Shown: positions 1-64,000, counted from the stretch's first letter. The stretch: DNA of 64,000 bases from Chthoniobacterales bacterium (GCA_026418675.1 JAOAAX010000007.1:44323-108322); one strand, 5' to 3'. Made by a program: numbers and translations. Notes: a model not told the origin generated them from the sequence alone.

Positions 1-1907
1 CGGAGGGAATCTGCGCCGTAATCGCGGATAACTTCCTCGGGGTTCACGACGTTCCCACGGCTTTTGGCCATTTTCTGGCCGTCTGGGCCGAGGATGATGC
101 CTTGGTTAACGAGGCGCTGGAAGGGCTCGGGGGTGGAGACGTAGCCAAGGTCGTAAAGGACTTTATGCCAAAAGCGAGCATAGAGGAGGTGGAGGACAGC
201 GTGTTCGGTTCCGCCGACGTAGAGGTCCACACCGCCTGGTTTCCCGCCACCGAGCCAGTAGCGTTCGGCTTCTTGGCCAACGAAGCGGGAGTCGTTGTGT
301 GGATCGCAGAAACGCAAATAATACCAGCAGGAGCCAGCCCATTGCGGCATGGTATTGGTTTCGCGGGAGGCACGCTCACTGTAGCGCACCCATTCCTTGG
401 CTTTGGCGAGGGGCGGTTCGGGTGTGCCAGTGGGGCGAAAATCGTCGAGCTCAGGTGGGAGGACAGGTAGTTCGCTTTCAGGCAATGGACGATGGGATCC
501 GTTTTCCCAGATGATGGGAAAGGGCTCGCCCCAGTAGCGCTGACGGGAGAAAAGCCAATCGCGGAGTTTGTATTGGACAGCGGCACGGCCGAGGCCCTTT
601 TCTTCGAGCCAGCGGGTGATGGTGCGTTTAGCTTCGGCAGTGGAGAGGCCGTCGAGAAAAGAAGAATTGGTGTTGATTCCGTCGCCGGTGTAGCAGCCGG
701 TTGAGGGAGATCCATCGGGCTGCAGGACGACAATTTGGATGGGTAGGTTATGTTTTTTGGCGAACTCGTAGTCACGCTCGTCATGAGCGGGAACGGCCAT
801 GATGGCGCCTGTGCCGTATCCGTAAAGCACGTAGTCGGCGGTCCAGACAGGGATAGGTTGGCCGTTGACAGGATTAATGGCGTAGGTGCCGGTGAAGACG
901 CCTGTTTTTTCGCGATTGAGATCGGTGCGGTCGAGGTCGGACTTTGCCGCGACGGCTGCTTTGTAAGCGCGGATAGCTGGGAGCTGCTCTGGGGTTGCAA
1001 TGGCTTCGGTGAGGGGGTGTTCTGGGGCGAGGACGACGTAAGTTGCGCCAAAGAGGGTATCGGGACGTGTTGTAAAAACTTCAAAAGTGCCTTTGCCATG
1101 TTGAAGCTCGAATCGGACGTAAGCGCCTTCGCTGCGGCCGATCCAGTTGCGCTGGAGGAGCTTTATAGATTCTGGCCAATCTAACCCTTCAAGCTCGTTG
1201 AGGAGGCGTTCGGCATAAGCAGTGATGCGGAGCATCCATTGTCGCATGGGTCGGCGCTCGACGGGATGGCCGCCGACTTCGCTCCGGCCGTCTATGACTT
1301 CTTCGTTGGCAAGCACAGTGCCGAGTGCCGGACACCAATTGACTGGGACTTCGGCAACGTAGGCCAAGCGGACGGAATTTGGGTCGGGACCTTGATAGGT
1401 GGAGATAGGCTCGGCTTTGTTGGTTGCTGGGTTGAACCAGGAATTGTAGAGCTGGAGGAAGATCCACTGGGTCCAGCGGTAGTAGGAGGGGTCGGCAGTG
1501 GAGATTTCGCGCTGCCAGTCGTAGCTGAAGCCGAGCGCCTGGAGCTGTGAGCGGAAGCGAGCGATGTTCTGCGAAGTGGTGATGGCCGGGTGCTGGCCAG
1601 TTTTGATGGCGTATTGCTCGGCGGGGAGTCCGAAAGCATCCCACCCCATCGGGTGGAGGACATTGTAGCCGCGCATTCGGAGGAAGCGAGCAACGATGTC
1701 TGTGGCTGTGTAACCTTCGACATGGCCGACGTGGAGTCCCTGTCCGCTGGGATAGGGGAACATGTCGAGCACATAGCACTTGGGACGAGTCGGGTCGAAA
1801 CCAGGTTCGCCAGGGTTGGGAACGGAGAAAGTTTTTTGCTCGACCCAAAGTTTCTGCCAACGGGGTTCGTAATCCGAGAATGGGAATTGCTTTCGTTGCG
1901 TGAACAT
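1..1907 (-). CDS. leuS: Leucyl-tRNA synthetase, N-terminal part (3' end beyond window start)
   Basis: Minus-strand reading from ATG at 1907 gives [99 protein letters not shown], a class Ia LeuRS with HVGH motif; the frame runs off the window so it is absent from the ORF track. Confidence 0.96.
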
Positions 1908-2055
1908 GACGGAGATGGGAACTTTGTGGAGAAATTGGGCGGGAATTTAGAGAAAGCGCAACAGAAATTTTGCAGTAAAGTGAATGGAGATGGCGGGGAG
2001 TGGGAAGCAGAGCAGGGCGGAGAGAAGGTTAGGTCGAAGGGAGAGGAGGCAAAAG

Positions 2056-2940
2056 TCAGGCGCGAGGGTGAGCTTTTTCGTAAACTTGGCGGATGCGTTC
2101 TGTGGATACGTGGGTGTAAATTTGGGTAGTGGAGAGGCTAGCATGGCCTAAGAGGGTTTGGACACCGCGGAGGTCGGCGCCGGAGTCGAGCATGTGGGTT
2201 GCAAAAGTGTGGCGGAGTTTGTGCGGACTGAGATTGGAAGGTAAATTTTGGAGAGCAGCATATTTTTTTAGCATGACCCAAACGGAGCGGCGAGAGAGGC
2301 GTTTGCGCTGTTTGTTGATGAAAAGAGGGCCTGAATTGATGTTTGCTGCCTGACGGTATTTTTGGATAGCGAGGTTAGCTTCTGGGCCGATCGGGCAAAT
2401 GCGCTGCTTACGGCCTTTGCCAAGGACGCGGACGGTCTCTGTGACGGGATCCACGTCCGTAACATCCAAGCCGACTAGCTCTGCGAGACGGATGCCTGAA
2501 GCATAGAGAAGCTCGATGATTGCGGCGTCGCGCAGAGGCATCCAGGAGGGAGCCTGCTTAGTTTTGGGTTGTGCTACGGGCGCCGAGAGAAGGGTTTCCA
2601 TCTGGCTAAGGGTGAGGAATGATGGCAACTTCTTCGGAATTTTGGGAAGCTGGATGGTGGCAATTGGGCTGGACTTCACAAGCCCGTGCCGAGTGGCATA
2701 GCGGTAAAGGGAGCGATAGGCAGCAAATTTGGAGCGAATGGTAGTTTTTTCTTGACCTTGTTTGGTGAGGTGGAAAAGGAAAGCGCGGAAGTCGTCCTCG
2801 GTTGCTGATTGGAAGGTGAGGTTAGGACGGAAAGAGAGGAATTCCTCGAGGGCGGAGCGATAGTTTCGCAAGGTGTAGGGCGAAGCGTTTCTGTCGCCCT
2901 CGAGGTAACGGAGGAATTGCCGGCAGAGAGAATCGTTCAC
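2056..2940 (-). CDS. xerC: Tyrosine recombinase XerC/XerD
   Basis: 294 aa; SAM-like N-domain and catalytic domain with LYASGIRLAELVGLD, KGRKQRICPI, SPHKLRHTFATHMLDSGADLRGVQTLLGHASLSTTQIYTHV. Confidence 0.93.
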   Translation of the reverse strand: MNDSLCRQFLRYLEGDRNASPYTLRNYRSALEEFLSFRPNLTFQSATEDDFRAFLFHLTKQGQEKTTIRSKFAAYRSLYRYATRHGLVKSSPIATIQLPKIPKKLPSFLTLSQMETLLSAPVAQPKTKQAPSWMPLRDAAIIELLYASGIRLAELVGLDVTDVDPVTETVRVLGKGRKQRICPIGPEANLAIQKYRQAANINSGPLFINKQRKRLSRRSVWVMLKKYAALQNLPSNLSPHKLRHTFATHMLDSGADLRGVQTLLGHASLSTTQIYTHVSTERIRQVYEKAHPRA

Positions 2941-2991
2941 GCCGTTGAAGCGGATGGAGGGAGGAGGAGCTGCGCGTAGGGGTGCGCAGGT

Positions 2992-4824
2992 TTACTGTTT
3001 GCCCATAGGCTCACCGAGGGGTGGTTGGAGCGTGTCCTCCACTTTGCCAGTTTTTTGAGTTTGTCGCTCGAAGCGGAGGATGGCGGAGCGGGTTTCGACT
3101 CCATCAGGGGAGGTGGCCACGATGGGTATTTCGTAGCGGTTGTTGGGGAAGATAAAATGATAGCGGAAGGTGCCATCGGGGTTGAGCTGAATGGGCCGGC
3201 CTGCGATAATGACCTGTGCACGTGGATCCGTGCCGCCATAAAAGATGACCTCCGCGTTGACATTCATGAAGAATTCGCGAGCGGAGGGAGGGACCTCCCA
3301 GCTTGCCAGGGCAGCACTGGAGATCGCACCCAGCTCTGAGCGTGCCCAACTGGAGAGAGTTTCGGATGTCCAGCTCGAGAGTGTTTCGGCGGACCAGCTT
3401 GAGAGTGTTTCCCGGAACCAACTGGACAGGGTTTCGACGTTCCAGCTTGAGAAGGTTTCGCGGAACCAGCTCGAGAGGACTTCCTGAGTCCAGCTTGATA
3501 TTGCTGCACGGCTCCAAGAGGCGATTTCGGCACCAAGCCAACTCGCGCCGATGGCTTGGCTCCAGCTTGCCAGGGATTGCCAGCTTGAGATTTCTGCGGC
3601 GCCCCAACTCGTTGGGAATTCGCCACGGGCTGCTGCAGCAGCGGTCCAACTGGAGCGTTCGGCAGGAGCCCAACTGGCAGCAAAGAGACTGAACCAGGAA
3701 GCGGCAGCTTGGGCGGCGGAAAATTCGCGCGCAAACTCGAGCGAGGAAAGGGCTGCAGAGGAAAGGGCTGCGGAGGATTCAGCCTGGGCTGCGATTTCAC
3801 CGGGACGTAGGCCCCAGCTTGCAAGCCACTCGCTCGCAGCGGCATGGCGGACCGCCTGCGACCAGCTCAGGAGGGATTCGGTCCAACTGCTCAGGACTTC
3901 CGAGCTGAGAGCCTGGGAGCTGAGGGTTTCGGAGCTGAGTGTCTGGAATTGGACAATGCCACTGAAGAGGCTGGACTCAGCTGCAGCCTTTTGGAAACGG
4001 GCAAGGAGCTCACTGGCGCTTTCGCTGGAGGCAACTTCGGCGAGGCGAGCAGTGATGGCTGAAGAGAGGGACGCAGATTCGAGGGAGCCAGAAAGCAGCG
4101 CAAGGAGGAGCTGGTCGCCGAGCAAAGCTTTGAGAAGCGCCATGGCTTGCTCGTTGGCTTGGAGACCGGGAATCGGCCCGCCGTTTTTTGCGGCAGCATG
4201 CCGGGCTTGAAGATCGGCGAGGTGGCGCATGAGCTCGGGATGGTGCCGCATGCGCGGAGGTAAGCTGGCAAGAATGGCCGAGAAAGCGGCATCCAAGGGC
4301 AAAGTGGCAAAGGAGAAGGAATCGTCGGGCGAAATTTCCGTCCGCGGCGTGGTGGCGGTTCCCGAAACTGCGAGGGAGTGCCATTTGCCTGAGCGGTAAT
4401 AGCCGATTTCGACTTGGTAGGTGCTGCCGGATTTGCTGACGGGAATATACCAGTTGCGGGCCTCAAACGGGACTTCAAACTCCAGTTCGGTTTGTTTTTG
4501 GTTTTGTTCGAGGCGGTAACAGCGGATGACAGCTGGGCCACCGGGGTGGGCGGTTACGTCCAAGTCCCAATAAGTGAAGAGGCGATGTGGGTCTTGAGCA
4601 ACGAGATAGACAGAAACTTCACCATACGTGCGGGGGAGCTCACCAATCTCTGCTCCTGGCTGTGAGACTGCCGGCACCTGAAGACCGGTCGGTATGGCAT
4701 ACTTGCCGATGAATTCCTCTTGTTCTGCACCTTCTAGAATAGGCTCCACACTGATTTGGAAGCCACCAGGCGCAGCCGATGTGTTTTGATTTTTTTCTCC
4801 CATAGTTTTTCTCCAATTCTCCAA
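2992..4824 (-). CDS. DUF4912 domain protein with Ser/Trp-rich tandem repeat region
   Basis: 610 aa; DUF4912-like segment (GEVSVYLVAQDPHRLFTYWDLD...NWYIPVSKSGSTYQVEIGYY) followed by a long SSW-type repeat region and a C-terminal second DUF4912-like piece. Confidence 0.8.
   Translation of the reverse strand: MENWRKTMGEKNQNTSAAPGGFQISVEPILEGAEQEEFIGKYAIPTGLQVPAVSQPGAEIGELPRTYGEVSVYLVAQDPHRLFTYWDLDVTAHPGGPAVIRCYRLEQNQKQTELEFEVPFEARNWYIPVSKSGSTYQVEIGYYRSGKWHSLAVSGTATTPRTEISPDDSFSFATLPLDAAFSAILASLPPRMRHHPELMRHLADLQARHAAAKNGGPIPGLQANEQAMALLKALLGDQLLLALLSGSLESASLSSAITARLAEVASSESASELLARFQKAAAESSLFSGIVQFQTLSSETLSSQALSSEVLSSWTESLLSWSQAVRHAAASEWLASWGLRPGEIAAQAESSAALSSAALSSLEFAREFSAAQAAASWFSLFAASWAPAERSSWTAAAAARGEFPTSWGAAEISSWQSLASWSQAIGASWLGAEIASWSRAAISSWTQEVLSSWFRETFSSWNVETLSSWFRETLSSWSAETLSSWTSETLSSWARSELGAISSAALASWEVPPSAREFFMNVNAEVIFYGGTDPRAQVIIAGRPIQLNPDGTFRYHFIFPNNRYEIPIVATSPDGVETRSAILRFERQTQKTGKVEDTLQPPLGEPMGKQ
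3300..3930 (-). repeat. Degenerate Ser/Trp repeat region with a perfect-period 24-bp core (octapeptide SSWxxExL)
   Basis: Core on minus strand: SSWTQEVL SSWFRETF SSWNVETL SSWFRETL SSWSAETL SSWTSETL SSWARSEL; DNA shows repeated ccagctNgagagNgtttc units on the + strand. Confidence 0.9.
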
Positions 4825-4911
4825 AAGGGAAAGCTACAATTCAGAATTAATCTGCAAAGCTTTTTTTTCACAGGATACAGGAGGGTAAAATAATGGATGT
4901 TGGGGCCGAAA

Positions 4912-5499
4912 TTATGGGAAAGGAGAAAAGATGATTTGTTTATCGGGAAATAAAGATAAAGGGGAATAAGCGGCAAAACAGGCGAGGAAGTTGTTGTTGA
5001 GGAGTGCGTGTTGGAGGTGGATCGTTGTATTGTGGAGGAGTGCGGTAGGGGAGTTAGGATTGTCGAGAAGGATTTGGCAATTGCAGAGGCCGCCGTGGTA
5101 GATGCCATGACCGTCGAGTTTGAGGGCTGCTTCTTTGGCGGTCCAGAGGTAGAGGAAGCGGAGAGAGCGATCTGGAGGTGGTGCGGAGAAGAGCCACTTT
5201 TTTTCGGTTTCGAAGAACCAGCGGTTAGCGATTTTTTCGGCGGAGATTTTGCGTGAGGTAGGCTCAAGATCAGCACCGACTGGCTGAGCTGCGAATGCGG
5301 CGAGGGAGTAACCTAAGGAGGTGGAGACGTTAAAGTGATAGTTAGGAGCATTGAGGAAAATAGGTTTTCCGTTGGGGAGGCGGGTGATTTGGGCGTTGGG
5401 GTAACCGTTTTTTTGGGCTTCGCGGAGGCAGAGTGTCTGCCAGTCGTTGGATGGCCAGAGGAAGATTTCGACACGGAGTTTCTGAGGTGACGTGGTCAA
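4912..5499 (-). CDS. 4'-phosphopantetheinyl transferase superfamily protein
   Basis: NVSTSLGYSLAAFAAQPVGADLEPTSRKIS...FLYLWTAKEAALKLDGHGI: GxDxE and WTxKEAxxK motifs of Sfp/AcpT-type PPTases. Confidence 0.85.
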   Translation of the reverse strand: MTTSPQKLRVEIFLWPSNDWQTLCLREAQKNGYPNAQITRLPNGKPIFLNAPNYHFNVSTSLGYSLAAFAAQPVGADLEPTSRKISAEKIANRWFFETEKKWLFSAPPPDRSLRFLYLWTAKEAALKLDGHGIYHGGLCNCQILLDNPNSPTALLHNTTIHLQHALLNNNFLACFAAYSPLSLFPDKQIIFSPFP

Positions 5500-5568
5500 G
5501 AATTAGGAAGGAGTTTCGGCTTTGGAAGGTTTTCCGTGGGGATGTTGTTTGCGGAGGAGTTTTTGGGA

Positions 5569-6333
5569 TTAGTTGAGGAGTGAAGGGGCGATAATAGCTG
5601 CTGCGGCAGCGGCAATGGTTTGCTGGAGGTGAGGGGGGGCGTCGCGGGAGATGTAAACGGTTGTTGCGGTTGGGGAGAGGTCGAGAGCACCGAGGATGCG
5701 GTAGCCATGACGAATTTGTAAGTAATGTCCATTCGGCGGTTGTGGGAAGGAGGAAAAGGAAGAGAAAGAGGAGACATGAACGATGCGCAGGGTTTGCCAG
5801 GAGTAGGAGATTTGCCCCCAATCGGTGGGAGAGGAACGACCACCGGGGACAAATTCAACGGAGCAGAGTTTGCCACCTGCCCAGAATTGGGCGCGTAGGC
5901 CCGGGCGAAGGTTTAACCAGCCCCGGCCGGTGACGTAATCGGGAGTTGGGTCGTAACAAAACGGATCATAGGAATCCCAGACAACTCCCTCCCATTGGCC
6001 GTAGAGGGAGCCGAGGTATCCATAAACGATAGTAGAGGGAAGGGTAGGGGATTCGAGGACAAACTGAAAGGAACGAGTTGAAAAGTTTTTTTGTGGCCAA
6101 GGAGTTTCGGAAGAGGAACTTAAGCCAGACGCGCGCCAAGGGCCAAAGGAGAAGGTTGTGATTGGTTTGGAGCGATTGAACTGAACTTGCCAAGCATCGA
6201 AATTTACGTCTTCGGCAGAATGGAGGGAGAATTGGATGAAGGTTTCGCAGCCATTCAACATAAAGAGGATAAAGATAGCGAAAAACGTGGGGAGAATTTT
6301 TGAGGGAGCAGGGGATGGAGGGGATTTTTTCAT
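5569..6333 (-). CDS. Putative lipoprotein of unknown function
   Basis: Start trimmed to MKKSPPSPAPSKILPTFFAIFILFMLNGCETF (lipobox-like LNGC); the longer ORF start would overlap ftsY. Confidence 0.6.
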   Translation of the reverse strand: MKKSPPSPAPSKILPTFFAIFILFMLNGCETFIQFSLHSAEDVNFDAWQVQFNRSKPITTFSFGPWRASGLSSSSETPWPQKNFSTRSFQFVLESPTLPSTIVYGYLGSLYGQWEGVVWDSYDPFCYDPTPDYVTGRGWLNLRPGLRAQFWAGGKLCSVEFVPGGRSSPTDWGQISYSWQTLRIVHVSSFSSFSSFPQPPNGHYLQIRHGYRILGALDLSPTATTVYISRDAPPHLQQTIAAAAAAIIAPSLLN

Positions 6334-6358
6334 AGGAGAAAAACATTTATTGGAGGGA

Positions 6359-7222
6359 CTAAGCAGGGGTAAGTTCGAGAAGGGAATTGGCGTAGTTTTC
6401 TGGGTCGAAAGGGTGGAGGGATTCGAGGTTTTCGCCATTTGCGATGAAGCGAGTGGGGATGCCGAGCTCGTGCCGGATGGCTGCGGCGGCGCCGCCTTTT
6501 CCGCTTCCGTCCATTTTTGTTAAGATGACGCCAGTTAGGCCAACAGCTTCGTGAAATTCCTTGGCTTGGGAGAGACAGTTGGAGCCAGTGGTAGCGTCAA
6601 CGACGATCCATTTTTCGTCCGGCAAGTCGGGGCCGTGTTTGGCGAGGGTTCGGGCGATTTTTGCGACTTCGCGCATGAGGTTTTGTCGGGTGTGGAGACG
6701 ACCTGCCGTATCGCATAGGAGGAAGTCAACGTCTCTGCTGCGAGCGGCTTGATAGGCATCGTAACAAAGGGCGGCAGGATCGGATTGGTATTGGCTGCGA
6801 ATAACGGGAACGCCAATTTTTTCGGCCCAGAGGGAGAGTTGCTCGATAGCAGCAGCGCGAAATGTATCGGCAGCGGCAAGGAGGACGGAGTGGCCAGCTT
6901 TTTTAAGGCGGTGAGCAAGTTTGGCAATGGTTGTGGTTTTGCCTGTGCCATTGACGCCGACGAAGAGGATGGTGCGTGGGCGGTCAGGATGGGGAGTGAG
7001 AGGGGGAGGGGAAGGATAGAAGAGGGAAACGATCTCTTCCCGAAGGAATTGGAGAGCGGATTGCTCGTCTCGGCAGCGGTTGGATTGTTTCAATTTGTTG
7101 ACAAACTGCTCAGAAAAGCGGACACCGAGGTCAGCAAGGATAAGGATTTCGAGGATTTCGTCCCAATCAAGGGAGTTGGAGCGTAATCGGGAAAAGAGTG
7201 ATTTGAGGATACCGAGAGGCAT
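6359..7222 (-). CDS. ftsY: Signal recognition particle receptor FtsY
   Basis: FVGVNGTGKTTTIAKLAHRLKKAGHSVLLAAADTFRAAAIEQL...LLCDTAGRLHTRQNLM...LTKMDGSGKGGAA; SRP GTPase NG domain. Confidence 0.95.
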   Translation of the reverse strand: MPLGILKSLFSRLRSNSLDWDEILEILILADLGVRFSEQFVNKLKQSNRCRDEQSALQFLREEIVSLFYPSPPPLTPHPDRPRTILFVGVNGTGKTTTIAKLAHRLKKAGHSVLLAAADTFRAAAIEQLSLWAEKIGVPVIRSQYQSDPAALCYDAYQAARSRDVDFLLCDTAGRLHTRQNLMREVAKIARTLAKHGPDLPDEKWIVVDATTGSNCLSQAKEFHEAVGLTGVILTKMDGSGKGGAAAAIRHELGIPTRFIANGENLESLHPFDPENYANSLLELTPA

Positions 7223-7245
7223 TATTTACGGAGGTGAAGGGTGAA

Positions 7246-7719
7246 TCAGGAAGGGTGGGATTCGTCCGTAGGGATGAGGATATGGGAAGATGATTGTTCG
7301 GATGGGATTGTCTGGGAAACGATGCTTTTGCGGCAGCAGTCGAGGATGCCATTGACGAAACGGGCAGATTCGTTGGTTCCGTATTTTTTGGCGATTTCGA
7401 TGGCTTCGTTTATAGCGACCGCTGGAGGTATTTCCGGATTGGCCAGTAATTCGTAGATAGCGACACGTAGGATGTTGCGATCAACGGGAGCGATTCGGTT
7501 GAGTTGGTAATTGTGGCAGCAATTTTGGATGAGCGAATCAATTTTATCTTGGATTTTGACGACACCTTCGATGAGCTGTTTGCAGAAGGAACGAGCACTT
7601 GGGCTTGTATTGCGGATTTTGAAGAAAGCCTGGAGTGCGTCTGGATCGTCAGCACCGCCGAGGTCACGGAGGAAGAGGAATTGCATGGCGGATTCGCGGC
7701 CTTCGCGACGAGCACCCAT
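7246..7719 (-). CDS. nusB: Transcription antitermination factor NusB
   Basis: 157 aa; MGARREGRESAMQFLF...NRIAPVDRNILRVAIYELLANPEIPPAVAINEAIEIAKKYGTNESARFVNGILD. Confidence 0.93.
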   Translation of the reverse strand: MGARREGRESAMQFLFLRDLGGADDPDALQAFFKIRNTSPSARSFCKQLIEGVVKIQDKIDSLIQNCCHNYQLNRIAPVDRNILRVAIYELLANPEIPPAVAINEAIEIAKKYGTNESARFVNGILDCCRKSIVSQTIPSEQSSSHILIPTDESHPS

Positions 7720-7728
7720 AAGTGGAGT

Positions 7729-8238
7729 TTATTCAGGCGTGATGGGTTTAATAGGAGTGCGTGGGGGGCGGATTTCCTCGAGAATACGGACGGAGTTGAC
7801 GGCTGCACGGGCGGCCTCGATTCCACGGTTGAATTGAGGATCGAGACAGCGGAGTTGAGCTTGTTGGGGATTGTCGAGGAGGAGGACTTCGTGAATTATG
7901 GGAGTTTTGTAATCGAGGGAAAGGCGCATAAGTGCGTCGGTGACGGCACGAGCTATGAGATCGGCATGAGCGGTTTCACCTCGTAAGATAACACCCAGAG
8001 CGATTAAGGCATCGAATTTTTCCCTTTCGAGGAGGGCTTGAGCGACGACGGGAATTTCGAAGGAGCCGGAAGCGAGCGCACGGACAATTTTTGCAGTTGG
8101 TTCGATGGCGTGGATTTCGTTGCTTGCAGCTTCGGCCATAGGGACGACGAATTCGTCGTTGTAGATGCTCTCGACGATGGCGTAGCGATGGGAAGTTTTT
8201 GAGCTGAGCCGCGGTCTTTCTGGGATTTGGGTTGCCAT
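7729..8238 (-). CDS. ribH: 6,7-dimethyl-8-ribityllumazine synthase
   Basis: IVESIYNDEFVVPM...SGSFEIPVVAQALLEREKFDALIALGVILRGETAHADLIARAVTDALM; adjacent to nusB as is common. Confidence 0.93.
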   Translation of the reverse strand: MATQIPERPRLSSKTSHRYAIVESIYNDEFVVPMAEAASNEIHAIEPTAKIVRALASGSFEIPVVAQALLEREKFDALIALGVILRGETAHADLIARAVTDALMRLSLDYKTPIIHEVLLLDNPQQAQLRCLDPQFNRGIEAARAAVNSVRILEEIRPPRTPIKPITPE

Positions 8239-8271
8239 TGCGGATAAAAGTATCCGGAAAAAGAGGAGGAA

Positions 8272-9840
8272 TTAATTATGGTTGGAGGAGCGGATGGCAG
8301 CCAATTCGAAGCTATCTACGAGGGCTTGCCAGCTTGCTTCGATGATGTTGTCGGAGACGCCGACAGTTCCCCAGTTGGATTTGCCATCGGAGCTGAGTAT
8401 ATGGACGCGTGTGCGTGCGGCGGTTCCCCGGCCGCTATCTACAATTCGGACTTTATAGTCTGTTAATTGGATGGAGTCAATCCAGTTGTAGAATGGTCGG
8501 AGGGCTTTGCGTAGGGCGGCATCGAGGGCGTTGACTGGACCGTCGCCCTCAGCGACGGTGTATTCGTTTTGGCCGTTTACAGAGAGTTTTACCGTGGCTT
8601 CACAAGTTGTGTCGGAACCGCGGCGCCAGAAGAAGCAATGGTATTCGCGGAGGTCGAAGAGGTGGATTTTCTGGCCAGCGGTTCTGCGGATGAGAAGCTC
8701 AAGGGAGCCATCGGCGGCTTCGAATTCGTAACCCTGATTTTCGAGTTCTTTTACCTCTTTGAGGATTTGCGCTACGACAGGGGAACCTTTTTCGAGGTTA
8801 AGGCCGAGTTGGGAGGCTTTAGCGAGGATGTTGCTTTGGCCGGACATGTCGGAGACGACGATGGTTTGGCGGTTTCCGACGAGGGAGGGGTCAATGTGTT
8901 CGTAAGTGCGGGCGAGTTTTTGGACTGCATGGACGTGGAGGCCTCCTTTATGGGTGAAGGCGGCGGAGCCGACGTAGGGTGCACGGATGTTGGGTTGGAG
9001 GTTAGCAATTTCGTCAACGAAGAGAGAGAGTTCGCGGAGGCGGGAGAGTTCGGGGATGCAAGGAATGTTGAGTTTAAGTTGGAGATTGGGGATGAGAGTG
9101 GTGAGGTTGCAATTGCCGACGCGTTCTCCATAGCCATTGATCGTTCCTTGGACTTGCGATGCGCCTGCTTGAATGGCAGCGAGGGCGTTGGCAACGCCGA
9201 GGCCTGAGTCATCGTGGGTGTGGATGCCAATAGGGATGGGGAATTTGCTGACGACTTCGTGGGTTGTTGAACGGATGAAATCGGGAAGGCTGCCGCCGTT
9301 TGTATCACAGAGGACGAGTGTGTCTGCACCTCCGTCATAAGCAGCTTGGAGAGTTTGTAGGGCATAGTCGGGAGATTCGCGGAAACTGTCGAAAAAATGC
9401 TCGGCGTCGTAGAAGACGATGCGGTCGTGAGATTTGAGGAATTCGATGGATTCACGGATCATGGCGAGGTTTTCCGCGGGGGAGACGCCGAGGACATCTG
9501 TTACATGGAGGAGCCAAGATTTGCCAACGATGGTGACGACTGGTGTCTCAGCTTCGAGGAGCATTTGGAGCTGGGGGTCTTTGTGCACACTGAGACCACC
9601 GCGACGAGTGCTGCCAAAGGCGGCAAGCTTGGCATGGCGGAAGGAGATGTTGCGTGCTTCTTTGAAGAAGGAGGCATCTCGAGGATTGGACCCTGGCCAT
9701 CCGCCCTCGATGAAGTGGATGCCGAATTCGTCAAGTTTTTGGGCGATGCGAATTTTATCGGCAACGCTGAAGGAAATGGCGGTTCCCTGTGTTCCGTCTC
9801 GGAGAGTGGTATCGTAGAGGGTGAGGGATGTTGGGGTCAT
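8272..9840 (-). CDS. cimA: Citramalate synthase (2-isopropylmalate synthase family)
   Basis: 522 aa; LYDTTLRDGTQGTAISFSVADKIRIAQKLDEFGIHFIEGGWPGSNPRD...HTHDDSGLGVANALAAIQAGASQVQGTINGYGERVGN; C-terminal LeuA regulatory-type domain. Confidence 0.9.
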   Translation of the reverse strand: MTPTSLTLYDTTLRDGTQGTAISFSVADKIRIAQKLDEFGIHFIEGGWPGSNPRDASFFKEARNISFRHAKLAAFGSTRRGGLSVHKDPQLQMLLEAETPVVTIVGKSWLLHVTDVLGVSPAENLAMIRESIEFLKSHDRIVFYDAEHFFDSFRESPDYALQTLQAAYDGGADTLVLCDTNGGSLPDFIRSTTHEVVSKFPIPIGIHTHDDSGLGVANALAAIQAGASQVQGTINGYGERVGNCNLTTLIPNLQLKLNIPCIPELSRLRELSLFVDEIANLQPNIRAPYVGSAAFTHKGGLHVHAVQKLARTYEHIDPSLVGNRQTIVVSDMSGQSNILAKASQLGLNLEKGSPVVAQILKEVKELENQGYEFEAADGSLELLIRRTAGQKIHLFDLREYHCFFWRRGSDTTCEATVKLSVNGQNEYTVAEGDGPVNALDAALRKALRPFYNWIDSIQLTDYKVRIVDSGRGTAARTRVHILSSDGKSNWGTVGVSDNIIEASWQALVDSFELAAIRSSNHN

Positions 9841-9900
9841 TTAGGTTAGAAGTGAGCGAACCGTCTAACTAGGAACAAGCGGTGTAGGGAAAGATAGGGT

Positions 9901-10422
9901 TCAGTTATTCTTTTTCTCTTTTTCTTCCTTTTCGAGGAGTTCGAGGACGTCGCGGAAACGGTAGGCGTTGGATTCATCAGCTTGGATGAGCGCTTTGTGG
10001 GCGTCGAGGATATGGGAAGTATCGGGGCCGGAAGGGGGTTGGGTGAGCTGCTGCATGGGTTGGGAAGGTTCGGGGAGTTGCGGTGAGTTGGGGTCACCAA
10101 TTTTGCGGACAGTAAAGAGTTGATCGAGTCCAAGGTTATGGAGGAGGGAAGCGTTTCGATCGTTTGCGTGGATGACTTCGAGGGAGCAATGGCCGGATTT
10201 GTCGCGGAGAGTGAGCGCAATTCCTGTGATTGCGCCCATAAAAGTAGAATCCATAAGTTCGCATTGGGAGAGGTCAATGACGAACTTTCGTTGGCCGCGG
10301 TCTATCATGTCTTTGCAGTAACGTTTGAGGCCGGCGCTTGTTTGAAAGGTTCCGCGGCCAATGACACGAAGCCAAATAGCTCCGCCGAAGGAGCCTGCTA
10401 GAACTGCTGACTTGTCGTTCAA
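9901..10422 (-). CDS. STAS-domain protein (anti-sigma factor antagonist-like)
   Basis: KFVIDLSQCELMDSTFMGAITGIALTLRDKSGHCSLEVIHANDRNASLLHNLGLDQLFTV. Confidence 0.8.
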   Translation of the reverse strand: MNDKSAVLAGSFGGAIWLRVIGRGTFQTSAGLKRYCKDMIDRGQRKFVIDLSQCELMDSTFMGAITGIALTLRDKSGHCSLEVIHANDRNASLLHNLGLDQLFTVRKIGDPNSPQLPEPSQPMQQLTQPPSGPDTSHILDAHKALIQADESNAYRFRDVLELLEKEEKEKKNN

Positions 10423-10510
10423 AGTGTTTGAAATAATTTGCGAGGTGGTGATTGTGTCAAATGAAAATTAACCGAAAGAAGATGTGGAAGGCCGAAAAGT
10501 GCGGAGTGGG

Positions 10511-11305
10511 TTAATTTTTTTGAGAGCGGCTCCATTGTTCGAGTATTTTTCTTTCCTCTGGAGAGAGGGATTGGAAACCAAAACGGAGAACTTTGTCAAG
10601 AATTAAGTTGATTTTGCGGGATTCAGGGGTAGGGGACCAGGTCGCGTCGAAGGCTTTTTGGAGGGGATTTTTTTTTGGTGTGAGGGGAGGGGAGAATGGA
10701 GAATAGGAGGAGAATTTTCGAAGGTAAGTGGCATAGAAGAAGCCGAATAGGGCGCCACCGAGGTGAGCAAAATGCCCTACATGAGGGTCGAGCCCAAGTA
10801 TGGGGAGGAGAATGGAGATGAGGAGGATGCCATAGCCAAGGTATTTGGATTTGATTTGAAGGGGGAGAACAAAAAAAATGAAAGCTGTGATGGGGAGGTT
10901 GGGTTCGAGGGTAGTAAAGGTGAGGAGAACGGAGCAGACACCCCCCGATGCGCCAATGAGGCTTCCCTCCGGAAAAAGCAAGACCTGGAGCAGTCCGCCA
11001 CAGATTCCCCCAATGAGGAAGATGAGGACGAGTTTTGTGGAGCCGATCCAGCTTTCGACGGCTGAGCCTGCGAACCATAGTGCGAACATGTTGACTATGA
11101 GATGAAGGAGGTTGCCGTGGAGGAAAATATGCGTAAGCAGTTGCCAGTAGTGGCCAGCGGAGAGGCCATCGCGGCTGAGGCCGAAGCTTGCTATAAGCCA
11201 TGCGTCGGCTAGCGGGCCGAGAGACCATTGGAAGAAAAAAATTGCAACGTTGAGAATGACAAGGATTTTTGTTGCGGGGGATTGAGTTTTAAGGGATTCC
11301 CGCAT
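10511..11305 (-). CDS. Rhomboid family intramembrane serine protease
   Basis: HIFLHGNLLHLIVNMFALWFAGSAVES, catalytic GASGG, HVGHFAHLGGALFGF; multiple TM segments. Confidence 0.9.
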   Translation of the reverse strand: MRESLKTQSPATKILVILNVAIFFFQWSLGPLADAWLIASFGLSRDGLSAGHYWQLLTHIFLHGNLLHLIVNMFALWFAGSAVESWIGSTKLVLIFLIGGICGGLLQVLLFPEGSLIGASGGVCSVLLTFTTLEPNLPITAFIFFVLPLQIKSKYLGYGILLISILLPILGLDPHVGHFAHLGGALFGFFYATYLRKFSSYSPFSPPLTPKKNPLQKAFDATWSPTPESRKINLILDKVLRFGFQSLSPEERKILEQWSRSQKN

Positions 11306-11368
11306 TGCTTTAGATTTAAGAGTTAGCTAAAAAGATGCCAAAGGTGGATCTTTTTAAGGTCACATCAA

Positions 11369-12225
11369 TCAAAGAAGTCCGATTTGTTTCCGTAATAAAG
11401 CCACTTGGAATCGAGGTGTGGGTGGGCCGCTTTTTGCGAAAAAAAATTTTAAAAGTTTTTCGAGATCGCGGCCGAGTTCAACAAATTCCTGGATACTGTG
11501 ACGGTGGTTAACGTGTGCAACCTCCTTGGCAATTATGGGGCCTTCGTCGAGGATTGTGGGCACATAGTGGGTAGTTGCACCAATCATTTTGACGCTTGGG
11601 GCGTAAGCTTGATGGTAGGGGCCGGGTCCCTTGAATGCGGGTAAGAAGCTGTGATGGATGTTGATAATAGGTATGCCTACCCAATCAAGAAAATTGGAGT
11701 TGAGTATGCGCATGTAACAAGCTAGGAGAGGAAGGTCGGCACGGCAGTTTTGGAGGATCGAAAGGTGCTTTTGCTCGACAGAACTGCGGTTTTCTGAAGT
11801 GAAGGGCAAATAGTGTTATGGGACGTCAAATAGTTCGGCAAATGGACGGAGAAATTCATGATTTGAAACAACACAGACTACATTGGCAGGGAACTCAACC
11901 GTAAAAGCGCGAAGTATGATGTCCTGGAAACAATGGGGTATGGCGGAAGCGAAAGTGGCGATTTTGGGTTTTGTTCCTGAAAAGGTAGTGTGGACACATG
12001 TGCCAAGCTCATTTTTGACAAACGCCTCGAAGGATTTTGAAACATCTTGTGGGTTAGAAGTTAAGCGTGGTGTCTACTCAATGCTCTGAAAAAAAGATGC
12101 CTTTAGATGCGTCGCGGTGTTGGTCAGCATATAGAACGTTTCCGCCATTTTGTGCGATCCTGCCAGCAGGAAAGGCGAAAAGGCCGGGGCTGTCTGGAAC
12201 ATGAAGGATGGTAATAAAGGTTACT
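11369..12225 (-). pseudogene. purU: Formyltetrahydrofolate deformylase (purU), disrupted
   Basis: Minus-strand conceptual translation (DSPGLFAFPAGRIAQNGGNVLYADQHRDASKGIFF / QSIE*TPRLTSNPQDVSK...IATFASAIPHCFQDIILRAFTVEFPANVVCVVSNHEFLRPFAELFDVP*HYLPFTSENRSS...INIHHSFLPAFKGPGPYHQAYAPSVKMIGATTHYV): one frameshift in a T-run and two in-frame stops. Confidence 0.85.
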
Positions 12226-12355
12226 TATTCTCTATTGAGGACTTTTGTATCCAGAAGTAGGATAGCTTATAGAGGGAACCAACTAAGGTTGGCAGAAGGA
12301 AACAAGTTTTTGGATATAGTTCTGTATTTAGCTCAAAACGTGCAGTGGTGCGATT

Positions 12356-12886
12356 TTACTTTTTTTCGTTCCACTTGTGGACGAGGCCGGTCATAGTTCC
12401 GCCAAGTTCGTAAAGCTTTTCTTTGTTATGAATCATATCTTGACGACTATAACCGACAAATGAGTAATCTTTTTTGAGGAAGATGGCTTGTTCGGGGCAC
12501 ACTTCCTGACAAAGGCCGCAATAGATACAGCGGATCATATTGATTTCAAATTCCTTGGGGCGTTTTTCGACTTTGGCCCATGGGTCGTTTGAAGGGATTT
12601 CTTCCGGGATGATGCGGATGGCTCGTGGGGGGCAAATGAATTCACAGAGCTGGCAAGCGACACAGCGCTCACGGCCGTGTTCATCTTTGACTAACGCGGG
12701 AGCCCCGCGATAGTAATCGGGGAGATGGTTGTCCCAGCGTTCCTCGGGGTAGCGCATGGTGACTTTCTTTCTGCCCAACAAGGTGTCGAAGAAATGGCGA
12801 ACTGTAATGAGGAGCCCCCCGAGTATTGCGGGAAGATAAAGCATTTCGGCAAGCGTGAGTTTGGGGCGTTGGATGACTTTGGCCAT
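12356..12886 (-). CDS. nuoI: NADH-quinone oxidoreductase subunit I
   Basis: Two 4Fe-4S motifs CVACQLCEFICP and CIYCGLCQEVCPEQAI. Confidence 0.94.
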   Translation of the reverse strand: MAKVIQRPKLTLAEMLYLPAILGGLLITVRHFFDTLLGRKKVTMRYPEERWDNHLPDYYRGAPALVKDEHGRERCVACQLCEFICPPRAIRIIPEEIPSNDPWAKVEKRPKEFEINMIRCIYCGLCQEVCPEQAIFLKKDYSFVGYSRQDMIHNKEKLYELGGTMTGLVHKWNEKK

Positions 12887-12904
12887 GGGATTGGGGAAGT
12901 TTAT

Positions 12905-14116
12905 TTACTTTACGTTAGGGAAGAAAGCGAGGATTGCAGCGACGAGAATGATATTTAGTAGGGCGAGCTCAAAAAATACATACCAGCCGAGCTTCATCAA
13001 CTGATCGAAACGGAAACGAGGAACGGTCCAGCGAACCCATATCATGAAAAGCAGGACGAGGATAACCTTTGCGAAAAAAACGCCGATGTTAATGAGCCCC
13101 CAAAGTGTGCTTGCTAACCAGGGTGGGATAAAAGGGAGGCCAAGGAAGGATGTGGCGGAGCCATCTGGAATGAGAGGGAGGCTCCATCCTCCGAGGTAAA
13201 GGGTAACGAGCACTCCAGCGGCTGCAATCATGGCGGCATATTCGCCAAGGAAAAAGAGAGCAAAACCCATAGAGGAGTATTCGGTGTGATAACCACCGAC
13301 AAGTTCCTGTTCTGCTTCTGGGAGATCGAAGGGGGCGCGATTTGTTTCAGCAAAAATAGAGACGAGAAAAACAAGGAAAGAAAGGAAAAGAGGAATCCAT
13401 AAAAGGAGGCGTTCTAGTGAAAAGCCAGAAGCGAATGTTTGGATGAGATGTTCTAAGGGGTTGGCCAGGAAGGAATGGAGATTGAATCCTTTTGGCCAAA
13501 AGGGGGCAATTAACCAGCCATTGTGAACTTGCCACCGAACAATTTCCTGAAGGTTTAAGGTGCCTACGACTAGGAATACGGGAACAACGGACAAGCCAAG
13601 AGAAAGCTCATAGGAAATCATCTGGGAGCTGGAACGAATTCCGCCCAGGAAAGGATATTTTGAGTTTGAAGCCCACCCTGCTAAAACAATTCCATAGACG
13701 CCAAGTGATGAAATTGCAAAGGCCCAGAGGATTCCAATGTCTAGATCAGCAATGACCATAGGGACACCAAAAAGCTGACTGCCGAACGGGATTACGGCGA
13801 GCACCAGGATGGGCGGGATCATTGCAATGAGTGGAGCGAGAAGGTAGTAAAACTTTTTGACGTAATTGGGGACGAAGTTTTCTTTCAGAAGAAGTTTGAT
13901 TGCGTCGGCAATTGGCTGGAGAAGTCCTTCAGGGCCGACACGGTTTGGTCCTAGCCTGTCCTGGATGAATGCGCTAACACGGCGTTCAGCATAAACGGTG
14001 TAAGAGACGAGACCGAGCACGATTGCAAGGAGGACGATAATTTTAGCTAGGGTTGTCCAAATAATCCAAACGTGTGGGTGATGGAAGAATTGAAGAAAGG
14101 CAGAGGGTTCAAGCAT
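12905..14116 (-). CDS. nuoH: NADH-quinone oxidoreductase subunit H
   Basis: 403 aa polytopic; ERRVSAFIQDRLGPNRVGPEGLLQPIADAIKLLLKE; AETNRAPFDLPEAEQELVGGYHTEYSSMGFALFFLGEYA. Confidence 0.96.
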   Translation of the reverse strand: MLEPSAFLQFFHHPHVWIIWTTLAKIIVLLAIVLGLVSYTVYAERRVSAFIQDRLGPNRVGPEGLLQPIADAIKLLLKENFVPNYVKKFYYLLAPLIAMIPPILVLAVIPFGSQLFGVPMVIADLDIGILWAFAISSLGVYGIVLAGWASNSKYPFLGGIRSSSQMISYELSLGLSVVPVFLVVGTLNLQEIVRWQVHNGWLIAPFWPKGFNLHSFLANPLEHLIQTFASGFSLERLLLWIPLFLSFLVFLVSIFAETNRAPFDLPEAEQELVGGYHTEYSSMGFALFFLGEYAAMIAAAGVLVTLYLGGWSLPLIPDGSATSFLGLPFIPPWLASTLWGLINIGVFFAKVILVLLFMIWVRWTVPRFRFDQLMKLGWYVFFELALLNIILVAAILAFFPNVK

Positions 14117-14179
14117 CGTCTGGGAAATATTAGAGAGTAGTGTTTGTGTTAGTTTTTTCGGAGGAGCGCGTTTTTGGAA

Positions 14180-15937
14180 TTATGGAGATTTGTTGCCGTT
14201 TTGCGGCATTTTTGGAGGGATGGGAGCTGGAGCAGAGTGGGGAGGGGGGCCTTTGTGTTCGAGCCACGGCAAATCTAACTGAAAGCCCAAGTCGCCGATT
14301 TTTCCGAAATTCAAACCTGCTAATGGGGGTAGTTTTGCTGCCATTAGTTTCCAGAGTTCTTCAAATGTTCGTGGTGTGGTGGTGGAAGGGGAATTAAGTG
14401 AAAAAAGCAAGTCGCGGTAAATTTCCCAATCGTCACGAGCATTGCCGGGGGGAGATATTGCCTTGTTCAGACGTTGGAGACGCCCGTAGAGGTTAATCAT
14501 GGATCCGCGTTTCTCTGCGAAACCACATGCGGGAAGGACAATAGTAGCAGCAGCAGTTGACCGATTAGGCAAGATGTCAAGAACTATGAGAAAGTTAAGT
14601 TTTTGGAGTTCTTGATCTGTTAGACCTATTTTCGTGGGGTCTTCGCCTAGACTTAAAAGACCTGATACGGAGCCGTTACGGATTGCAGTGACGATTTTTT
14701 CGAGCTGGGCACCAGGAGGATTAGCGGCGACACCGGTTAAACGAGCGCCATTAGTGTTTGGATTGCCATCTGGAGCGATGAGGAAGCCGTCACCACTTTG
14801 AGGACGGGGCAAAATATCGTGTTGTTGGATGCCAAGAAGTTCGATGATTAGTTTGATGAGGAAAAGCTCCTCCAGAGTGGAGCGAGCAGAAGCAAGAATA
14901 GCAATTTTTGAGGAAGGGTGTGAGGAGAGAAGATGGGAAGCTTCAGAAATTGCTGACTTCCATGTTGTATCCAATCCGTTGACTTTTGGAGACTTCAAGC
15001 GATCCTCCCGCATTAAATAATGGAAGTTGAGTCGGTGAGAATCAGGCATCCAACAAGAGTTAACAAAGTCATTTTCTCTTGGAGTGATGCGGTAGATGGT
15101 ATTTTCGCGGGAACCGATTAAGATGTTGCAGCCTGTTCCACAATTAACATCGATCGATTTCGTTTCTTTAAGGAACCAAACCCGCATTTTGAAACGGAAA
15201 TCCTTTGAAGTGAGGGCGCCGACAGGACAGATGTCAACCGTATTGAGAGAGTAATTGTTGTCCAACCTCTTTCCTGGATAAACCGTAAGTGTGGTATAGC
15301 TGCCGCGTTTTACGAAACCGAGGACGTCCTCTTTTGCAATTTCTTGCATGAAGCGGATGCAGCGTGAACAGAGGATGCAGCGTTCGTCATCGAGAATGAT
15401 GTGCCTACCGATGTCAACTTGCTTAGGTTTTTTTACTTTTTCCTCCAAAAAACGAGATTCTCCTTTGCCGAACTCAACACTGAATTCTTGAAGGCGACAT
15501 TCACCGGCCTGGTCACAAATGGGACAATCCAGAGGATGGTTGATCAGAAGGAATTCCATCACAGCATTTCTGCACTCGCGAACAAGGGGGGAGTCAGTTC
15601 GGACGGCGAGGCCTTCGCTGATTTCCGTTGCACAGGAAATAGCAGGTCGAGGATTCCAGGCGATAAGTGGGTGTCCCTCGGAATCAAGCAAGGGCTTGCG
15701 ATCTGGCCCCAACTTAGGGGTTCCAATTTCAACGAGGCACATCCGGCAGTTGCCGGGAGAGCTTAGCTTAGGATGATAGCAGTAGTGGGGAATAAACTTG
15801 CCAGCTTTTTTGCAAGCTTCTATAAGGCGAGTCCCCTTGGGAAATTGCATCCATTGCCCATCGATTTGAATGTTAATTAAAGGAATTTCAGTTGTAGGAG
15901 AGGAAGCAAGGGCAGCACTCGGAGCAATGGCACTCAT
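14180..15937 (-). CDS. nuoG: NADH-quinone oxidoreductase subunit G
   Basis: 2Fe-2S and 4Fe-4S motifs: HYCYHPKLSSPGNCRMCLVEIG, HPLDCPICDQAGECRLQEFSVEFG, ERCILCSRCIRF, DICPVGALTSKDFRFKMRVW. Confidence 0.93.
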   Translation of the reverse strand: MSAIAPSAALASSPTTEIPLINIQIDGQWMQFPKGTRLIEACKKAGKFIPHYCYHPKLSSPGNCRMCLVEIGTPKLGPDRKPLLDSEGHPLIAWNPRPAISCATEISEGLAVRTDSPLVRECRNAVMEFLLINHPLDCPICDQAGECRLQEFSVEFGKGESRFLEEKVKKPKQVDIGRHIILDDERCILCSRCIRFMQEIAKEDVLGFVKRGSYTTLTVYPGKRLDNNYSLNTVDICPVGALTSKDFRFKMRVWFLKETKSIDVNCGTGCNILIGSRENTIYRITPRENDFVNSCWMPDSHRLNFHYLMREDRLKSPKVNGLDTTWKSAISEASHLLSSHPSSKIAILASARSTLEELFLIKLIIELLGIQQHDILPRPQSGDGFLIAPDGNPNTNGARLTGVAANPPGAQLEKIVTAIRNGSVSGLLSLGEDPTKIGLTDQELQKLNFLIVLDILPNRSTAAATIVLPACGFAEKRGSMINLYGRLQRLNKAISPPGNARDDWEIYRDLLFSLNSPSTTTPRTFEELWKLMAAKLPPLAGLNFGKIGDLGFQLDLPWLEHKGPPPHSAPAPIPPKMPQNGNKSP

Positions 15938-16106
15938 TCAAATTTAAGAAAATGATTTTTTCCTATAGTAAGTTCGCTTTAGTTACTTTTTCGATGCGTT
16001 TTTTTCATGGCCTGGTAGCCCTTGGCAAGGGAAAAAATAAACGTAATTGGTTAGGATGACCTTGGGGCTAGGGTTTTTGAGGATAAGAAAATCCTTTTAA
16101 GGGAAG

Positions 16107-16373
16107 TTAAGTTTCTTCGCCAAATGAAGATTCTACGAGGCGTTTAAGGCTTTCGAGGGCGAGTTGAGCGTCGGGACCTTCGGCAGTTAAGGAAAGATGT
16201 GAGCCTTTTCCTGCTGCAAGCATCATGAGTCCCATGATACTCTTACCGCTTACTTTTTCACCGTCTTTTTCGACCCAAATGTCCGATTGGAACCGACTTG
16301 CAGTTTTTACGAACATAGCTGCAGGCCGTGCATGCAGCCCGTTGCGGTTTTGGATTGTGACTTCAATTCTCAC
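16107..16373 (-). CDS. ptsH: HPr phosphocarrier protein
   Basis: 88 aa; NRNGLHARPAAMFVKTASRF (active His) and KSIMGLMMLAAGKGSHLSL (Ser46 region). Confidence 0.92.
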   Translation of the reverse strand: MRIEVTIQNRNGLHARPAAMFVKTASRFQSDIWVEKDGEKVSGKSIMGLMMLAAGKGSHLSLTAEGPDAQLALESLKRLVESSFGEET

Positions 16374-16514
16374 AGTTTAAAATAAGTCGGCTTAACAAAT
16401 CAAATGCTCCATTTTTTCCAATGAGTTTTGGATTTCAACAATTTTTTTAACTAAGGTGAGTATAATAGCTCCTGTAGTGAATCTTCCTCCCTGTAATTTT
16501 CTCAAAGCACTTGT

Positions 16515-16895
16515 ATGACAGAAATGGAAATGGAAAGAACCAAGCTTCGTTCATTTCAACGAGCTGAGCAGCGGAGTTCGATTTGGCCGTTTCTCAACCG
16601 TATTTTGTTGATGCTTATACTAATGGTTTCTGGTGCTTTAGTTTATTTAATGTATTATCCTGAAAATGCTCGTTTGGAAGACCTACGCAACAAGGTTCAA
16701 AAACTGCGAGAGCAAGAAAAGCAAGTGGAACTGGAAAACCGACTATTACAGCGCGAAATTCATCTTCTTCAGACAGACCCTGAATACTTGGAGCTAATAG
16801 CTCGCGATAAGCTTGATCTGATGAAGCCGGGAGAAACCATTTTTCGACTTGACAGTCGGCCGGATTCATCATCCTCTTTCTACCCCGTTCGATGA
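16515..16895 (+). CDS. Septum formation initiator (DivIC/FtsB) family protein
   Basis: One TM followed by coiled coil LEDLRNKVQKLREQEKQVELENRLLQREIHLLQTDPEYLELIARDKLDLMKPGETIF; stop overlaps prfB ATG (ATGA). Confidence 0.82.
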   Translation: MTEMEMERTKLRSFQRAEQRSSIWPFLNRILLMLILMVSGALVYLMYYPENARLEDLRNKVQKLREQEKQVELENRLLQREIHLLQTDPEYLELIARDKLDLMKPGETIFRLDSRPDSSSSFYPVR

Positions 16896-18029
16896 CGTCT
16901 CAATCAGAAAATTCTCCCTCCGAGTTGGCTTCTCGCTTGAGCCAGCTTCGGAGGTTTCTTTGACTATCCGACACTTCGAGCTCGTTACGATTATCTCCAA
17001 AGCTTAATGGGATCTTCCACATTTTGGGAGAACAAGGAATCTGCACAACAAATTATAGCTGAAGCTACGTCTCTGCGAAGCAAAATTGACCCCTTTGAGG
17101 AGCTTGAGCGCAAACTTGCAGACCTAACTGTTCTGGGACAACTTGCTGAGGAAGAGACAGATCCTTCGACTCGAGAAATTGCACTTGCCGAGGTCGCAGC
17201 CGAAACGAATCAGCTAGCGCAGGAGTTAAGCCAACTAGAATTACGCCTCCTTCTTTCAGGTGAATTTGACGCAAATCCCTGTTATTTAACGATTCATGCT
17301 GGAGCTGGAGGCACGGAGTCCTGCGATTGGGCTCAAATGCTTTTGCGCATGTATCAGCGTTGGATTGAGCGAACGGGGCGCAAATTCGAACTTCTCGACA
17401 TTCTTGAAGGAGAGGAGGCGGGAATAAAGTCAGTAACTTTGAGAGTTTCAGGGAATTACGCATACGGTTATCTTCAGTGTGAACGGGGTGTTCATCGGCT
17501 TGTCCGTATCTCACCGTTTGATGCGAACAAGCGCCGCCATACATCATTTGCAAGTGTTGATGTTATACCTGAAGTGGAAGACGCACCTATTGAAATTAAT
17601 GAATCTGATCTCAAGGTTGACACTTTTCGTTCTGGTGGACGCGGTGGGCAAAATGTAAACAAAGTCGAGACTGCAGTGCGAATTACTCATCTACCCACGG
17701 GTATTGTTGTAGCTTGTCAAAACGAGCGCAGCCAAAGCCAAAACCGTGCTCGTGCCCTAGCTCTGCTCAAGGCAAAACTTTATCAACTTGAGGCTGACCG
17801 CAAACGTGCGGAGGCAGAGCGCCTCTATGGCGAAAAAGGAGACATTGCCTGGGGTAACCAGATCCGATCCTATGTTTTTCAACCATATCAGCTTGTGAAG
17901 GACTTGAGGACAGGTGTCCAATCTACTAATATCCAAGCAGTTATGGATGGAGAAATAGATGCCTTTATTGAAGGGAAACTGCGTGGACTTACATACAAAA
18001 AAGGAGCTACAGAACAAGAGGACGACTAA
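16892..18029 (+). CDS. prfB: Peptide chain release factor 2, requiring programmed +1 frameshift at 16958-16964
   Basis: Zero-frame [23 protein letters not shown] then TGA; +1 frame continues [23 protein letters not shown]...; body contains the RF2/RF1 motif [28 protein letters not shown]. Confidence 0.95.
16949..16964 (+). promoter_or_regulatory. RF2 programmed +1 frameshift site (upstream SD-like CGGAGG, CTT TGA C)
   Basis: Sequence cttcggaggtttctttgac; CTT at 16958-16960, TGA at 16961-16963, +1 frame GAC at 16962-16964 in frame with the 17007 ORF. Confidence 0.93.
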
Positions 18030-18062
18030 GATTTTTTCTTCATTATTTAAATTTATTCAAGA

Positions 18063-20399
18063 ATGTTTAATCGAACAACCTCAGAACCCCTCCAGTTTTC
18101 CCTCCAATTTCTTTCTAAGAACGGATGGAAAATCATTTCTCTTGATCCTCCAGGCGCTAACCTTCATGTGCATGCTCCACCAGTTGGCCCTTTACTGGAA
18201 CTTAGTCTCGAAAAGGAAGTTTCTCCAACATTGGTTCATTTTCCCGAGCTGCGACTGTCACCACTCAATACAAAGGAGAAGTGTAATGCGCGAATTGTTT
18301 TTTCTGGGAACAAGGTTCTTTTAAAAAGAGCGGATTTTGACCTGAATGTTTATCTGCGAGGGGTTCAGTTAGTTGAAAGTTGCAAGCTCAATCATGGAGA
18401 TGTGTTTCATCTTGAAGATTTTCCGGTTGTTTTTCGTGCTTTGCCTTCAACGGCTCCACCTATAATGCCCCCGATTTTCTATAATGGTAGAAGAGTGGCT
18501 GTTGTTCCACTTTTGAAAAAGCGATTACATGTTGGATCTACGAATCAGTGTGAGATACTCTCGCTACGTTCGCCAATTCATGGTTGTTTGGTTCGATTTG
18601 CTCGTGATCGTCATAGAGCTCCCTTTGTTTTTAATATTCTGCCTGGATCTGGAGCCCTCGTAAATGGGCAATCCTTTCGCGAGCATCGTCTTCAACCTGG
18701 GGATCAAGTTAAAGTAGCGGGAGAGACTTTTACTTTTGATGGGCTTAATATCCTCATCCATTCCAGTTTTCCGCAACCTCTTGAGACTAGGGATATTTTT
18801 TTGGAAAGCAATGGCGTTCCAATACTTGGTCCGCTTAATTTGCAACTTTATCCAGGGGAATTTGTTGGGCTATTTAGTCCACCTGCGGCTGGCAAAACCC
18901 TCCTATTACGGTGCTTAGGTGGGGAGATTACGCCATCAAGTGGTGAAGTTCGTATAGGTTCAATTCCCCTATCATCAATTCTTTCCAAACATCCTTATTT
19001 AATCGGCCGTGCTTCTATACGGAATCTTCCAGAGCAAGCCATAACTGTTCAGGAAGCTTTTCTTTTCCATCTTCGGATTCGACAGCCGTCTCACCTTCGC
19101 TTACCGCAACTTATTGAACAAGCAGAAAAAATTTCTAAAGAACTGCAAATTGACCACCTTCTCAGGCGAAGAATTGTTGAGTTATCGGCGACGGAACGGC
19201 GTTTAGTAGCAATTGCTATAGAGATTGCAAGCAAACCAATTTACTTACTTGTTGATGAGCCCTCGGCGATTCTATCACCTGAGCAGGAGTCAAAATTATT
19301 GATGTGCCTCCGGAAGTTTGCAGATGAAGGAAGCGGCGTTCTCTACGCAAGCAATCGCCCCGAGGCAATGGAAATTTGCGATCGGATTCTACTGTTAGCA
19401 GACAAAGATATTGTTTTTAGTGGACCTTATGAAGTTGCTTTGCACAATGCAGGCGTAAATTCTCCAGCCGAATTGCTTGATTTCCTCTCATCTACTGAAT
19501 CTTTTCCAGCTAATTCGTCTCATAGGCATGAGCAAATTCCAACTTTGTTAGAAAAAAAGCCTGTAGTTTACCCCAACAAACAACGCTTCATTTTTGCCAA
19601 ACTGTTTAATTGGGATTGCTTACCGCAACTTAAGAGCATAAAAAGTCTGATCATTCTACCACTGTTGCTTGGTTTTTTGAGCTCACACCTCTTTGCAAAC
19701 GAAGTAATAGCCGAAAATTTTTTGGCATCTCTAAGCCTGGCAAGTGTTTTTTTTGCATATTTTTCTACCTGTGGAATTTTTGCTTCAATTTATACCTATC
19801 GCCGATGGCGAATGTTAGGCATTAAACGCTTAACGATCTTTTTCAGTAAGTTGTTATCGTCTTATTTGGTATCATTAACTCAGACTATTATTTTTGCTGT
19901 AGGTTGTTCTTATGAAATCGTGAATAAACTAAATTTGAATATAGTTCAGTATTTTGGTTTTTTACAAAATTTGCATGTTTTTTTTACAATTACTTTTTTG
20001 ATTTTAATTACTTCATCTATAGCAATTTGCGCTATTTCGTTTACGCGTAATACTCAGCAGGTTTTTTTAGTTGGTATGCTTTGGATAGGATTGCTAACAT
20101 TAGGATACTTCCAACCTAATTTTGCAGGTAAAAAATTGATATTTAATTTAACTGACACACTGCCGAGTTTTTATTCTAAAAGAATTTTAGAGAAAAGCGG
20201 AGTAATCACTAAAATTCAATTTGAGGATAACGAAAAATTTACTAAGGATAGAAACGATGAATTATACAATTCAATTCTATCAAAAGAAATAGAAATATCT
20301 TACTTGAATCTTATAATTTGGTTTATAATAGCTGTTTTTGCCGCTAATTTTTCATTGCGTGGTTTAGAAAAACCACCACTTTTAAAAGACGCTGTTTAG
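18063..20399 (+). CDS. FHA-like domain(s)-ABC ATPase-membrane fusion protein (ABCG/ABC-2 type)
   Basis: N-terminal FHA-like segments (LHVGSTNQCEILSLRSPIHGCLVRF...LVNGQSFREHRLQPGDQVKV), ABC domain (GLFSPPAAGKTLLLRCLGGEITPSSGEVRIG; VELSATERRLVAIAIEIASKPIYLLVDEPSAILS), about 6 C-terminal TM segments. Confidence 0.82.
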   Translation: MFNRTTSEPLQFSLQFLSKNGWKIISLDPPGANLHVHAPPVGPLLELSLEKEVSPTLVHFPELRLSPLNTKEKCNARIVFSGNKVLLKRADFDLNVYLRGVQLVESCKLNHGDVFHLEDFPVVFRALPSTAPPIMPPIFYNGRRVAVVPLLKKRLHVGSTNQCEILSLRSPIHGCLVRFARDRHRAPFVFNILPGSGALVNGQSFREHRLQPGDQVKVAGETFTFDGLNILIHSSFPQPLETRDIFLESNGVPILGPLNLQLYPGEFVGLFSPPAAGKTLLLRCLGGEITPSSGEVRIGSIPLSSILSKHPYLIGRASIRNLPEQAITVQEAFLFHLRIRQPSHLRLPQLIEQAEKISKELQIDHLLRRRIVELSATERRLVAIAIEIASKPIYLLVDEPSAILSPEQESKLLMCLRKFADEGSGVLYASNRPEAMEICDRILLLADKDIVFSGPYEVALHNAGVNSPAELLDFLSSTESFPANSSHRHEQIPTLLEKKPVVYPNKQRFIFAKLFNWDCLPQLKSIKSLIILPLLLGFLSSHLFANEVIAENFLASLSLASVFFAYFSTCGIFASIYTYRRWRMLGIKRLTIFFSKLLSSYLVSLTQTIIFAVGCSYEIVNKLNLNIVQYFGFLQNLHVFFTITFLILITSSIAICAISFTRNTQQVFLVGMLWIGLLTLGYFQPNFAGKKLIFNLTDTLPSFYSKRILEKSGVITKIQFEDNEKFTKDRNDELYNSILSKEIEISYLNLIIWFIIAVFAANFSLRGLEKPPLLKDAV

Positions 20400-20416
20400 C
20401 ATTTTCTTAGCGATCT

Positions 20417-21142
20417 TTATTTTCCATAAGCGAGTCTTTCTGCTAGTTTTGCGGGTAAGCCTGCGGCGAGAATTGCTTCTTGTGTGCTATTCAAATCATA
20501 GGTTACGCGGCGCAATTTCACTACATTTTCTTGGGTGTCGTAAATACAGTAAGCGGCCCGCCAATTCCCATCGCGCGGTTGCCCTACACTGCCTACATTA
20601 ATGAGATATTTTTTTCCAGGTTCAATAGAGATTTCCGTAAATGTGGGCAGTGCCTGGATGGTGCTATCACGAACGTAGACGCGTGGTGAGTGGGTATGCC
20701 CAATGAAACAAAGGGTTGTGTGTTGATAGCTAAAACTTCCGGCAGCATCAAGAGCATTGAAAATATATCCCCACTTGTGCGGAGTATCTAATGTAGCGTG
20801 GACGATCGTGAAATCACGCACTTGTCGCTGTAAACGTAAATTTCGCAGCCAGTTTTTATCATCCTCACTCAAGCATTCACGACTATATTGGATTGCTTCC
20901 TCAGCTAACTCATTAAAACCCTCGCCGCTACTGAGCATGGAAGCCAATTCATCGTGGTTGCCTTTGACTACTGGACAATCTAGCTCTCTAATTTTCGCTA
21001 CACACTCGGCAGGAAAAGCATTATAGCCAACAATGTCTCCCAAGCAAACATAATGGGAGCAATTATTTTCCCGAGAATCGGCCAAAACAGCTTCCAGTGC
21101 ATGTAAATTAGAATGAACATCACTGAAAATTGCAAAACGCAT
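20417..21142 (-). CDS. Metallophosphoesterase (YfcE/calcineurin-like)
   Basis: MRFAIFSDVHSNLHALEAVL, CLGDIVGYN, VVKGNHDE, CFIGHTHSPRVYV. Confidence 0.9.
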   Translation of the reverse strand: MRFAIFSDVHSNLHALEAVLADSRENNCSHYVCLGDIVGYNAFPAECVAKIRELDCPVVKGNHDELASMLSSGEGFNELAEEAIQYSRECLSEDDKNWLRNLRLQRQVRDFTIVHATLDTPHKWGYIFNALDAAGSFSYQHTTLCFIGHTHSPRVYVRDSTIQALPTFTEISIEPGKKYLINVGSVGQPRDGNWRAAYCIYDTQENVVKLRRVTYDLNSTQEAILAAGLPAKLAERLAYGK

Positions 21143-21161
21143 GGCGGTTGAAGAAAAGCAA

Positions 21162-21926
21162 CTATTCGTGTTTTGAGTCTTTTATTAAACGACTTTTTAC
21201 AGGAATGCAAAGTTTCTCTTCAAGTTCTATGAGGATACGTTTTGCAGTTGGAGTCTGATTTTTCGGTGATTTTTCGAAGATTTCTCGTAAGTAATTATAC
21301 GCTTCTTTTTCTCGGCCAGGGCATTTGGCTAATTCATAAGCTGCAATACGGGGGAGATAAGAAGGGGCATCCGCACGCTTTGCTCCTTCGAGAAAAGCTT
21401 CTGCTGCTGCGCAATGATCACCATATTTGTCGCGAAGAAGGACCCCTAATCGTTCATATAATGCAGCACGATCTGGATTATTTTGGATGCCGCGTTCTAA
21501 ATAATCACGACCGATATTCCAGTATTGCCGTTCAGCACGAATTCGAAGAGCTTCACCCGGCTGTGTTGGATCGTTTCTTGCAGCAGTTGCAGCATTCCAA
21601 GCCATGTGCCATGCTGCCATATCCCAATAGGGGATTGATCGCGGCTGCAAGGTAGTAACAGCCTGTAGAAGAGCATTCATCCGTCCCCATTCCGTCCGTT
21701 CCCATGCATATTGAACTTCAACCCACAATAAAGCTGCGACGAGCGAACGAAAACCTCCGAGCGCTGCGAGAAATCCCATTTGTCCGAGTTGCTCACGAAG
21801 TGCAGGTGTAAAGTTGGCACCTTGAAAAAAATGTTTTCTCTGAAGAGCTTCCAATTGAATTTCCCAAGGCAGACGAAAAAAACCAAAAACAAAGAGTATT
21901 AGTAAAATTGAAATAAATTGTTTCAC
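21162..21926 (-). CDS. Hypothetical membrane-anchored TPR-like protein
   Basis: N-terminal TM, then helical repeats (RDYLERGIQNNPDRAALYERLGVLLRDKYGDHCAAAEAFLEGAKRADAPSYLPRIAAYELAKCPG); overlaps the upstream permease gene by 4 bp. Confidence 0.6.
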   Translation of the reverse strand: MKQFISILLILFVFGFFRLPWEIQLEALQRKHFFQGANFTPALREQLGQMGFLAALGGFRSLVAALLWVEVQYAWERTEWGRMNALLQAVTTLQPRSIPYWDMAAWHMAWNAATAARNDPTQPGEALRIRAERQYWNIGRDYLERGIQNNPDRAALYERLGVLLRDKYGDHCAAAEAFLEGAKRADAPSYLPRIAAYELAKCPGREKEAYNYLREIFEKSPKNQTPTAKRILIELEEKLCIPVKSRLIKDSKHE

Positions 21927-22810
21927 AATTCTCTACCCGAGAATAGATAAGCTGCAAGTGCAGAATAGGTCATAATGTATGCACAACCCAGTAAAGTCGT
22001 TTTCCAAAACACTTCTGGGGGAATAGTTGTCCCAGCGACGACCGCATCTGTAAGATTAAGTGCTTGCAAATCAGGAAAAAGCAAAGCTACAAGAGCGAGC
22101 ACCCCTTGCACCCACCAATCTTGAGTTTCCTGTTCAATCCAATAGTTTCTCGCTATTGCCTGCAAATGGCCGATAAAATAAACAGCAGTTGAAGTAATCA
22201 TTCCGTAAATTGCTGATGTTGAGAAGCTTGAAATTAGCAGTGTCACTGCTGCGATTACTGCAGATTTTAAAAAAATAATTATAGTTGCTAGGACGAGGTC
22301 CTTGTTAAAGGCGGCAGATTGGATTTGCTTAAGAGCATCCTCTAATTCTCCGCTAGAAGCACTACCTAATTCTGCAATTGTTTGAGAAATTACAGCTTGT
22401 TGACGGTAGAATAAAACGGCAGCAAAAAGGACAAACATGATTAAAATGGAAATAGCAAGAAGCAAAAATATCCCCATCAATTTACCAAACAAATATTCAT
22501 AGCGATGAACGGGCTTCGAGAGGATGGTGTAGATTGTTCGATCTTCGATGTCTTTTGGAATAAGTGAAGCTGTGCCGAAAATAGCAAGCATAGCGCTGAA
22601 AACACTCATTGCCCCGAGGCTTATGTCTTTCAACATCTGAAATTCTTCGGCGAAAGACAACCGTGCCAAAAAGGCTGAATTTCCAATTACGATGAGGGAA
22701 AAAATTAACAAAAAAGCAAAAGCCTTCATTCTGGCTAATTCTGTCAGAGTAGCTTGAGCGATTGCCCAAATCCTAAAAGGGAAACCTAATTGAATAGGCA
22801 GTCGAAGCAT
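21923..22810 (-). CDS. ABC-2 type transporter permease
   Basis: 295 aa, about 6 TM; AFLLIFSLIVIGNSAFL...ASLIPKDIEDRTIYTILSKPVHRYEYLFGKLMGI is typical of ABC-2 permeases. Confidence 0.75.
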   Translation of the reverse strand: MLRLPIQLGFPFRIWAIAQATLTELARMKAFAFLLIFSLIVIGNSAFLARLSFAEEFQMLKDISLGAMSVFSAMLAIFGTASLIPKDIEDRTIYTILSKPVHRYEYLFGKLMGIFLLLAISILIMFVLFAAVLFYRQQAVISQTIAELGSASSGELEDALKQIQSAAFNKDLVLATIIIFLKSAVIAAVTLLISSFSTSAIYGMITSTAVYFIGHLQAIARNYWIEQETQDWWVQGVLALVALLFPDLQALNLTDAVVAGTTIPPEVFWKTTLLGCAYIMTYSALAAYLFSGREL

Positions 22811-22848
22811 CCTGAGCGGAAGCAGTTAGCTCAAATCGTTAGGAATAT

Positions 22849-24822
22849 TTAAGTTGTTTGTTCGGTGCACCACTGAACCCAAAGCTTTCGGACTGCGTTG
22901 CAGAAGTCTGAGGCGTATGCTTGCTTATTGCATAAGCGACTTTCAGCTATTTCCTTGCGCAAATTACTGCGCAAATGTATGCGCAGATTGCGGTTTTTAG
23001 CTAATTCGACAGCTTTTTGGATATACTCATCTTCGTTTTGGGCTGCCCACTCTGGGTGTCCAACTGCTGACAATAGCGACAGACCTACCCGCGAGCTGTG
23101 ACGATCGCCCACAAGAGTTACGACGGGCACACCCATCCAAAGGGCTTCACAAGTTGTTGTCGTGCCATTGTAAGGAAAGGTATCTAAAGCGACGTCAACC
23201 TCTGAATACATTCGAAGATGATCTGGCAGATTATCCACGAATTCACGAAGTTCAACACGGCTCAATTCTATTCCAGAGTTTTTTATCTTTTTTGTGACTT
23301 CTTCTCTGACTGTGGGATCACTAAAATTGATGCTTTTGAGCAAGAGTCTGGACTCTGGGAAATTTTCTAAAATTTGTTTCCACACATTTAGAACTTTTCG
23401 GTTAACCTTCAAAAAGTTATTAAAGGAACCAAAGGTTAATGGAGTATTTAATTGTGGCATTTGCGGTTCAGGAGCATCTACCAGTGGATCATAGCACCAA
23501 GCACATGGAGAGAATCGAACTAATTGCTCTGTAGCAAATTTTTCTGATCCAGGGGGGTCGGTAATTTCGTCAACGAAACGATACTTTATTGAAGATAAAC
23601 CGGTCGTATTTGGGTATCCCAGAAAAGTTGCTTGGATAGGAGCAGGAAGTTCCCCAAATAAACTTAACCTATTGTTGGCAAAATGTCCTGTAAGGTCGAA
23701 AAGAATGTCTATGCTATCTTTCTTAATTTGTTGTGCTGCTTCTTCATCGGGTGTTTGTGAAATGTTGACCCACTTTGAAGAACAAAGCTTAAATTCATCG
23801 CTTGTCGAATCTTCTCTTTCACCGCAAAAGTAGAGATATACGCTAAATTGCCGCTTGTCTAATAATTGCAATAGAGGAAGTAAGAAATAGGCTACGGAAT
23901 GACGCCGGAAGTAGGCTGAAACAAAACCGATATGTAATTTCTTATCCGGATTAGGTTCGTTTTCCCAAGTCGACATTCCGAAGGAAAACAGCGATTTACC
24001 ATACCTGACATGAGAATTGAAAATTTCCTCCCTACTTTTTTCAGGTAAATAGTTAAGAATACAACAGAGGGAGCTCATTTCTTGTTGGCGCCAGAAAAAG
24101 CCGCTTGTCACTTCCTGAATGTATTCATAGGCTTCTTCAAGGCGATAGAGGCGAGTTAAAGCCAAAAACTTTGCCGCTTTGAAATTAGGATTATCGTGCG
24201 AAATATCTAAGGCTTTTTGTATTGCTTGGAGTCCTTCGGCGATTTTACCCGGCTGTTCAATAAGGCACAAACCAAGATTATTCCAAGCTTCAGGCATATC
24301 AGGGTCGAGTTCTGTCGAAATTCGGAAGTGTTCCTCAGCGGCAGTAACTCCTTTTGATCGGAATAAAGCCTCTCCAAGATGAAGGTGGTATCTTGCTTCG
24401 TAGGGCTTCAATTCGATGGCTTTTTTAAAGCTGTGGACGGCATCATCGAACATTGTTAGATATAATTGACAACGCCCAAGGTTTTCCCAGGCTTCTGGAT
24501 ATTGAGGTAATGTTTTTAACGCTCTACGCAGGAGTGGTTCAGCATCAGCAAACCGTCCACGGTCTGCATACGCCATTCCTAGGAATAGCCTGCATGGGTC
24601 ACTAAACGGGTTTATGCGTTTTGCTTGTTCTAGTAATTGGATACTAAAATCTAGATGGCCTCCCCGTTGGAAAGCCATTGCTCCCGAAAGAAACCAAGGA
24701 TCGAATTCTCGTGGACAAGCTTCTCGCACTTGCTTGTAAATTGCCTCCGCTTTGTCAAACTCGTTAGCCTTATGGTATTCGAGTGCTCTCTCCAAGAGTT
24801 CTTTTTTTTCTTCAGGGCTCAT
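22849..24822 (-). CDS. TPR-containing O-GlcNAc transferase (OGT/SPINDLY)-like glycosyltransferase
   Basis: N-terminal TPRs, then KLHIGFVSAYFRRHSVAYFLLPLL...DILFDLTGHFANNRLSLFGELPAPIQATFLGYPNTTGLSSIKYRFVDEITDPPG...EVDVALDTFPYNGTTTTCEALWMGVPVVTLVGDRHSSRVG. Confidence 0.88.
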   Translation of the reverse strand: MSPEEKKELLERALEYHKANEFDKAEAIYKQVREACPREFDPWFLSGAMAFQRGGHLDFSIQLLEQAKRINPFSDPCRLFLGMAYADRGRFADAEPLLRRALKTLPQYPEAWENLGRCQLYLTMFDDAVHSFKKAIELKPYEARYHLHLGEALFRSKGVTAAEEHFRISTELDPDMPEAWNNLGLCLIEQPGKIAEGLQAIQKALDISHDNPNFKAAKFLALTRLYRLEEAYEYIQEVTSGFFWRQQEMSSLCCILNYLPEKSREEIFNSHVRYGKSLFSFGMSTWENEPNPDKKLHIGFVSAYFRRHSVAYFLLPLLQLLDKRQFSVYLYFCGEREDSTSDEFKLCSSKWVNISQTPDEEAAQQIKKDSIDILFDLTGHFANNRLSLFGELPAPIQATFLGYPNTTGLSSIKYRFVDEITDPPGSEKFATEQLVRFSPCAWCYDPLVDAPEPQMPQLNTPLTFGSFNNFLKVNRKVLNVWKQILENFPESRLLLKSINFSDPTVREEVTKKIKNSGIELSRVELREFVDNLPDHLRMYSEVDVALDTFPYNGTTTTCEALWMGVPVVTLVGDRHSSRVGLSLLSAVGHPEWAAQNEDEYIQKAVELAKNRNLRIHLRSNLRKEIAESRLCNKQAYASDFCNAVRKLWVQWCTEQTT

Positions 24823-24857
24823 ATGAGGGGTAATCTAATTTTTTTATTAAGGAATAA

Positions 24858-25996
24858 CTATTCATCGGTAATTTTCCAACCACGTTTTTTGCAGATTTCA
24901 TTTGCTGCTAGGTTACCAGCACGGGTGGCTTTGATAAACCATTGTTTAGCCTCATCTGGACGATTAGCAAGATTGGGGTCCTCGAGCGAATGAGCGTAGA
25001 AGAACATGCAAGTGGGGTTTCCTTTTTTTGCACCATCTTTCCATAATTCAATCGCCTTAAGGGGGTAGGCAGAAGTGCCCTCCCCGAGAATAAACATAAT
25101 GCCTAAGTTCCCTTGAGCGTCGAGATCACCTAGTTCAGCAGCTTTCTGAAAGAGCTTAAAAGCTCGTTGGGGGCGGGACGTGAGACTCCTATGCCCCGGC
25201 GAACCAAATCTCCAAGCAAGTCCATAGCGTTGGTATCTCCGAAATTGGAAGCAACTTCGAGCAATTCGACTGCTCGTATTGTATTTTTAGGCACGCCGAG
25301 GCCGCGAAGGTAACAGTCAGCAAGGAGAGTCGTAGCTGGAATATGCCCTAAGTTAGCTGCGCGTTCATACCATTGAGCAGCCGCTACGGTATCCCGCTCG
25401 GGCACTCCTAAACCCGTCGAGAGCATCTGTGCTACTTGGAACATAGCTTCGGTGTTCCCTTTGTCAGCAGCAGACTGGAAGTAACGGAATGAAGTTGTTG
25501 GTTCGCTTTTTTTAAATTTTTCCCCAGCAAGAACATGGCTAAATTTGAGCCAATTTCAGCGCCTTTTTCCAATGTGCTACGGATTCGGGGAAATTCGGAA
25601 AAAATACTTTCGCTCTTTTGTTCTGAGTCAATACGTGCACAGATACGTTCAAAACCATTGAGAACTTGCACATCGTTGGGATTTTCTTCAGCTAGTTCCG
25701 CATACGCCTTAAGTGCTAAAGAGACATTTTGGTTTTCCTTCCAATTCCCGCGCTAGGGCTAAACGTTGAGTATAAGTTGGCTCGTTTGAAGCAGAAGTTT
25801 GGGATTGTTGAGTTACTGGCGATGGTGGGGTATCTAGGGTTTCTTTTGGTTCGGTCTTTGGAACTAGAGTCTGCTGAGCTTCCTTTTCTTTTTGATTTTG
25901 ATCGGTAGTTTTTGGAAGAAAGTTGAAAACAGAAATGAACGCTAAAATTCCCAATGCGGGTAATACAATTACCAAAGAAAGCAATGGTATCTTCAT
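24858..25996 (-). pseudogene. Sel1-repeat protein, multiply frameshifted
   Basis: Successive minus-strand ORF pieces (25709-25996, 25432-25671, 25130-25444, 24858-25097) join into one Sel1-like protein across frames (KAYAELAEENPNDVQVLNGFERI bridges the first break; VAQMLSTGLGVPERDTVAAAQWYERAANLGHIPATTLLADCYLRGLGVPKN). Confidence 0.75.
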
Positions 25997-26157
25997 TTTA
26001 CGGACGTCTGCCGAATGCGTATTTTCTAAAGCGGGACGGTCTTCTGGCTGTTGAGAACTGATTTCTGTTGGAAGGGAAGCAGCATTTTGAGTTGTTGGTG
26101 TTAATTGAGTTACAGAACCGGGTTTAATTGCACTCGAATCAAACGACGATTTTTGAA

Positions 26158-26960
26158 TTAATTCGTTTGTAAATGATAAGCATTTAGGATAATAATTTCA
26201 AATAAGGCAATTTTTAAGATATCATTTGCCTCTTTTGATAGTTTACCTAAAGGTTTCCATTTTGCCTTTGAACGAGCATCTTGATTATTTCCGCCCAAGA
26301 TTAAATAAACAAAAAGAGCAAAAGCCCCTACTGTTTTTTCTATAGATCCATTCGATGCTAAGGGTGAAAACATCGGTCCAAAGACATTCGTCAGCGTGGT
26401 GTTACTGTCGAGATTTCTCCAATCTGCTAAGCAAACCGGGTTAAGTCGAACTTCTAATCCAGATACGTTCAGCAAAATCGATGTCGGGGGGAAACGCGGA
26501 CTGAGCAGCACTTGTTGAAAAGGTATCCGTGAAATGTGAAGGCCTTGTTCAGCCAAACTATCAATAGCTTGAGCCAGAGGAGGTAAGATTAGCAGAACGT
26601 CGGGACTTGAAGAAATTGACGTTTTTTATCACTTCGCTAAGGGGGATGCCATCAACCGCTTCCAGAACGAGAGCAGGAGGTTGCCAATGGGTAACGAATT
26701 CGATAACCTGACGGCAATTCTTTACATTTACCCGTTCCAACTTTCTCAGGAAATCGGTCATTTCTGATAACCAATTCCCATCCAAAAAGAGGATTTCCAC
26801 CTGTTGCTCGTTATTTTTTTCAATTCCCAAAAAAAAACCGACACTCCTGTTGTTTTTCTAATTCTTCAAACAACACATAACGTCCAAGCCACAAGTTTGA
26901 GCTAGCTGCATCTTCATCTTTAAGAGCTAAGCTCTGACCTTGTGGTATGTTCATTTCACT
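26158..26960 (-). pseudogene. Decayed protein downstream of the kinase, at least two frameshifts
   Basis: Pieces MNIPQGQSLALKDEDAASSNLWLGRYVLFEELEKQQECRFF (stop after a T9 run) / GIEKNNEQQVEILFLDGNWL... / MAEQGLHISRIPFQQVLLSPRFPPTSILLNVSG... lie in sequential frames. Confidence 0.6.
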
Positions 26961-27810
26961 TTAAATATTCTCGATGCAAGATGTAATTTCTTGATATAAG
27001 ATCGAAGCATCTCTCGGCCGCTGATTTGGCTGTTTTTGTAATAGTTTCCCTACCAGTTCGATGACACACTTTGGAAGGTGTTGAATTTTATCTAGTGGGG
27101 GTGGTTTGTTTAGGTGCTGGTCAATGACTTGAGCCATTGCCCCCTCGAAAGGAACTCTCCCTGTCAACATGCAGAACAACGTTGCACCTAAAGAGTAAAA
27201 ATCTGAACGTCCGTCGAGTCCCATATCATTTAATTGTTCGGGACTAGCGAAATGGGGTGTCCCGACGAAGCCACTCTGCGTTAAAGTTAGAGAACCCACC
27301 CCGGCAAAAGGCTTCTCGGGTTTGGCTAAACCGAAATCAATTAGCTTTACTTGAAAACCTGGGGGTTCATCACTGGGAACAAGCATGACGTTGGAAGGTT
27401 TAATGTCGCGATGGATAATTCCTTTGTTGGGAATGGCCTTGAGTGCTGAAGCGATTTGCTTAGTTATTTTTGAAGTGCGAGCAAAACATCCAATCGTTCA
27501 TAGCGTTGGATACGGGCTTCAAGGGTTTCGCCCTCAATTAATTCCATCGCATAAAAAGGCATTCCATCGACGAACCCCAAGTGATAGATTGTTGCGATGT
27601 TGGGATGCTTCAAGCTCGCGTTCCAAGGCTTTTGTGGACAGCTTTGTAAGTTACTCCCATAGCCCCTCTTCCCAGCTCAACTGGTTTTCCTTCTTCCATT
27701 ACGACGAAATACATGTCGAATTCAAAAGAGAGGGGTGAATTTTCAACAGATGAGAAATTCTTTTCGGGAACGACTAAACCCTCGGAAAAAGTTGAATTCG
27801 GATTATTCAT
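26961..27810 (-). pseudogene. Ser/Thr protein kinase (PknB/Hanks type), disrupted
   Basis: ELGRGAMGVTYKAVHKSLGT (Gly loop) / ASLKHPNIATIYHLGFVDGMPFYAMELIEGETLEARIQRYERLDVLLALQK* / KQIASALKAIPNKGIIHRDIKPSNVMLV...LIDFGLAKPEKPF...GTPHFASPEQLNDMGLDGRSDFYSLGATLFCMLTG; pieces in different frames with the subdomain II/III segment missing. Confidence 0.85.
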
Positions 27811-28570
27811 CCTACTCTCAGTCCCACTAAGTTCAACTTGTCGAGATTCATGAACGAGGGATCGACGGATCGGTATTTTGATAACTTGTGGTTTTCAATC
27901 TTCGGGTACTTTTCTCGAGATATAAGCTAAAACAAGCCTGGGAAAAATAAACGTTTTTTTGTCGTTTTTAAGGGTTAAAAAGCAAGTTGGGGACAAATAG
28001 GATATTCTTTTACAAGGTTTTAATCGCTTTTTACTCCATTTGCAGTTCAATCGGCATCTTTGGGAAACTTGGGAAGCTAATTACAATTGCTCTTAATTCT
28101 TGGAAAATGAATGCACTAGGATTGGAATCAAAGTCAAAATTCCCAATCATGCAAACAGTTTCAATTTTAAACCATTTCTACCACAAGATGCAAATAACGG
28201 CTTTTATTCATTCTGAAGTTGAAATTTCTCAGCAAAATTCTCCGAAAGATAAGTTTTGACCGAATCTCTAAAACGACTGATTCTAAAAGAAAGAAGTTAG
28301 AAAATAGCTAAATTCTGGTGCTTTTTTATTTGATAGCGTGGCTAGCGAAGCAATAACTTGGGAAGAGTATAGTCTTTTGAGAGTATTGAGAATTGTTGTT
28401 GCAAAAAATTGATTCAAATCTCAAGTAGTTCTGTTTTTGCCGTATGCTATTAAAGAGCAGAGAGCAATGCCGCCTTGAATCAAATTTGCAAACTTTTTCT
28501 AGAAATTAGCAGAATGTTATCTGTTTAAGTTTAATAGAAAAAGTATCCAAATTGTTAAATTAACTTTTTT

Positions 28571-29638
28571 TCAAACCATAAGCTCCTGCCTGCCAAGACG
28601 TTCCATCCAAGCTTCAGCAATTTGGCGAATAGTTTCCTCGAGGGAAATGCTAATATTCCAATTTGGATAATGTGTTCTTATTTTTTTTAAATTACTGTAA
28701 TAGCAAATGTGATCGCCTATACGGTTTTCCGAAACGTAACTGTATTGCTGTTCTTTCCCTGTAAATTTTTTTGTTATTTCAAAAGCTTCCAATATTGAGC
28801 AGGAATTAGCTTTGCCTCCTCCGATGTTATAAACCTCTCCTTGCCGCGGTGACTGGATGAATTCCCAAATAAATCTTGAAACATCCTCACTGTGGATGTT
28901 ATCGCGAACTTGTTTACCTTTATATCCAAAAATCCGATATTCCTTGCCTTCTACATTGCATTTAACAAGGTAGCTAAGGAAACCATGGAGTTCGACACCT
29001 GCGTGGTTAGGTCCAGTTAAACACCCTCCGCGCAAACAACATGTAGGCATGCCAAAGTAGCGACCGTATTCCTGAACTATGATATCCGCTGCTACTTTTG
29101 AAGCACCAAAGAGAGAATGTTTAGACTGATCAATTGGGAAATCTTCTGCAATTCCCTCTTGATAAGTAGGATCTGCGAATTCCCAACGGGTTTCCAACTC
29201 AATTAAAGGAAGTGTGTTTGGCCTGTCGCCATAAACTTTGTTTGTGGACATGTGGACAAAAGGTGAATCTGGGCAAAAACGGCGGGCAGCTTCGAGCAAA
29301 TTCAAGGTTCCAGTCGCATTTGTGTCAAAATCATCAAACGGTATTGAAGCAGCACGATCGTGAGAAGGTTGGGCAGCTGAATGGACAATTGCGTCGGGTT
29401 TGACTTCGGCAACAAGCCGCAAAATGCCATCGCGGTTACGAATATCTATCTCGTGGTGCGAAAAACCTGGGATGAGTTCTTGTAATCGGCGTTGATTCCA
29501 TCGTGTGTCACCTTGTGGGCCAAAAAAAACTGCACGTTGGTTGTTATCAATTCCGTGAATCTCCCACCCTTTGTCGGCAAAAAAGAGACATACTTCAGAA
29601 CCAATAAGACCAGAGGATCCAGTTACTAGTATTTTCAT
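28571..29638 (-). CDS. NAD-dependent epimerase (CDP-paratose 2-epimerase-like, extended SDR)
   Basis: [35 protein letters not shown]...[34 protein letters not shown]...[32 protein letters not shown]...[13 protein letters not shown]. Confidence 0.85.
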
Positions 29639-29698
29639 TTTACAGCATTACAGGGCAATGAAGTAGAAACCGCAGGAAAACAGGAGTTGGTTAAGAAC

Positions 29699-30490
29699 TT
29701 ATTGAAGGAATTTCCAAATCCCCTCTGCTGTCCCAGCACCAAATTTTTTTGATGAGATGAATCCAAATGGGGCATGTAATGCAACCTTAGCTCGAACTTC
29801 TGGCACAGAATTTGAGGGACATACAAGGTAACCGGCATATGTTGGATCAAGCATTTGGAGGTCGTTATGATTATCTCCAGCAGCAAGGATTGAAGTTGAA
29901 GCAATACCAATTTCTTGAGCGACGCGTAAAAGAGTTGATCCCTTGTGATAATCACAATGGCAAAAACGAAGATAAACGGAATTTCGTTGAAATGAAAGAA
30001 GCGGAAAGCTCTGGCGCAAAGTCAATAAAAAATCGACTAATAAGTCCATTGATGATTCAGAATCAGCGACTACACCTTCGATTCGGCCATCAGGTTCCCA
30101 AAGTTGGATTTGTGGATGAATAGCTGCCCACTTACGAACTTCCTCGAAAGCTTCTGAGTAAATTTGATAAAGCTCTTCGTGACGGAGGTCGCATGTTTGA
30201 TTCCAATCTCTAAGTGGTTCCCAAGAAGCAGCTTCAGAAGAATTTTTTCCATTTCTTTGGAAAATGTGCCGTTCATTCACAACAAGGAAATCAGGTGAGA
30301 AAGGCGCTTCGAGTTGTGAGATCCCTTCGATGGCATGTTGCAAGGAGCGGCCCGTGTTGATGAGCCAAAGTGCTCCATTTTCGCGAATGGCTTGAAGTGC
30401 AGCGGACAATTCAGGAATGCAACGTCCCTTATCCTCAATTGAGGTTAGGGTTCCATCAAAGTCTGTGCAGAGTAAAGCAATTCGCCCCAT
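29699..30490 (-). CDS. HAD-superfamily hydrolase (Cof / sucrose-phosphatase-like)
   Basis: ALLCTDFDGTLTS...LWLINTGRSLQHA...ILAAGDNHNDLQMLDPTYAGYLVCPSNSVPEVR. Confidence 0.82.
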   Translation of the reverse strand: MGRIALLCTDFDGTLTSIEDKGRCIPELSAALQAIRENGALWLINTGRSLQHAIEGISQLEAPFSPDFLVVNERHIFQRNGKNSSEAASWEPLRDWNQTCDLRHEELYQIYSEAFEEVRKWAAIHPQIQLWEPDGRIEGVVADSESSMDLLVDFLLTLRQSFPLLSFQRNSVYLRFCHCDYHKGSTLLRVAQEIGIASTSILAAGDNHNDLQMLDPTYAGYLVCPSNSVPEVRAKVALHAPFGFISSKKFGAGTAEGIWKFLQ

Positions 30491-30495
30491 TTGAG

Positions 30496-31143
30496 TTAAG
30501 CGTTTGAGGAGGAGAATTTCTTAAGGCAATCTCTTGCGTAAATTTGCGGGTCGGTTGAGCAGAGAAGAGCCGATACAATTACGACACGGGTTGCACCAGC
30601 TAATATGACATCGTCTAAATTGTCTAAACGGATACCTCCTATACAAAAGAGGGGTATTTCAGCGGCTTCGGATAATTTGGAAATATAGGCGATGTTTGTT
30701 AGGCCTACAGGTGTATAATCTGGTTTGGTTGCTGTTGCAAAAATTGGCCCGTAGGCGATGTAATCGGGCTTTTCCGAAAGAGCATTCTTGGCTTGTTCAA
30801 CGCTGTGGGTTGATTTGCCGACAATACCTTTACTGATTTCTCTGGCTTGCGAAACGGGTAAATCGTCTTGCCCGACGTGAACACCGTCCGCTCCAACCTC
30901 GGCTGCTAGATCAGGGTAATCATTAAGAATAAGAGGAACCCCAGCCTTTTTGCAAATTGGCAAAACTAACCTTGCTACACGTGCAATTCTCTCCAGGGGC
31001 CACTCCTTAGCTCGAATTTGCATAACTGAAATTCCGCCTGCAATTAACTTATTCGCCATAGGCACAAATCCCTCCTCGGCGAGATATGAGGCATCTAGGA
31101 TTGCATAGAGTTTGGCGCTACGAAGCGGAAATGCCCTGATCAT
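30496..31143 (-). CDS. thiE: Thiamine-phosphate synthase
   Basis: ISVMQIRAKEWPLERIARVARLVLPICKKAGVPLILNDYPDLAAEVGADGVHVGQDDLPVSQARE...YIAYGPIFATATKPDYTPVGL...FCIGGI. Confidence 0.93.
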   Translation of the reverse strand: MIRAFPLRSAKLYAILDASYLAEEGFVPMANKLIAGGISVMQIRAKEWPLERIARVARLVLPICKKAGVPLILNDYPDLAAEVGADGVHVGQDDLPVSQAREISKGIVGKSTHSVEQAKNALSEKPDYIAYGPIFATATKPDYTPVGLTNIAYISKLSEAAEIPLFCIGGIRLDNLDDVILAGATRVVIVSALLCSTDPQIYARDCLKKFSSSNA

Positions 31144-31690
31144 ACGAGTTTTTATGGGAAAAATCTGGTTGAGTTACAAAAACTAACTGGAATTTATCTG
31201 CAAATTTGCCATTGTTAAATTTTCGACAACAATCTCCACAAGCTATTTTAACACCCGGCCGGATACGGCGAACACGTCGTATAATTTTTTTGCAGTTCGG
31301 GCATTCATAAAAATACCTTCGTATCAGTTTTCTTTTAGGAAGTGGCAGATTATGACACCGGGGTTCGTTTGGGATACCCAAATCGCTGCAAGCTTTTTTC
31401 CATTCAATCCCATGTGGGTCTATCCGACGTTTCTTTGCACGCAAGTAAGCGATGAGATGAGCGAGTTCGTGGCGAAGTGTTCGATTAACTTCGTGGAACC
31501 CGGCGTTGGCTAAATGGGGATTTAGGACGATCGTAAGTTTGGCAGGATACGCAACACCAGCGTTTGAGCGCATTCGAAAGTTCCAATAGACGCGAACTTT
31601 TCCCGCAATTTCATTATGTCCGGCGCGAAGAGCTAAATCTGATGCTACAGCTTCCAATAATTCATCGCGATGGTAAGCACTCAGATTCAT
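31118..31690 (-). CDS. SprT-like zinc metalloprotease family protein
   Basis: NRTLRHELAHLIAYLRAKKRRIDPHGIEWKKACSDLGIPNEPRCHN with C-terminal zinc-ribbon CPNCKKIIRRVRRIRPGVKIACGDCC. Confidence 0.87.
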   Translation of the reverse strand: MNLSAYHRDELLEAVASDLALRAGHNEIAGKVRVYWNFRMRSNAGVAYPAKLTIVLNPHLANAGFHEVNRTLRHELAHLIAYLRAKKRRIDPHGIEWKKACSDLGIPNEPRCHNLPLPKRKLIRRYFYECPNCKKIIRRVRRIRPGVKIACGDCCRKFNNGKFADKFQLVFVTQPDFSHKNSYDQGISAS

Positions 31691-32568
31691 TTTTTAGGGA
31701 CAATTTTGACTTGTTTTTCTTCGAGGAACACAAGAGATCGCGGAGGAACACTTTGCATGAGAAAAACATTCGCTCCTATTGTAGAGCCTTCTCCAATTAC
31801 AGTTTCTCCACCAAGGATTGTGGAGTTGGGATGGATGGTAACATTGTTTTCAACGTTAGGGTGACGCTTGCCTCCTTTAACAATTTTTCCTGATGCATCG
31901 CGGGGGAAGCTCCGTGCTCCGAGTGTAACACCGTGATAGAGCTTAACCCAGTTCCCAATTACACATGTTTCTCCAATGACAACTCCGGTCCCATGATCGA
32001 TAAAAAAGTGCGAGCCAATTTGTGCTCCAGGGTGAATATCTATTCCAGTTCGTGCATGTGCCCACTCAGTCATAATTCGTGGGACCAAGGGAACCTGATG
32101 TTTATAAAGAATGTGCGCCATCCTCTGTATTGCCACAGCTTCAAGTGAAGGATAGGCAAGGATAATTTCCTCAAAGTTTTTAGCCGCAGGATCGCCTTCG
32201 TAAGCAGCTACAATATCGGTGCTCAGGAGTTCACGAATTCGGGGCAAATCTAGTAGAAAAGATTCTAATATCTTTTTTGAAATAATATTCGCCTCTTTAA
32301 GATAGGATGTTTGTAAGCTCCTTTGAATCTGTTCTTCGAGGCGTCTTGCTAATGAGGAAATCCGCAATCGGGTTAGCGCGGGGAGCTCATCGTCGGATAT
32401 TGGGGTTTCGTCATGAAAACCTGGAAAAAGGATTTGGAGCAAGTCTTCGCAAATTGTTGCGATAGCACGTTTGGAGGGTAAATTTGCGCTTTCCCCTCGA
32501 TTAAGCCCTCCATGCTGGTTATAGGATTCTAACAGAGCTTGTGTTGATTGTGATATTAGGTTTTCCAT
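31687..32568 (-). CDS. Serine O-acetyltransferase (hexapeptide LbH; EpsC type)
   Basis: GIDIHPGAQIGSHFFIDHGTGVVIGETCVIGNWVKLYHGVTLGARSFP...KRHPNVENNVTIHPNSTILGGETVIGEGSTIGANVFLMQSVPPRS. Confidence 0.88.
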   Translation of the reverse strand: MENLISQSTQALLESYNQHGGLNRGESANLPSKRAIATICEDLLQILFPGFHDETPISDDELPALTRLRISSLARRLEEQIQRSLQTSYLKEANIISKKILESFLLDLPRIRELLSTDIVAAYEGDPAAKNFEEIILAYPSLEAVAIQRMAHILYKHQVPLVPRIMTEWAHARTGIDIHPGAQIGSHFFIDHGTGVVIGETCVIGNWVKLYHGVTLGARSFPRDASGKIVKGGKRHPNVENNVTIHPNSTILGGETVIGEGSTIGANVFLMQSVPPRSLVFLEEKQVKIVPKK

Positions 32569-32622
32569 TCCCTGTGAGATTTCTTTTTGGATAACGAAGT
32601 AAAAATTTCTGGGGTAGTTCTT

Positions 32623-33249
32623 TTAAACTTGCTTGATGTTACTCAAGGCTCGGTTTGCAATCCGGGCAGATATAGCGACGGCTAGCAACGTTGCAATCAA
32701 GCCTAATGCTGAAATAGAAATAGACATTGGAGAAAAACATCCTAATTCAAGATTAGCCCTTACTACTGTCCCAAATATAGAACCTGCGTATGTGTAAACA
32801 GCACTAAGAGGAACATAACCAAGCAAAGTTGCTAAAGAGAACTGAGTTAAAGGGATTTTTGTAAGACCTGCTGCATAGCTAATTAAGCTGTGAGGAAAAA
32901 CAGGTGAAAATCTGCTGAAGAGAATGACTTTCCACCCCTCTCGTCTAATCGCTTGGTCAAAAGACAAAAATCGCGGTTTTATAATAAGAAACCTCCCAAT
33001 AAAGCCGCGTAACAAAAAACGGGCTGTGAGGAAATTCGCTAATGCACCAAAGGTAGAAAAGAAAGTAACTAAAAATGTGCCACACCAGAAACCGTAAATT
33101 GCTCCGACGCTTAAAGTTAATAGGGAAGCAGGAAGCAAAAAAAGGCTTGATATCGTGTAAAGAATCAGAAAGCAACCTAAACCCATCCAACCACTGTTTT
33201 TTGCTGCCTCAAATACGAGATTTGACCATTTTGACCACAATTCAATCAC
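32623..33249 (-). CDS. TVP38/TMEM64 (SNARE-associated/DedA-like) membrane protein
   Basis: LLPASLLTLSVGAIYGFWCGTFLVTFFSTFGALANFLTARFLLR...LFSRFSPVFPHSLISYAAGLTKIPLTQFSLATLLGYVPLSAVYTYAG. Confidence 0.85.
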   Translation of the reverse strand: MIELWSKWSNLVFEAAKNSGWMGLGCFLILYTISSLFLLPASLLTLSVGAIYGFWCGTFLVTFFSTFGALANFLTARFLLRGFIGRFLIIKPRFLSFDQAIRREGWKVILFSRFSPVFPHSLISYAAGLTKIPLTQFSLATLLGYVPLSAVYTYAGSIFGTVVRANLELGCFSPMSISISALGLIATLLAVAISARIANRALSNIKQV

Positions 33250-34022
33250 ACAATATCCGTTCTCCTTTGCTGATTTAATAAGCTAGCAATTAAGATTGAT
33301 CCTTCGTAGAGCAAATACATGGGTCCCCCCATTAGAAACAGGGTAAGGATGTCTTGTGTTGGTGTTAGGATGGCGGCGAATATAAAAATCAATAGAAGAG
33401 CAAAGGCTCTTGCGCGGCGTAGGCGTTCAATGCTGAGTAAACCGATCTTTACTAAAGCAAAAACAACGACGGGAAGTTCGAACGCCAAACCAAAGGCAAT
33501 AATGAATTGTGTGGCAAAAGAATAATATTCCCGGACAGTCCACGAAGGTTGCCAATTCATTCGCTTTGCATCTTCAAAAAAAAATCCTAGTGCTGCAGGT
33601 AAAACAATAAAATAAGCAAAAATAACGCCAATTAAAAAAAGGCAAAATCCACCAACAGAGGCAGGGAGAAGAATGCCGCGTTCCGTTTGAGTCAATCCAG
33701 GAATAATGAATTGAGCTATAAAATACAATAGTAATGGAAAAGCCAGCACAACCCCAGAATAAAAGGCAATCTCTAATGAGATCATCATAGAGTCAGCAAC
33801 ACCAAGTGATTGGAGATTTTTTGCATGCTCAGGTGTGACAGACTCAAGCGGTTTTTGGATTATAGTTGCTATCTCTTCGCGCAACAAAAAGCAAATGCCC
33901 ATGGCTATGCCAAGTGCAACTAGGCAACGCAAAAGAGTCGAACGCAAATCTTCAAGGTGTTCAAAGAATGGCTTGGGTTCGTCTTCAATTTCTCGAAACT
34001 CAAATAGTTTTCTCCACCACAT
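33246..34022 (-). CDS. tatC: Sec-independent protein translocase TatC
   Basis: FEHLEDLRSTLLRCLVALGIAMGICFLL...FIIPGLTQTERGILLPASVGGFCLFLIGVIFAYFIVLPAALGFFF...FGLAFELPVVVFALVKIG. Confidence 0.93.
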   Translation of the reverse strand: MWWRKLFEFREIEDEPKPFFEHLEDLRSTLLRCLVALGIAMGICFLLREEIATIIQKPLESVTPEHAKNLQSLGVADSMMISLEIAFYSGVVLAFPLLLYFIAQFIIPGLTQTERGILLPASVGGFCLFLIGVIFAYFIVLPAALGFFFEDAKRMNWQPSWTVREYYSFATQFIIAFGLAFELPVVVFALVKIGLLSIERLRRARAFALLLIFIFAAILTPTQDILTLFLMGGPMYLLYEGSILIASLLNQQRRTDIV

Positions 34023-34264
34023 ACTTTCTAAGATGAATCATCCGAAAATGTTTCAGGCTAGAACCCTCCTTAGAGCTTTCAAATTAGTAAGTTAGAATAT
34101 TCGGGTAAATACTCGTTCGAATACACCAAAATCAAAAACTGCAAAATTAAGGAACATTTGAATCTTGAATAAGAATTTTTTGCCTGCACGGCTTCAGCAT
34201 CTTCTTTTTTAAAACTACCCATTTTAGGTTTCCTTTAGAGAACAAGTTTTTATCAACTAAAAAA

Positions 34265-35767
34265 ATGAATTTTGATTTTTATCCAAGCTTTGCAGAGTTT
34301 CAAAAAGAACGAAAAAATGGATTTATCTCTCCAGTATGGGTGGATGCAGTAGCTGATTCTATTACCCCCATATCTGCCTTCCAACAGCTTGGTTTTAATA
34401 AAAGCCCTTCGTTTCTCTTGGAGTCTGCTGAATGGAATGATCATGTAGGTCGCTACTCATTTGTTGGTTACGGCTCAAGACTTATTTTCCGAGGGAGCGG
34501 AAACTTGGTAAAAGTTACCTTCAATAAAACGACCTATGAGTCTTATGTTGAGGACAACCCCTTCGATGAATTCCGACGCATTTTTCTGCGTTATAAAGCG
34601 AGAAACTTTGAAGAGTTGCCTGGGTGTTGGGGAGGAGCAGTAGGTTACCTGTCTTTTGATGCTATTCGGTGGTTTGAACCAACTGTAACGCCGCCACCAC
34701 CGGATGATTTATACATTCCTGATTGCTTCTTCGTGATTCCAGAGATTGTTGTTATTTTCGATCATCGGCGACGTCGTCTGAGAGTAGTTTTTTCTGTTTT
34801 TCCGGAGGATGGACATGATGAAGAGTCCTATCGCTTAGCACGTGAAAAAATTTCAGAATGTCTCACGCTTCTTAGCAGGCCTATAGCGTTTCCTCTTCTT
34901 GAGGCTGCTCTACATGGTGAAGAAGTCCCTTTATCAAGCAACACTTCTCAAGAGGAATTCCTAGAAATGGTGACGCGGGCGAAGGAATTCATAAGAGCTG
35001 GAGACATATTTCAAGTTGTATTGTCGCAAAGATTTTCTGCGCCTTTTAACGGTGACGCCATTGAGCTTTACCGAGCTCTCCGCTTCATAAATCCATCACC
35101 CTATATGTTCTGCATTCGCTGTGGAGAAGGAATAGACCTGGTGGGATGCTCACCGGAGATGAACGTTCGGTTAACTAATCATCTGATTGAAATCCGTCCT
35201 ATAGCTGGCACCCGCCGTCGTGGAAATTCTCCAGAAGAGGATAGTGAGCTTGCCGCGGAGTTGTTGGCAGACCCTAAAGAACGAGCTGAGCACGTTATGC
35301 TAGTTGATCTTGCCCGAAATGATATCGGACGGATAGCACACTTTGGATCAGTTCGTGTGCAAAACTTCATGACAATAGAGAAATACAGTCACGTGATGCA
35401 TATCGTTTCCCATGTTTCTGGAATTTTAGCACCAGGAAAAGATGCTTTCGATGTCTTCAAAGCTACCTTTCCGGCAGGAACGGTGAGTGGTGCGCCGAAA
35501 GTAAGGGCAATGCAAATCCTTAATTCATTGGAGAAAAATCGACGCGGAGTTTATTCCGGTGCTGTGGGTTATTTTCGTTTCGATGGAGATTGTGATTCTT
35601 GTATCGCTCTTCGAACAATATTGTTAAAAAATGGCATCGCCTATGTTCAAGCTGGGGCAGGCGTTGTTGCTGATTCTACACCCGTGGGAGAGTTCAATGA
35701 AACCGTTAATAAAGCCCGCGCGTCACTTCGAGCTGTAGCTCTCGCTTCATCACTCGTTAGAAAATAG
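34265..35767 (+). CDS. trpE: Anthranilate synthase component I
   Basis: 500 aa; [16 protein letters not shown]...[26 protein letters not shown]...[30 protein letters not shown]...[18 protein letters not shown]...[13 protein letters not shown]. Confidence 0.94.
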
Positions 35768-35781
35768 TTGGAAGGAGAAAA

Positions 35782-36387
35782 ATGTTGCTAATTATAGATA
35801 ACTACGATTCGTTTACATACAATCTTGTCCAATATTTTGGCGAGCTGGGTGTGCCGCAAATAGAGGTTTTCCGAAATGACCAGATTACAATCGAACAAAT
35901 TGCCCGACTCAACCCGACATACATTTGTATTTCGCCGGGGCCTTGCACTCCTACGGAAGCAGGGATTAGTCGCGATGTAATTCAGCAATTCGGAGAAAAA
36001 GTCCCAATTTTGGGAGTTTGTCTTGGCCATCAATGTATCGGTGAAGTTTACGGAGGAGAGGTTGTTAGAGCTGAACGCCTTATGCACGGGAAAACGTCAA
36101 AAATTTATCACAGCGGCGATAGGTTATTCGCTGACATTCCCAGTCCTTTTGAGGCTACTCGTTACCACTCTCTCATTGTCCGCCGAGAAAATTTACCAGC
36201 CTGTCTCCAAATTATTGCTGAAACGGAAATCGGAGAAATCATGGCAATACGACACCGCTGTTACCCTGTTTACGGAGTTCAGTTTCACCCTGAATCTATC
36301 CTCACAGAACATGGACACAAAATATTGGATAACTTTATCCAGATTAGTCTAAATGCAGCAAACCAAAAAACAAAAGAAGAATTCTAA
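35782..36387 (+). CDS. trpG: Anthranilate synthase component II (glutamine amidotransferase)
   Basis: [19 protein letters not shown]...[14 protein letters not shown]...[32 protein letters not shown]...[15 protein letters not shown]. Confidence 0.94.
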
Positions 36388-37474
36388 TGTTTTCATAATT
36401 ATTGGCTCAGACACATCTGCAGTTCGTGAAAAAGCCTCTGAGTTAGTCAATGGATTAAATCCAAACAACGATCCTTTAAAAGTAGAGACGATAACAGCCG
36501 ACAGAGAAACAATTGATGAAATTTGCCAGTCGTTGCAATCCGCAATTGGAAGTTTACTCACAATCTCCTTCTGGGAACGTATGGTTTGGTTAAAAAATGC
36601 TGAGTTCCTCTCAGATTCAGTTGTGGTCAAATCTCCAGCAATTTCTCCACTTCTTGAGAAACTAATTTCTGTTCTTCGAGCAGGATTGCCAGCAGGTTGT
36701 AAGTTTCTTCTTAGTGCACCTGGTGCGGATAAGCGTTTAGCTGAAGTCAAGGAACTCTTAAATTTAGGAGAAGTTATAGAATGCAATAAACCCAACTTTG
36801 GTTGGGAAGCCTCTGAAGACGATATAATTCAGTGGATTATTCAAGAAGCTGACAAATTTGGGATCCAACTGGATGATGAAGCGGCCGAAACTTTGTATGC
36901 ACGCATTGGAACTGATCCAGCTCAACTTAAAATTGAATTAGAAAAATTGTCTCTTTGCGATAAAGATAAACAGAATTTAACGGCGGAAGTGATACGCCAG
37001 GTAGTGCCGCCTTCTCGGCAAAGTGGGATTTTTGATCTTAGCAATGCAATTCTTAAGCGTGATTTATCACTTGCACTCAGTATAACAGATCAGCTCTTGT
37101 CTCAGAAAGAATCGCCACTTGGATTGCTCCTTGCTGCAATAACTCCTACTTTCCGAAATTTACTTTTAGTGAAGTCGCTAATGATTAAGCACAGATTGCC
37201 TCCTCCTCAAAAAGCATTTTTCTTTTCAAAGACATTGGAGAAATTGCCTTCGGAGGAGATAGATCACCTTCCTCGCAAAAAGGATGGAACTTTAAATGCT
37301 TATCCTTTAGGTCTTGCAGCAATAGCGGCAGAAAAATACTCTCTCAATGAGCTGAAATCCGCTTACCTTCAATGCAGAAATGCGAATTTGAAATTATTAA
37401 CTACCGGCCAAAATCCTGAAATGGTTTTAACAAATCTTTTGGCTCAGACGATTACCCCAAGCCAGAAAAGCTAA
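36353..37474 (+). CDS. holA: DNA polymerase III delta subunit
   Basis: 373 aa; [19 protein letters not shown]..., [95 protein letters not shown]. Confidence 0.85.
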
Positions 37475-37655
37475 AATCTCACCCTTTTCAAGCTCAAGAA
37501 TAAAGATTATTTATCATTTCGATCCTTTGATTAGAGTCTGTTTTGTTTCTAGTTAATTTTACAAAGGTGAGTGGTGCGGCATTTTTTGCATCTTAACTGC
37601 TTTAAAAAAAGCCCAGAAGGATGTCGCTGGATAAAGGAAAATTTTTTTTATGAAA

Positions 37656-38084
37656 TTACACTTTGTAAATTGTGCTTGCACGGATACCCTCTTTGCGTAA
37701 TCCAGGAACCATTTCTAAGGCTCTCCGAGTTAATGTCTCTGTTTCGTTTGTTACAGATAAAATTTCAGAAATTTTTGCGCCATCGGGTTTTGTCGCTAGG
37801 AAACTGCGTATTTTTTCTGCTAATGCTTCAAGTTGCTCTTTCGTTAAGCGCCGTCGCTGTTTGCCTCTACCTTGCTTAGGTGTGTAGGCTTTTCCAACCA
37901 GCTCCTTATATTGTTTCTTGAGAGATTCCAGTTCCTGATGCAATTTTTCAATCTCTTGTTCCAACTCAGCAATTGCTTGATTGCGGAGTTCTTGTTTTTT
38001 CTGGTTGTATTCATTATCCAATGCTTTCAATTGATCTAAAGCAGGATTCGCACTCATTTTTTTCTGTGAATTGTTTTTAATCAC
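37656..38084 (-). CDS. Small coiled-coil protein with basic linker and winged-helix-like C-terminus (hypothetical)
   Basis: QKKQELRNQAIAELEQEIEKLHQELESLKKQYKELVGKAYTPKQGRGKQRRRLTKEQLEALAEKIRSFLATKPDGAKISEILS; actual start may be internal MSANPALDQ. Confidence 0.65.
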   Translation of the reverse strand: MIKNNSQKKMSANPALDQLKALDNEYNQKKQELRNQAIAELEQEIEKLHQELESLKKQYKELVGKAYTPKQGRGKQRRRLTKEQLEALAEKIRSFLATKPDGAKISEILSVTNETETLTRRALEMVPGLRKEGIRASTIYKV

Positions 38085-38785
38085 ATTGATTTTACCACAA
38101 AATTAAATTAGTGCAACAAAAATTTTCTTTATTTTAAAGGAATTAAGAATCTTTTACTGTGTCCAATTTTACGCCAATTTTCTAAGTAAATTCATACTTT
38201 CTCTTTATTGTGATACATTGGAAAATTTCCACACGATAATTTGAATAACCGAAAAACGAAAAAGGAAATGCGTGTTTTTTTCTACAACAAAAATATGTTG
38301 CTTGTTCTAGTAAATATGAATTGATTGAACTTTGAACATCTTCTCAGAAGATTTACTTTCTCATGGAGCATTCCTCACAAAAAGTCCTTAAACAACTTTT
38401 TTGAAAAAAATTTTTTCCTAAAACGGCTTTTAGCCTTTCGTGAATGAAATAGAAATTCAATTAAGCTTCTGTTTAGAGACGTTTAGAAAAAACGAGCAGC
38501 ATATAAAATATCTTCGTTCCTAGAATTTCGATTGGCACTTTAGGCGTTTTAATTTGTTCTCCTAAGGGCAGAATTTGTATCTGATTTTTTCTATTTTTTT
38601 GAAACGTTACTTCCCAATATTATTAGCCGGCCCTAGGCAAAAATTAGCAAAATAATTCTGCGGTCCAATAATTGTATTTGTAATTATAAAAGACAGCTAT
38701 CCTCCAAATTCTTACTATTTCTTATTTATATTCAATATCTTAAAACAAATCTACGAATAAACAAAAGAGGTCCACTATTTATTCA

Positions 38786-39967
38786 TTACAATCCATAATT
38801 TCGGATGACTTCTTCGTATATCTTAAAAAGTTTCTTAAAAACTCCGTTCCACGAATAGTGTGCTCGAACAGTTTCTGCTGCCTTCTCTCCATTCAGAGCT
38901 AATTGCCCCGAATTAACCATATTCAAAATCGCCCTGGCCAGAGCATCAGGCGAGTTTTCCTCGGCCCACCCCTTCTGTCCTGAAAAAATGATTCTATCCA
39001 TATAACTGCCTTTGATTCCAACTACAGGAGTTCCGCATGCCTGACTTTCCAAGGCAACTAAACCAAAAGTTTCATTGATGCTTGGGTGAACAAAGAGGTC
39101 TGCTGCACGATAAATTTCTGCTAATTCATGAGCATCCGAACAATACGACTTCCATGAAACATTTTGCTTATTTTCTTGGAGCCGCTTAAGTGCTGAGCGC
39201 AACATACCATCTCCTACTGTTAGCAAATGAAATTTTCCCGGGCTTCGTTCTTCCAATGTCTCAAATGCCTTGATTAACGTTCGGACATTCTTCTCGGGAG
39301 CTAGTCGGCCGACATATAGCAAAACCGTTGCTTGGCTGGAGATTCCAAATTCTTTGCGGATTCGTTCAGAAGCTTTGCTTCTGTCGCCTGGATAGAAAAT
39401 GTTCGTATCTACTCCTAGGTCTATATTTGTCGCGTTTTCAACTCCCCATTCCTCCAATAAACTTGCCAGTGCAGGGCTGGGAACAATAGTTTTCTCAAAA
39501 TGATTATATAAATTCCGCACATACCGACGAGAAATCTCCTCCGTTATGTGCAGAGCAATTTGCCCGAAATACTTCGCAACAGAGCGCAAATAGGCCTCTG
39601 CAAAATGGGAATGGTAGAAACCCACAACAGGAATACCAAGAGAGCGTCCCGAGATTACGGCTTTCCATGCCATCTGGTAAGGATCGCCTGACTCAATAAT
39701 GGAGGGCCGTTCTAATTCAAAAATTTCCTCAACTCTCGTCAAATCCAGCAAAATCCGATAGCGGGAAGTTCTTGAGACCAGCGGAGATCGAATCGTGTAG
39801 ACCCTCGAATTTTTATCGCGTTTTACTTCGGTTCGCTCGCCAGGGATTATGAGGATATGCTCATCCCCAGGGCGGTTCTGTCGCATATAAATAACTTTCT
39901 GCTCCAAATAACGTTTAACTCCTCCGCTTACGGGGGAGTAAAACTGCGTAAGATCGCAAACTTTCAC
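38786..39967 (-). CDS. Glycosyltransferase family 1/4-type (GT-B)
   Basis: MKVCDLTQFYSPVSGGVKRYLEQKV...VLLYVGRLAPEKNVRTLIKAFETL...ADLFVHPSINETFGLVALESQACGTPVVGIKGS. Confidence 0.9.
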   Translation of the reverse strand: MKVCDLTQFYSPVSGGVKRYLEQKVIYMRQNRPGDEHILIIPGERTEVKRDKNSRVYTIRSPLVSRTSRYRILLDLTRVEEIFELERPSIIESGDPYQMAWKAVISGRSLGIPVVGFYHSHFAEAYLRSVAKYFGQIALHITEEISRRYVRNLYNHFEKTIVPSPALASLLEEWGVENATNIDLGVDTNIFYPGDRSKASERIRKEFGISSQATVLLYVGRLAPEKNVRTLIKAFETLEERSPGKFHLLTVGDGMLRSALKRLQENKQNVSWKSYCSDAHELAEIYRAADLFVHPSINETFGLVALESQACGTPVVGIKGSYMDRIIFSGQKGWAEENSPDALARAILNMVNSGQLALNGEKAAETVRAHYSWNGVFKKLFKIYEEVIRNYGL

Positions 39968-41895
39968 AAACGCGGTTCGGCTGTTGGCGGCAAGTCGCTT
40001 GGCATACGCCAGTCGCCACGTTGAGAAAGGGAAACCGTCCCAACCTTGGGCCCGTCCGGAGAAGCATTTCTCTTAAATTGTGAATTTCGAAACCGCTCAA
40101 AAAATTTTCCAACCCACTCACTTAACTGTGTTGGTTCGTAGAAACTCTCAAAGGCAATTTCTGCTAGACGCAATACCTTGTCGGGGGCTGCACCTCGCCG
40201 TAACCAATGGTAGAGAATAAAGTCATGAACAACATATGGCCCAATTAGATCTTCTGTTCTCTGACTTATTTCTCCGTTTTTCTTCAATGGCAGCAATTCT
40301 GGGCTTATTGGCGTCTCACAAACGTCTCTAAGAATATTTGCCATTTCTCCTCCAAAGAGTTCCTCCGCACTCCACCGAACTAGATGACGAACAAGGGATT
40401 TCGGAACGCCAGCATTAACGTGATACATACTGATTTGATCTCCATTGTAGGTGCACCAGCCAAGCGCAATTTCTGACAAATCGCCTGTGCCAACCACGAT
40501 GCCTCCCTCCTTGTTTGCCAAACCCATCAATATTTGCATTCTTTCACGAGCCTGCGCATTTTCATAAACAACATCAAATTGATGATCAACGTATCCAATA
40601 TCTTGCAAATGCTGACTAATTGATGAGTGTATTGGAATTTCTCTAAATTCCACGCCTAGCAATTTTGCTAAATTTCGGGCATTGTTAAGTGTTCGCTCGG
40701 AAGTGCCGGGACCCGGCATTGTAACTGCAAGAACATGCTGATGTTTCAAACCTAACATCTCGCAGGAACGAACACTTACCAGCAGTGCAAGCGTCGAGTC
40801 CAGCCCACCAGAAACTCCAACCACAGGCCTTGCATTGCCTGTATGTGCTAACCTCCGTGCTAAGCCGAAACTTTGTATAGAGAAAACTTCCCTACAATGG
40901 GCGTTTAACTTTTCAGCTCTTTCGGGAACAAAAGGCTCTCGCGAATAAGCCCGTTGAAGTTTTCCCTTTATTTTCACGTTTTTAGGGAAAGGAATGCCAA
41001 CAATTCTCCACTCTTTTCTCCGTTCCGTTTGGGTAAAAGAGGGATGATTTCTCCGCTCGTGTTCAATAAAACCGATGTCAACATCCGCAATAATTGATTG
41101 TTCTTTCAGCGCGAACCTATCTGATTCAGCAAGAAGAGCTCCATTCTCAGCTATCATTGCATGCCCACCGAAAACAAGGTCTGCGCTCGATTCTCCCCAG
41201 CCGGCTGAAGTAAGGACATAAACACAAATCGCTCTTGCTGATTGCCCTTCAACTAATTTGCGGCGGTATTCTGCTTTACCCAATGTTTCCGGGCTTGCTG
41301 ATAAATTACAGATTAGGTTGGCGCCACCGGCTGCCATTCGGCTACTTGGAGGTTCAACAGCCCACAAATCCTCACAAATTTCGACGCCCAAAATTACTTC
41401 TGCACCGGCACCTTCGATGCTGAACAATAAATCTGATCCAAAAGGAATATCCTCACCCTTAATTTTGACATTTTCATCTTTAATTCCTAAGCCCGGAGCA
41501 AACCACCTCAATTCATAAAATTCACCTCGGGCCGGTAAGAAGGATTTTGGAACAATTCCCCAAACCTTCCCACGGAAGCATACGGCCGCACAGTTATAAA
41601 CCCTTCCGTTCCAAGTGACAGGCAGCCCTACAATTTTGACCATCGTCAAATCTCTTGTCGTTCTGACAAATTCCCAAAGAGACTCAACAGCAGTGTTTAA
41701 TAGCGATTGCTGAAGGAACAAATCGCCACAGCTATACCCAGTTAAACTCAGTTCCGGATACACTGCCAGTGCAACGCCCTTTTCGGCGAGTTCGATCGCA
41801 GAGAGAGCAATAATACGTGCATTCTCGTGCGGGCTCGCCAAAACCACCTCTGGAATTACTGCTGCAATCCGACAAAAACTATCCGCATCAGTCAT
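39964..41895 (-). CDS. nadE: Glutamine-dependent NAD+ synthetase (nitrilase + NAD synthase)
   Basis: 643 aa; N-terminal amidase (VYPELSLTGYSCGDLF, GVEICEDLWAVEPPS) and VVGVSGGLDSTLALLV...VVGTGDLSEIALGWCTYNGDQISMYHVNAGVPKSLV. Confidence 0.94.
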   Translation of the reverse strand: MTDADSFCRIAAVIPEVVLASPHENARIIALSAIELAEKGVALAVYPELSLTGYSCGDLFLQQSLLNTAVESLWEFVRTTRDLTMVKIVGLPVTWNGRVYNCAAVCFRGKVWGIVPKSFLPARGEFYELRWFAPGLGIKDENVKIKGEDIPFGSDLLFSIEGAGAEVILGVEICEDLWAVEPPSSRMAAGGANLICNLSASPETLGKAEYRRKLVEGQSARAICVYVLTSAGWGESSADLVFGGHAMIAENGALLAESDRFALKEQSIIADVDIGFIEHERRNHPSFTQTERRKEWRIVGIPFPKNVKIKGKLQRAYSREPFVPERAEKLNAHCREVFSIQSFGLARRLAHTGNARPVVGVSGGLDSTLALLVSVRSCEMLGLKHQHVLAVTMPGPGTSERTLNNARNLAKLLGVEFREIPIHSSISQHLQDIGYVDHQFDVVYENAQARERMQILMGLANKEGGIVVGTGDLSEIALGWCTYNGDQISMYHVNAGVPKSLVRHLVRWSAEELFGGEMANILRDVCETPISPELLPLKKNGEISQRTEDLIGPYVVHDFILYHWLRRGAAPDKVLRLAEIAFESFYEPTQLSEWVGKFFERFRNSQFKRNASPDGPKVGTVSLSQRGDWRMPSDLPPTAEPRL

Positions 41896-42016
41896 CCCAT
41901 CCGATTGCAGCCGAATTTTCCCTTGTCATCAAGTGTTCCGCTAATCCGAGTTTTACTCCCTCGCTCATATACGAATATTTCTTTCTTTTATCAAATCTAC
42001 TCGACGTCATGAGCCG

Positions 42017-42832
42017 ATGAAACTTTTCCTGCACGTCTGTGCTTACGTTTTAATCCTTTACTCCACTCTTGTCCTTTATCTCACCCTTTTCCAGCGCAGG
42101 TTCATATACTACCCAGAGAAAAGTCCTAAAAACCTTCTCATACAAAGGGCTGGCACTCTTGGGTTAAAGCCGTGGTATTACTCTGGAAACCTAATTGGTT
42201 GGCATAAACCTGCAGAAAATCCTCCATCAGCTAGAGTCCTCATCTGTGGAGGTAATGCTGGTAGTGCAATCAATCGCTTCCACTTAACTACGATTCTTGA
42301 AAAGGCATCCGATCAAAAATTAGACACATATATCCTTGAATACCCTGGTTATGGTTCAAGACCAGGCCAGCCTAATGAAAAAACCCTGACTTCTGCCGCA
42401 CTCGAAGCAGCCATTTTAATCCGTGAAATATCGCCGCCTTTACCTTTAATTCTGGTCGGAGAGTCACTGGGAACAGGCGTCGTTTGCTCTGTAGCACAAA
42501 AACTTACCCCTCCTCCTTCAGGCCTTCTTCTCATAACACCTTTTGATAACTTAGTTTCCGCCGCAAAAATCCACTATCCTTTCTTGCCTGTTGGTTTTTT
42601 GCTGCAAGATAAGTATAAATCTGATGAAGCTATCAAAAATTTCAGAGGCAGGATCGCCATTCTACTAGCCTCTGAAGACACGATCACCCCTCCTCATCTC
42701 GGACGCAAATTGGCCTCGGCAACTCAGGCTCCCACCTTCGTCGTTGAAATACCTAATACCGGCCATAATGATATTCTCCAGAATACGCCACCAGAAATTA
42801 TGGATAAAATTATCGAATTTCTTTTCCAATAG
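42017..42832 (+). CDS. Alpha/beta hydrolase (membrane-anchored, BEM46/ABHD-like)
   Basis: N-terminal TM; ILEYPGYGSRPGQPNEKTLTSAALEAAILI, LVGESLGTGVVCSVA (GxSxG), IPNTGHNDIL. Confidence 0.85.
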   Translation: MKLFLHVCAYVLILYSTLVLYLTLFQRRFIYYPEKSPKNLLIQRAGTLGLKPWYYSGNLIGWHKPAENPPSARVLICGGNAGSAINRFHLTTILEKASDQKLDTYILEYPGYGSRPGQPNEKTLTSAALEAAILIREISPPLPLILVGESLGTGVVCSVAQKLTPPPSGLLLITPFDNLVSAAKIHYPFLPVGFLLQDKYKSDEAIKNFRGRIAILLASEDTITPPHLGRKLASATQAPTFVVEIPNTGHNDILQNTPPEIMDKIIEFLFQ

Positions 42833-42994
42833 GGGAAGCCTCACCCGAGAAGTTATTTTGCAACATTTTAATCCTCTTTATTCATTTATCCGCACAAATC
42901 TCTGCTATGGTTTTTTTCTTTCTCCGCTCCGTTTCCAACAATAGAATATCAACAATTATGTCGTTAATTAATTAATCTCCCGCAATGTTTAACT

Positions 42995-44038
42995 ATGGCC
43001 AAAAAAGTCGCAATAATAACATACCATCATGTCGTTAACTATGGTGCTGTTCTTCAGGCTTATGCCCTAAACAGGTTTTTACGGAAGGTAGGGGGTTTTT
43101 CTGTGGAAACCATAGATTACCGTCCACCAAAAGCTATCGAAGCTTACAACAAAGCTCTTTTTGAGAATAATCCGCTTGAAAAAAACAATCGTGCACGTGC
43201 AGAAAAAATCGAGTTCTTTGTTAGAAATTACATCCCTCTCACTGACAAATCTTTTTCCTCTCAGGATCAACTCTTAGAAATCGGTTCTTTCGTTTACGAC
43301 TCTTTTATTACTGGTAGTGATGAAGTTTGGAATATCCACGGCTTCCGCGGTTTCGATACCTCCTACTTCCTTGGGTTTGTCCAATTTGGTCATCGCTACT
43401 CTTATGCTGCATCTTTCGGATTTACGGAATCTACAGGTCAATACCGCGCTCAGATAAGTTCCCTCTTGGAAAAATTCGATGCCATAAGTGTTCGCGACAA
43501 CCATTCCCTCCATATTATCCAGGAGGAGCTTGGTTTGCGGTGCGTGAAAGTTCTTGATCCAACTCTCCTCCTAAAAAATTACGATGAAATTATCCAAATT
43601 CCTCCGGAGCGTGGTTTCATCTTTGTTTACTCAAACTGTTCACCAGAGGAAGCTGATTATATTCGCAGATTTGCGAAATACCTTAACAAGCCCATTATTG
43701 CTGCGGCTTACCCCTTAGAAGGGGCAGAGAATAGGCTCGAGCTTTCACCCGGTGAATGGCTCGGCCATTTCGCTGCCGCAGATTATGTTTTTAATGGCTT
43801 CTTTCACGGTGTAGCTATGTCTCTTTTCTTCCAAAAGCCTTTCACTGCTTTTGCCAAACCTGACAAAATAAAAAAGGTTGGAGATTTGCTTGCCGACGTT
43901 GGATTAGCCGACCGTATAGTCACCGATCCATCACCTAATTCCTCACTCCCATCTCCAGATGTAGATTTTAAAAACGCAATTCTTACTCTCGAGCGCCTCA
44001 ACGAAGAATCACGTGCTTTCCTGCTCGAAAACCTCTAA
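42995..44038 (+). CDS. Polysaccharide pyruvyl transferase family protein
   Basis: KVAIITYHHVVNYGAVLQAYALNRFLRK...FITGSDEVWNIHGFRGFDTSYFLGFV...AISVRDNHSLHIIQEELGLRCVKVLDPTLLL; FNGFFHGVAMSLFFQKPF. Confidence 0.85.
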   Translation: MAKKVAIITYHHVVNYGAVLQAYALNRFLRKVGGFSVETIDYRPPKAIEAYNKALFENNPLEKNNRARAEKIEFFVRNYIPLTDKSFSSQDQLLEIGSFVYDSFITGSDEVWNIHGFRGFDTSYFLGFVQFGHRYSYAASFGFTESTGQYRAQISSLLEKFDAISVRDNHSLHIIQEELGLRCVKVLDPTLLLKNYDEIIQIPPERGFIFVYSNCSPEEADYIRRFAKYLNKPIIAAAYPLEGAENRLELSPGEWLGHFAAADYVFNGFFHGVAMSLFFQKPFTAFAKPDKIKKVGDLLADVGLADRIVTDPSPNSSLPSPDVDFKNAILTLERLNEESRAFLLENL

Positions 44039-46206
44039 TGAAATTTCACCCCTCTCTTTTGGCGGAACCTGAAATACTGATTGTCCAGCCATCTGGACAT
44101 AAAACAGAGCTTTGGTCTCCCGCCAACCCCAGGCTTCCAGAAGATTGGGTCGCCTTTCTCGAGCAACAAGCAGATTCCATTCGCGGAGTTTATCGCTTTA
44201 CTGGCTCCTACGGAGCTCCTGAGGTTACTTGTGGAATCCGTTGGGTTGCTGAAGACTGGTCAAAAGAAAACTACGTTTTTTTTCCTGCGGCTGTTTATAA
44301 CGGAAACCGCTTTCGCTCTGTTCGTGTTCCCTATTCACCTCGCTATCCAGAAGAATATGTCAAAGGCACGGCTTCTCCACAGCTTATAACAGACATTCCA
44401 AGATTAGGAGAAGGTTCGCCGCGTATCCAGCTCAAATCAGGCGACCTTGCTTTCCCTGCTTTCGGTTGGTTTAGTGCCATCACGCAATCAGCTTGGTTTG
44501 CCTGGGCTCCAAACCCTGAGGCTGCTCACGATTGGCTCTGGGAAGTTGAGGAACTCGACAATCGAATTGCTTTCCGTGTCCAAGTCCCCGGTGTCCGTCA
44601 GTCCCCAGTTTATCGTTTGCCCATGATGCAACGTCCTACGCCCGACCGCGGATGGCGCCCCGTCGGCGGCGAAGGTAGAGAAATAGAAGTAAAAACAAAG
44701 TTTTGGACTTGTAAGTCTTTATCCGAATTTTTTGATGAAGTTTTCTCTCTGCGTGAAAATTTGCGACCCGGCGTTCCAGTGGAGCCGCAAGTTCCCTTCT
44801 CTCAGGCTTTTACTTTTATTGAAGAGCACTACAACCGTGATTCATGGAGGGAAAATCTTCGCCTCTACGCCACGGAGTGCAATCCCCAGGCCTATTTCCC
44901 TTTTTCCACAGGTTGGTGTGGGGGGATGATCGCTACTTATCCCCTCCTCGCGCTGGGCTCAGATACTACCCGTCAACGTGCTGGTATAACCTTAGAAACT
45001 TTTCTTAACCATGCTCCTGCTCCTAATGGATTCTTTTACGGTAAATGCACAGCAGAGGGGAAGTGGACCCCCGATTTCTCAAATGATAAATCCCCTTATA
45101 CCCGCAACTGGACCCTCATCCGCCGACAGGGTGATGCACTCCTCTATTTATTAAAAACGGCTTCTTTGCTCGAGCACCTTTATCCTAACCAGCCTCTTCC
45201 GCATCGGCTGCTTCCCATTCTTCGCCGCACAGCCGATTCCTTTGTGCGCCTTTGGCGGAATTATGGTCAATTCGGTCAGTTTATTGACCAGGACTCCGCT
45301 AAGATTTTTGTGGGTGGTTCCACCTCTGGTGCAATTGTCCCCGCGGCACTCGTTGCTGCTTGGAAACGTTTTCATGAGCCCTCCTACCTCAACGTTGCCG
45401 AAGAAGCAGCAACGCTTTTTGCACGCGAATTCCTCGCACGAGGATACACCAACGGCGGACCAGGCGATGCGCTCCAAAACCCCGACAGCGAATCTGCTGC
45501 CGCACTTCTTGAATCTTACGCCGCTCTTCATTCCGCAACCAACGACAGAGAGTGGCTCAATCTCGCCAAGCAAACTGCAGCTCTCCTGTCCACTTGGGTC
45601 ATGCCTTACAATTTCCTCTTTCCATCAAATTCCGAGTTTGGAAGGCTCAAAATTCAGACGCTTGGCTCCGTTTTTGCTAATACGCAGAACAAGCATGCAG
45701 CCCCGGGCATTTGCACCCATTCAGGTTCTGCTTTGCTTTACCTTTGGCAATGCACTGGCGACAGACGCCTGCTCAACCTTGCGCTCGACATTGCACGTTT
45801 CCTTCCCCAGTGCCTTTCACGCCCCGACCGTCCAATCCATGCACAAGACGGACGTCCCCTCCCATCGGGGTGGATCAACGAGCGGGTGAATACGAGTGAT
45901 TGGGATGAAAATCTTGGCGGAGTCTTCTATGGTTCCTGCTGGTGTGAGGTTTCTCTCCTCCTTACGGCACTGGAATTTCCTGGAATCCTCATCATCCCAG
46001 ATACCCGTGAAATTGTCCTCTTCGACCACGTTCTTGCCGAGTGGAAAAACAATACAGAATTACATATCCACAATCCAACAAATTACCCTGCACGAGTTCG
46101 AATTCTCTCGGACCCTTCTCTGCTTTTGAAAGAATTTTGGTTCCTCAACTCACCCAGCATCGAAATTCAGCCTCGAGAGTCGTTAAACTTTCCTGTTTTC
46201 TCTTAA
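44038..46206 (+). CDS. (alpha/alpha)6-barrel glycoside hydrolase/epimerase-like protein
   Basis: 722 aa; W/Y/A-rich helical repeats (NWTLIRRQGDALLYLLKTASLLEHL; SESAAALLESYAALHSATNDREWLNLAKQTAALLSTWV; HSGSALLYLWQCTGDRRLLNLALDIARFLPQ); start overlaps the preceding stop. Confidence 0.55.
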   Translation: MKFHPSLLAEPEILIVQPSGHKTELWSPANPRLPEDWVAFLEQQADSIRGVYRFTGSYGAPEVTCGIRWVAEDWSKENYVFFPAAVYNGNRFRSVRVPYSPRYPEEYVKGTASPQLITDIPRLGEGSPRIQLKSGDLAFPAFGWFSAITQSAWFAWAPNPEAAHDWLWEVEELDNRIAFRVQVPGVRQSPVYRLPMMQRPTPDRGWRPVGGEGREIEVKTKFWTCKSLSEFFDEVFSLRENLRPGVPVEPQVPFSQAFTFIEEHYNRDSWRENLRLYATECNPQAYFPFSTGWCGGMIATYPLLALGSDTTRQRAGITLETFLNHAPAPNGFFYGKCTAEGKWTPDFSNDKSPYTRNWTLIRRQGDALLYLLKTASLLEHLYPNQPLPHRLLPILRRTADSFVRLWRNYGQFGQFIDQDSAKIFVGGSTSGAIVPAALVAAWKRFHEPSYLNVAEEAATLFAREFLARGYTNGGPGDALQNPDSESAAALLESYAALHSATNDREWLNLAKQTAALLSTWVMPYNFLFPSNSEFGRLKIQTLGSVFANTQNKHAAPGICTHSGSALLYLWQCTGDRRLLNLALDIARFLPQCLSRPDRPIHAQDGRPLPSGWINERVNTSDWDENLGGVFYGSCWCEVSLLLTALEFPGILIIPDTREIVLFDHVLAEWKNNTELHIHNPTNYPARVRILSDPSLLLKEFWFLNSPSIEIQPRESLNFPVFS

Positions 46207-46269
46207 TTCTTCTTGATTCACCTGTTTTTTTGATGTAAAATTTTCGTAATTTTTTATCTCCATTAAATA

Positions 46270-49200
46270 ATGAAAAAGTTCCCCCGTGTTTTGCTAGTGC
46301 TTTGTGTTCTAATAGTTGCGAGCCTCACAGCACTCATTATCCTTCTCAGAGACGACCAAAAAGCTGAAAAACCCAGTCAGCCTTCCTCTCCTCCTAATTT
46401 GGTATCGACTCCGGCCCCTCCCGGAACTCAACCTATAAGCAATGCTCAATCCAATAATCCGCCGTCAGCTCCTCAACTCCCCTCCTCACCTCCTGTTCAG
46501 CAGCCACACCACGTTTTTCAATCTCCCCTTCAAACCCCATCGCACTCTCTGCCACAAAAAAGTTCGCCAACAACTACTGCAAGTACTCGGTATCCTGTAA
46601 ATCTTCCCCCCGTTGTTCCTGTTCCACAAGGCGAATTATCAACCATTCGGTTTCCCGAACGTTGGCAGGGCGGTAGGATTCTTGCAGCAGGCCGGGAAAA
46701 TGGAACGGGCCGCCGAATTTTAATCATTCAGCCAGACAGTCTTCCTTATCCCGTTCGCATTGTTGAAAAAGATCCCAATGTAAACAAAACCTCTGACCCA
46801 AGACGAAGTGACCTCGCCGCTTTGGATCATGAATTAGTAGCGGACCGCCTCATCGTCAACCTTGGTCCCAATGCCACCGATGCCGATGCCGAACGCGTCG
46901 CCGCTCTCCTCGGCGCCACGGTCGAACGCCGCCTCAATTCCCTCGGCGCCTTCCGCCTCCGTCTCCCGCGCGTCGAATTCGACGGCGTCCCCAAAGCCCT
47001 CGCTTTGCTCGAACAAAAAGGGATTTCCGCCGACCCTGATTACATCGTCTGGGCCAGTTCCACTCCCAACGACCCCCTCTACACCGATGGCACCCTCTGG
47101 GGTATGCACAACACCGGCCAGAATGGCGGCACTCCCGATGCCGATATTGATGCTCCTGAAGGGTGGGCCGTTCGCACATCCGCTCCGGATGTGGTTGTCG
47201 GCGTCATTGACACAGGTGTCCGCTACACCCACGAGGACCTCGTCTCTAACATGTGGGTCAACCCTGGCGAATCCGGCACCGATTCCCTCGGTCGCGATAA
47301 ACGCACCAATGGGGTGGACGACGACGGCAACGGCTTCGTGGACGATGTCCACGGCATCAACGCAGTTACCGGTTCCGGAAATCCCATGGACGACAATGGC
47401 CATGGCACTCACTGTGCCGGCACCATTGCGGGGCGCGGCAATAACGGCCTCGGGGTGGTAGGTGTGGCCTGGCAGGCCAAAATCATGGCGCTCAAATTCC
47501 TGGGAGGTGCGGGCGGCGGCGCCCTCTCCGACGCCATCACTTGTATTCAATATGCCATTGCCAAAGGTGCGCACCTGACTTCCAACTCCTGGGGCGGCGG
47601 TGACTACAACTCCGCCCTTGTTGACGCCATCATTGCCGCTCGCAACGCTAATCAACCCTTCATCGTTGCTGCTGGAAATAACTCCCGCAACAACGACATG
47701 GAGCCAACTTACCCTGCCAGCTACACGATCGAAAACATCGTCGCAGTGGCTTCGATGAACCGCCTCGAAACTCTCTCCAGCTTTTCCAACTACGGCTTTG
47801 CCACTGTCCACGTCGCAGCTCCCGGTAGCGGCATCACCTCCGCTTATTCTAACTCCGACAGCGAATACAAGCTCCTCAACGGCACCAGCATGGCCTGCCC
47901 CCATGTTTCGGGCATCGCTGCCCTCCTCCGTGCCCAATTTCCCTCCGATAACTACCGCCAAATCATCCACCGCATCCTCCGCTCCGTCGATGTCCATTCC
48001 TCCTACACAGGCAAAGTCCTCACCAACGGCCGCGTCAATCTCCACAAAGCCCTCACCACAACCAAAAACACTCCGCCCAATGACGATTTCGCCGAACCGC
48101 TCTTCGTTCCAGGTCCCGAAAACGCCCTCATCACTTACAACATCGGTGCCACAGCCGAATCGGGTGAACCCAACCATGCGAGCGTCGCACCTCAGAAAAC
48201 CCTTTGGTTCACCTACACGGCTTCTTCCAATGGCCCTGTTGTCATCAACACCTCTGGCAGTGATTTCGACACTGTCCTAGCTGTCTATACAGGCAACTCT
48301 CTCGGCAGCCTCACGCTCATCGCTCAAAACGACAACGAAAACTCCAGCACCACTTCCAGCAAAGTCATCTTCAATGCTACTGCCGGCACCACCTACCGCG
48401 TCGCTGTCGGCTCCAAAACCGGCGCCGAAGGCAGTCTCATCTTAGTATTTTCTTATCCACCGCCCAATGACAACTTCGCCAACGCAACTAGCCTCAGTGG
48501 CGACTCCGTCATCCGCGATGGTTCCAACTACAACGCCAGCAAAGAGGCTGGAGAGCCCAACCACGCTGGCCATCCTGGCGGCGCAAGTGTCTGGTTCTCT
48601 TGGACTGTTCCACAAACCGCCACCTATACCATCAGCACAGTTGGCGGCACGTTTTTTGACTCCCTCCTCGCTGTCTATACCGGCAACAACCTGACGAGTC
48701 TCACCCACGTCGCCTCCAACGATAACTACGGCGATTTCGCTTCCAGCCGTGTCACCATCAACGCTACAGCAGGCACCACATACCGTATCGCCATAGATGC
48801 CAAAGACGGCGTCGGCGGCACCTACAAACTCACCATCGGCCGGCCACCCACAAACGACAATTTTGCAGATGCAATCCCCATCACCGGCACACCGCCTCTC
48901 ACTATTACCGGCCGCAATTTCGGTGCCACGATCGAGCCAGGCGAACCCAACCACTCCACCCGCGAAGGCATCCCCTCCGCCAATTCCGTTTGGTGGAAAT
49001 GGACGCCCGCTCAATCCGGCACTTACCAAATCACCCTCGAGCATTCCAACTTCGACACCGTCCTCGCCGTTTATACGGGCAATGCTGTCAATAACCTGAC
49101 TCTCGAAGCCGCCAACGACGACTTCATCGGCTGGGCAAGCCTCCTCAGCTTCACCGCGCGCGCCGGCGTTACCTACTACATCGCTGTGGATGGCTACTCC

Positions 49201-52200
49201 GGTGCCTCCGGCAACATTGACATGAAAATCCTCCCGCCCCCTGTCGCTCTAACCAATGACTACTACGCCGACCGCATCCGCCTCTACGGCGCTCAAATTA
49301 GCGTGGACGCCAGCAACGTCGGTGCAGAGCACGAATACCCAGCCGAAGACATCACGAAAATTTCAACCATCAATCCTGGGGAGCAAGAAATCTACGAAAA
49401 CCGAACCGTCTGGTGGGAGTGGACTGCACCGGCCAATGGCAACGTCACCATTGACACCCTCTACAGCAGCTTCGACACCGTTCTCTTCGTCTGCACAGGC
49501 AACGCTCTCAACAACCCCACCCCTGTGACGTGGAATGACGACATCGGAACGGAAAACGGCGTCTATGTCCGCCAGTCCCGCGTCACTTTCAATGCCGTCC
49601 GCGACACCCGTTACCAAATCATGGTCATGGGCCGCACATGGACCACTTTTGGCTCCATCCGCCTCAACATTAACCAACCCCTTTCCAACCAACCGCCGGT
49701 TATCCATTCCGCTTCCCTATCCCCAGCCAATGCCACCTTCAGCGACCAAGCCGTCAGCGTTGCCAACATCGTCGCCACGGACCCCGAAAACAACACCATC
49801 TCCTACACCTACCAGTGGCAATCCTCCACCGATGGCGGCCTCACTTGGACCAACGCTGCGAATCAAACCTCAGCCACCCTCACTCCCGACGACGCCAACT
49901 CCGGCCGCCTCTGGCGCTGCGTCCTCACCCCACGCGACCCTACCACCACTGGCGAACCTTACACCACCGGCTTCATCGCGCTTGACCGACGCCCCCCAAC
50001 CATAGCAGCCCTCGGGCAACCCTTCTCCTATCAAAGCGGCCTTGTCATTCCCTCCCAGGCAAACCCTGGCAACCGCAAGGTCCTTCTCAACGAAATCAGC
50101 CAGGGCAGCAACCCTGCACAGCCCGCGGAGTGGTTCGAGTTCCTGGTCCTTCGTCCGCGTGATCTCCGCCGGCATTATTTCATGACCTCCTCCGGCGGTT
50201 ACATTGTCCTTACCGGTCATTCCCTATGGCAAAACGTCCCTGCAGGCACCCTCGTCGTGATCTACAACGCCGCCAATCGCGACCCCATCCTCCCACCCGA
50301 CGATTTCGACCCAGCCGATGGCCGACTCGTCATCCCCAGCAATAGCACACTCTACATCCGTCAGGATTCTACGAATCCTTCCGGTTGGTTCCATTCTCAG
50401 AACGAAACCGTCGGCGGCTTGGATCTCGACGACGCCATACGCATCTCCGACAACCGCTGGAATACGAACGACACCGACCCACCTTCGCCTGGCAGCCTCC
50501 TCGATGGCATCCACTGGGGCTATTTCGCCAACGGCGTCACAGCAGATACCCCCCAAGTTTATCAAATCGAAGGCCTCCCCGCTGGCCAAGCTCTGGTCTT
50601 CACCTCCAACGACCCAGCTTTCGCAGAAAACGGTGCTGCTTGGACCAAATTCGCTGCAACTGCTGCCAACGCAACCCCTGGCGAGCCCAACAACCTCGAC
50701 CAGCGCGATTGGATTAACGCCCTCCGCGAGCCAACTCCCCGTTGGCGCGTTGCCGATACCAGCGAACCTCTCCCACCCGGCCTGACCTTAAACGCAACCA
50801 CAGGGCTGCTCTCCGGCACGCCCTCCGGAAACGTAAGCCTCACCCGCAACCTCGTCCTCGAGCGCTACAGCTCCACCCAAAACGTCCGCCGTGCCTTTAC
50901 TCTCCGCGTCGTTGCACCCGGTGTGTCCTCTGCCACGGTTTATGAGCCGTTCAGCTACCCGCTCAACCAGAGCCTCGTCAACGCCAGCGCCAATGCTACA
51001 GGCCTCACAGGCACCTGGAATGGCTCCCTCCAGGCCAACGTCACTGGCACAAGCCTCGCCCCGAGCGGGATCAGCTTTGCCGGTGCCCGCTTCAATACAA
51101 CTGCCTCCGGCACCTCCGATCTTTATGTTCCTTTCACCACCGCTGCGCGCCAAACCCTCAATCCCCCTGCCAACGGCTCACGCACCATTTGGATGTCTTT
51201 CACCGTCCGCCTCCCGGCCACAGGAGGGCAGCCCGGCGTGCACCTCGCGCGTGACGCCTCCACACCGATTGCTGGCGTGCGCGTCAGCGACTCCTCCGCA
51301 CGCTTCTGGGTTTGTAGAAATGCCGCTGTAACAGGTGACGGCACCGCGAGCCCCAATAACTCCATCGTTTCCAATACCGATTATTTCGTCCTCGCTCGCT
51401 TTGTGGTCACTAACAATTCCGGAAATGTGTCCGACGGTTGGGGCGGTAACGGCACCATCGCTGCCGATGCATGGGTTTACCCTGCCTCTGCACCTCCCTC
51501 TAATGCCCCCACAGGCACCGGCACCGCCTCCTTCTCCGCACGCACCGACGGCACCGGCACACGCTATATCAACGGCCTCCTCATCCGCGGCTCCAGCGCC
51601 ACTGCAGGCATGCAGGTGGATGAAATCCGCATCGCTACAACCTTCGAGCAAGTTGCACGCGATCCGGTGGACGGCGCCCCTGGTTCCCTTACCGCCACTG
51701 CTATTAGCGGAACGGCCATTCAGCTCAACTGGGTTGACTATGCCAACAACGAAACTGGTTTCCGGGTAGAAGTCAGCACCGACGGCAATTCTTGGAGCCC
51801 CCTGGCCACTCTCGCTTCCAACTCCACCTCTTATCTCCACACGGGACTCCCCAACGGGGCCACACGCTACTACCGTGTTTGTGCGATCAATCCAACTGGC
51901 GACAGTGGCTTTGCTGGCCCAGCCTTTGCCACCACATGGACCGCTCTCCAATCTTGGCGCCACACCCACTTCGGCACTACGGAAAATACCGGCAACGCAG
52001 CCGATTCCGCAGACCCCGACGCCGACGGTATCCCCAACCTCATCGAGCATGCCCTTGGCGGCACTCCTACAAGCCCCGCTTCGCGGCCTCAGCCCACCGT
52101 CGGCACAACCACCGTTAGCGGCCAGCGGCGCCTTACGCTTACCTTCACCCCGCAGGTCCTCAGCGGATTGACCTACATCGTGCAAGCCAGCAACGACCTC

Positions 52201-52332
52201 TCCAATTGGTCCACCCAGACCGACGTCACCTCCAGCCTCACGGCAGGCCAACCCTACACCTTCACCGACTCCGCCGACCTCGCCACCACCCCACGCCGCT
52301 TCCTCCGCCTCCTCATTCGAACTTCAAATTAA
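46270..52332 (+). CDS. Giant secreted subtilisin-like (S8) serine protease with tandem accessory domains and shared C-terminal domain
   Basis: 2020 aa; N-terminal TM + Pro-rich linker; catalytic D (VVGVIDTGVRYTHEDL), H (DDNGHGTHCAGTIAG), S (LLNGTSMACPHVSGIAALL); four PPC-like modules, Ig-like, lamin-tail-like, FnIII-like and C-terminal DPDADGIPNLIEHALGG domain. Confidence 0.93.
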   Translation: MKKFPRVLLVLCVLIVASLTALIILLRDDQKAEKPSQPSSPPNLVSTPAPPGTQPISNAQSNNPPSAPQLPSSPPVQQPHHVFQSPLQTPSHSLPQKSSPTTTASTRYPVNLPPVVPVPQGELSTIRFPERWQGGRILAAGRENGTGRRILIIQPDSLPYPVRIVEKDPNVNKTSDPRRSDLAALDHELVADRLIVNLGPNATDADAERVAALLGATVERRLNSLGAFRLRLPRVEFDGVPKALALLEQKGISADPDYIVWASSTPNDPLYTDGTLWGMHNTGQNGGTPDADIDAPEGWAVRTSAPDVVVGVIDTGVRYTHEDLVSNMWVNPGESGTDSLGRDKRTNGVDDDGNGFVDDVHGINAVTGSGNPMDDNGHGTHCAGTIAGRGNNGLGVVGVAWQAKIMALKFLGGAGGGALSDAITCIQYAIAKGAHLTSNSWGGGDYNSALVDAIIAARNANQPFIVAAGNNSRNNDMEPTYPASYTIENIVAVASMNRLETLSSFSNYGFATVHVAAPGSGITSAYSNSDSEYKLLNGTSMACPHVSGIAALLRAQFPSDNYRQIIHRILRSVDVHSSYTGKVLTNGRVNLHKALTTTKNTPPNDDFAEPLFVPGPENALITYNIGATAESGEPNHASVAPQKTLWFTYTASSNGPVVINTSGSDFDTVLAVYTGNSLGSLTLIAQNDNENSSTTSSKVIFNATAGTTYRVAVGSKTGAEGSLILVFSYPPPNDNFANATSLSGDSVIRDGSNYNASKEAGEPNHAGHPGGASVWFSWTVPQTATYTISTVGGTFFDSLLAVYTGNNLTSLTHVASNDNYGDFASSRVTINATAGTTYRIAIDAKDGVGGTYKLTIGRPPTNDNFADAIPITGTPPLTITGRNFGATIEPGEPNHSTREGIPSANSVWWKWTPAQSGTYQITLEHSNFDTVLAVYTGNAVNNLTLEAANDDFIGWASLLSFTARAGVTYYIAVDGYSGASGNIDMKILPPPVALTNDYYADRIRLYGAQISVDASNVGAEHEYPAEDITKISTINPGEQEIYENRTVWWEWTAPANGNVTIDTLYSSFDTVLFVCTGNALNNPTPVTWNDDIGTENGVYVRQSRVTFNAVRDTRYQIMVMGRTWTTFGSIRLNINQPLSNQPPVIHSASLSPANATFSDQAVSVANIVATDPENNTISYTYQWQSSTDGGLTWTNAANQTSATLTPDDANSGRLWRCVLTPRDPTTTGEPYTTGFIALDRRPPTIAALGQPFSYQSGLVIPSQANPGNRKVLLNEISQGSNPAQPAEWFEFLVLRPRDLRRHYFMTSSGGYIVLTGHSLWQNVPAGTLVVIYNAANRDPILPPDDFDPADGRLVIPSNSTLYIRQDSTNPSGWFHSQNETVGGLDLDDAIRISDNRWNTNDTDPPSPGSLLDGIHWGYFANGVTADTPQVYQIEGLPAGQALVFTSNDPAFAENGAAWTKFAATAANATPGEPNNLDQRDWINALREPTPRWRVADTSEPLPPGLTLNATTGLLSGTPSGNVSLTRNLVLERYSSTQNVRRAFTLRVVAPGVSSATVYEPFSYPLNQSLVNASANATGLTGTWNGSLQANVTGTSLAPSGISFAGARFNTTASGTSDLYVPFTTAARQTLNPPANGSRTIWMSFTVRLPATGGQPGVHLARDASTPIAGVRVSDSSARFWVCRNAAVTGDGTASPNNSIVSNTDYFVLARFVVTNNSGNVSDGWGGNGTIAADAWVYPASAPPSNAPTGTGTASFSARTDGTGTRYINGLLIRGSSATAGMQVDEIRIATTFEQVARDPVDGAPGSLTATAISGTAIQLNWVDYANNETGFRVEVSTDGNSWSPLATLASNSTSYLHTGLPNGATRYYRVCAINPTGDSGFAGPAFATTWTALQSWRHTHFGTTENTGNAADSADPDADGIPNLIEHALGGTPTSPASRPQPTVGTTTVSGQRRLTLTFTPQVLSGLTYIVQASNDLSNWSTQTDVTSSLTAGQPYTFTDSADLATTPRRFLRLLIRTSN
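48069..49680 (+). repeat. Four tandem roughly 130-aa PPC/CUB-like modules inside the S8 protein
   Basis: Module starts PPNDDFAEPLFV / PPNDNFANATSL / PPTNDNFADAIPI / LTNDYYADRIRL; each has (V/L)W(W/F)xWT...FDT(V/L)LAVYTGN...LTxxAxND...YxIAVD. Confidence 0.85.
51942..52332 (+). repeat. Shared C-terminal domain, copy 1
   Basis: ALQSWRHTHFGTTENTGNAADSADPDADGIPNLIEHALGGTPTSPASRPQPTVGTTTVSGQRRLTLTFTPQVLSGLTYIVQASNDLSNWSTQTDVTSSLTAGQPYTFTDSADLATTPRRFLRLLI. Confidence 0.95.
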
Positions 52333-52347
52333 CCTTCAACAAAAATT

Positions 52348-55300
52348 ATGCGCCCCCCTTCTTATAGGTTCCTTCTACTCTTTTTTGTTCTTACAGTGAG
52401 CGCTGCGTTCCCGCCTCTCGCCCGGGCGCAGTATTACACGTTCACGACGAATGTTTCGATCAGTTGGAACTCTGGCTTCATGTCTGACGGCACAGATAAC
52501 GGGGCGATCTATGTCCCCGAGCACGTGACAGAGCCCAAAGGCGTCATCTTTTTCTGGAATGGCGATGGCGAAGACCGCCGTTACATGACGACAGTCGGTT
52601 GGTTTCAGCAAATCGCCCGTGCCATGGACTATGCCATCATCGCCCTGCAAAGCGTTTACACCAAAGGCTACCACATCCTCGCCACACAGAATACCGTCAC
52701 TTGGACGCTTGAAAATGCTGCCATTGCCAGCAATCGCCCCGTCCTCCGCAATGCTCCCGTTTACGCAATGGGGCACTCCCGTGGTGGGATCGTCAGTATC
52801 CGCTGTGCGAAACACATCCCATGGCGCATCCTCGCTTACGCCGCTAGCAAGGGCTACGATTGGGACTACGACAATCCTGATAGTCCTGCCGATCCTCCTT
52901 TCCCACCCAATTATCAGCTCGTGCCCGGCTTCTGGATGCCAGGGGAGACAGATTCTAACACAATAGTCAATCCTTTCAAAGTCCAACAATCCTTCCAAAC
53001 TCTCTGGCGCAACATCGGTGCGCTGGCCGCCTATGCCGTAGATTACAACGTTAGCCACGAGGACATGAGCGGGCAATACCACGACTTTGCTGCCCTTCTT
53101 CTTCGAGAAGCCCATGCCCTGCGCCATCCCGGCACTCCCCCCTCCAGCACTCCAGGTGATTGGCTCCAGCTCGGCAACCTCACCTTCTCCAGTGGCTGGT
53201 TAGCGGAGCGTGCATTCTTTAACAATTCCACGAGTGACATCAATTCGCAGTGCACACAAACCGTCCGCCCCACATGGCCACAAATTGCCCCCGTAGCAAA
53301 CTTTACTGGCAACGCCAGCATCGCTTCTTGGCTGCCCAATGAACTCATGGCACGTGTTTACCGTGCCCACACCTCAACCCAGCCTACCTACGTCAACCGC
53401 CTTGAGGTTCCCCGCCAAAACCCCCTCCAAATCGAAACCCCTGCCCGCTTCCAGCGCTTCCGCACTACCGACCCCGTTTTCATTTCCGTGGATCCGCGCG
53501 AGTGGGCCGATTCCACCACCATCACCAAGATGGAGTTCTACCTCAACACCACCAAGCTCGGCGAACGCACCGATGGCAACTGGACGTGGGATGCCGGCAC
53601 CATCTCCACCCCTGGCATCCACGCCGTGATCGTCGAAGCCGAAGGAGCCGACGGCACCCGCTATGCCGCTTACACGGCCATTTTGGTCTTCGACCCCCTC
53701 TCCAGCGGGAATCTGACGAATACATGGACAGGCAACGCAAGCAGTAACAACATCCAAGCCGGCGAAAATTGGAGCGCAGGAAATTCAACTTGGCAGTCCA
53801 TCACAAGTGGCAACATCACGGTCCTTGATACTCGCCAACTCTTTGTTCTCAATGGAGCGAGCCGGAATAACCAAGCAACCCTCAGCACCGGCAGTGCTTC
53901 TAACGATCCCGCCATCTTGGGCTTTCGCTTCCTCAGCGCCAATGGCACAAACCCATTCACTATCTCGGGCTGGCGCAGAATTTATCTGGGAGCAATGGGT
54001 ATCGTAAACTTGGATAACGACCAGCAAGTCTTTAATAACGCGGAGCTATTCCTCAATGGCAGTCAAATCTGGGATGCTTCTGCAGGTAATCTCCTCATCG
54101 GTAATGGCACCTTGAACAAAATCCGCTTCGGTTCAAGGCAGTCCTCTCTACCTCGTTTCATCCCAGAAGGAAGCACCCTCACCATTACCGGCTCCGCTAA
54201 CACTACCATCAATGCACCCATTGACGGCAACGGCGCACTCATCAAAGATGGTTCAGGTATACTTATAATCAATTCTAATTGCTCAAATTGGACGGACTCA
54301 GACCAGCCTTGGTCGCCTTCCTCTTTTCACGAGACCCTTTGTGTTATGAGAGGCACATTGCGACTCGGATCAAACGCTGTATTGAATCCCCGCACACGTC
54401 TCTTGATTGCCAATCATCCCAATGCAACTCTCGAAGCCGATGGCCTCAAACTGACATTCGCAACCCTCCAAGGCGGAGGTTCAATTCATCTAGGAACAGG
54501 TGGCAACCTTACTATTACTCACGACTTCGTTCGCAATTCCTCGAATAATTCCACGATCTGGTTTTACCCAATTGCTTTCAACTATCGCGGATCCATTCAT
54601 GGAGGGTCCCCTAACAACACAACCCTCTTCATCCAGCCAGGTCCTAACAACCTTAACACCTACCGTCTAGGAGGCAATAGCACATTCGCGGGACAAGTGC
54701 AGCTTAGTAGTGGCAACCTCATCATTAGCCACACTAGTGCTCTAGGCGCCAGCGGCACTGGCAACGAAACCTTTCTTCCGAGTGGGTCAGTCCTATTCCT
54801 ACTCGGCAACGGGATGAACATTCCGGAAACGCTCAGCCACAATGCGGCCAACACGGTGGCACTGATTAACCAGCGCGGCAACAACACGTGGAGCGGGCCG
54901 ATCCATTTTTCGACGCGATCTGGCAGCCCCACGGTTCAAATCCACAACAACGGAACGAACTCAACCCTTACTCTCTCTGGGGGAATAAGCGGCAACGCCA
55001 CGGCAGGCAATTCTACGTTTGTGCAACTGCAGCCGAACGGTATCGGCAGCGGGATTCATGTTACGGGCGGACTGCAGAATGGCACGGCTGGCGGGAATCT
55101 GCGTGTGGTGGTGGCGCCGAATGCGACGGGGAGCTGGGTGCGGATGAGCGGAGTGAGCAATTACACTGGCGCCACGCAGCATGTGCGCAACACGCTGCTC
55201 ATTGGGTCGGATGTGCCAGCAAGCGGCGATGGGGCGCTGGGGAACTCGGCCGGCGGCACCATTTTCCTTGGCCGCTCGGGCCACACCGTGGCTACGGACA

Positions 55301-56376
55301 ACATTGTGTTTCTCACCGACGGCCCTGTAACCATTGGGCGCACGCTTCAAGTCAACAATGTCAACACGGGTGGCAACATTACGGTTGGGGGCAACAGCGG
55401 GCATGTGTCGAACTACACGGGTAGCATCACGATCAACGAAACGCGCACGCAGATTGCGCTCACCTCTGCTTCGGGCGGCAATGTGGTCATCAGCGGGCAG
55501 ATCAGCGGGGGAGCGAGCAACATGACGCTTACCAAAACGGGCCCGGGCACCCTTACCTTGGCTCGCGCTGGAGGCAACACCTACAATGGCTCGACGACGG
55601 TTGCCCAAGGCACGCTGCTTGTCACCAACACCTCTGGCACGGCCACGGGCAACGGCTCGGTGACGGTGCAGAACAACGCGCGGCTTGGAGGCACGGGCAC
55701 GATAGCCGGGGCAGTGACGATGCAGAGCGGCGCACGGTTGGTGTTTGACCTGACGACCAACGCCAGCGTGCACGACCGGTTGGACATTAGCGGCACGCTG
55801 ACGCTCAACAACACGGCGATTGACCTGACCAGCACGAACAACGGGATAGCAGCGGGGAACTACACGCTGGTGCAGGCGGGGAGCATCACCGGCAGCCCTG
55901 GCAGTGTGGTCGTGCCGAGTGGGTGGAATGGGACGGCGAGTGTGGTGGGAGGGAACCAACTGCGGGTGCAGATTCAGCAAGCGCTGACAGCGCTGGAGCA
56001 GTGGCGGCAGACGCACTTTGGCTCGCCTGCGAATAGTGGCGACGGGGCAGATACTGCCGACCCGGACGCCGACGGCATCCCCAACCTCATTGAATACGCG
56101 CTGGGAGGCAACCCGACGAGTGCGGCCTCTCGCCCACAGCCTACCGTTGGCACCGCTGTTGTGAGCGGCCAGCAACGGCTCACGCTGACCTTTACGCCGC
56201 AAGTTGTCAGCGGTCTGACCTACCTCGTCCAAGCCAGCAACGACCTCTCCGACTGGTCCACCCAAACCGACGTCACCTCCAGCCTCACCGTCGGCCAACC
56301 CTACACCTTCACCGACTCCGCCGACCTCGCCACCACCCCACGCCGCTTCCTCCGCTTGCGAGTCACTTCAAACTAA
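52348..56376 (+). CDS. Giant secreted protein: esterase-like N-domain + autotransporter-associated beta-strand repeats + shared C-terminal domain
   Basis: 1342 aa; signal peptide; GVIFFWNGDGEDRRYMTTVGWFQQIARAMDYAIIAL...VYAMGHSRGGIVSIRCAKH (GxSxG-type); PATR-like GGNVVISGQISGGASNMTLTKTGPGTLTLARAGGNTYNGSTTVAQGTLLV; C-terminal DPDADGIPNLIEYALGGNPTS. Confidence 0.85.
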   Translation: MRPPSYRFLLLFFVLTVSAAFPPLARAQYYTFTTNVSISWNSGFMSDGTDNGAIYVPEHVTEPKGVIFFWNGDGEDRRYMTTVGWFQQIARAMDYAIIALQSVYTKGYHILATQNTVTWTLENAAIASNRPVLRNAPVYAMGHSRGGIVSIRCAKHIPWRILAYAASKGYDWDYDNPDSPADPPFPPNYQLVPGFWMPGETDSNTIVNPFKVQQSFQTLWRNIGALAAYAVDYNVSHEDMSGQYHDFAALLLREAHALRHPGTPPSSTPGDWLQLGNLTFSSGWLAERAFFNNSTSDINSQCTQTVRPTWPQIAPVANFTGNASIASWLPNELMARVYRAHTSTQPTYVNRLEVPRQNPLQIETPARFQRFRTTDPVFISVDPREWADSTTITKMEFYLNTTKLGERTDGNWTWDAGTISTPGIHAVIVEAEGADGTRYAAYTAILVFDPLSSGNLTNTWTGNASSNNIQAGENWSAGNSTWQSITSGNITVLDTRQLFVLNGASRNNQATLSTGSASNDPAILGFRFLSANGTNPFTISGWRRIYLGAMGIVNLDNDQQVFNNAELFLNGSQIWDASAGNLLIGNGTLNKIRFGSRQSSLPRFIPEGSTLTITGSANTTINAPIDGNGALIKDGSGILIINSNCSNWTDSDQPWSPSSFHETLCVMRGTLRLGSNAVLNPRTRLLIANHPNATLEADGLKLTFATLQGGGSIHLGTGGNLTITHDFVRNSSNNSTIWFYPIAFNYRGSIHGGSPNNTTLFIQPGPNNLNTYRLGGNSTFAGQVQLSSGNLIISHTSALGASGTGNETFLPSGSVLFLLGNGMNIPETLSHNAANTVALINQRGNNTWSGPIHFSTRSGSPTVQIHNNGTNSTLTLSGGISGNATAGNSTFVQLQPNGIGSGIHVTGGLQNGTAGGNLRVVVAPNATGSWVRMSGVSNYTGATQHVRNTLLIGSDVPASGDGALGNSAGGTIFLGRSGHTVATDNIVFLTDGPVTIGRTLQVNNVNTGGNITVGGNSGHVSNYTGSITINETRTQIALTSASGGNVVISGQISGGASNMTLTKTGPGTLTLARAGGNTYNGSTTVAQGTLLVTNTSGTATGNGSVTVQNNARLGGTGTIAGAVTMQSGARLVFDLTTNASVHDRLDISGTLTLNNTAIDLTSTNNGIAAGNYTLVQAGSITGSPGSVVVPSGWNGTASVVGGNQLRVQIQQALTALEQWRQTHFGSPANSGDGADTADPDADGIPNLIEYALGGNPTSAASRPQPTVGTAVVSGQQRLTLTFTPQVVSGLTYLVQASNDLSDWSTQTDVTSSLTVGQPYTFTDSADLATTPRRFLRLRVTSN
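55981..56376 (+). repeat. Shared C-terminal domain, copy 2
   Basis: ALTALEQWRQTHFGSPANSGDGADTADPDADGIPNLIEYALGGNPTSAASRPQPTVGTAVVSGQQRLTLTFTPQVVSGLTYLVQASNDLSDWSTQTDVTSSLTVGQPYTFTDSADLATTPRRFLRLRV. Confidence 0.95.
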
Positions 56377-56392
56377 CTATATTTTTCAATCA

Positions 56393-59365
56393 GTGAAAAA
56401 ACTCCTCGTTTCTCTATCCATCGTCTGGGCAACCAAAGCCCTGGCGGCAAATTTTACTGCCACGCTAATCCCTTATGGAACAGGCGAAGGGGACTACGGC
56501 ACCAATGGCGTAAATCAAACTTCGGGGGTCATACCAAATCCCCTCCAAGGGGACTACCGTTGGGGGTGGCACGATACCTCAGGGAATTACGATAATGGTT
56601 GGTTCCCTCAAGTAGGTTTGCCTTCAGGCAGAGTTTATTACGACGATTACAAACGCTTCGTTTGGCGAGCACTAGAACGCGAACCAGGCAACTACACCGC
56701 CGGAATAAACCTCATCAATTGGCACTTACAACAAGCCCAGCAGCGCGGCCGTCGCTTTTCCTTTCGCGTCATGATCTTAAGTGAATACGAAGGAGATGTG
56801 GATGGCGATGGACAAACCGATGGCCTTACCGGTGTGCCAAACTACATTGCCAACAACTCCTCCCTCGGCCGCCGCTTCTCCTCCACAAAAGCGGAATGCG
56901 AGAACATTTTCATTCCCTATTGGAATCAACCTTACTTCCTCGATCGGGTCGAGGCCCTCTTAAATGCCCTCGGCTCCGCTTTCAACGGGGATCCACGCCT
57001 CGCTTTTATTGACATCGGCATTTATGGCCATTGGGCCGAGTGGCACATGAGCGGTATGGGGCTTTCTTCTATTCCTCCAGAAATAAACGCTACCGTTGCA
57101 ACTCGGCAGCGCCTCATTGATATTTACAACGCCGCATTCCCCAACACACGCATTCTCATGCTCCCCGACATTGATGGCGATTACCCCGATCGCAGCGGAG
57201 CAGGCTTCGCTTATGCCATGCAAAACTACCCTCGAATGGGTGTCCGTAAAGACAACCTCTCCAACGCCTGGTTCGAGCAGGAAGTTGGCGATTGGTTCCC
57301 CATCATCCGCGACAATTTCCAAAACCGTTGGCGCACAACTCCTTTCGTAACTGAATTTTTCGGCGGCGAAAACGAAAGTGCCCTTCAACTTGCTGAATCG
57401 CAGGTCATTCGCTATAACGTCAGCATGGTTGCCACCAACCAATGGCACAATAGTCCCCAGCGTATCGAAATCGGGAAAGCCGCCGGTCATCGATTCCAAC
57501 TCCATAATGCCACTTGGCCCGATAGTGTCCAAGCAGGCTATGCCTTCACGATTAACTCGACATGGTCAAACATCGGAGTCGCTCCAGCTTATGAAAACTG
57601 GGCTCCAACGTGGGAATTATACTCCAGCAATGGGACACGCGTTTGGGCCGCTCGTTCCCGCCTCGATCTCCAGCGCTTCCTTCCAACTACCGTAAACCCT
57701 GACGATGACGTTAACACAACCGATACAAACAATCCCATCGTTATCTCCGATACTCTCGCTGTCCCCGCAAACTTAACAGCCGGCAACTACAGCCTACGCC
57801 TCCGTATCCCATTCATCCTCAGCAACGGTTCTGAGCATCCCTATCTCCTGCCCCTCGCCATCGCTATCCGCGGCCGCGATTCCCAAGGCCGTTACACGCT
57901 CGGCAACCTTTCCATTACGACTCCTACTACCCCAGCTCCCGCTCTAACACTCTCCGGTCCCTCTGTCCTCTACAGTGGAATCTCCGCTAATTTTACCGCC
58001 AATGTCACGAGCAATTCCACCATTAGCCAAGTCCAACTTTTGGCCGATGGGAATGTCGTAGGAACAGACACCACTTCCCCTTACACCTTCTCTTGGACCC
58101 CAAATGCCACAGTCGGAGTTGTAACTTTCGTCGCGAGAGCAACAGATTCTGAAAACCGCACAGGCGCTTCCCAACCCCTGAGCTACGAAGTCCGCTTAGC
58201 TCCCAACAACGCACCCAATGTAACATTGACTATTACTCCAGCTTCCGGTCCTTACATCTCCCCTGTCAATATTACCCTCACAGCCAATGCAACCGATCCC
58301 GATGGCGATTCCATCTCTCGGGTCGAATTTTACCGCGGCACAACTCTCCTTGCAAACGATACTTCCCCACCTTACTCCACCAATACAACCCTCACCGCCG
58401 GCACCTACACCCTCCTCGCCCGTGCCTACGACAGCCGTGGTAAATTCGGTTCCGCTACACAAGACATAACCGTCCAAAATCCCCCAAAACAACCCTATGG
58501 TGGAACCCCACGCAATATCCTCTCTATAATCCAGCTCGAGGATTACGACGAAGGAGGACAAGGTGTGAGTTGGCACGATACAAGCCCCACCAACGAAGGC
58601 GGAGCATATCGCAACGATAGTGTGGACATTCAAAACACCGGGGATACAGGAGGAGGTTATCACCTTGGCTGGGTTAACAACGGAGAATGGCTCGAATACA
58701 CTGTCTCTGTTCCCCAAACAAATACTTACCGCCTCCATATCCGTTACGCAGCCGCAAACGAAGGAGGAAACGCCACCATCTCCCTATCCGTAGATGGTCA
58801 GCCAGCTTGGACAAACCAAACCCTACCCCCCACCGGCCGATGGAGTTGGGATTTCGAAAATTGGACCACGTGGAATAGCACCCAAACCGTCCGCCTCGCA
58901 AAAGGCACACGTGTCCTTCGCTTGTCCTTCGGAAACGGTATGGCAAATTACAATTGGATGACCTTCTCCGCAACTGGTCCCCAGGTTTATGCCGACTGGG
59001 CCGAAGATCAAGGCCTCTCTGGATCCAGCGCAAACGCCACATCTGACCCCGACGCCGACGGCATCCCCAACCTCATCGAATATGCCCTCGGCGGAAACGC
59101 AACGAGTCCCGGGTCGCGCCCACAGCCCACTGTCGGCGCAACCACCGTCAGCGGCCAGCAACGCCTCACGCTCACCTTTACCCCGCAAGTAATCAACGGT
59201 TTGAGCTACTTCGTGCAAGCCAGCAACGATCTCTCCGACTGGTCCACCCAAACCAACGTCACCTCCAGCCTCACCGTCGGCCAACCTTACACCTTCACCG
59301 ACACCGCCGACCTCTCCACCACCCCACGCCGCTTCCTCCGCCTCCGTATCCAGAACAACCAATGA
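56393..59365 (+). CDS. Secreted DUF4832/DUF4874-like protein with Ig-like domains, CBM6-like domain and shared C-terminal domain
   Basis: GTG start, signal peptide MKKLLVSLSIVWATKALA; WHLQQAQQRGRRFSFRVMILSEYEGD...GRRFSSTKAECENIFIPYWNQPYFLDRVEALLNALGSAF...DIGIYGHWAEWHM; CBM6-like QLEDYDEGGQGVSWHDTSPTNEGGAYRNDSVDIQNTGDTGGGYHLGWVNNGEWLEYTV. Confidence 0.8.
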   Translation: MKKLLVSLSIVWATKALAANFTATLIPYGTGEGDYGTNGVNQTSGVIPNPLQGDYRWGWHDTSGNYDNGWFPQVGLPSGRVYYDDYKRFVWRALEREPGNYTAGINLINWHLQQAQQRGRRFSFRVMILSEYEGDVDGDGQTDGLTGVPNYIANNSSLGRRFSSTKAECENIFIPYWNQPYFLDRVEALLNALGSAFNGDPRLAFIDIGIYGHWAEWHMSGMGLSSIPPEINATVATRQRLIDIYNAAFPNTRILMLPDIDGDYPDRSGAGFAYAMQNYPRMGVRKDNLSNAWFEQEVGDWFPIIRDNFQNRWRTTPFVTEFFGGENESALQLAESQVIRYNVSMVATNQWHNSPQRIEIGKAAGHRFQLHNATWPDSVQAGYAFTINSTWSNIGVAPAYENWAPTWELYSSNGTRVWAARSRLDLQRFLPTTVNPDDDVNTTDTNNPIVISDTLAVPANLTAGNYSLRLRIPFILSNGSEHPYLLPLAIAIRGRDSQGRYTLGNLSITTPTTPAPALTLSGPSVLYSGISANFTANVTSNSTISQVQLLADGNVVGTDTTSPYTFSWTPNATVGVVTFVARATDSENRTGASQPLSYEVRLAPNNAPNVTLTITPASGPYISPVNITLTANATDPDGDSISRVEFYRGTTLLANDTSPPYSTNTTLTAGTYTLLARAYDSRGKFGSATQDITVQNPPKQPYGGTPRNILSIIQLEDYDEGGQGVSWHDTSPTNEGGAYRNDSVDIQNTGDTGGGYHLGWVNNGEWLEYTVSVPQTNTYRLHIRYAAANEGGNATISLSVDGQPAWTNQTLPPTGRWSWDFENWTTWNSTQTVRLAKGTRVLRLSFGNGMANYNWMTFSATGPQVYADWAEDQGLSGSSANATSDPDADGIPNLIEYALGGNATSPGSRPQPTVGATTVSGQQRLTLTFTPQVINGLSYFVQASNDLSDWSTQTNVTSSLTVGQPYTFTDTADLSTTPRRFLRLRIQNNQ
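58985..59365 (+). repeat. Shared C-terminal domain, copy 3
   Basis: VYADWAEDQGLSGSSANATSDPDADGIPNLIEYALGGNATSPGSRPQPTVGATTVSGQQRLTLTFTPQVINGLSYFVQASNDLSDWSTQTNVTSSLTVGQPYTFTDTADLSTTPRRFLRLRI. Confidence 0.95.
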
Positions 59366-62300
59366 TAATATCTATGAAAGTCGTAGGCACTCGTGGCTTC
59401 TCTCATCAACTTACGACTTTCTCAGACCTTAATAACTTCTTCAAATCTATCGCTAAATTGGTCGTTGGCGGTATTTTTTTCTACGCTGTTCCCGGCTTCG
59501 CCTCAGAATGGTTCGTCGCCCCCACTGGCAATGACACCACAGGTAATGGAAGCTTCTCCGCTCCCTTCCAAACCATCGCAAAAGCCATGGCCACAGCCTC
59601 CCCTGGCCATACGATTACCCTCCGGGCGGGAATCTATCGCGAAATGGTCACCTTCAACAAAAGCGTCACCCTCCGCGCCTACCGCCCCTCGACTTCCCAA
59701 CCCGCAGAAGAAGCCATCATTTCTGCCCTTGAGCCAATCACCGGCTGGCAGCTGGATTCAGGCAGCATTTACAAAGCCCCAATGAATTGGGAGCTTGTCT
59801 CAGACACAGATGCTGATAACGACAAACGCCCCTTCATCCAACACCAGGTATTTTTCGTCAACAACGGCACTTACCAACCCTTGGTCCAAGCTCGTTGGCC
59901 CAATATTCCCTACACCATCGCCACAAGTTACACTTACAACGACGTCGCCCGCATGGAATTCGCCAGCGGCAAAGTTGGCACCCCCAATTACATCAACGCA
60001 ACCGTCGCTTGGTTCACAAACGACGAGTCCCACATCCCCATGCCAACTGCCATTCGGAATCTGCTCCCTGGCTCACTCATCACCTACCAGCCGGCTACGA
60101 TGTATTTCTCGCGCACAAACCGTATCCCTGCCAACCCCGCCGAAGCCTTCGCAAATCGCAACGGAAATTTCACAGACGAAATCACAATTTTCGCAGAACG
60201 TCTCAAATCCGATAACCCAAACAGCACCAACCCTTTCAATGGCGATTACGACTACCCCAACGCCGGTTGCAGCTACCACGTGTGGGGAAAAAAGGAATAC
60301 CTCGATGCACCCGGCGAGTGGTTCCGCGAACCCACAGGCACAGGTGACAACGGCACCCTCTACGTCTGGATGCCAGATGGCGCTGCCCCGGGCAACCGCA
60401 TCGAAGCCAAACGCCGCATGCAAACCATCGTCATCGGCAACATGGGGGAAGCCGAGAACCTCTCCAACTCCACACTCGATGGCATCGTGCTCGAGGATTT
60501 GGTTTTTCTCGGCGGAGGAATTTCCGTCAGCCGCAACAGCGACAACCTCACCGTCCGCCGTTGCCGCTTCCTCTTCACTTCCCACCTCGAAGATCAGCGC
60601 TTCAATTACACCGCCCGTTGGAACCGCCGCTCCCTCCTCCTCGCTTCCCGTAATAACCTCGTCGAAGATTGCGATTTCCTCGATTCAGAAAACGCCATCG
60701 AGATCAACGGCCGCAATAACCAAATCCGCAACTGCGTATTCCTCAGAATCGGCGCCAACAGTAATTCCCCTGCCATCCAAGCCACTTTTGTGGATAGCAT
60801 TAACAATGACGGCTCTCCAGCCCAGCGCAACCGCGTCGAACGCTGCACGTTCTCCCTCATCGGCCTCACCGCCATCCAGCTCCACCGCGGTATGGACACC
60901 TTCTTCAACGACGTCAGCGGAACCCACCGCCGCGGCAACGACGTCGGAGCAATCAGCGCCTTCCCAAATACCGACCTCCTCGGCATAGAGGTGGGTTACA
61001 ACTGGGTGCACGACAGCTTCCCTATCCCAAAAGATACCACAAACGGCAAAGTCTTCTACGGCTCCCATGGAATTTACACCGACCGCGGCGTCCGCAATGC
61101 AACCTTTTACAGAAACGTCGTTTGGGGCATGACCGGCCCTGCCATCGCGATGCTCCGAACCGGCAACGGCACCGGCAATAGCGGCCGAATTGTTGACCAC
61201 AATACTGCCACTGGAGAAATTTCCTTCGAAAGCAATACCGACACCATCACCTTCCGCAATAACCTCCAAAATAATACCCTCTTCCCCACCACCAACGTTG
61301 TCCTCACAACCAATCTCCGCGTAAGTAACAAAGGCGCCGGTTGGGTGGACGCCGCCAACAACACTTACACCCTCCGCCCCGACAGCATGGCCATTGATAC
61401 CGGCACCATTCTCGGCAATGCCGCCTATCAGCAATACACCGGCTCTGCCCCCGACGCCGGTGCCTACGAATTCGGCATTGCCTGGGAATTCGAGCCCGGC
61501 GCAACCCTCATCAATGGCACCCTCCCTTCCCCCTCCTCCATCACCATCTCCCCCTCTGCCGACCGCCAAACTGCCACTGCAACCCTCACCGTCTTCCAAC
61601 CCCCGCGCAAGCTCCCCCCCAATTCGCAAGCCCGCTTGGGTTCCAATGCTCCCTCCTCCGCACTTCGCCAAACGGTCCTCGGATCCAATGGTTCCTTAGT
61701 CATTACTTTTGAAAACCTCCCCCTTGGCAACCTCACAGGCTCCCAACCTTTCCAAATTTCCCTCAATGGCGGCTCTTCCTGGCACACGCTGGCCAATGTT
61801 TCCATACCCCCGCCAAACACCGTCAACCTCTCCCTCCCAGCCCAAAACCCCCTCGCAAACTCCACTATCACCATTCCACGCTCCTCCCTCCCCTTTGCTA
61901 GCCCCATACGCTACCAACGAACCGTCACGGTCAGCAACCCCTCCGGTCAGCGGCTCGATTTTTACCCCGTCCTCGTTACCTTTAACGGCTCTGCATGGCA
62001 TTCCGCGGGACAACTCCGCGCCGATGCCGCCGATCTCCGTGCCTCCCTCCCTGACGGCACACCCCTCCCCCTGTGGCTCGAAAGCGGCGCAAACACCTCC
62101 TCAACCCGAGTCTGGGTCCTCCTGCCCCAAATCCCCACCTCCGGCGCCAATTTCCTCCTCACCTCTGGCGATTTCGGCCTCTCCTCCGCAAGCAATGGCA
62201 CGGCCGTTTTCCACTTCTACGATGGCTTTGATAATGGCCAGCGCAGACCAGAATGGGTCGGCAATTCCACCCAGACCGATGCCCACGGCAATACCGCCAA

Positions 62301-63432
62301 CATCACCGTCCAGGACGGCCAATTGGTCATTTCCGGCAACATCGCAAACAACATCGACTACGGCGTCATGTTCGGCGTGAACCTTCCAACCCAAGACCCC
62401 AATTTCTACCCCCCCTCCACCCACATCCTCGAAAGCCGCGTCCAAGTCTTCCGCTCCGGTGGCAATGCCCCACCAACCTCCAACGTCTGGAAAGCCCTCG
62501 TCGGCGGCGACACCGCCTACGCCGCCATCAACAGCGGCCAAATCGCCTTCTACACAACCACATGGAACAACCTCGCTCCCACATTCATAACCGGTGGCAA
62601 TTCCGTCACCACCGGCTATGCCGTCGACCCTTCCGATGGCGGCCCCACTGGCTCCCTCTGGGTCTTTGAAAATTCCCAACTCAGAGCCACCCGCACAAAT
62701 CTCGATTTCGTCAGCGTCTGGAATACTCCCACAGGCCGCGGAAATTGGCGCTTCAATCCCCAGGCCCTTGGAACCTTCGAAATGCGTGTTGACGACGTCC
62801 GAGTCCGTCCCTGGGTTCTCAACGAGCCAACCACTTCCATTTCCTCTCCCACCACCCTCAACGCAACCACCCCCGCCGCACAACTCCTCTCACAAAATCT
62901 CACCGTCACTTGGTCCCCAACAGGCGATTTGCAAGTCCATATCCCCCCGCTCAATAGACCTTACTCACCGCAGGAATCCATCCAAATCTGGCACAACGGG
63001 CTTCTTGTCGCCAACTTCCAGTTCTCATGGAACACCGGCTCCTCCCCACTCGAACAATGGCGCTATAATAATTGGCAGACCATCGCCAACTCCGGCAACA
63101 GCGCCGACTCCGCTGACCCTGATGCCGATGGCATCCCCAACCTCATCGAATACGCGCTGGGAGGCAACCCGACGAGTGCGGCCTCTCGCCCACAGCCCAC
63201 CGTCGGCACCGCTCTTGTGAGCGGCCAGAAGCGCCTCACGCTCACCTTCACCCCGCAAGTCGTCAGCGGCCTGACCTACCTCGTCCAAGCCAGCAACGAT
63301 CTCTCCGACTGGTCCACCCAAACCAACGTCACCTCCAGTCTCACCGTCGGCCAACCCTACACCTTCACCGACTCCGCCGACCTCGCCACCACCCCACGCC
63401 GCTTCCTCCGCCTACGGATTCTAGCAAATTAA
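59362..63432 (+). CDS. Secreted right-handed beta-helix protein with DUF2341-like domain and shared C-terminal domain
   Basis: 1356 aa; WFVAPTGNDTTGNGSFSAPFQTIAKAMATASPGHTITLRAGIYRE (DUF1565/pectate-lyase-like start), LTVRRCRFLF...NLVEDCDFLDSENAIEINGRNNQIRNCVF, DUF2341-like LDFYPVLVTFNGSAWHSAGQLRADAADLRASLPDGTPLPLWLESG; start overlaps the previous stop (ATGA). Confidence 0.85.
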   Translation: MIISMKVVGTRGFSHQLTTFSDLNNFFKSIAKLVVGGIFFYAVPGFASEWFVAPTGNDTTGNGSFSAPFQTIAKAMATASPGHTITLRAGIYREMVTFNKSVTLRAYRPSTSQPAEEAIISALEPITGWQLDSGSIYKAPMNWELVSDTDADNDKRPFIQHQVFFVNNGTYQPLVQARWPNIPYTIATSYTYNDVARMEFASGKVGTPNYINATVAWFTNDESHIPMPTAIRNLLPGSLITYQPATMYFSRTNRIPANPAEAFANRNGNFTDEITIFAERLKSDNPNSTNPFNGDYDYPNAGCSYHVWGKKEYLDAPGEWFREPTGTGDNGTLYVWMPDGAAPGNRIEAKRRMQTIVIGNMGEAENLSNSTLDGIVLEDLVFLGGGISVSRNSDNLTVRRCRFLFTSHLEDQRFNYTARWNRRSLLLASRNNLVEDCDFLDSENAIEINGRNNQIRNCVFLRIGANSNSPAIQATFVDSINNDGSPAQRNRVERCTFSLIGLTAIQLHRGMDTFFNDVSGTHRRGNDVGAISAFPNTDLLGIEVGYNWVHDSFPIPKDTTNGKVFYGSHGIYTDRGVRNATFYRNVVWGMTGPAIAMLRTGNGTGNSGRIVDHNTATGEISFESNTDTITFRNNLQNNTLFPTTNVVLTTNLRVSNKGAGWVDAANNTYTLRPDSMAIDTGTILGNAAYQQYTGSAPDAGAYEFGIAWEFEPGATLINGTLPSPSSITISPSADRQTATATLTVFQPPRKLPPNSQARLGSNAPSSALRQTVLGSNGSLVITFENLPLGNLTGSQPFQISLNGGSSWHTLANVSIPPPNTVNLSLPAQNPLANSTITIPRSSLPFASPIRYQRTVTVSNPSGQRLDFYPVLVTFNGSAWHSAGQLRADAADLRASLPDGTPLPLWLESGANTSSTRVWVLLPQIPTSGANFLLTSGDFGLSSASNGTAVFHFYDGFDNGQRRPEWVGNSTQTDAHGNTANITVQDGQLVISGNIANNIDYGVMFGVNLPTQDPNFYPPSTHILESRVQVFRSGGNAPPTSNVWKALVGGDTAYAAINSGQIAFYTTTWNNLAPTFITGGNSVTTGYAVDPSDGGPTGSLWVFENSQLRATRTNLDFVSVWNTPTGRGNWRFNPQALGTFEMRVDDVRVRPWVLNEPTTSISSPTTLNATTPAAQLLSQNLTVTWSPTGDLQVHIPPLNRPYSPQESIQIWHNGLLVANFQFSWNTGSSPLEQWRYNNWQTIANSGNSADSADPDADGIPNLIEYALGGNPTSAASRPQPTVGTALVSGQKRLTLTFTPQVVSGLTYLVQASNDLSDWSTQTNVTSSLTVGQPYTFTDSADLATTPRRFLRLRILAN
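63041..63432 (+). repeat. Shared C-terminal domain, copy 4
   Basis: SSPLEQWRYNNWQTIANSGNSADSADPDADGIPNLIEYALGGNPTSAASRPQPTVGTALVSGQKRLTLTFTPQVVSGLTYLVQASNDLSDWSTQTNVTSSLTVGQPYTFTDSADLATTPRRFLRLRI. Confidence 0.95.
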
Positions 63433-64000
63433 TCCCGCGCAAAAACACACACAGGAAGTTCGCAGGAATCACCTTGCCTCCTAAAAAATTCCTTCTGAAG
63501 TTGATGAGCTTACTTCTTCCGGAAAGCTCAAGTTCCATCCTTCCATGCATAGACAGCCGGACCGCCTTCTTTTCTAAATTCGAACACCCAAAACCCATTA
63601 AAACCGTTCGGTTACTCTGCGCATCAAATTCCACTTGAATCGCAAACGGCCCATTAAACCCCTCCTTGTAAGCCCGCAAAGCGGGCTTCATCTTCTCCCG
63701 TAACCGCTCATCTTTTGACGGCTAGGGCACACCTCAATTCTCCTTTCTTACCCTTAGATTCATTGGACAGTGGGAAAAAGGAACTTTCTTTTAAATTTAC
63801 GCCCTCACACTCCCTCCTGCTGTAGGAGTTTATGGAAAATTATTTCAGTGTCACAAATTAGCGGCCCGCGAACAGATTTCGCACCGTTTGCAGATGGATT
63901 GGGGAATCGAAGAGAGCGCGGCGGGAAATTCTAGCCCAGCCAGAACTTTGCTGCAAACGCGCTCTTTCCCGGCCTTGCAAGTTGTCGGCGGATATTCCCT

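Follow-up and report, generated by a model that had tools for sequence, protein, structure and literature searches.

The DNA analyzed here, a window of 64,000 nucleotides, is the end of a contig (C109) in a Chthoniobacterales genome of 2.34 Mb that is 94% complete. Four consecutive reading frames, all open and on the plus strand, lie between positions 46270 and 63432 and encode proteins that end in the same domain (Table 1). The sequence-only reading had proposed one C-terminal domain shared by four consecutive proteins with unrelated upstream parts, and both points held: the last ~127 aa of the proteins align with 73–80% identity to copy 1, and the upstream domains recognized by Pfam are mutually unrelated and of extracellular type (Peptidase_S8, PPC, and fn3 in protein 1; PATR in protein 2; DUF4832, Big_7, and CBM_6 in protein 3; DUF1565 and DUF2341 in protein 4). 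Its description of protein 2 as an esterase with PATR stood in part; the PATR repeat was matched, and the supposed esterase portion had no Pfam match. The alpha/beta-hydrolase likeness of that portion comes from a GHSRGG motif spotted by eye. The N-terminus of protein 1 may be an uncleaved signal anchor, not a classical signal peptide.

Table 1. Genes and domain features at the locus, in window positions.
Feature	Positions	Strand	Description
Protein 1	46270..52332	+	2020 aa; N-terminal hydrophobic segment, subtilase (Peptidase_S8), four PPC stretches, weak He_PIG/fn3, C-terminal domain
Protein 2	52348..56376	+	1342 aa; signal peptide (...LARA-Q), alpha/beta-hydrolase-like N-terminal part, PATR repeat, C-terminal domain
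Protein 3	56393..59365	+	990 aa; signal peptide, DUF4832, Big_7 x2, CBM_6, C-terminal domain
Protein 4	59362..63432	+	1356 aa; signal peptide (...FFYAVPGFAS), DUF1565 beta-helix, DUF2341, C-terminal domain
C-terminal domain copy 1 (protein 1)	51949..52329	+	Alignment; own-genome profile match E 1.2e-77
C-terminal domain copy 2 (protein 2)	55993..56373	+	Alignment; own-genome profile match E 1.3e-79
C-terminal domain copy 3 (protein 3)	58982..59362	+	Alignment; own-genome profile match E 2.3e-72
C-terminal domain copy 4 (protein 4)	63049..63429	+	Alignment; own-genome profile match E 8.9e-80; AlphaFold pLDDT 97.7
EF-hand/TSP3-like loop of copy 4, DPDADGIPNLIE	63115..63150	+	D23-x-D25-x-D27-G28-x-x-N31-x-x-E34, near-invariant phylum-wide
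Last ~40 codons of copy 4	63310..63429	+	Four-fold degenerate sites near-identical across all four copies; first 50 codons diverged

Alignment of the four ends gave a mean column identity of 85%, with the stop codon a few residues past an R-F-L-R-L motif in every copy. The motif worded earlier was right overall and needed two corrections: copy 1 reads EHALGGT in place of EYALGGN, and copies 3 and 4 have no FG after the Trp helix. A direct-repeat search of 46270–64000 recovered a single 300-nt family of four copies, 81–91% identical to the reference copy, and no further direct repeat of at least 40 nt. At four-fold degenerate sites, copies 1 and 2 are identical at 22/23 positions in their last 40 codons versus 6/21 in the first 50, and this 3' identity set against 5' divergence indicates recent gene conversion or recombination between the 3' ends of the copies. 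The source genome contains 12 matches to the four-copy profile, some cut at contig ends, of which the four in the window are a subset. Four of its contigs start or stop within the domain, at residues 86–101, which fits assembly breaks in the near-identical 3' part. The codon comparison points to 3'-end recombination as a simple route by which new passengers could gain the domain; in the source genome, the tag was probably obtained or homogenized by new passengers in this way. Overall, the identity of domain copies is 0.46 within a genome versus 0.40 between genomes; the excess is clear in the source genome and JAIXRU and usually slight elsewhere. Such a modest difference gives no strong indication that the copies have adapted to a receptor particular to their genome, a few genomes excepted.

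An AlphaFold model of copy 4, computed with 79 homologues, was compact (pLDDT 97.7, pTM 0.87) and consists of a helix (residues 2–9), a loop, a second helix (31–37), and six strands (51–57, 60–67, 75–82, 88–93, 104–107, and 119–126). A second, diverged member was modeled with the identical order of elements (pLDDT 92.3). Near-invariant residues are W4, D23, D25, D27, G28, N31, E34, Y35, A36, P41, Y77, W88, F119, R121, and L122. Residues D23 to E34 form the twelve-residue EF-hand/TSP3/dockerin loop pattern, DxDxDGxxNxxE, and as judged from that pattern the single loop probably binds calcium. The N-terminal half of the domain also turns up without the rest, in internal TSP3-like repeats, which makes spread by shuffling plausible. 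In a profile–profile comparison, the last ~50 residues matched the end of the discoidin domain with 86% probability, whereas controls made by reversal or column shuffling reached about 2% at most. The predicted structure joins a TSP3-like unit to a beta unit that ends like a discoidin domain, so that the earlier likening to dockerin or TSP3 applies to the first third and not to the remainder.

Searched with the four proteins or with just their C-terminal ends, Pfam, NCBIfam, and PHROGs revealed no family covering the domain, nor did Pfam and NCBIfam for 46 diverse members. Searches of the PDB by sequence profile, and of the PDB and viral models by Foldseek, returned nothing at E<=0.001; weak hits to the CBM32 structure 4a42 appeared independently by sequence profile and by fold. 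Matches to DUF3999 and Amuc_1099 were weak and sub-threshold, and since the Amuc_1099 matches in genomes mostly reduce to the TSP3-like loop, we abandoned a connection with the pilus-like system of Akkermansia. No description of the domain was found in open-licence papers. Judged from the family libraries and this literature, the domain is real, widespread, and undescribed; without it, Pfam and NCBIfam leave many protein ends unannotated.

Profiles built from the copies and searched genome- and phylum-wide showed that the domain is not local to this cluster: a ten-member profile found it in 183 of 291 sampled Verrucomicrobiota genomes at E<=1e-3 and in 109 at E<=1e-8. One closed 6.4-Mb genome gave 130 profile matches, a figure that includes internal TSP3-like loops alone, and ~100 complete domains is an estimate. 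When 85,462 species genomes of bacteria and archaea were scanned and the best 80 hits to one peptide pattern taken, 77 loci were left, all with Verrucomicrobiota titles except one titled just 'bacterium'; they include Opitutaceae, Akkermansiaceae, Chthoniobacter, Spartobacteria, Methylacidiphilales, and others. On the basis of these 80 best hits, the domain is likely confined to Verrucomicrobiota. Plasmid and phage collections contained no match to the domain.

The position of the domain is almost invariant. Among the 106 matches reaching the profile end in the 77 named loci, 102 lie <=15 residues before the stop codon, and nearly all of 60 copies from the sampled genomes are likewise C-terminal. 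The RFLRL motif is followed by 3–9 residues (exactly 5 in 58/88 copies), and proline is the final residue in 68/102. The four exceptions are a tandem pair (L145), a domain followed by a TIGR02597-like module scoring below that model's cut-off (L115), a marginal fn3-like match that precedes a terminal copy (L119), and an additional copy near the N-terminal end (L140). Signal-peptide-like N-termini occur in 55/61 large carriers, versus 9/61 false positives when the same home-made rule was applied inside the proteins. The extreme C-terminal placement and the export signals expected by the sequence-only reading are thus seen in an independent sample. None of 70 carriers has a C-terminal hydrophobic 18-mer.

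The passengers are diverse. Among 45 complete carriers we counted 52 Pfam families, none in more than 6 proteins, and nearly all of the 25 commonest are extracellular in type; Calx-beta, He_PIG, GH43, PATR, LRR_5, CBM_2, LTD, and RhgB_N are represented. Clustering of neighbor genes around the 77 loci disclosed no recurrent family, as expected if one distant machinery serves many substrates. Read from their ORFs, the genes adjoining carriers are often polysaccharide-degradation genes.

Position, distribution, signal peptides, and passenger diversity together are what a module for sorting or anchoring would show, which partly supports the secretion or attachment tag suggested by the sequence-only reading, and we consider a C-terminal sorting or surface-retention domain the most likely role, with a probability of about one half. 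The observations behind this assignment, all computed here, are these four together with the predicted fold and the absence from family libraries; calcium binding, localization, and a partner, whichever it may be, are inferred. The proposed module, found throughout Verrucomicrobiota, would be appended to large, Sec-exported, otherwise unrelated proteins and would comprise a Trp-bearing helix, a single EF-hand/TSP3-like loop probably binding calcium, and a beta unit of six strands, the last of which (RFLRLxV) closes ~5 residues ahead of the stop codon. After Sec export, the domain would fold in the calcium-rich envelope or outside, where it may either be recognized by an outer-membrane export system or keep the protein at the cell surface. 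Against a sorting role, it counts that a structural cap, or a binding domain appended to 3' ends by chance, could also account for the strict C-terminal position.

The discoidin-like end, as aligned, suggests binding rather than export, and with the rest of the domain being a beta unit that carries this end, glycan-binding surface retention becomes a serious alternative to a secretion signal. As an accessory binder and not a sorting signal, the domain would be a small half-discoidin-like glycan- or polymer-binding unit on a calcium-stabilized stalk, its ligand being the cell's own exopolysaccharide or a substrate polysaccharide. The F5/8 type C match with its low controls, the two independent CBM32 hits, the polysaccharide-degradation genes that often adjoin, the many carbohydrate-active passengers, and a near-perfect co-occurrence with the exopolysaccharide-linked exosortase agree with such a function. 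Carbohydrate-binding modules normally occupy any position and occur in several copies, whereas this domain is almost exclusively terminal and single; passengers with no obvious glycan tie (subtilase, LRR, endonuclease) also carry it, and Foldseek gave no overall discoidin fold match. We regard this function, including either ligand, as appreciably improbable.

It is more doubtful still that the domain caps the protein end structurally, as a stable beta domain with bound calcium that is spread by shuffling, has no partner, and shields the C-terminus or nucleates the folding of giant extracellular proteins. The very stable compact unit predicted by AlphaFold, the N-terminal half occurring alone as internal repeats, and the 3'-end gene conversion in the source genome would suit a cap, but a generic one should neither be limited to one phylum nor hold its exit length past the last strand fixed across highly diverged copies.

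Exosortase (PF09721) was detected in 107/109 genomes with the domain (E<=1e-8) versus 113/182 without it, counts that are not corrected for phylogeny or genome size. This association is strong, and unless shown otherwise we read it as a shared life-style of exopolysaccharide- and exoprotein-rich cells. A variant in which exosortase acts on the carriers as it does on PEP-CTERM proteins draws on the same counts and is very improbable: there is no PEP motif, and 70/70 proteins have no C-terminal transmembrane segment, so that the domain, lacking the tail on which exosortases act, is not an ordinary exosortase substrate; PEP-CTERM proteins form a separate set in the same genomes, mostly on shorter frames; many exosortase genomes are without the domain; and one closed genome (G115) has the domain and no detected exosortase, an enzyme that may have been missed there because 18 PEP-CTERM matches are present. 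Equally remote is a distant version of the type IX C-terminal domain, recognized by a SprA translocon that has diverged, an arrangement that would share the general logic of type IX secretion; SprA (TIGR04189) was found in 0/46 genomes, including 26 carriers, with a model that was silent in 14/14 control genomes too and hence does not prove absence, and type IX domain models were not among the Pfam/NCBIfam matches of the 46 members.

GspE/PilB-type ATPase was universal in the profile search and so is uninformative on the machinery of the domain; secretin occurred in 26/26 carriers and 16/20 non-carriers. Among exosortase, GspE-type ATPase, secretin, and neighbor genes, no machinery with a phylogenetic profile specific to the domain was found. 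To return to sorting or surface retention, a dedicated, undescribed Verrucomicrobiota outer-membrane export or surface-attachment route, with up to ~100 substrates per genome marked by a folded calcium-type domain, is a tentative proposal that we hold to be possible, if on the unlikely side. To our knowledge, little is established about how Verrucomicrobiota move and keep in place their numerous large surface and polysaccharide-degrading proteins. A domain marking up to ~100 proteins per genome would allow the exoproteome to be predicted from sequence, and it offers a concrete handle on an export or attachment machinery.

Comparison with known modules disclosed partial likenesses. TIGR02597 is also a Verrucomicrobiota protein module that can sit at the C-terminus, but it is unrelated in sequence and far longer, with 363 model positions. 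The F5/8 type C domain (discoidin, CBM32; PF00754), a complete eight-stranded jelly roll, has in common with the last 50 residues the pattern Y-x-VE-x-S-x-D-xxx-W ... RFLRL. This likeness is limited to the C-terminal part; a helix-loop-helix precedes it in our domain, which is terminal and gives no global fold match. A complete discoidin domain was rejected, as PF00754 is not among the member matches and just the last 50 residues align. With dockerin and the bacterial TSP3 repeat (PF18884) the domain shares the DxDxDGxxNxxE calcium-type loop and the short helix after it; PF18884 was touched by 3/46 members (best E 0.007). In dockerins, two F-hand repeats bind calcium and cohesin is the partner, whereas here one loop is fused to the beta unit in a single compact fold, and dockerin identity was rejected for this reason.

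Among sorting systems, PEP-CTERM (TIGR02595) with exosortase likewise places a C-terminal tag on exported proteins, and in the same genomes. PEP-CTERM is a short motif, a transmembrane helix, and a basic tail, whereas the present domain is a soluble unit of ~120 aa with no hydrophobic segment; no match to TIGR02595 was found among the 46 members, and with a C-terminal hydrophobic 18-mer in 0/70 carriers and no PEP motif, this identity was rejected. Substrates of type IX secretion combine a Sec signal peptide with a folded, beta-sandwich-like C-terminal domain, and many of them are served by one machinery encoded elsewhere in the genome. Their C-terminal domains (TIGR04183; Por_Secre_tail, PF18962) are, like ours, folded, beta-rich, and placed at the extreme C-terminus of unrelated Sec-exported proteins. 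The two differ in that there is no detectable sequence match, models of the type IX domain being absent from the Pfam/NCBIfam matches of the 46 members at E<=0.1, and in that our domain has an EF-hand-like loop and occurs in Verrucomicrobiota. If the proposed route exists, many substrates would be served by one system, on a scale similar to that of type IX secretion but with components unrelated to it.

Among 291 sampled Verrucomicrobiota genomes, exosortase was found in 107 of the 109 genomes bearing the C-terminal domain (E<=1e-8), compared with 62% of the rest. Within genus g10, the presence of exosortase and that of the domain both differ among species; these species therefore offer a natural test set. 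The closed genome G115, which also has the domain, contained 18 PEP-CTERM matches, and exosortase was not detected there with profile PF09721. Either the exosortase of G115 was missed or lost, or its PEP-CTERM proteins are orphans.

In the genome containing the window, four contigs (C81, C91, C121, and C123) have their start or end inside a copy of the domain. This would fit an assembly that broke where the 3' parts of the copies are nearly identical. Contig C81 holds most of one more giant carrier protein, with a reading frame open for at least 2508 codons. The degenerate pair on contig C60 probably stems either from a carrier gene in decay or from errors in the assembly. The 722-aa protein encoded next to the four carrier genes of the window had no match in Pfam or NCBIfam.

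Coordinates of features at or near domain-bearing loci
Feature	Location	Remarks
Polysaccharide pyruvyl transferase gene, then gene for 722-aa protein	window 42995-46206	directly upstream of the four carrier genes
L018, two degenerate domain copies	G000:C60:10098-10858	side by side; broken by stop codons or frame shifts
Domain, then TIGR02597-like module	L115:5890-10371	

At a second locus, L029, approximately 305 aa extend beyond the domain and resemble by eye the TIGR02597-like module of L115. These two loci suggest that modules can be stacked at Verrucomicrobiota C-termini.
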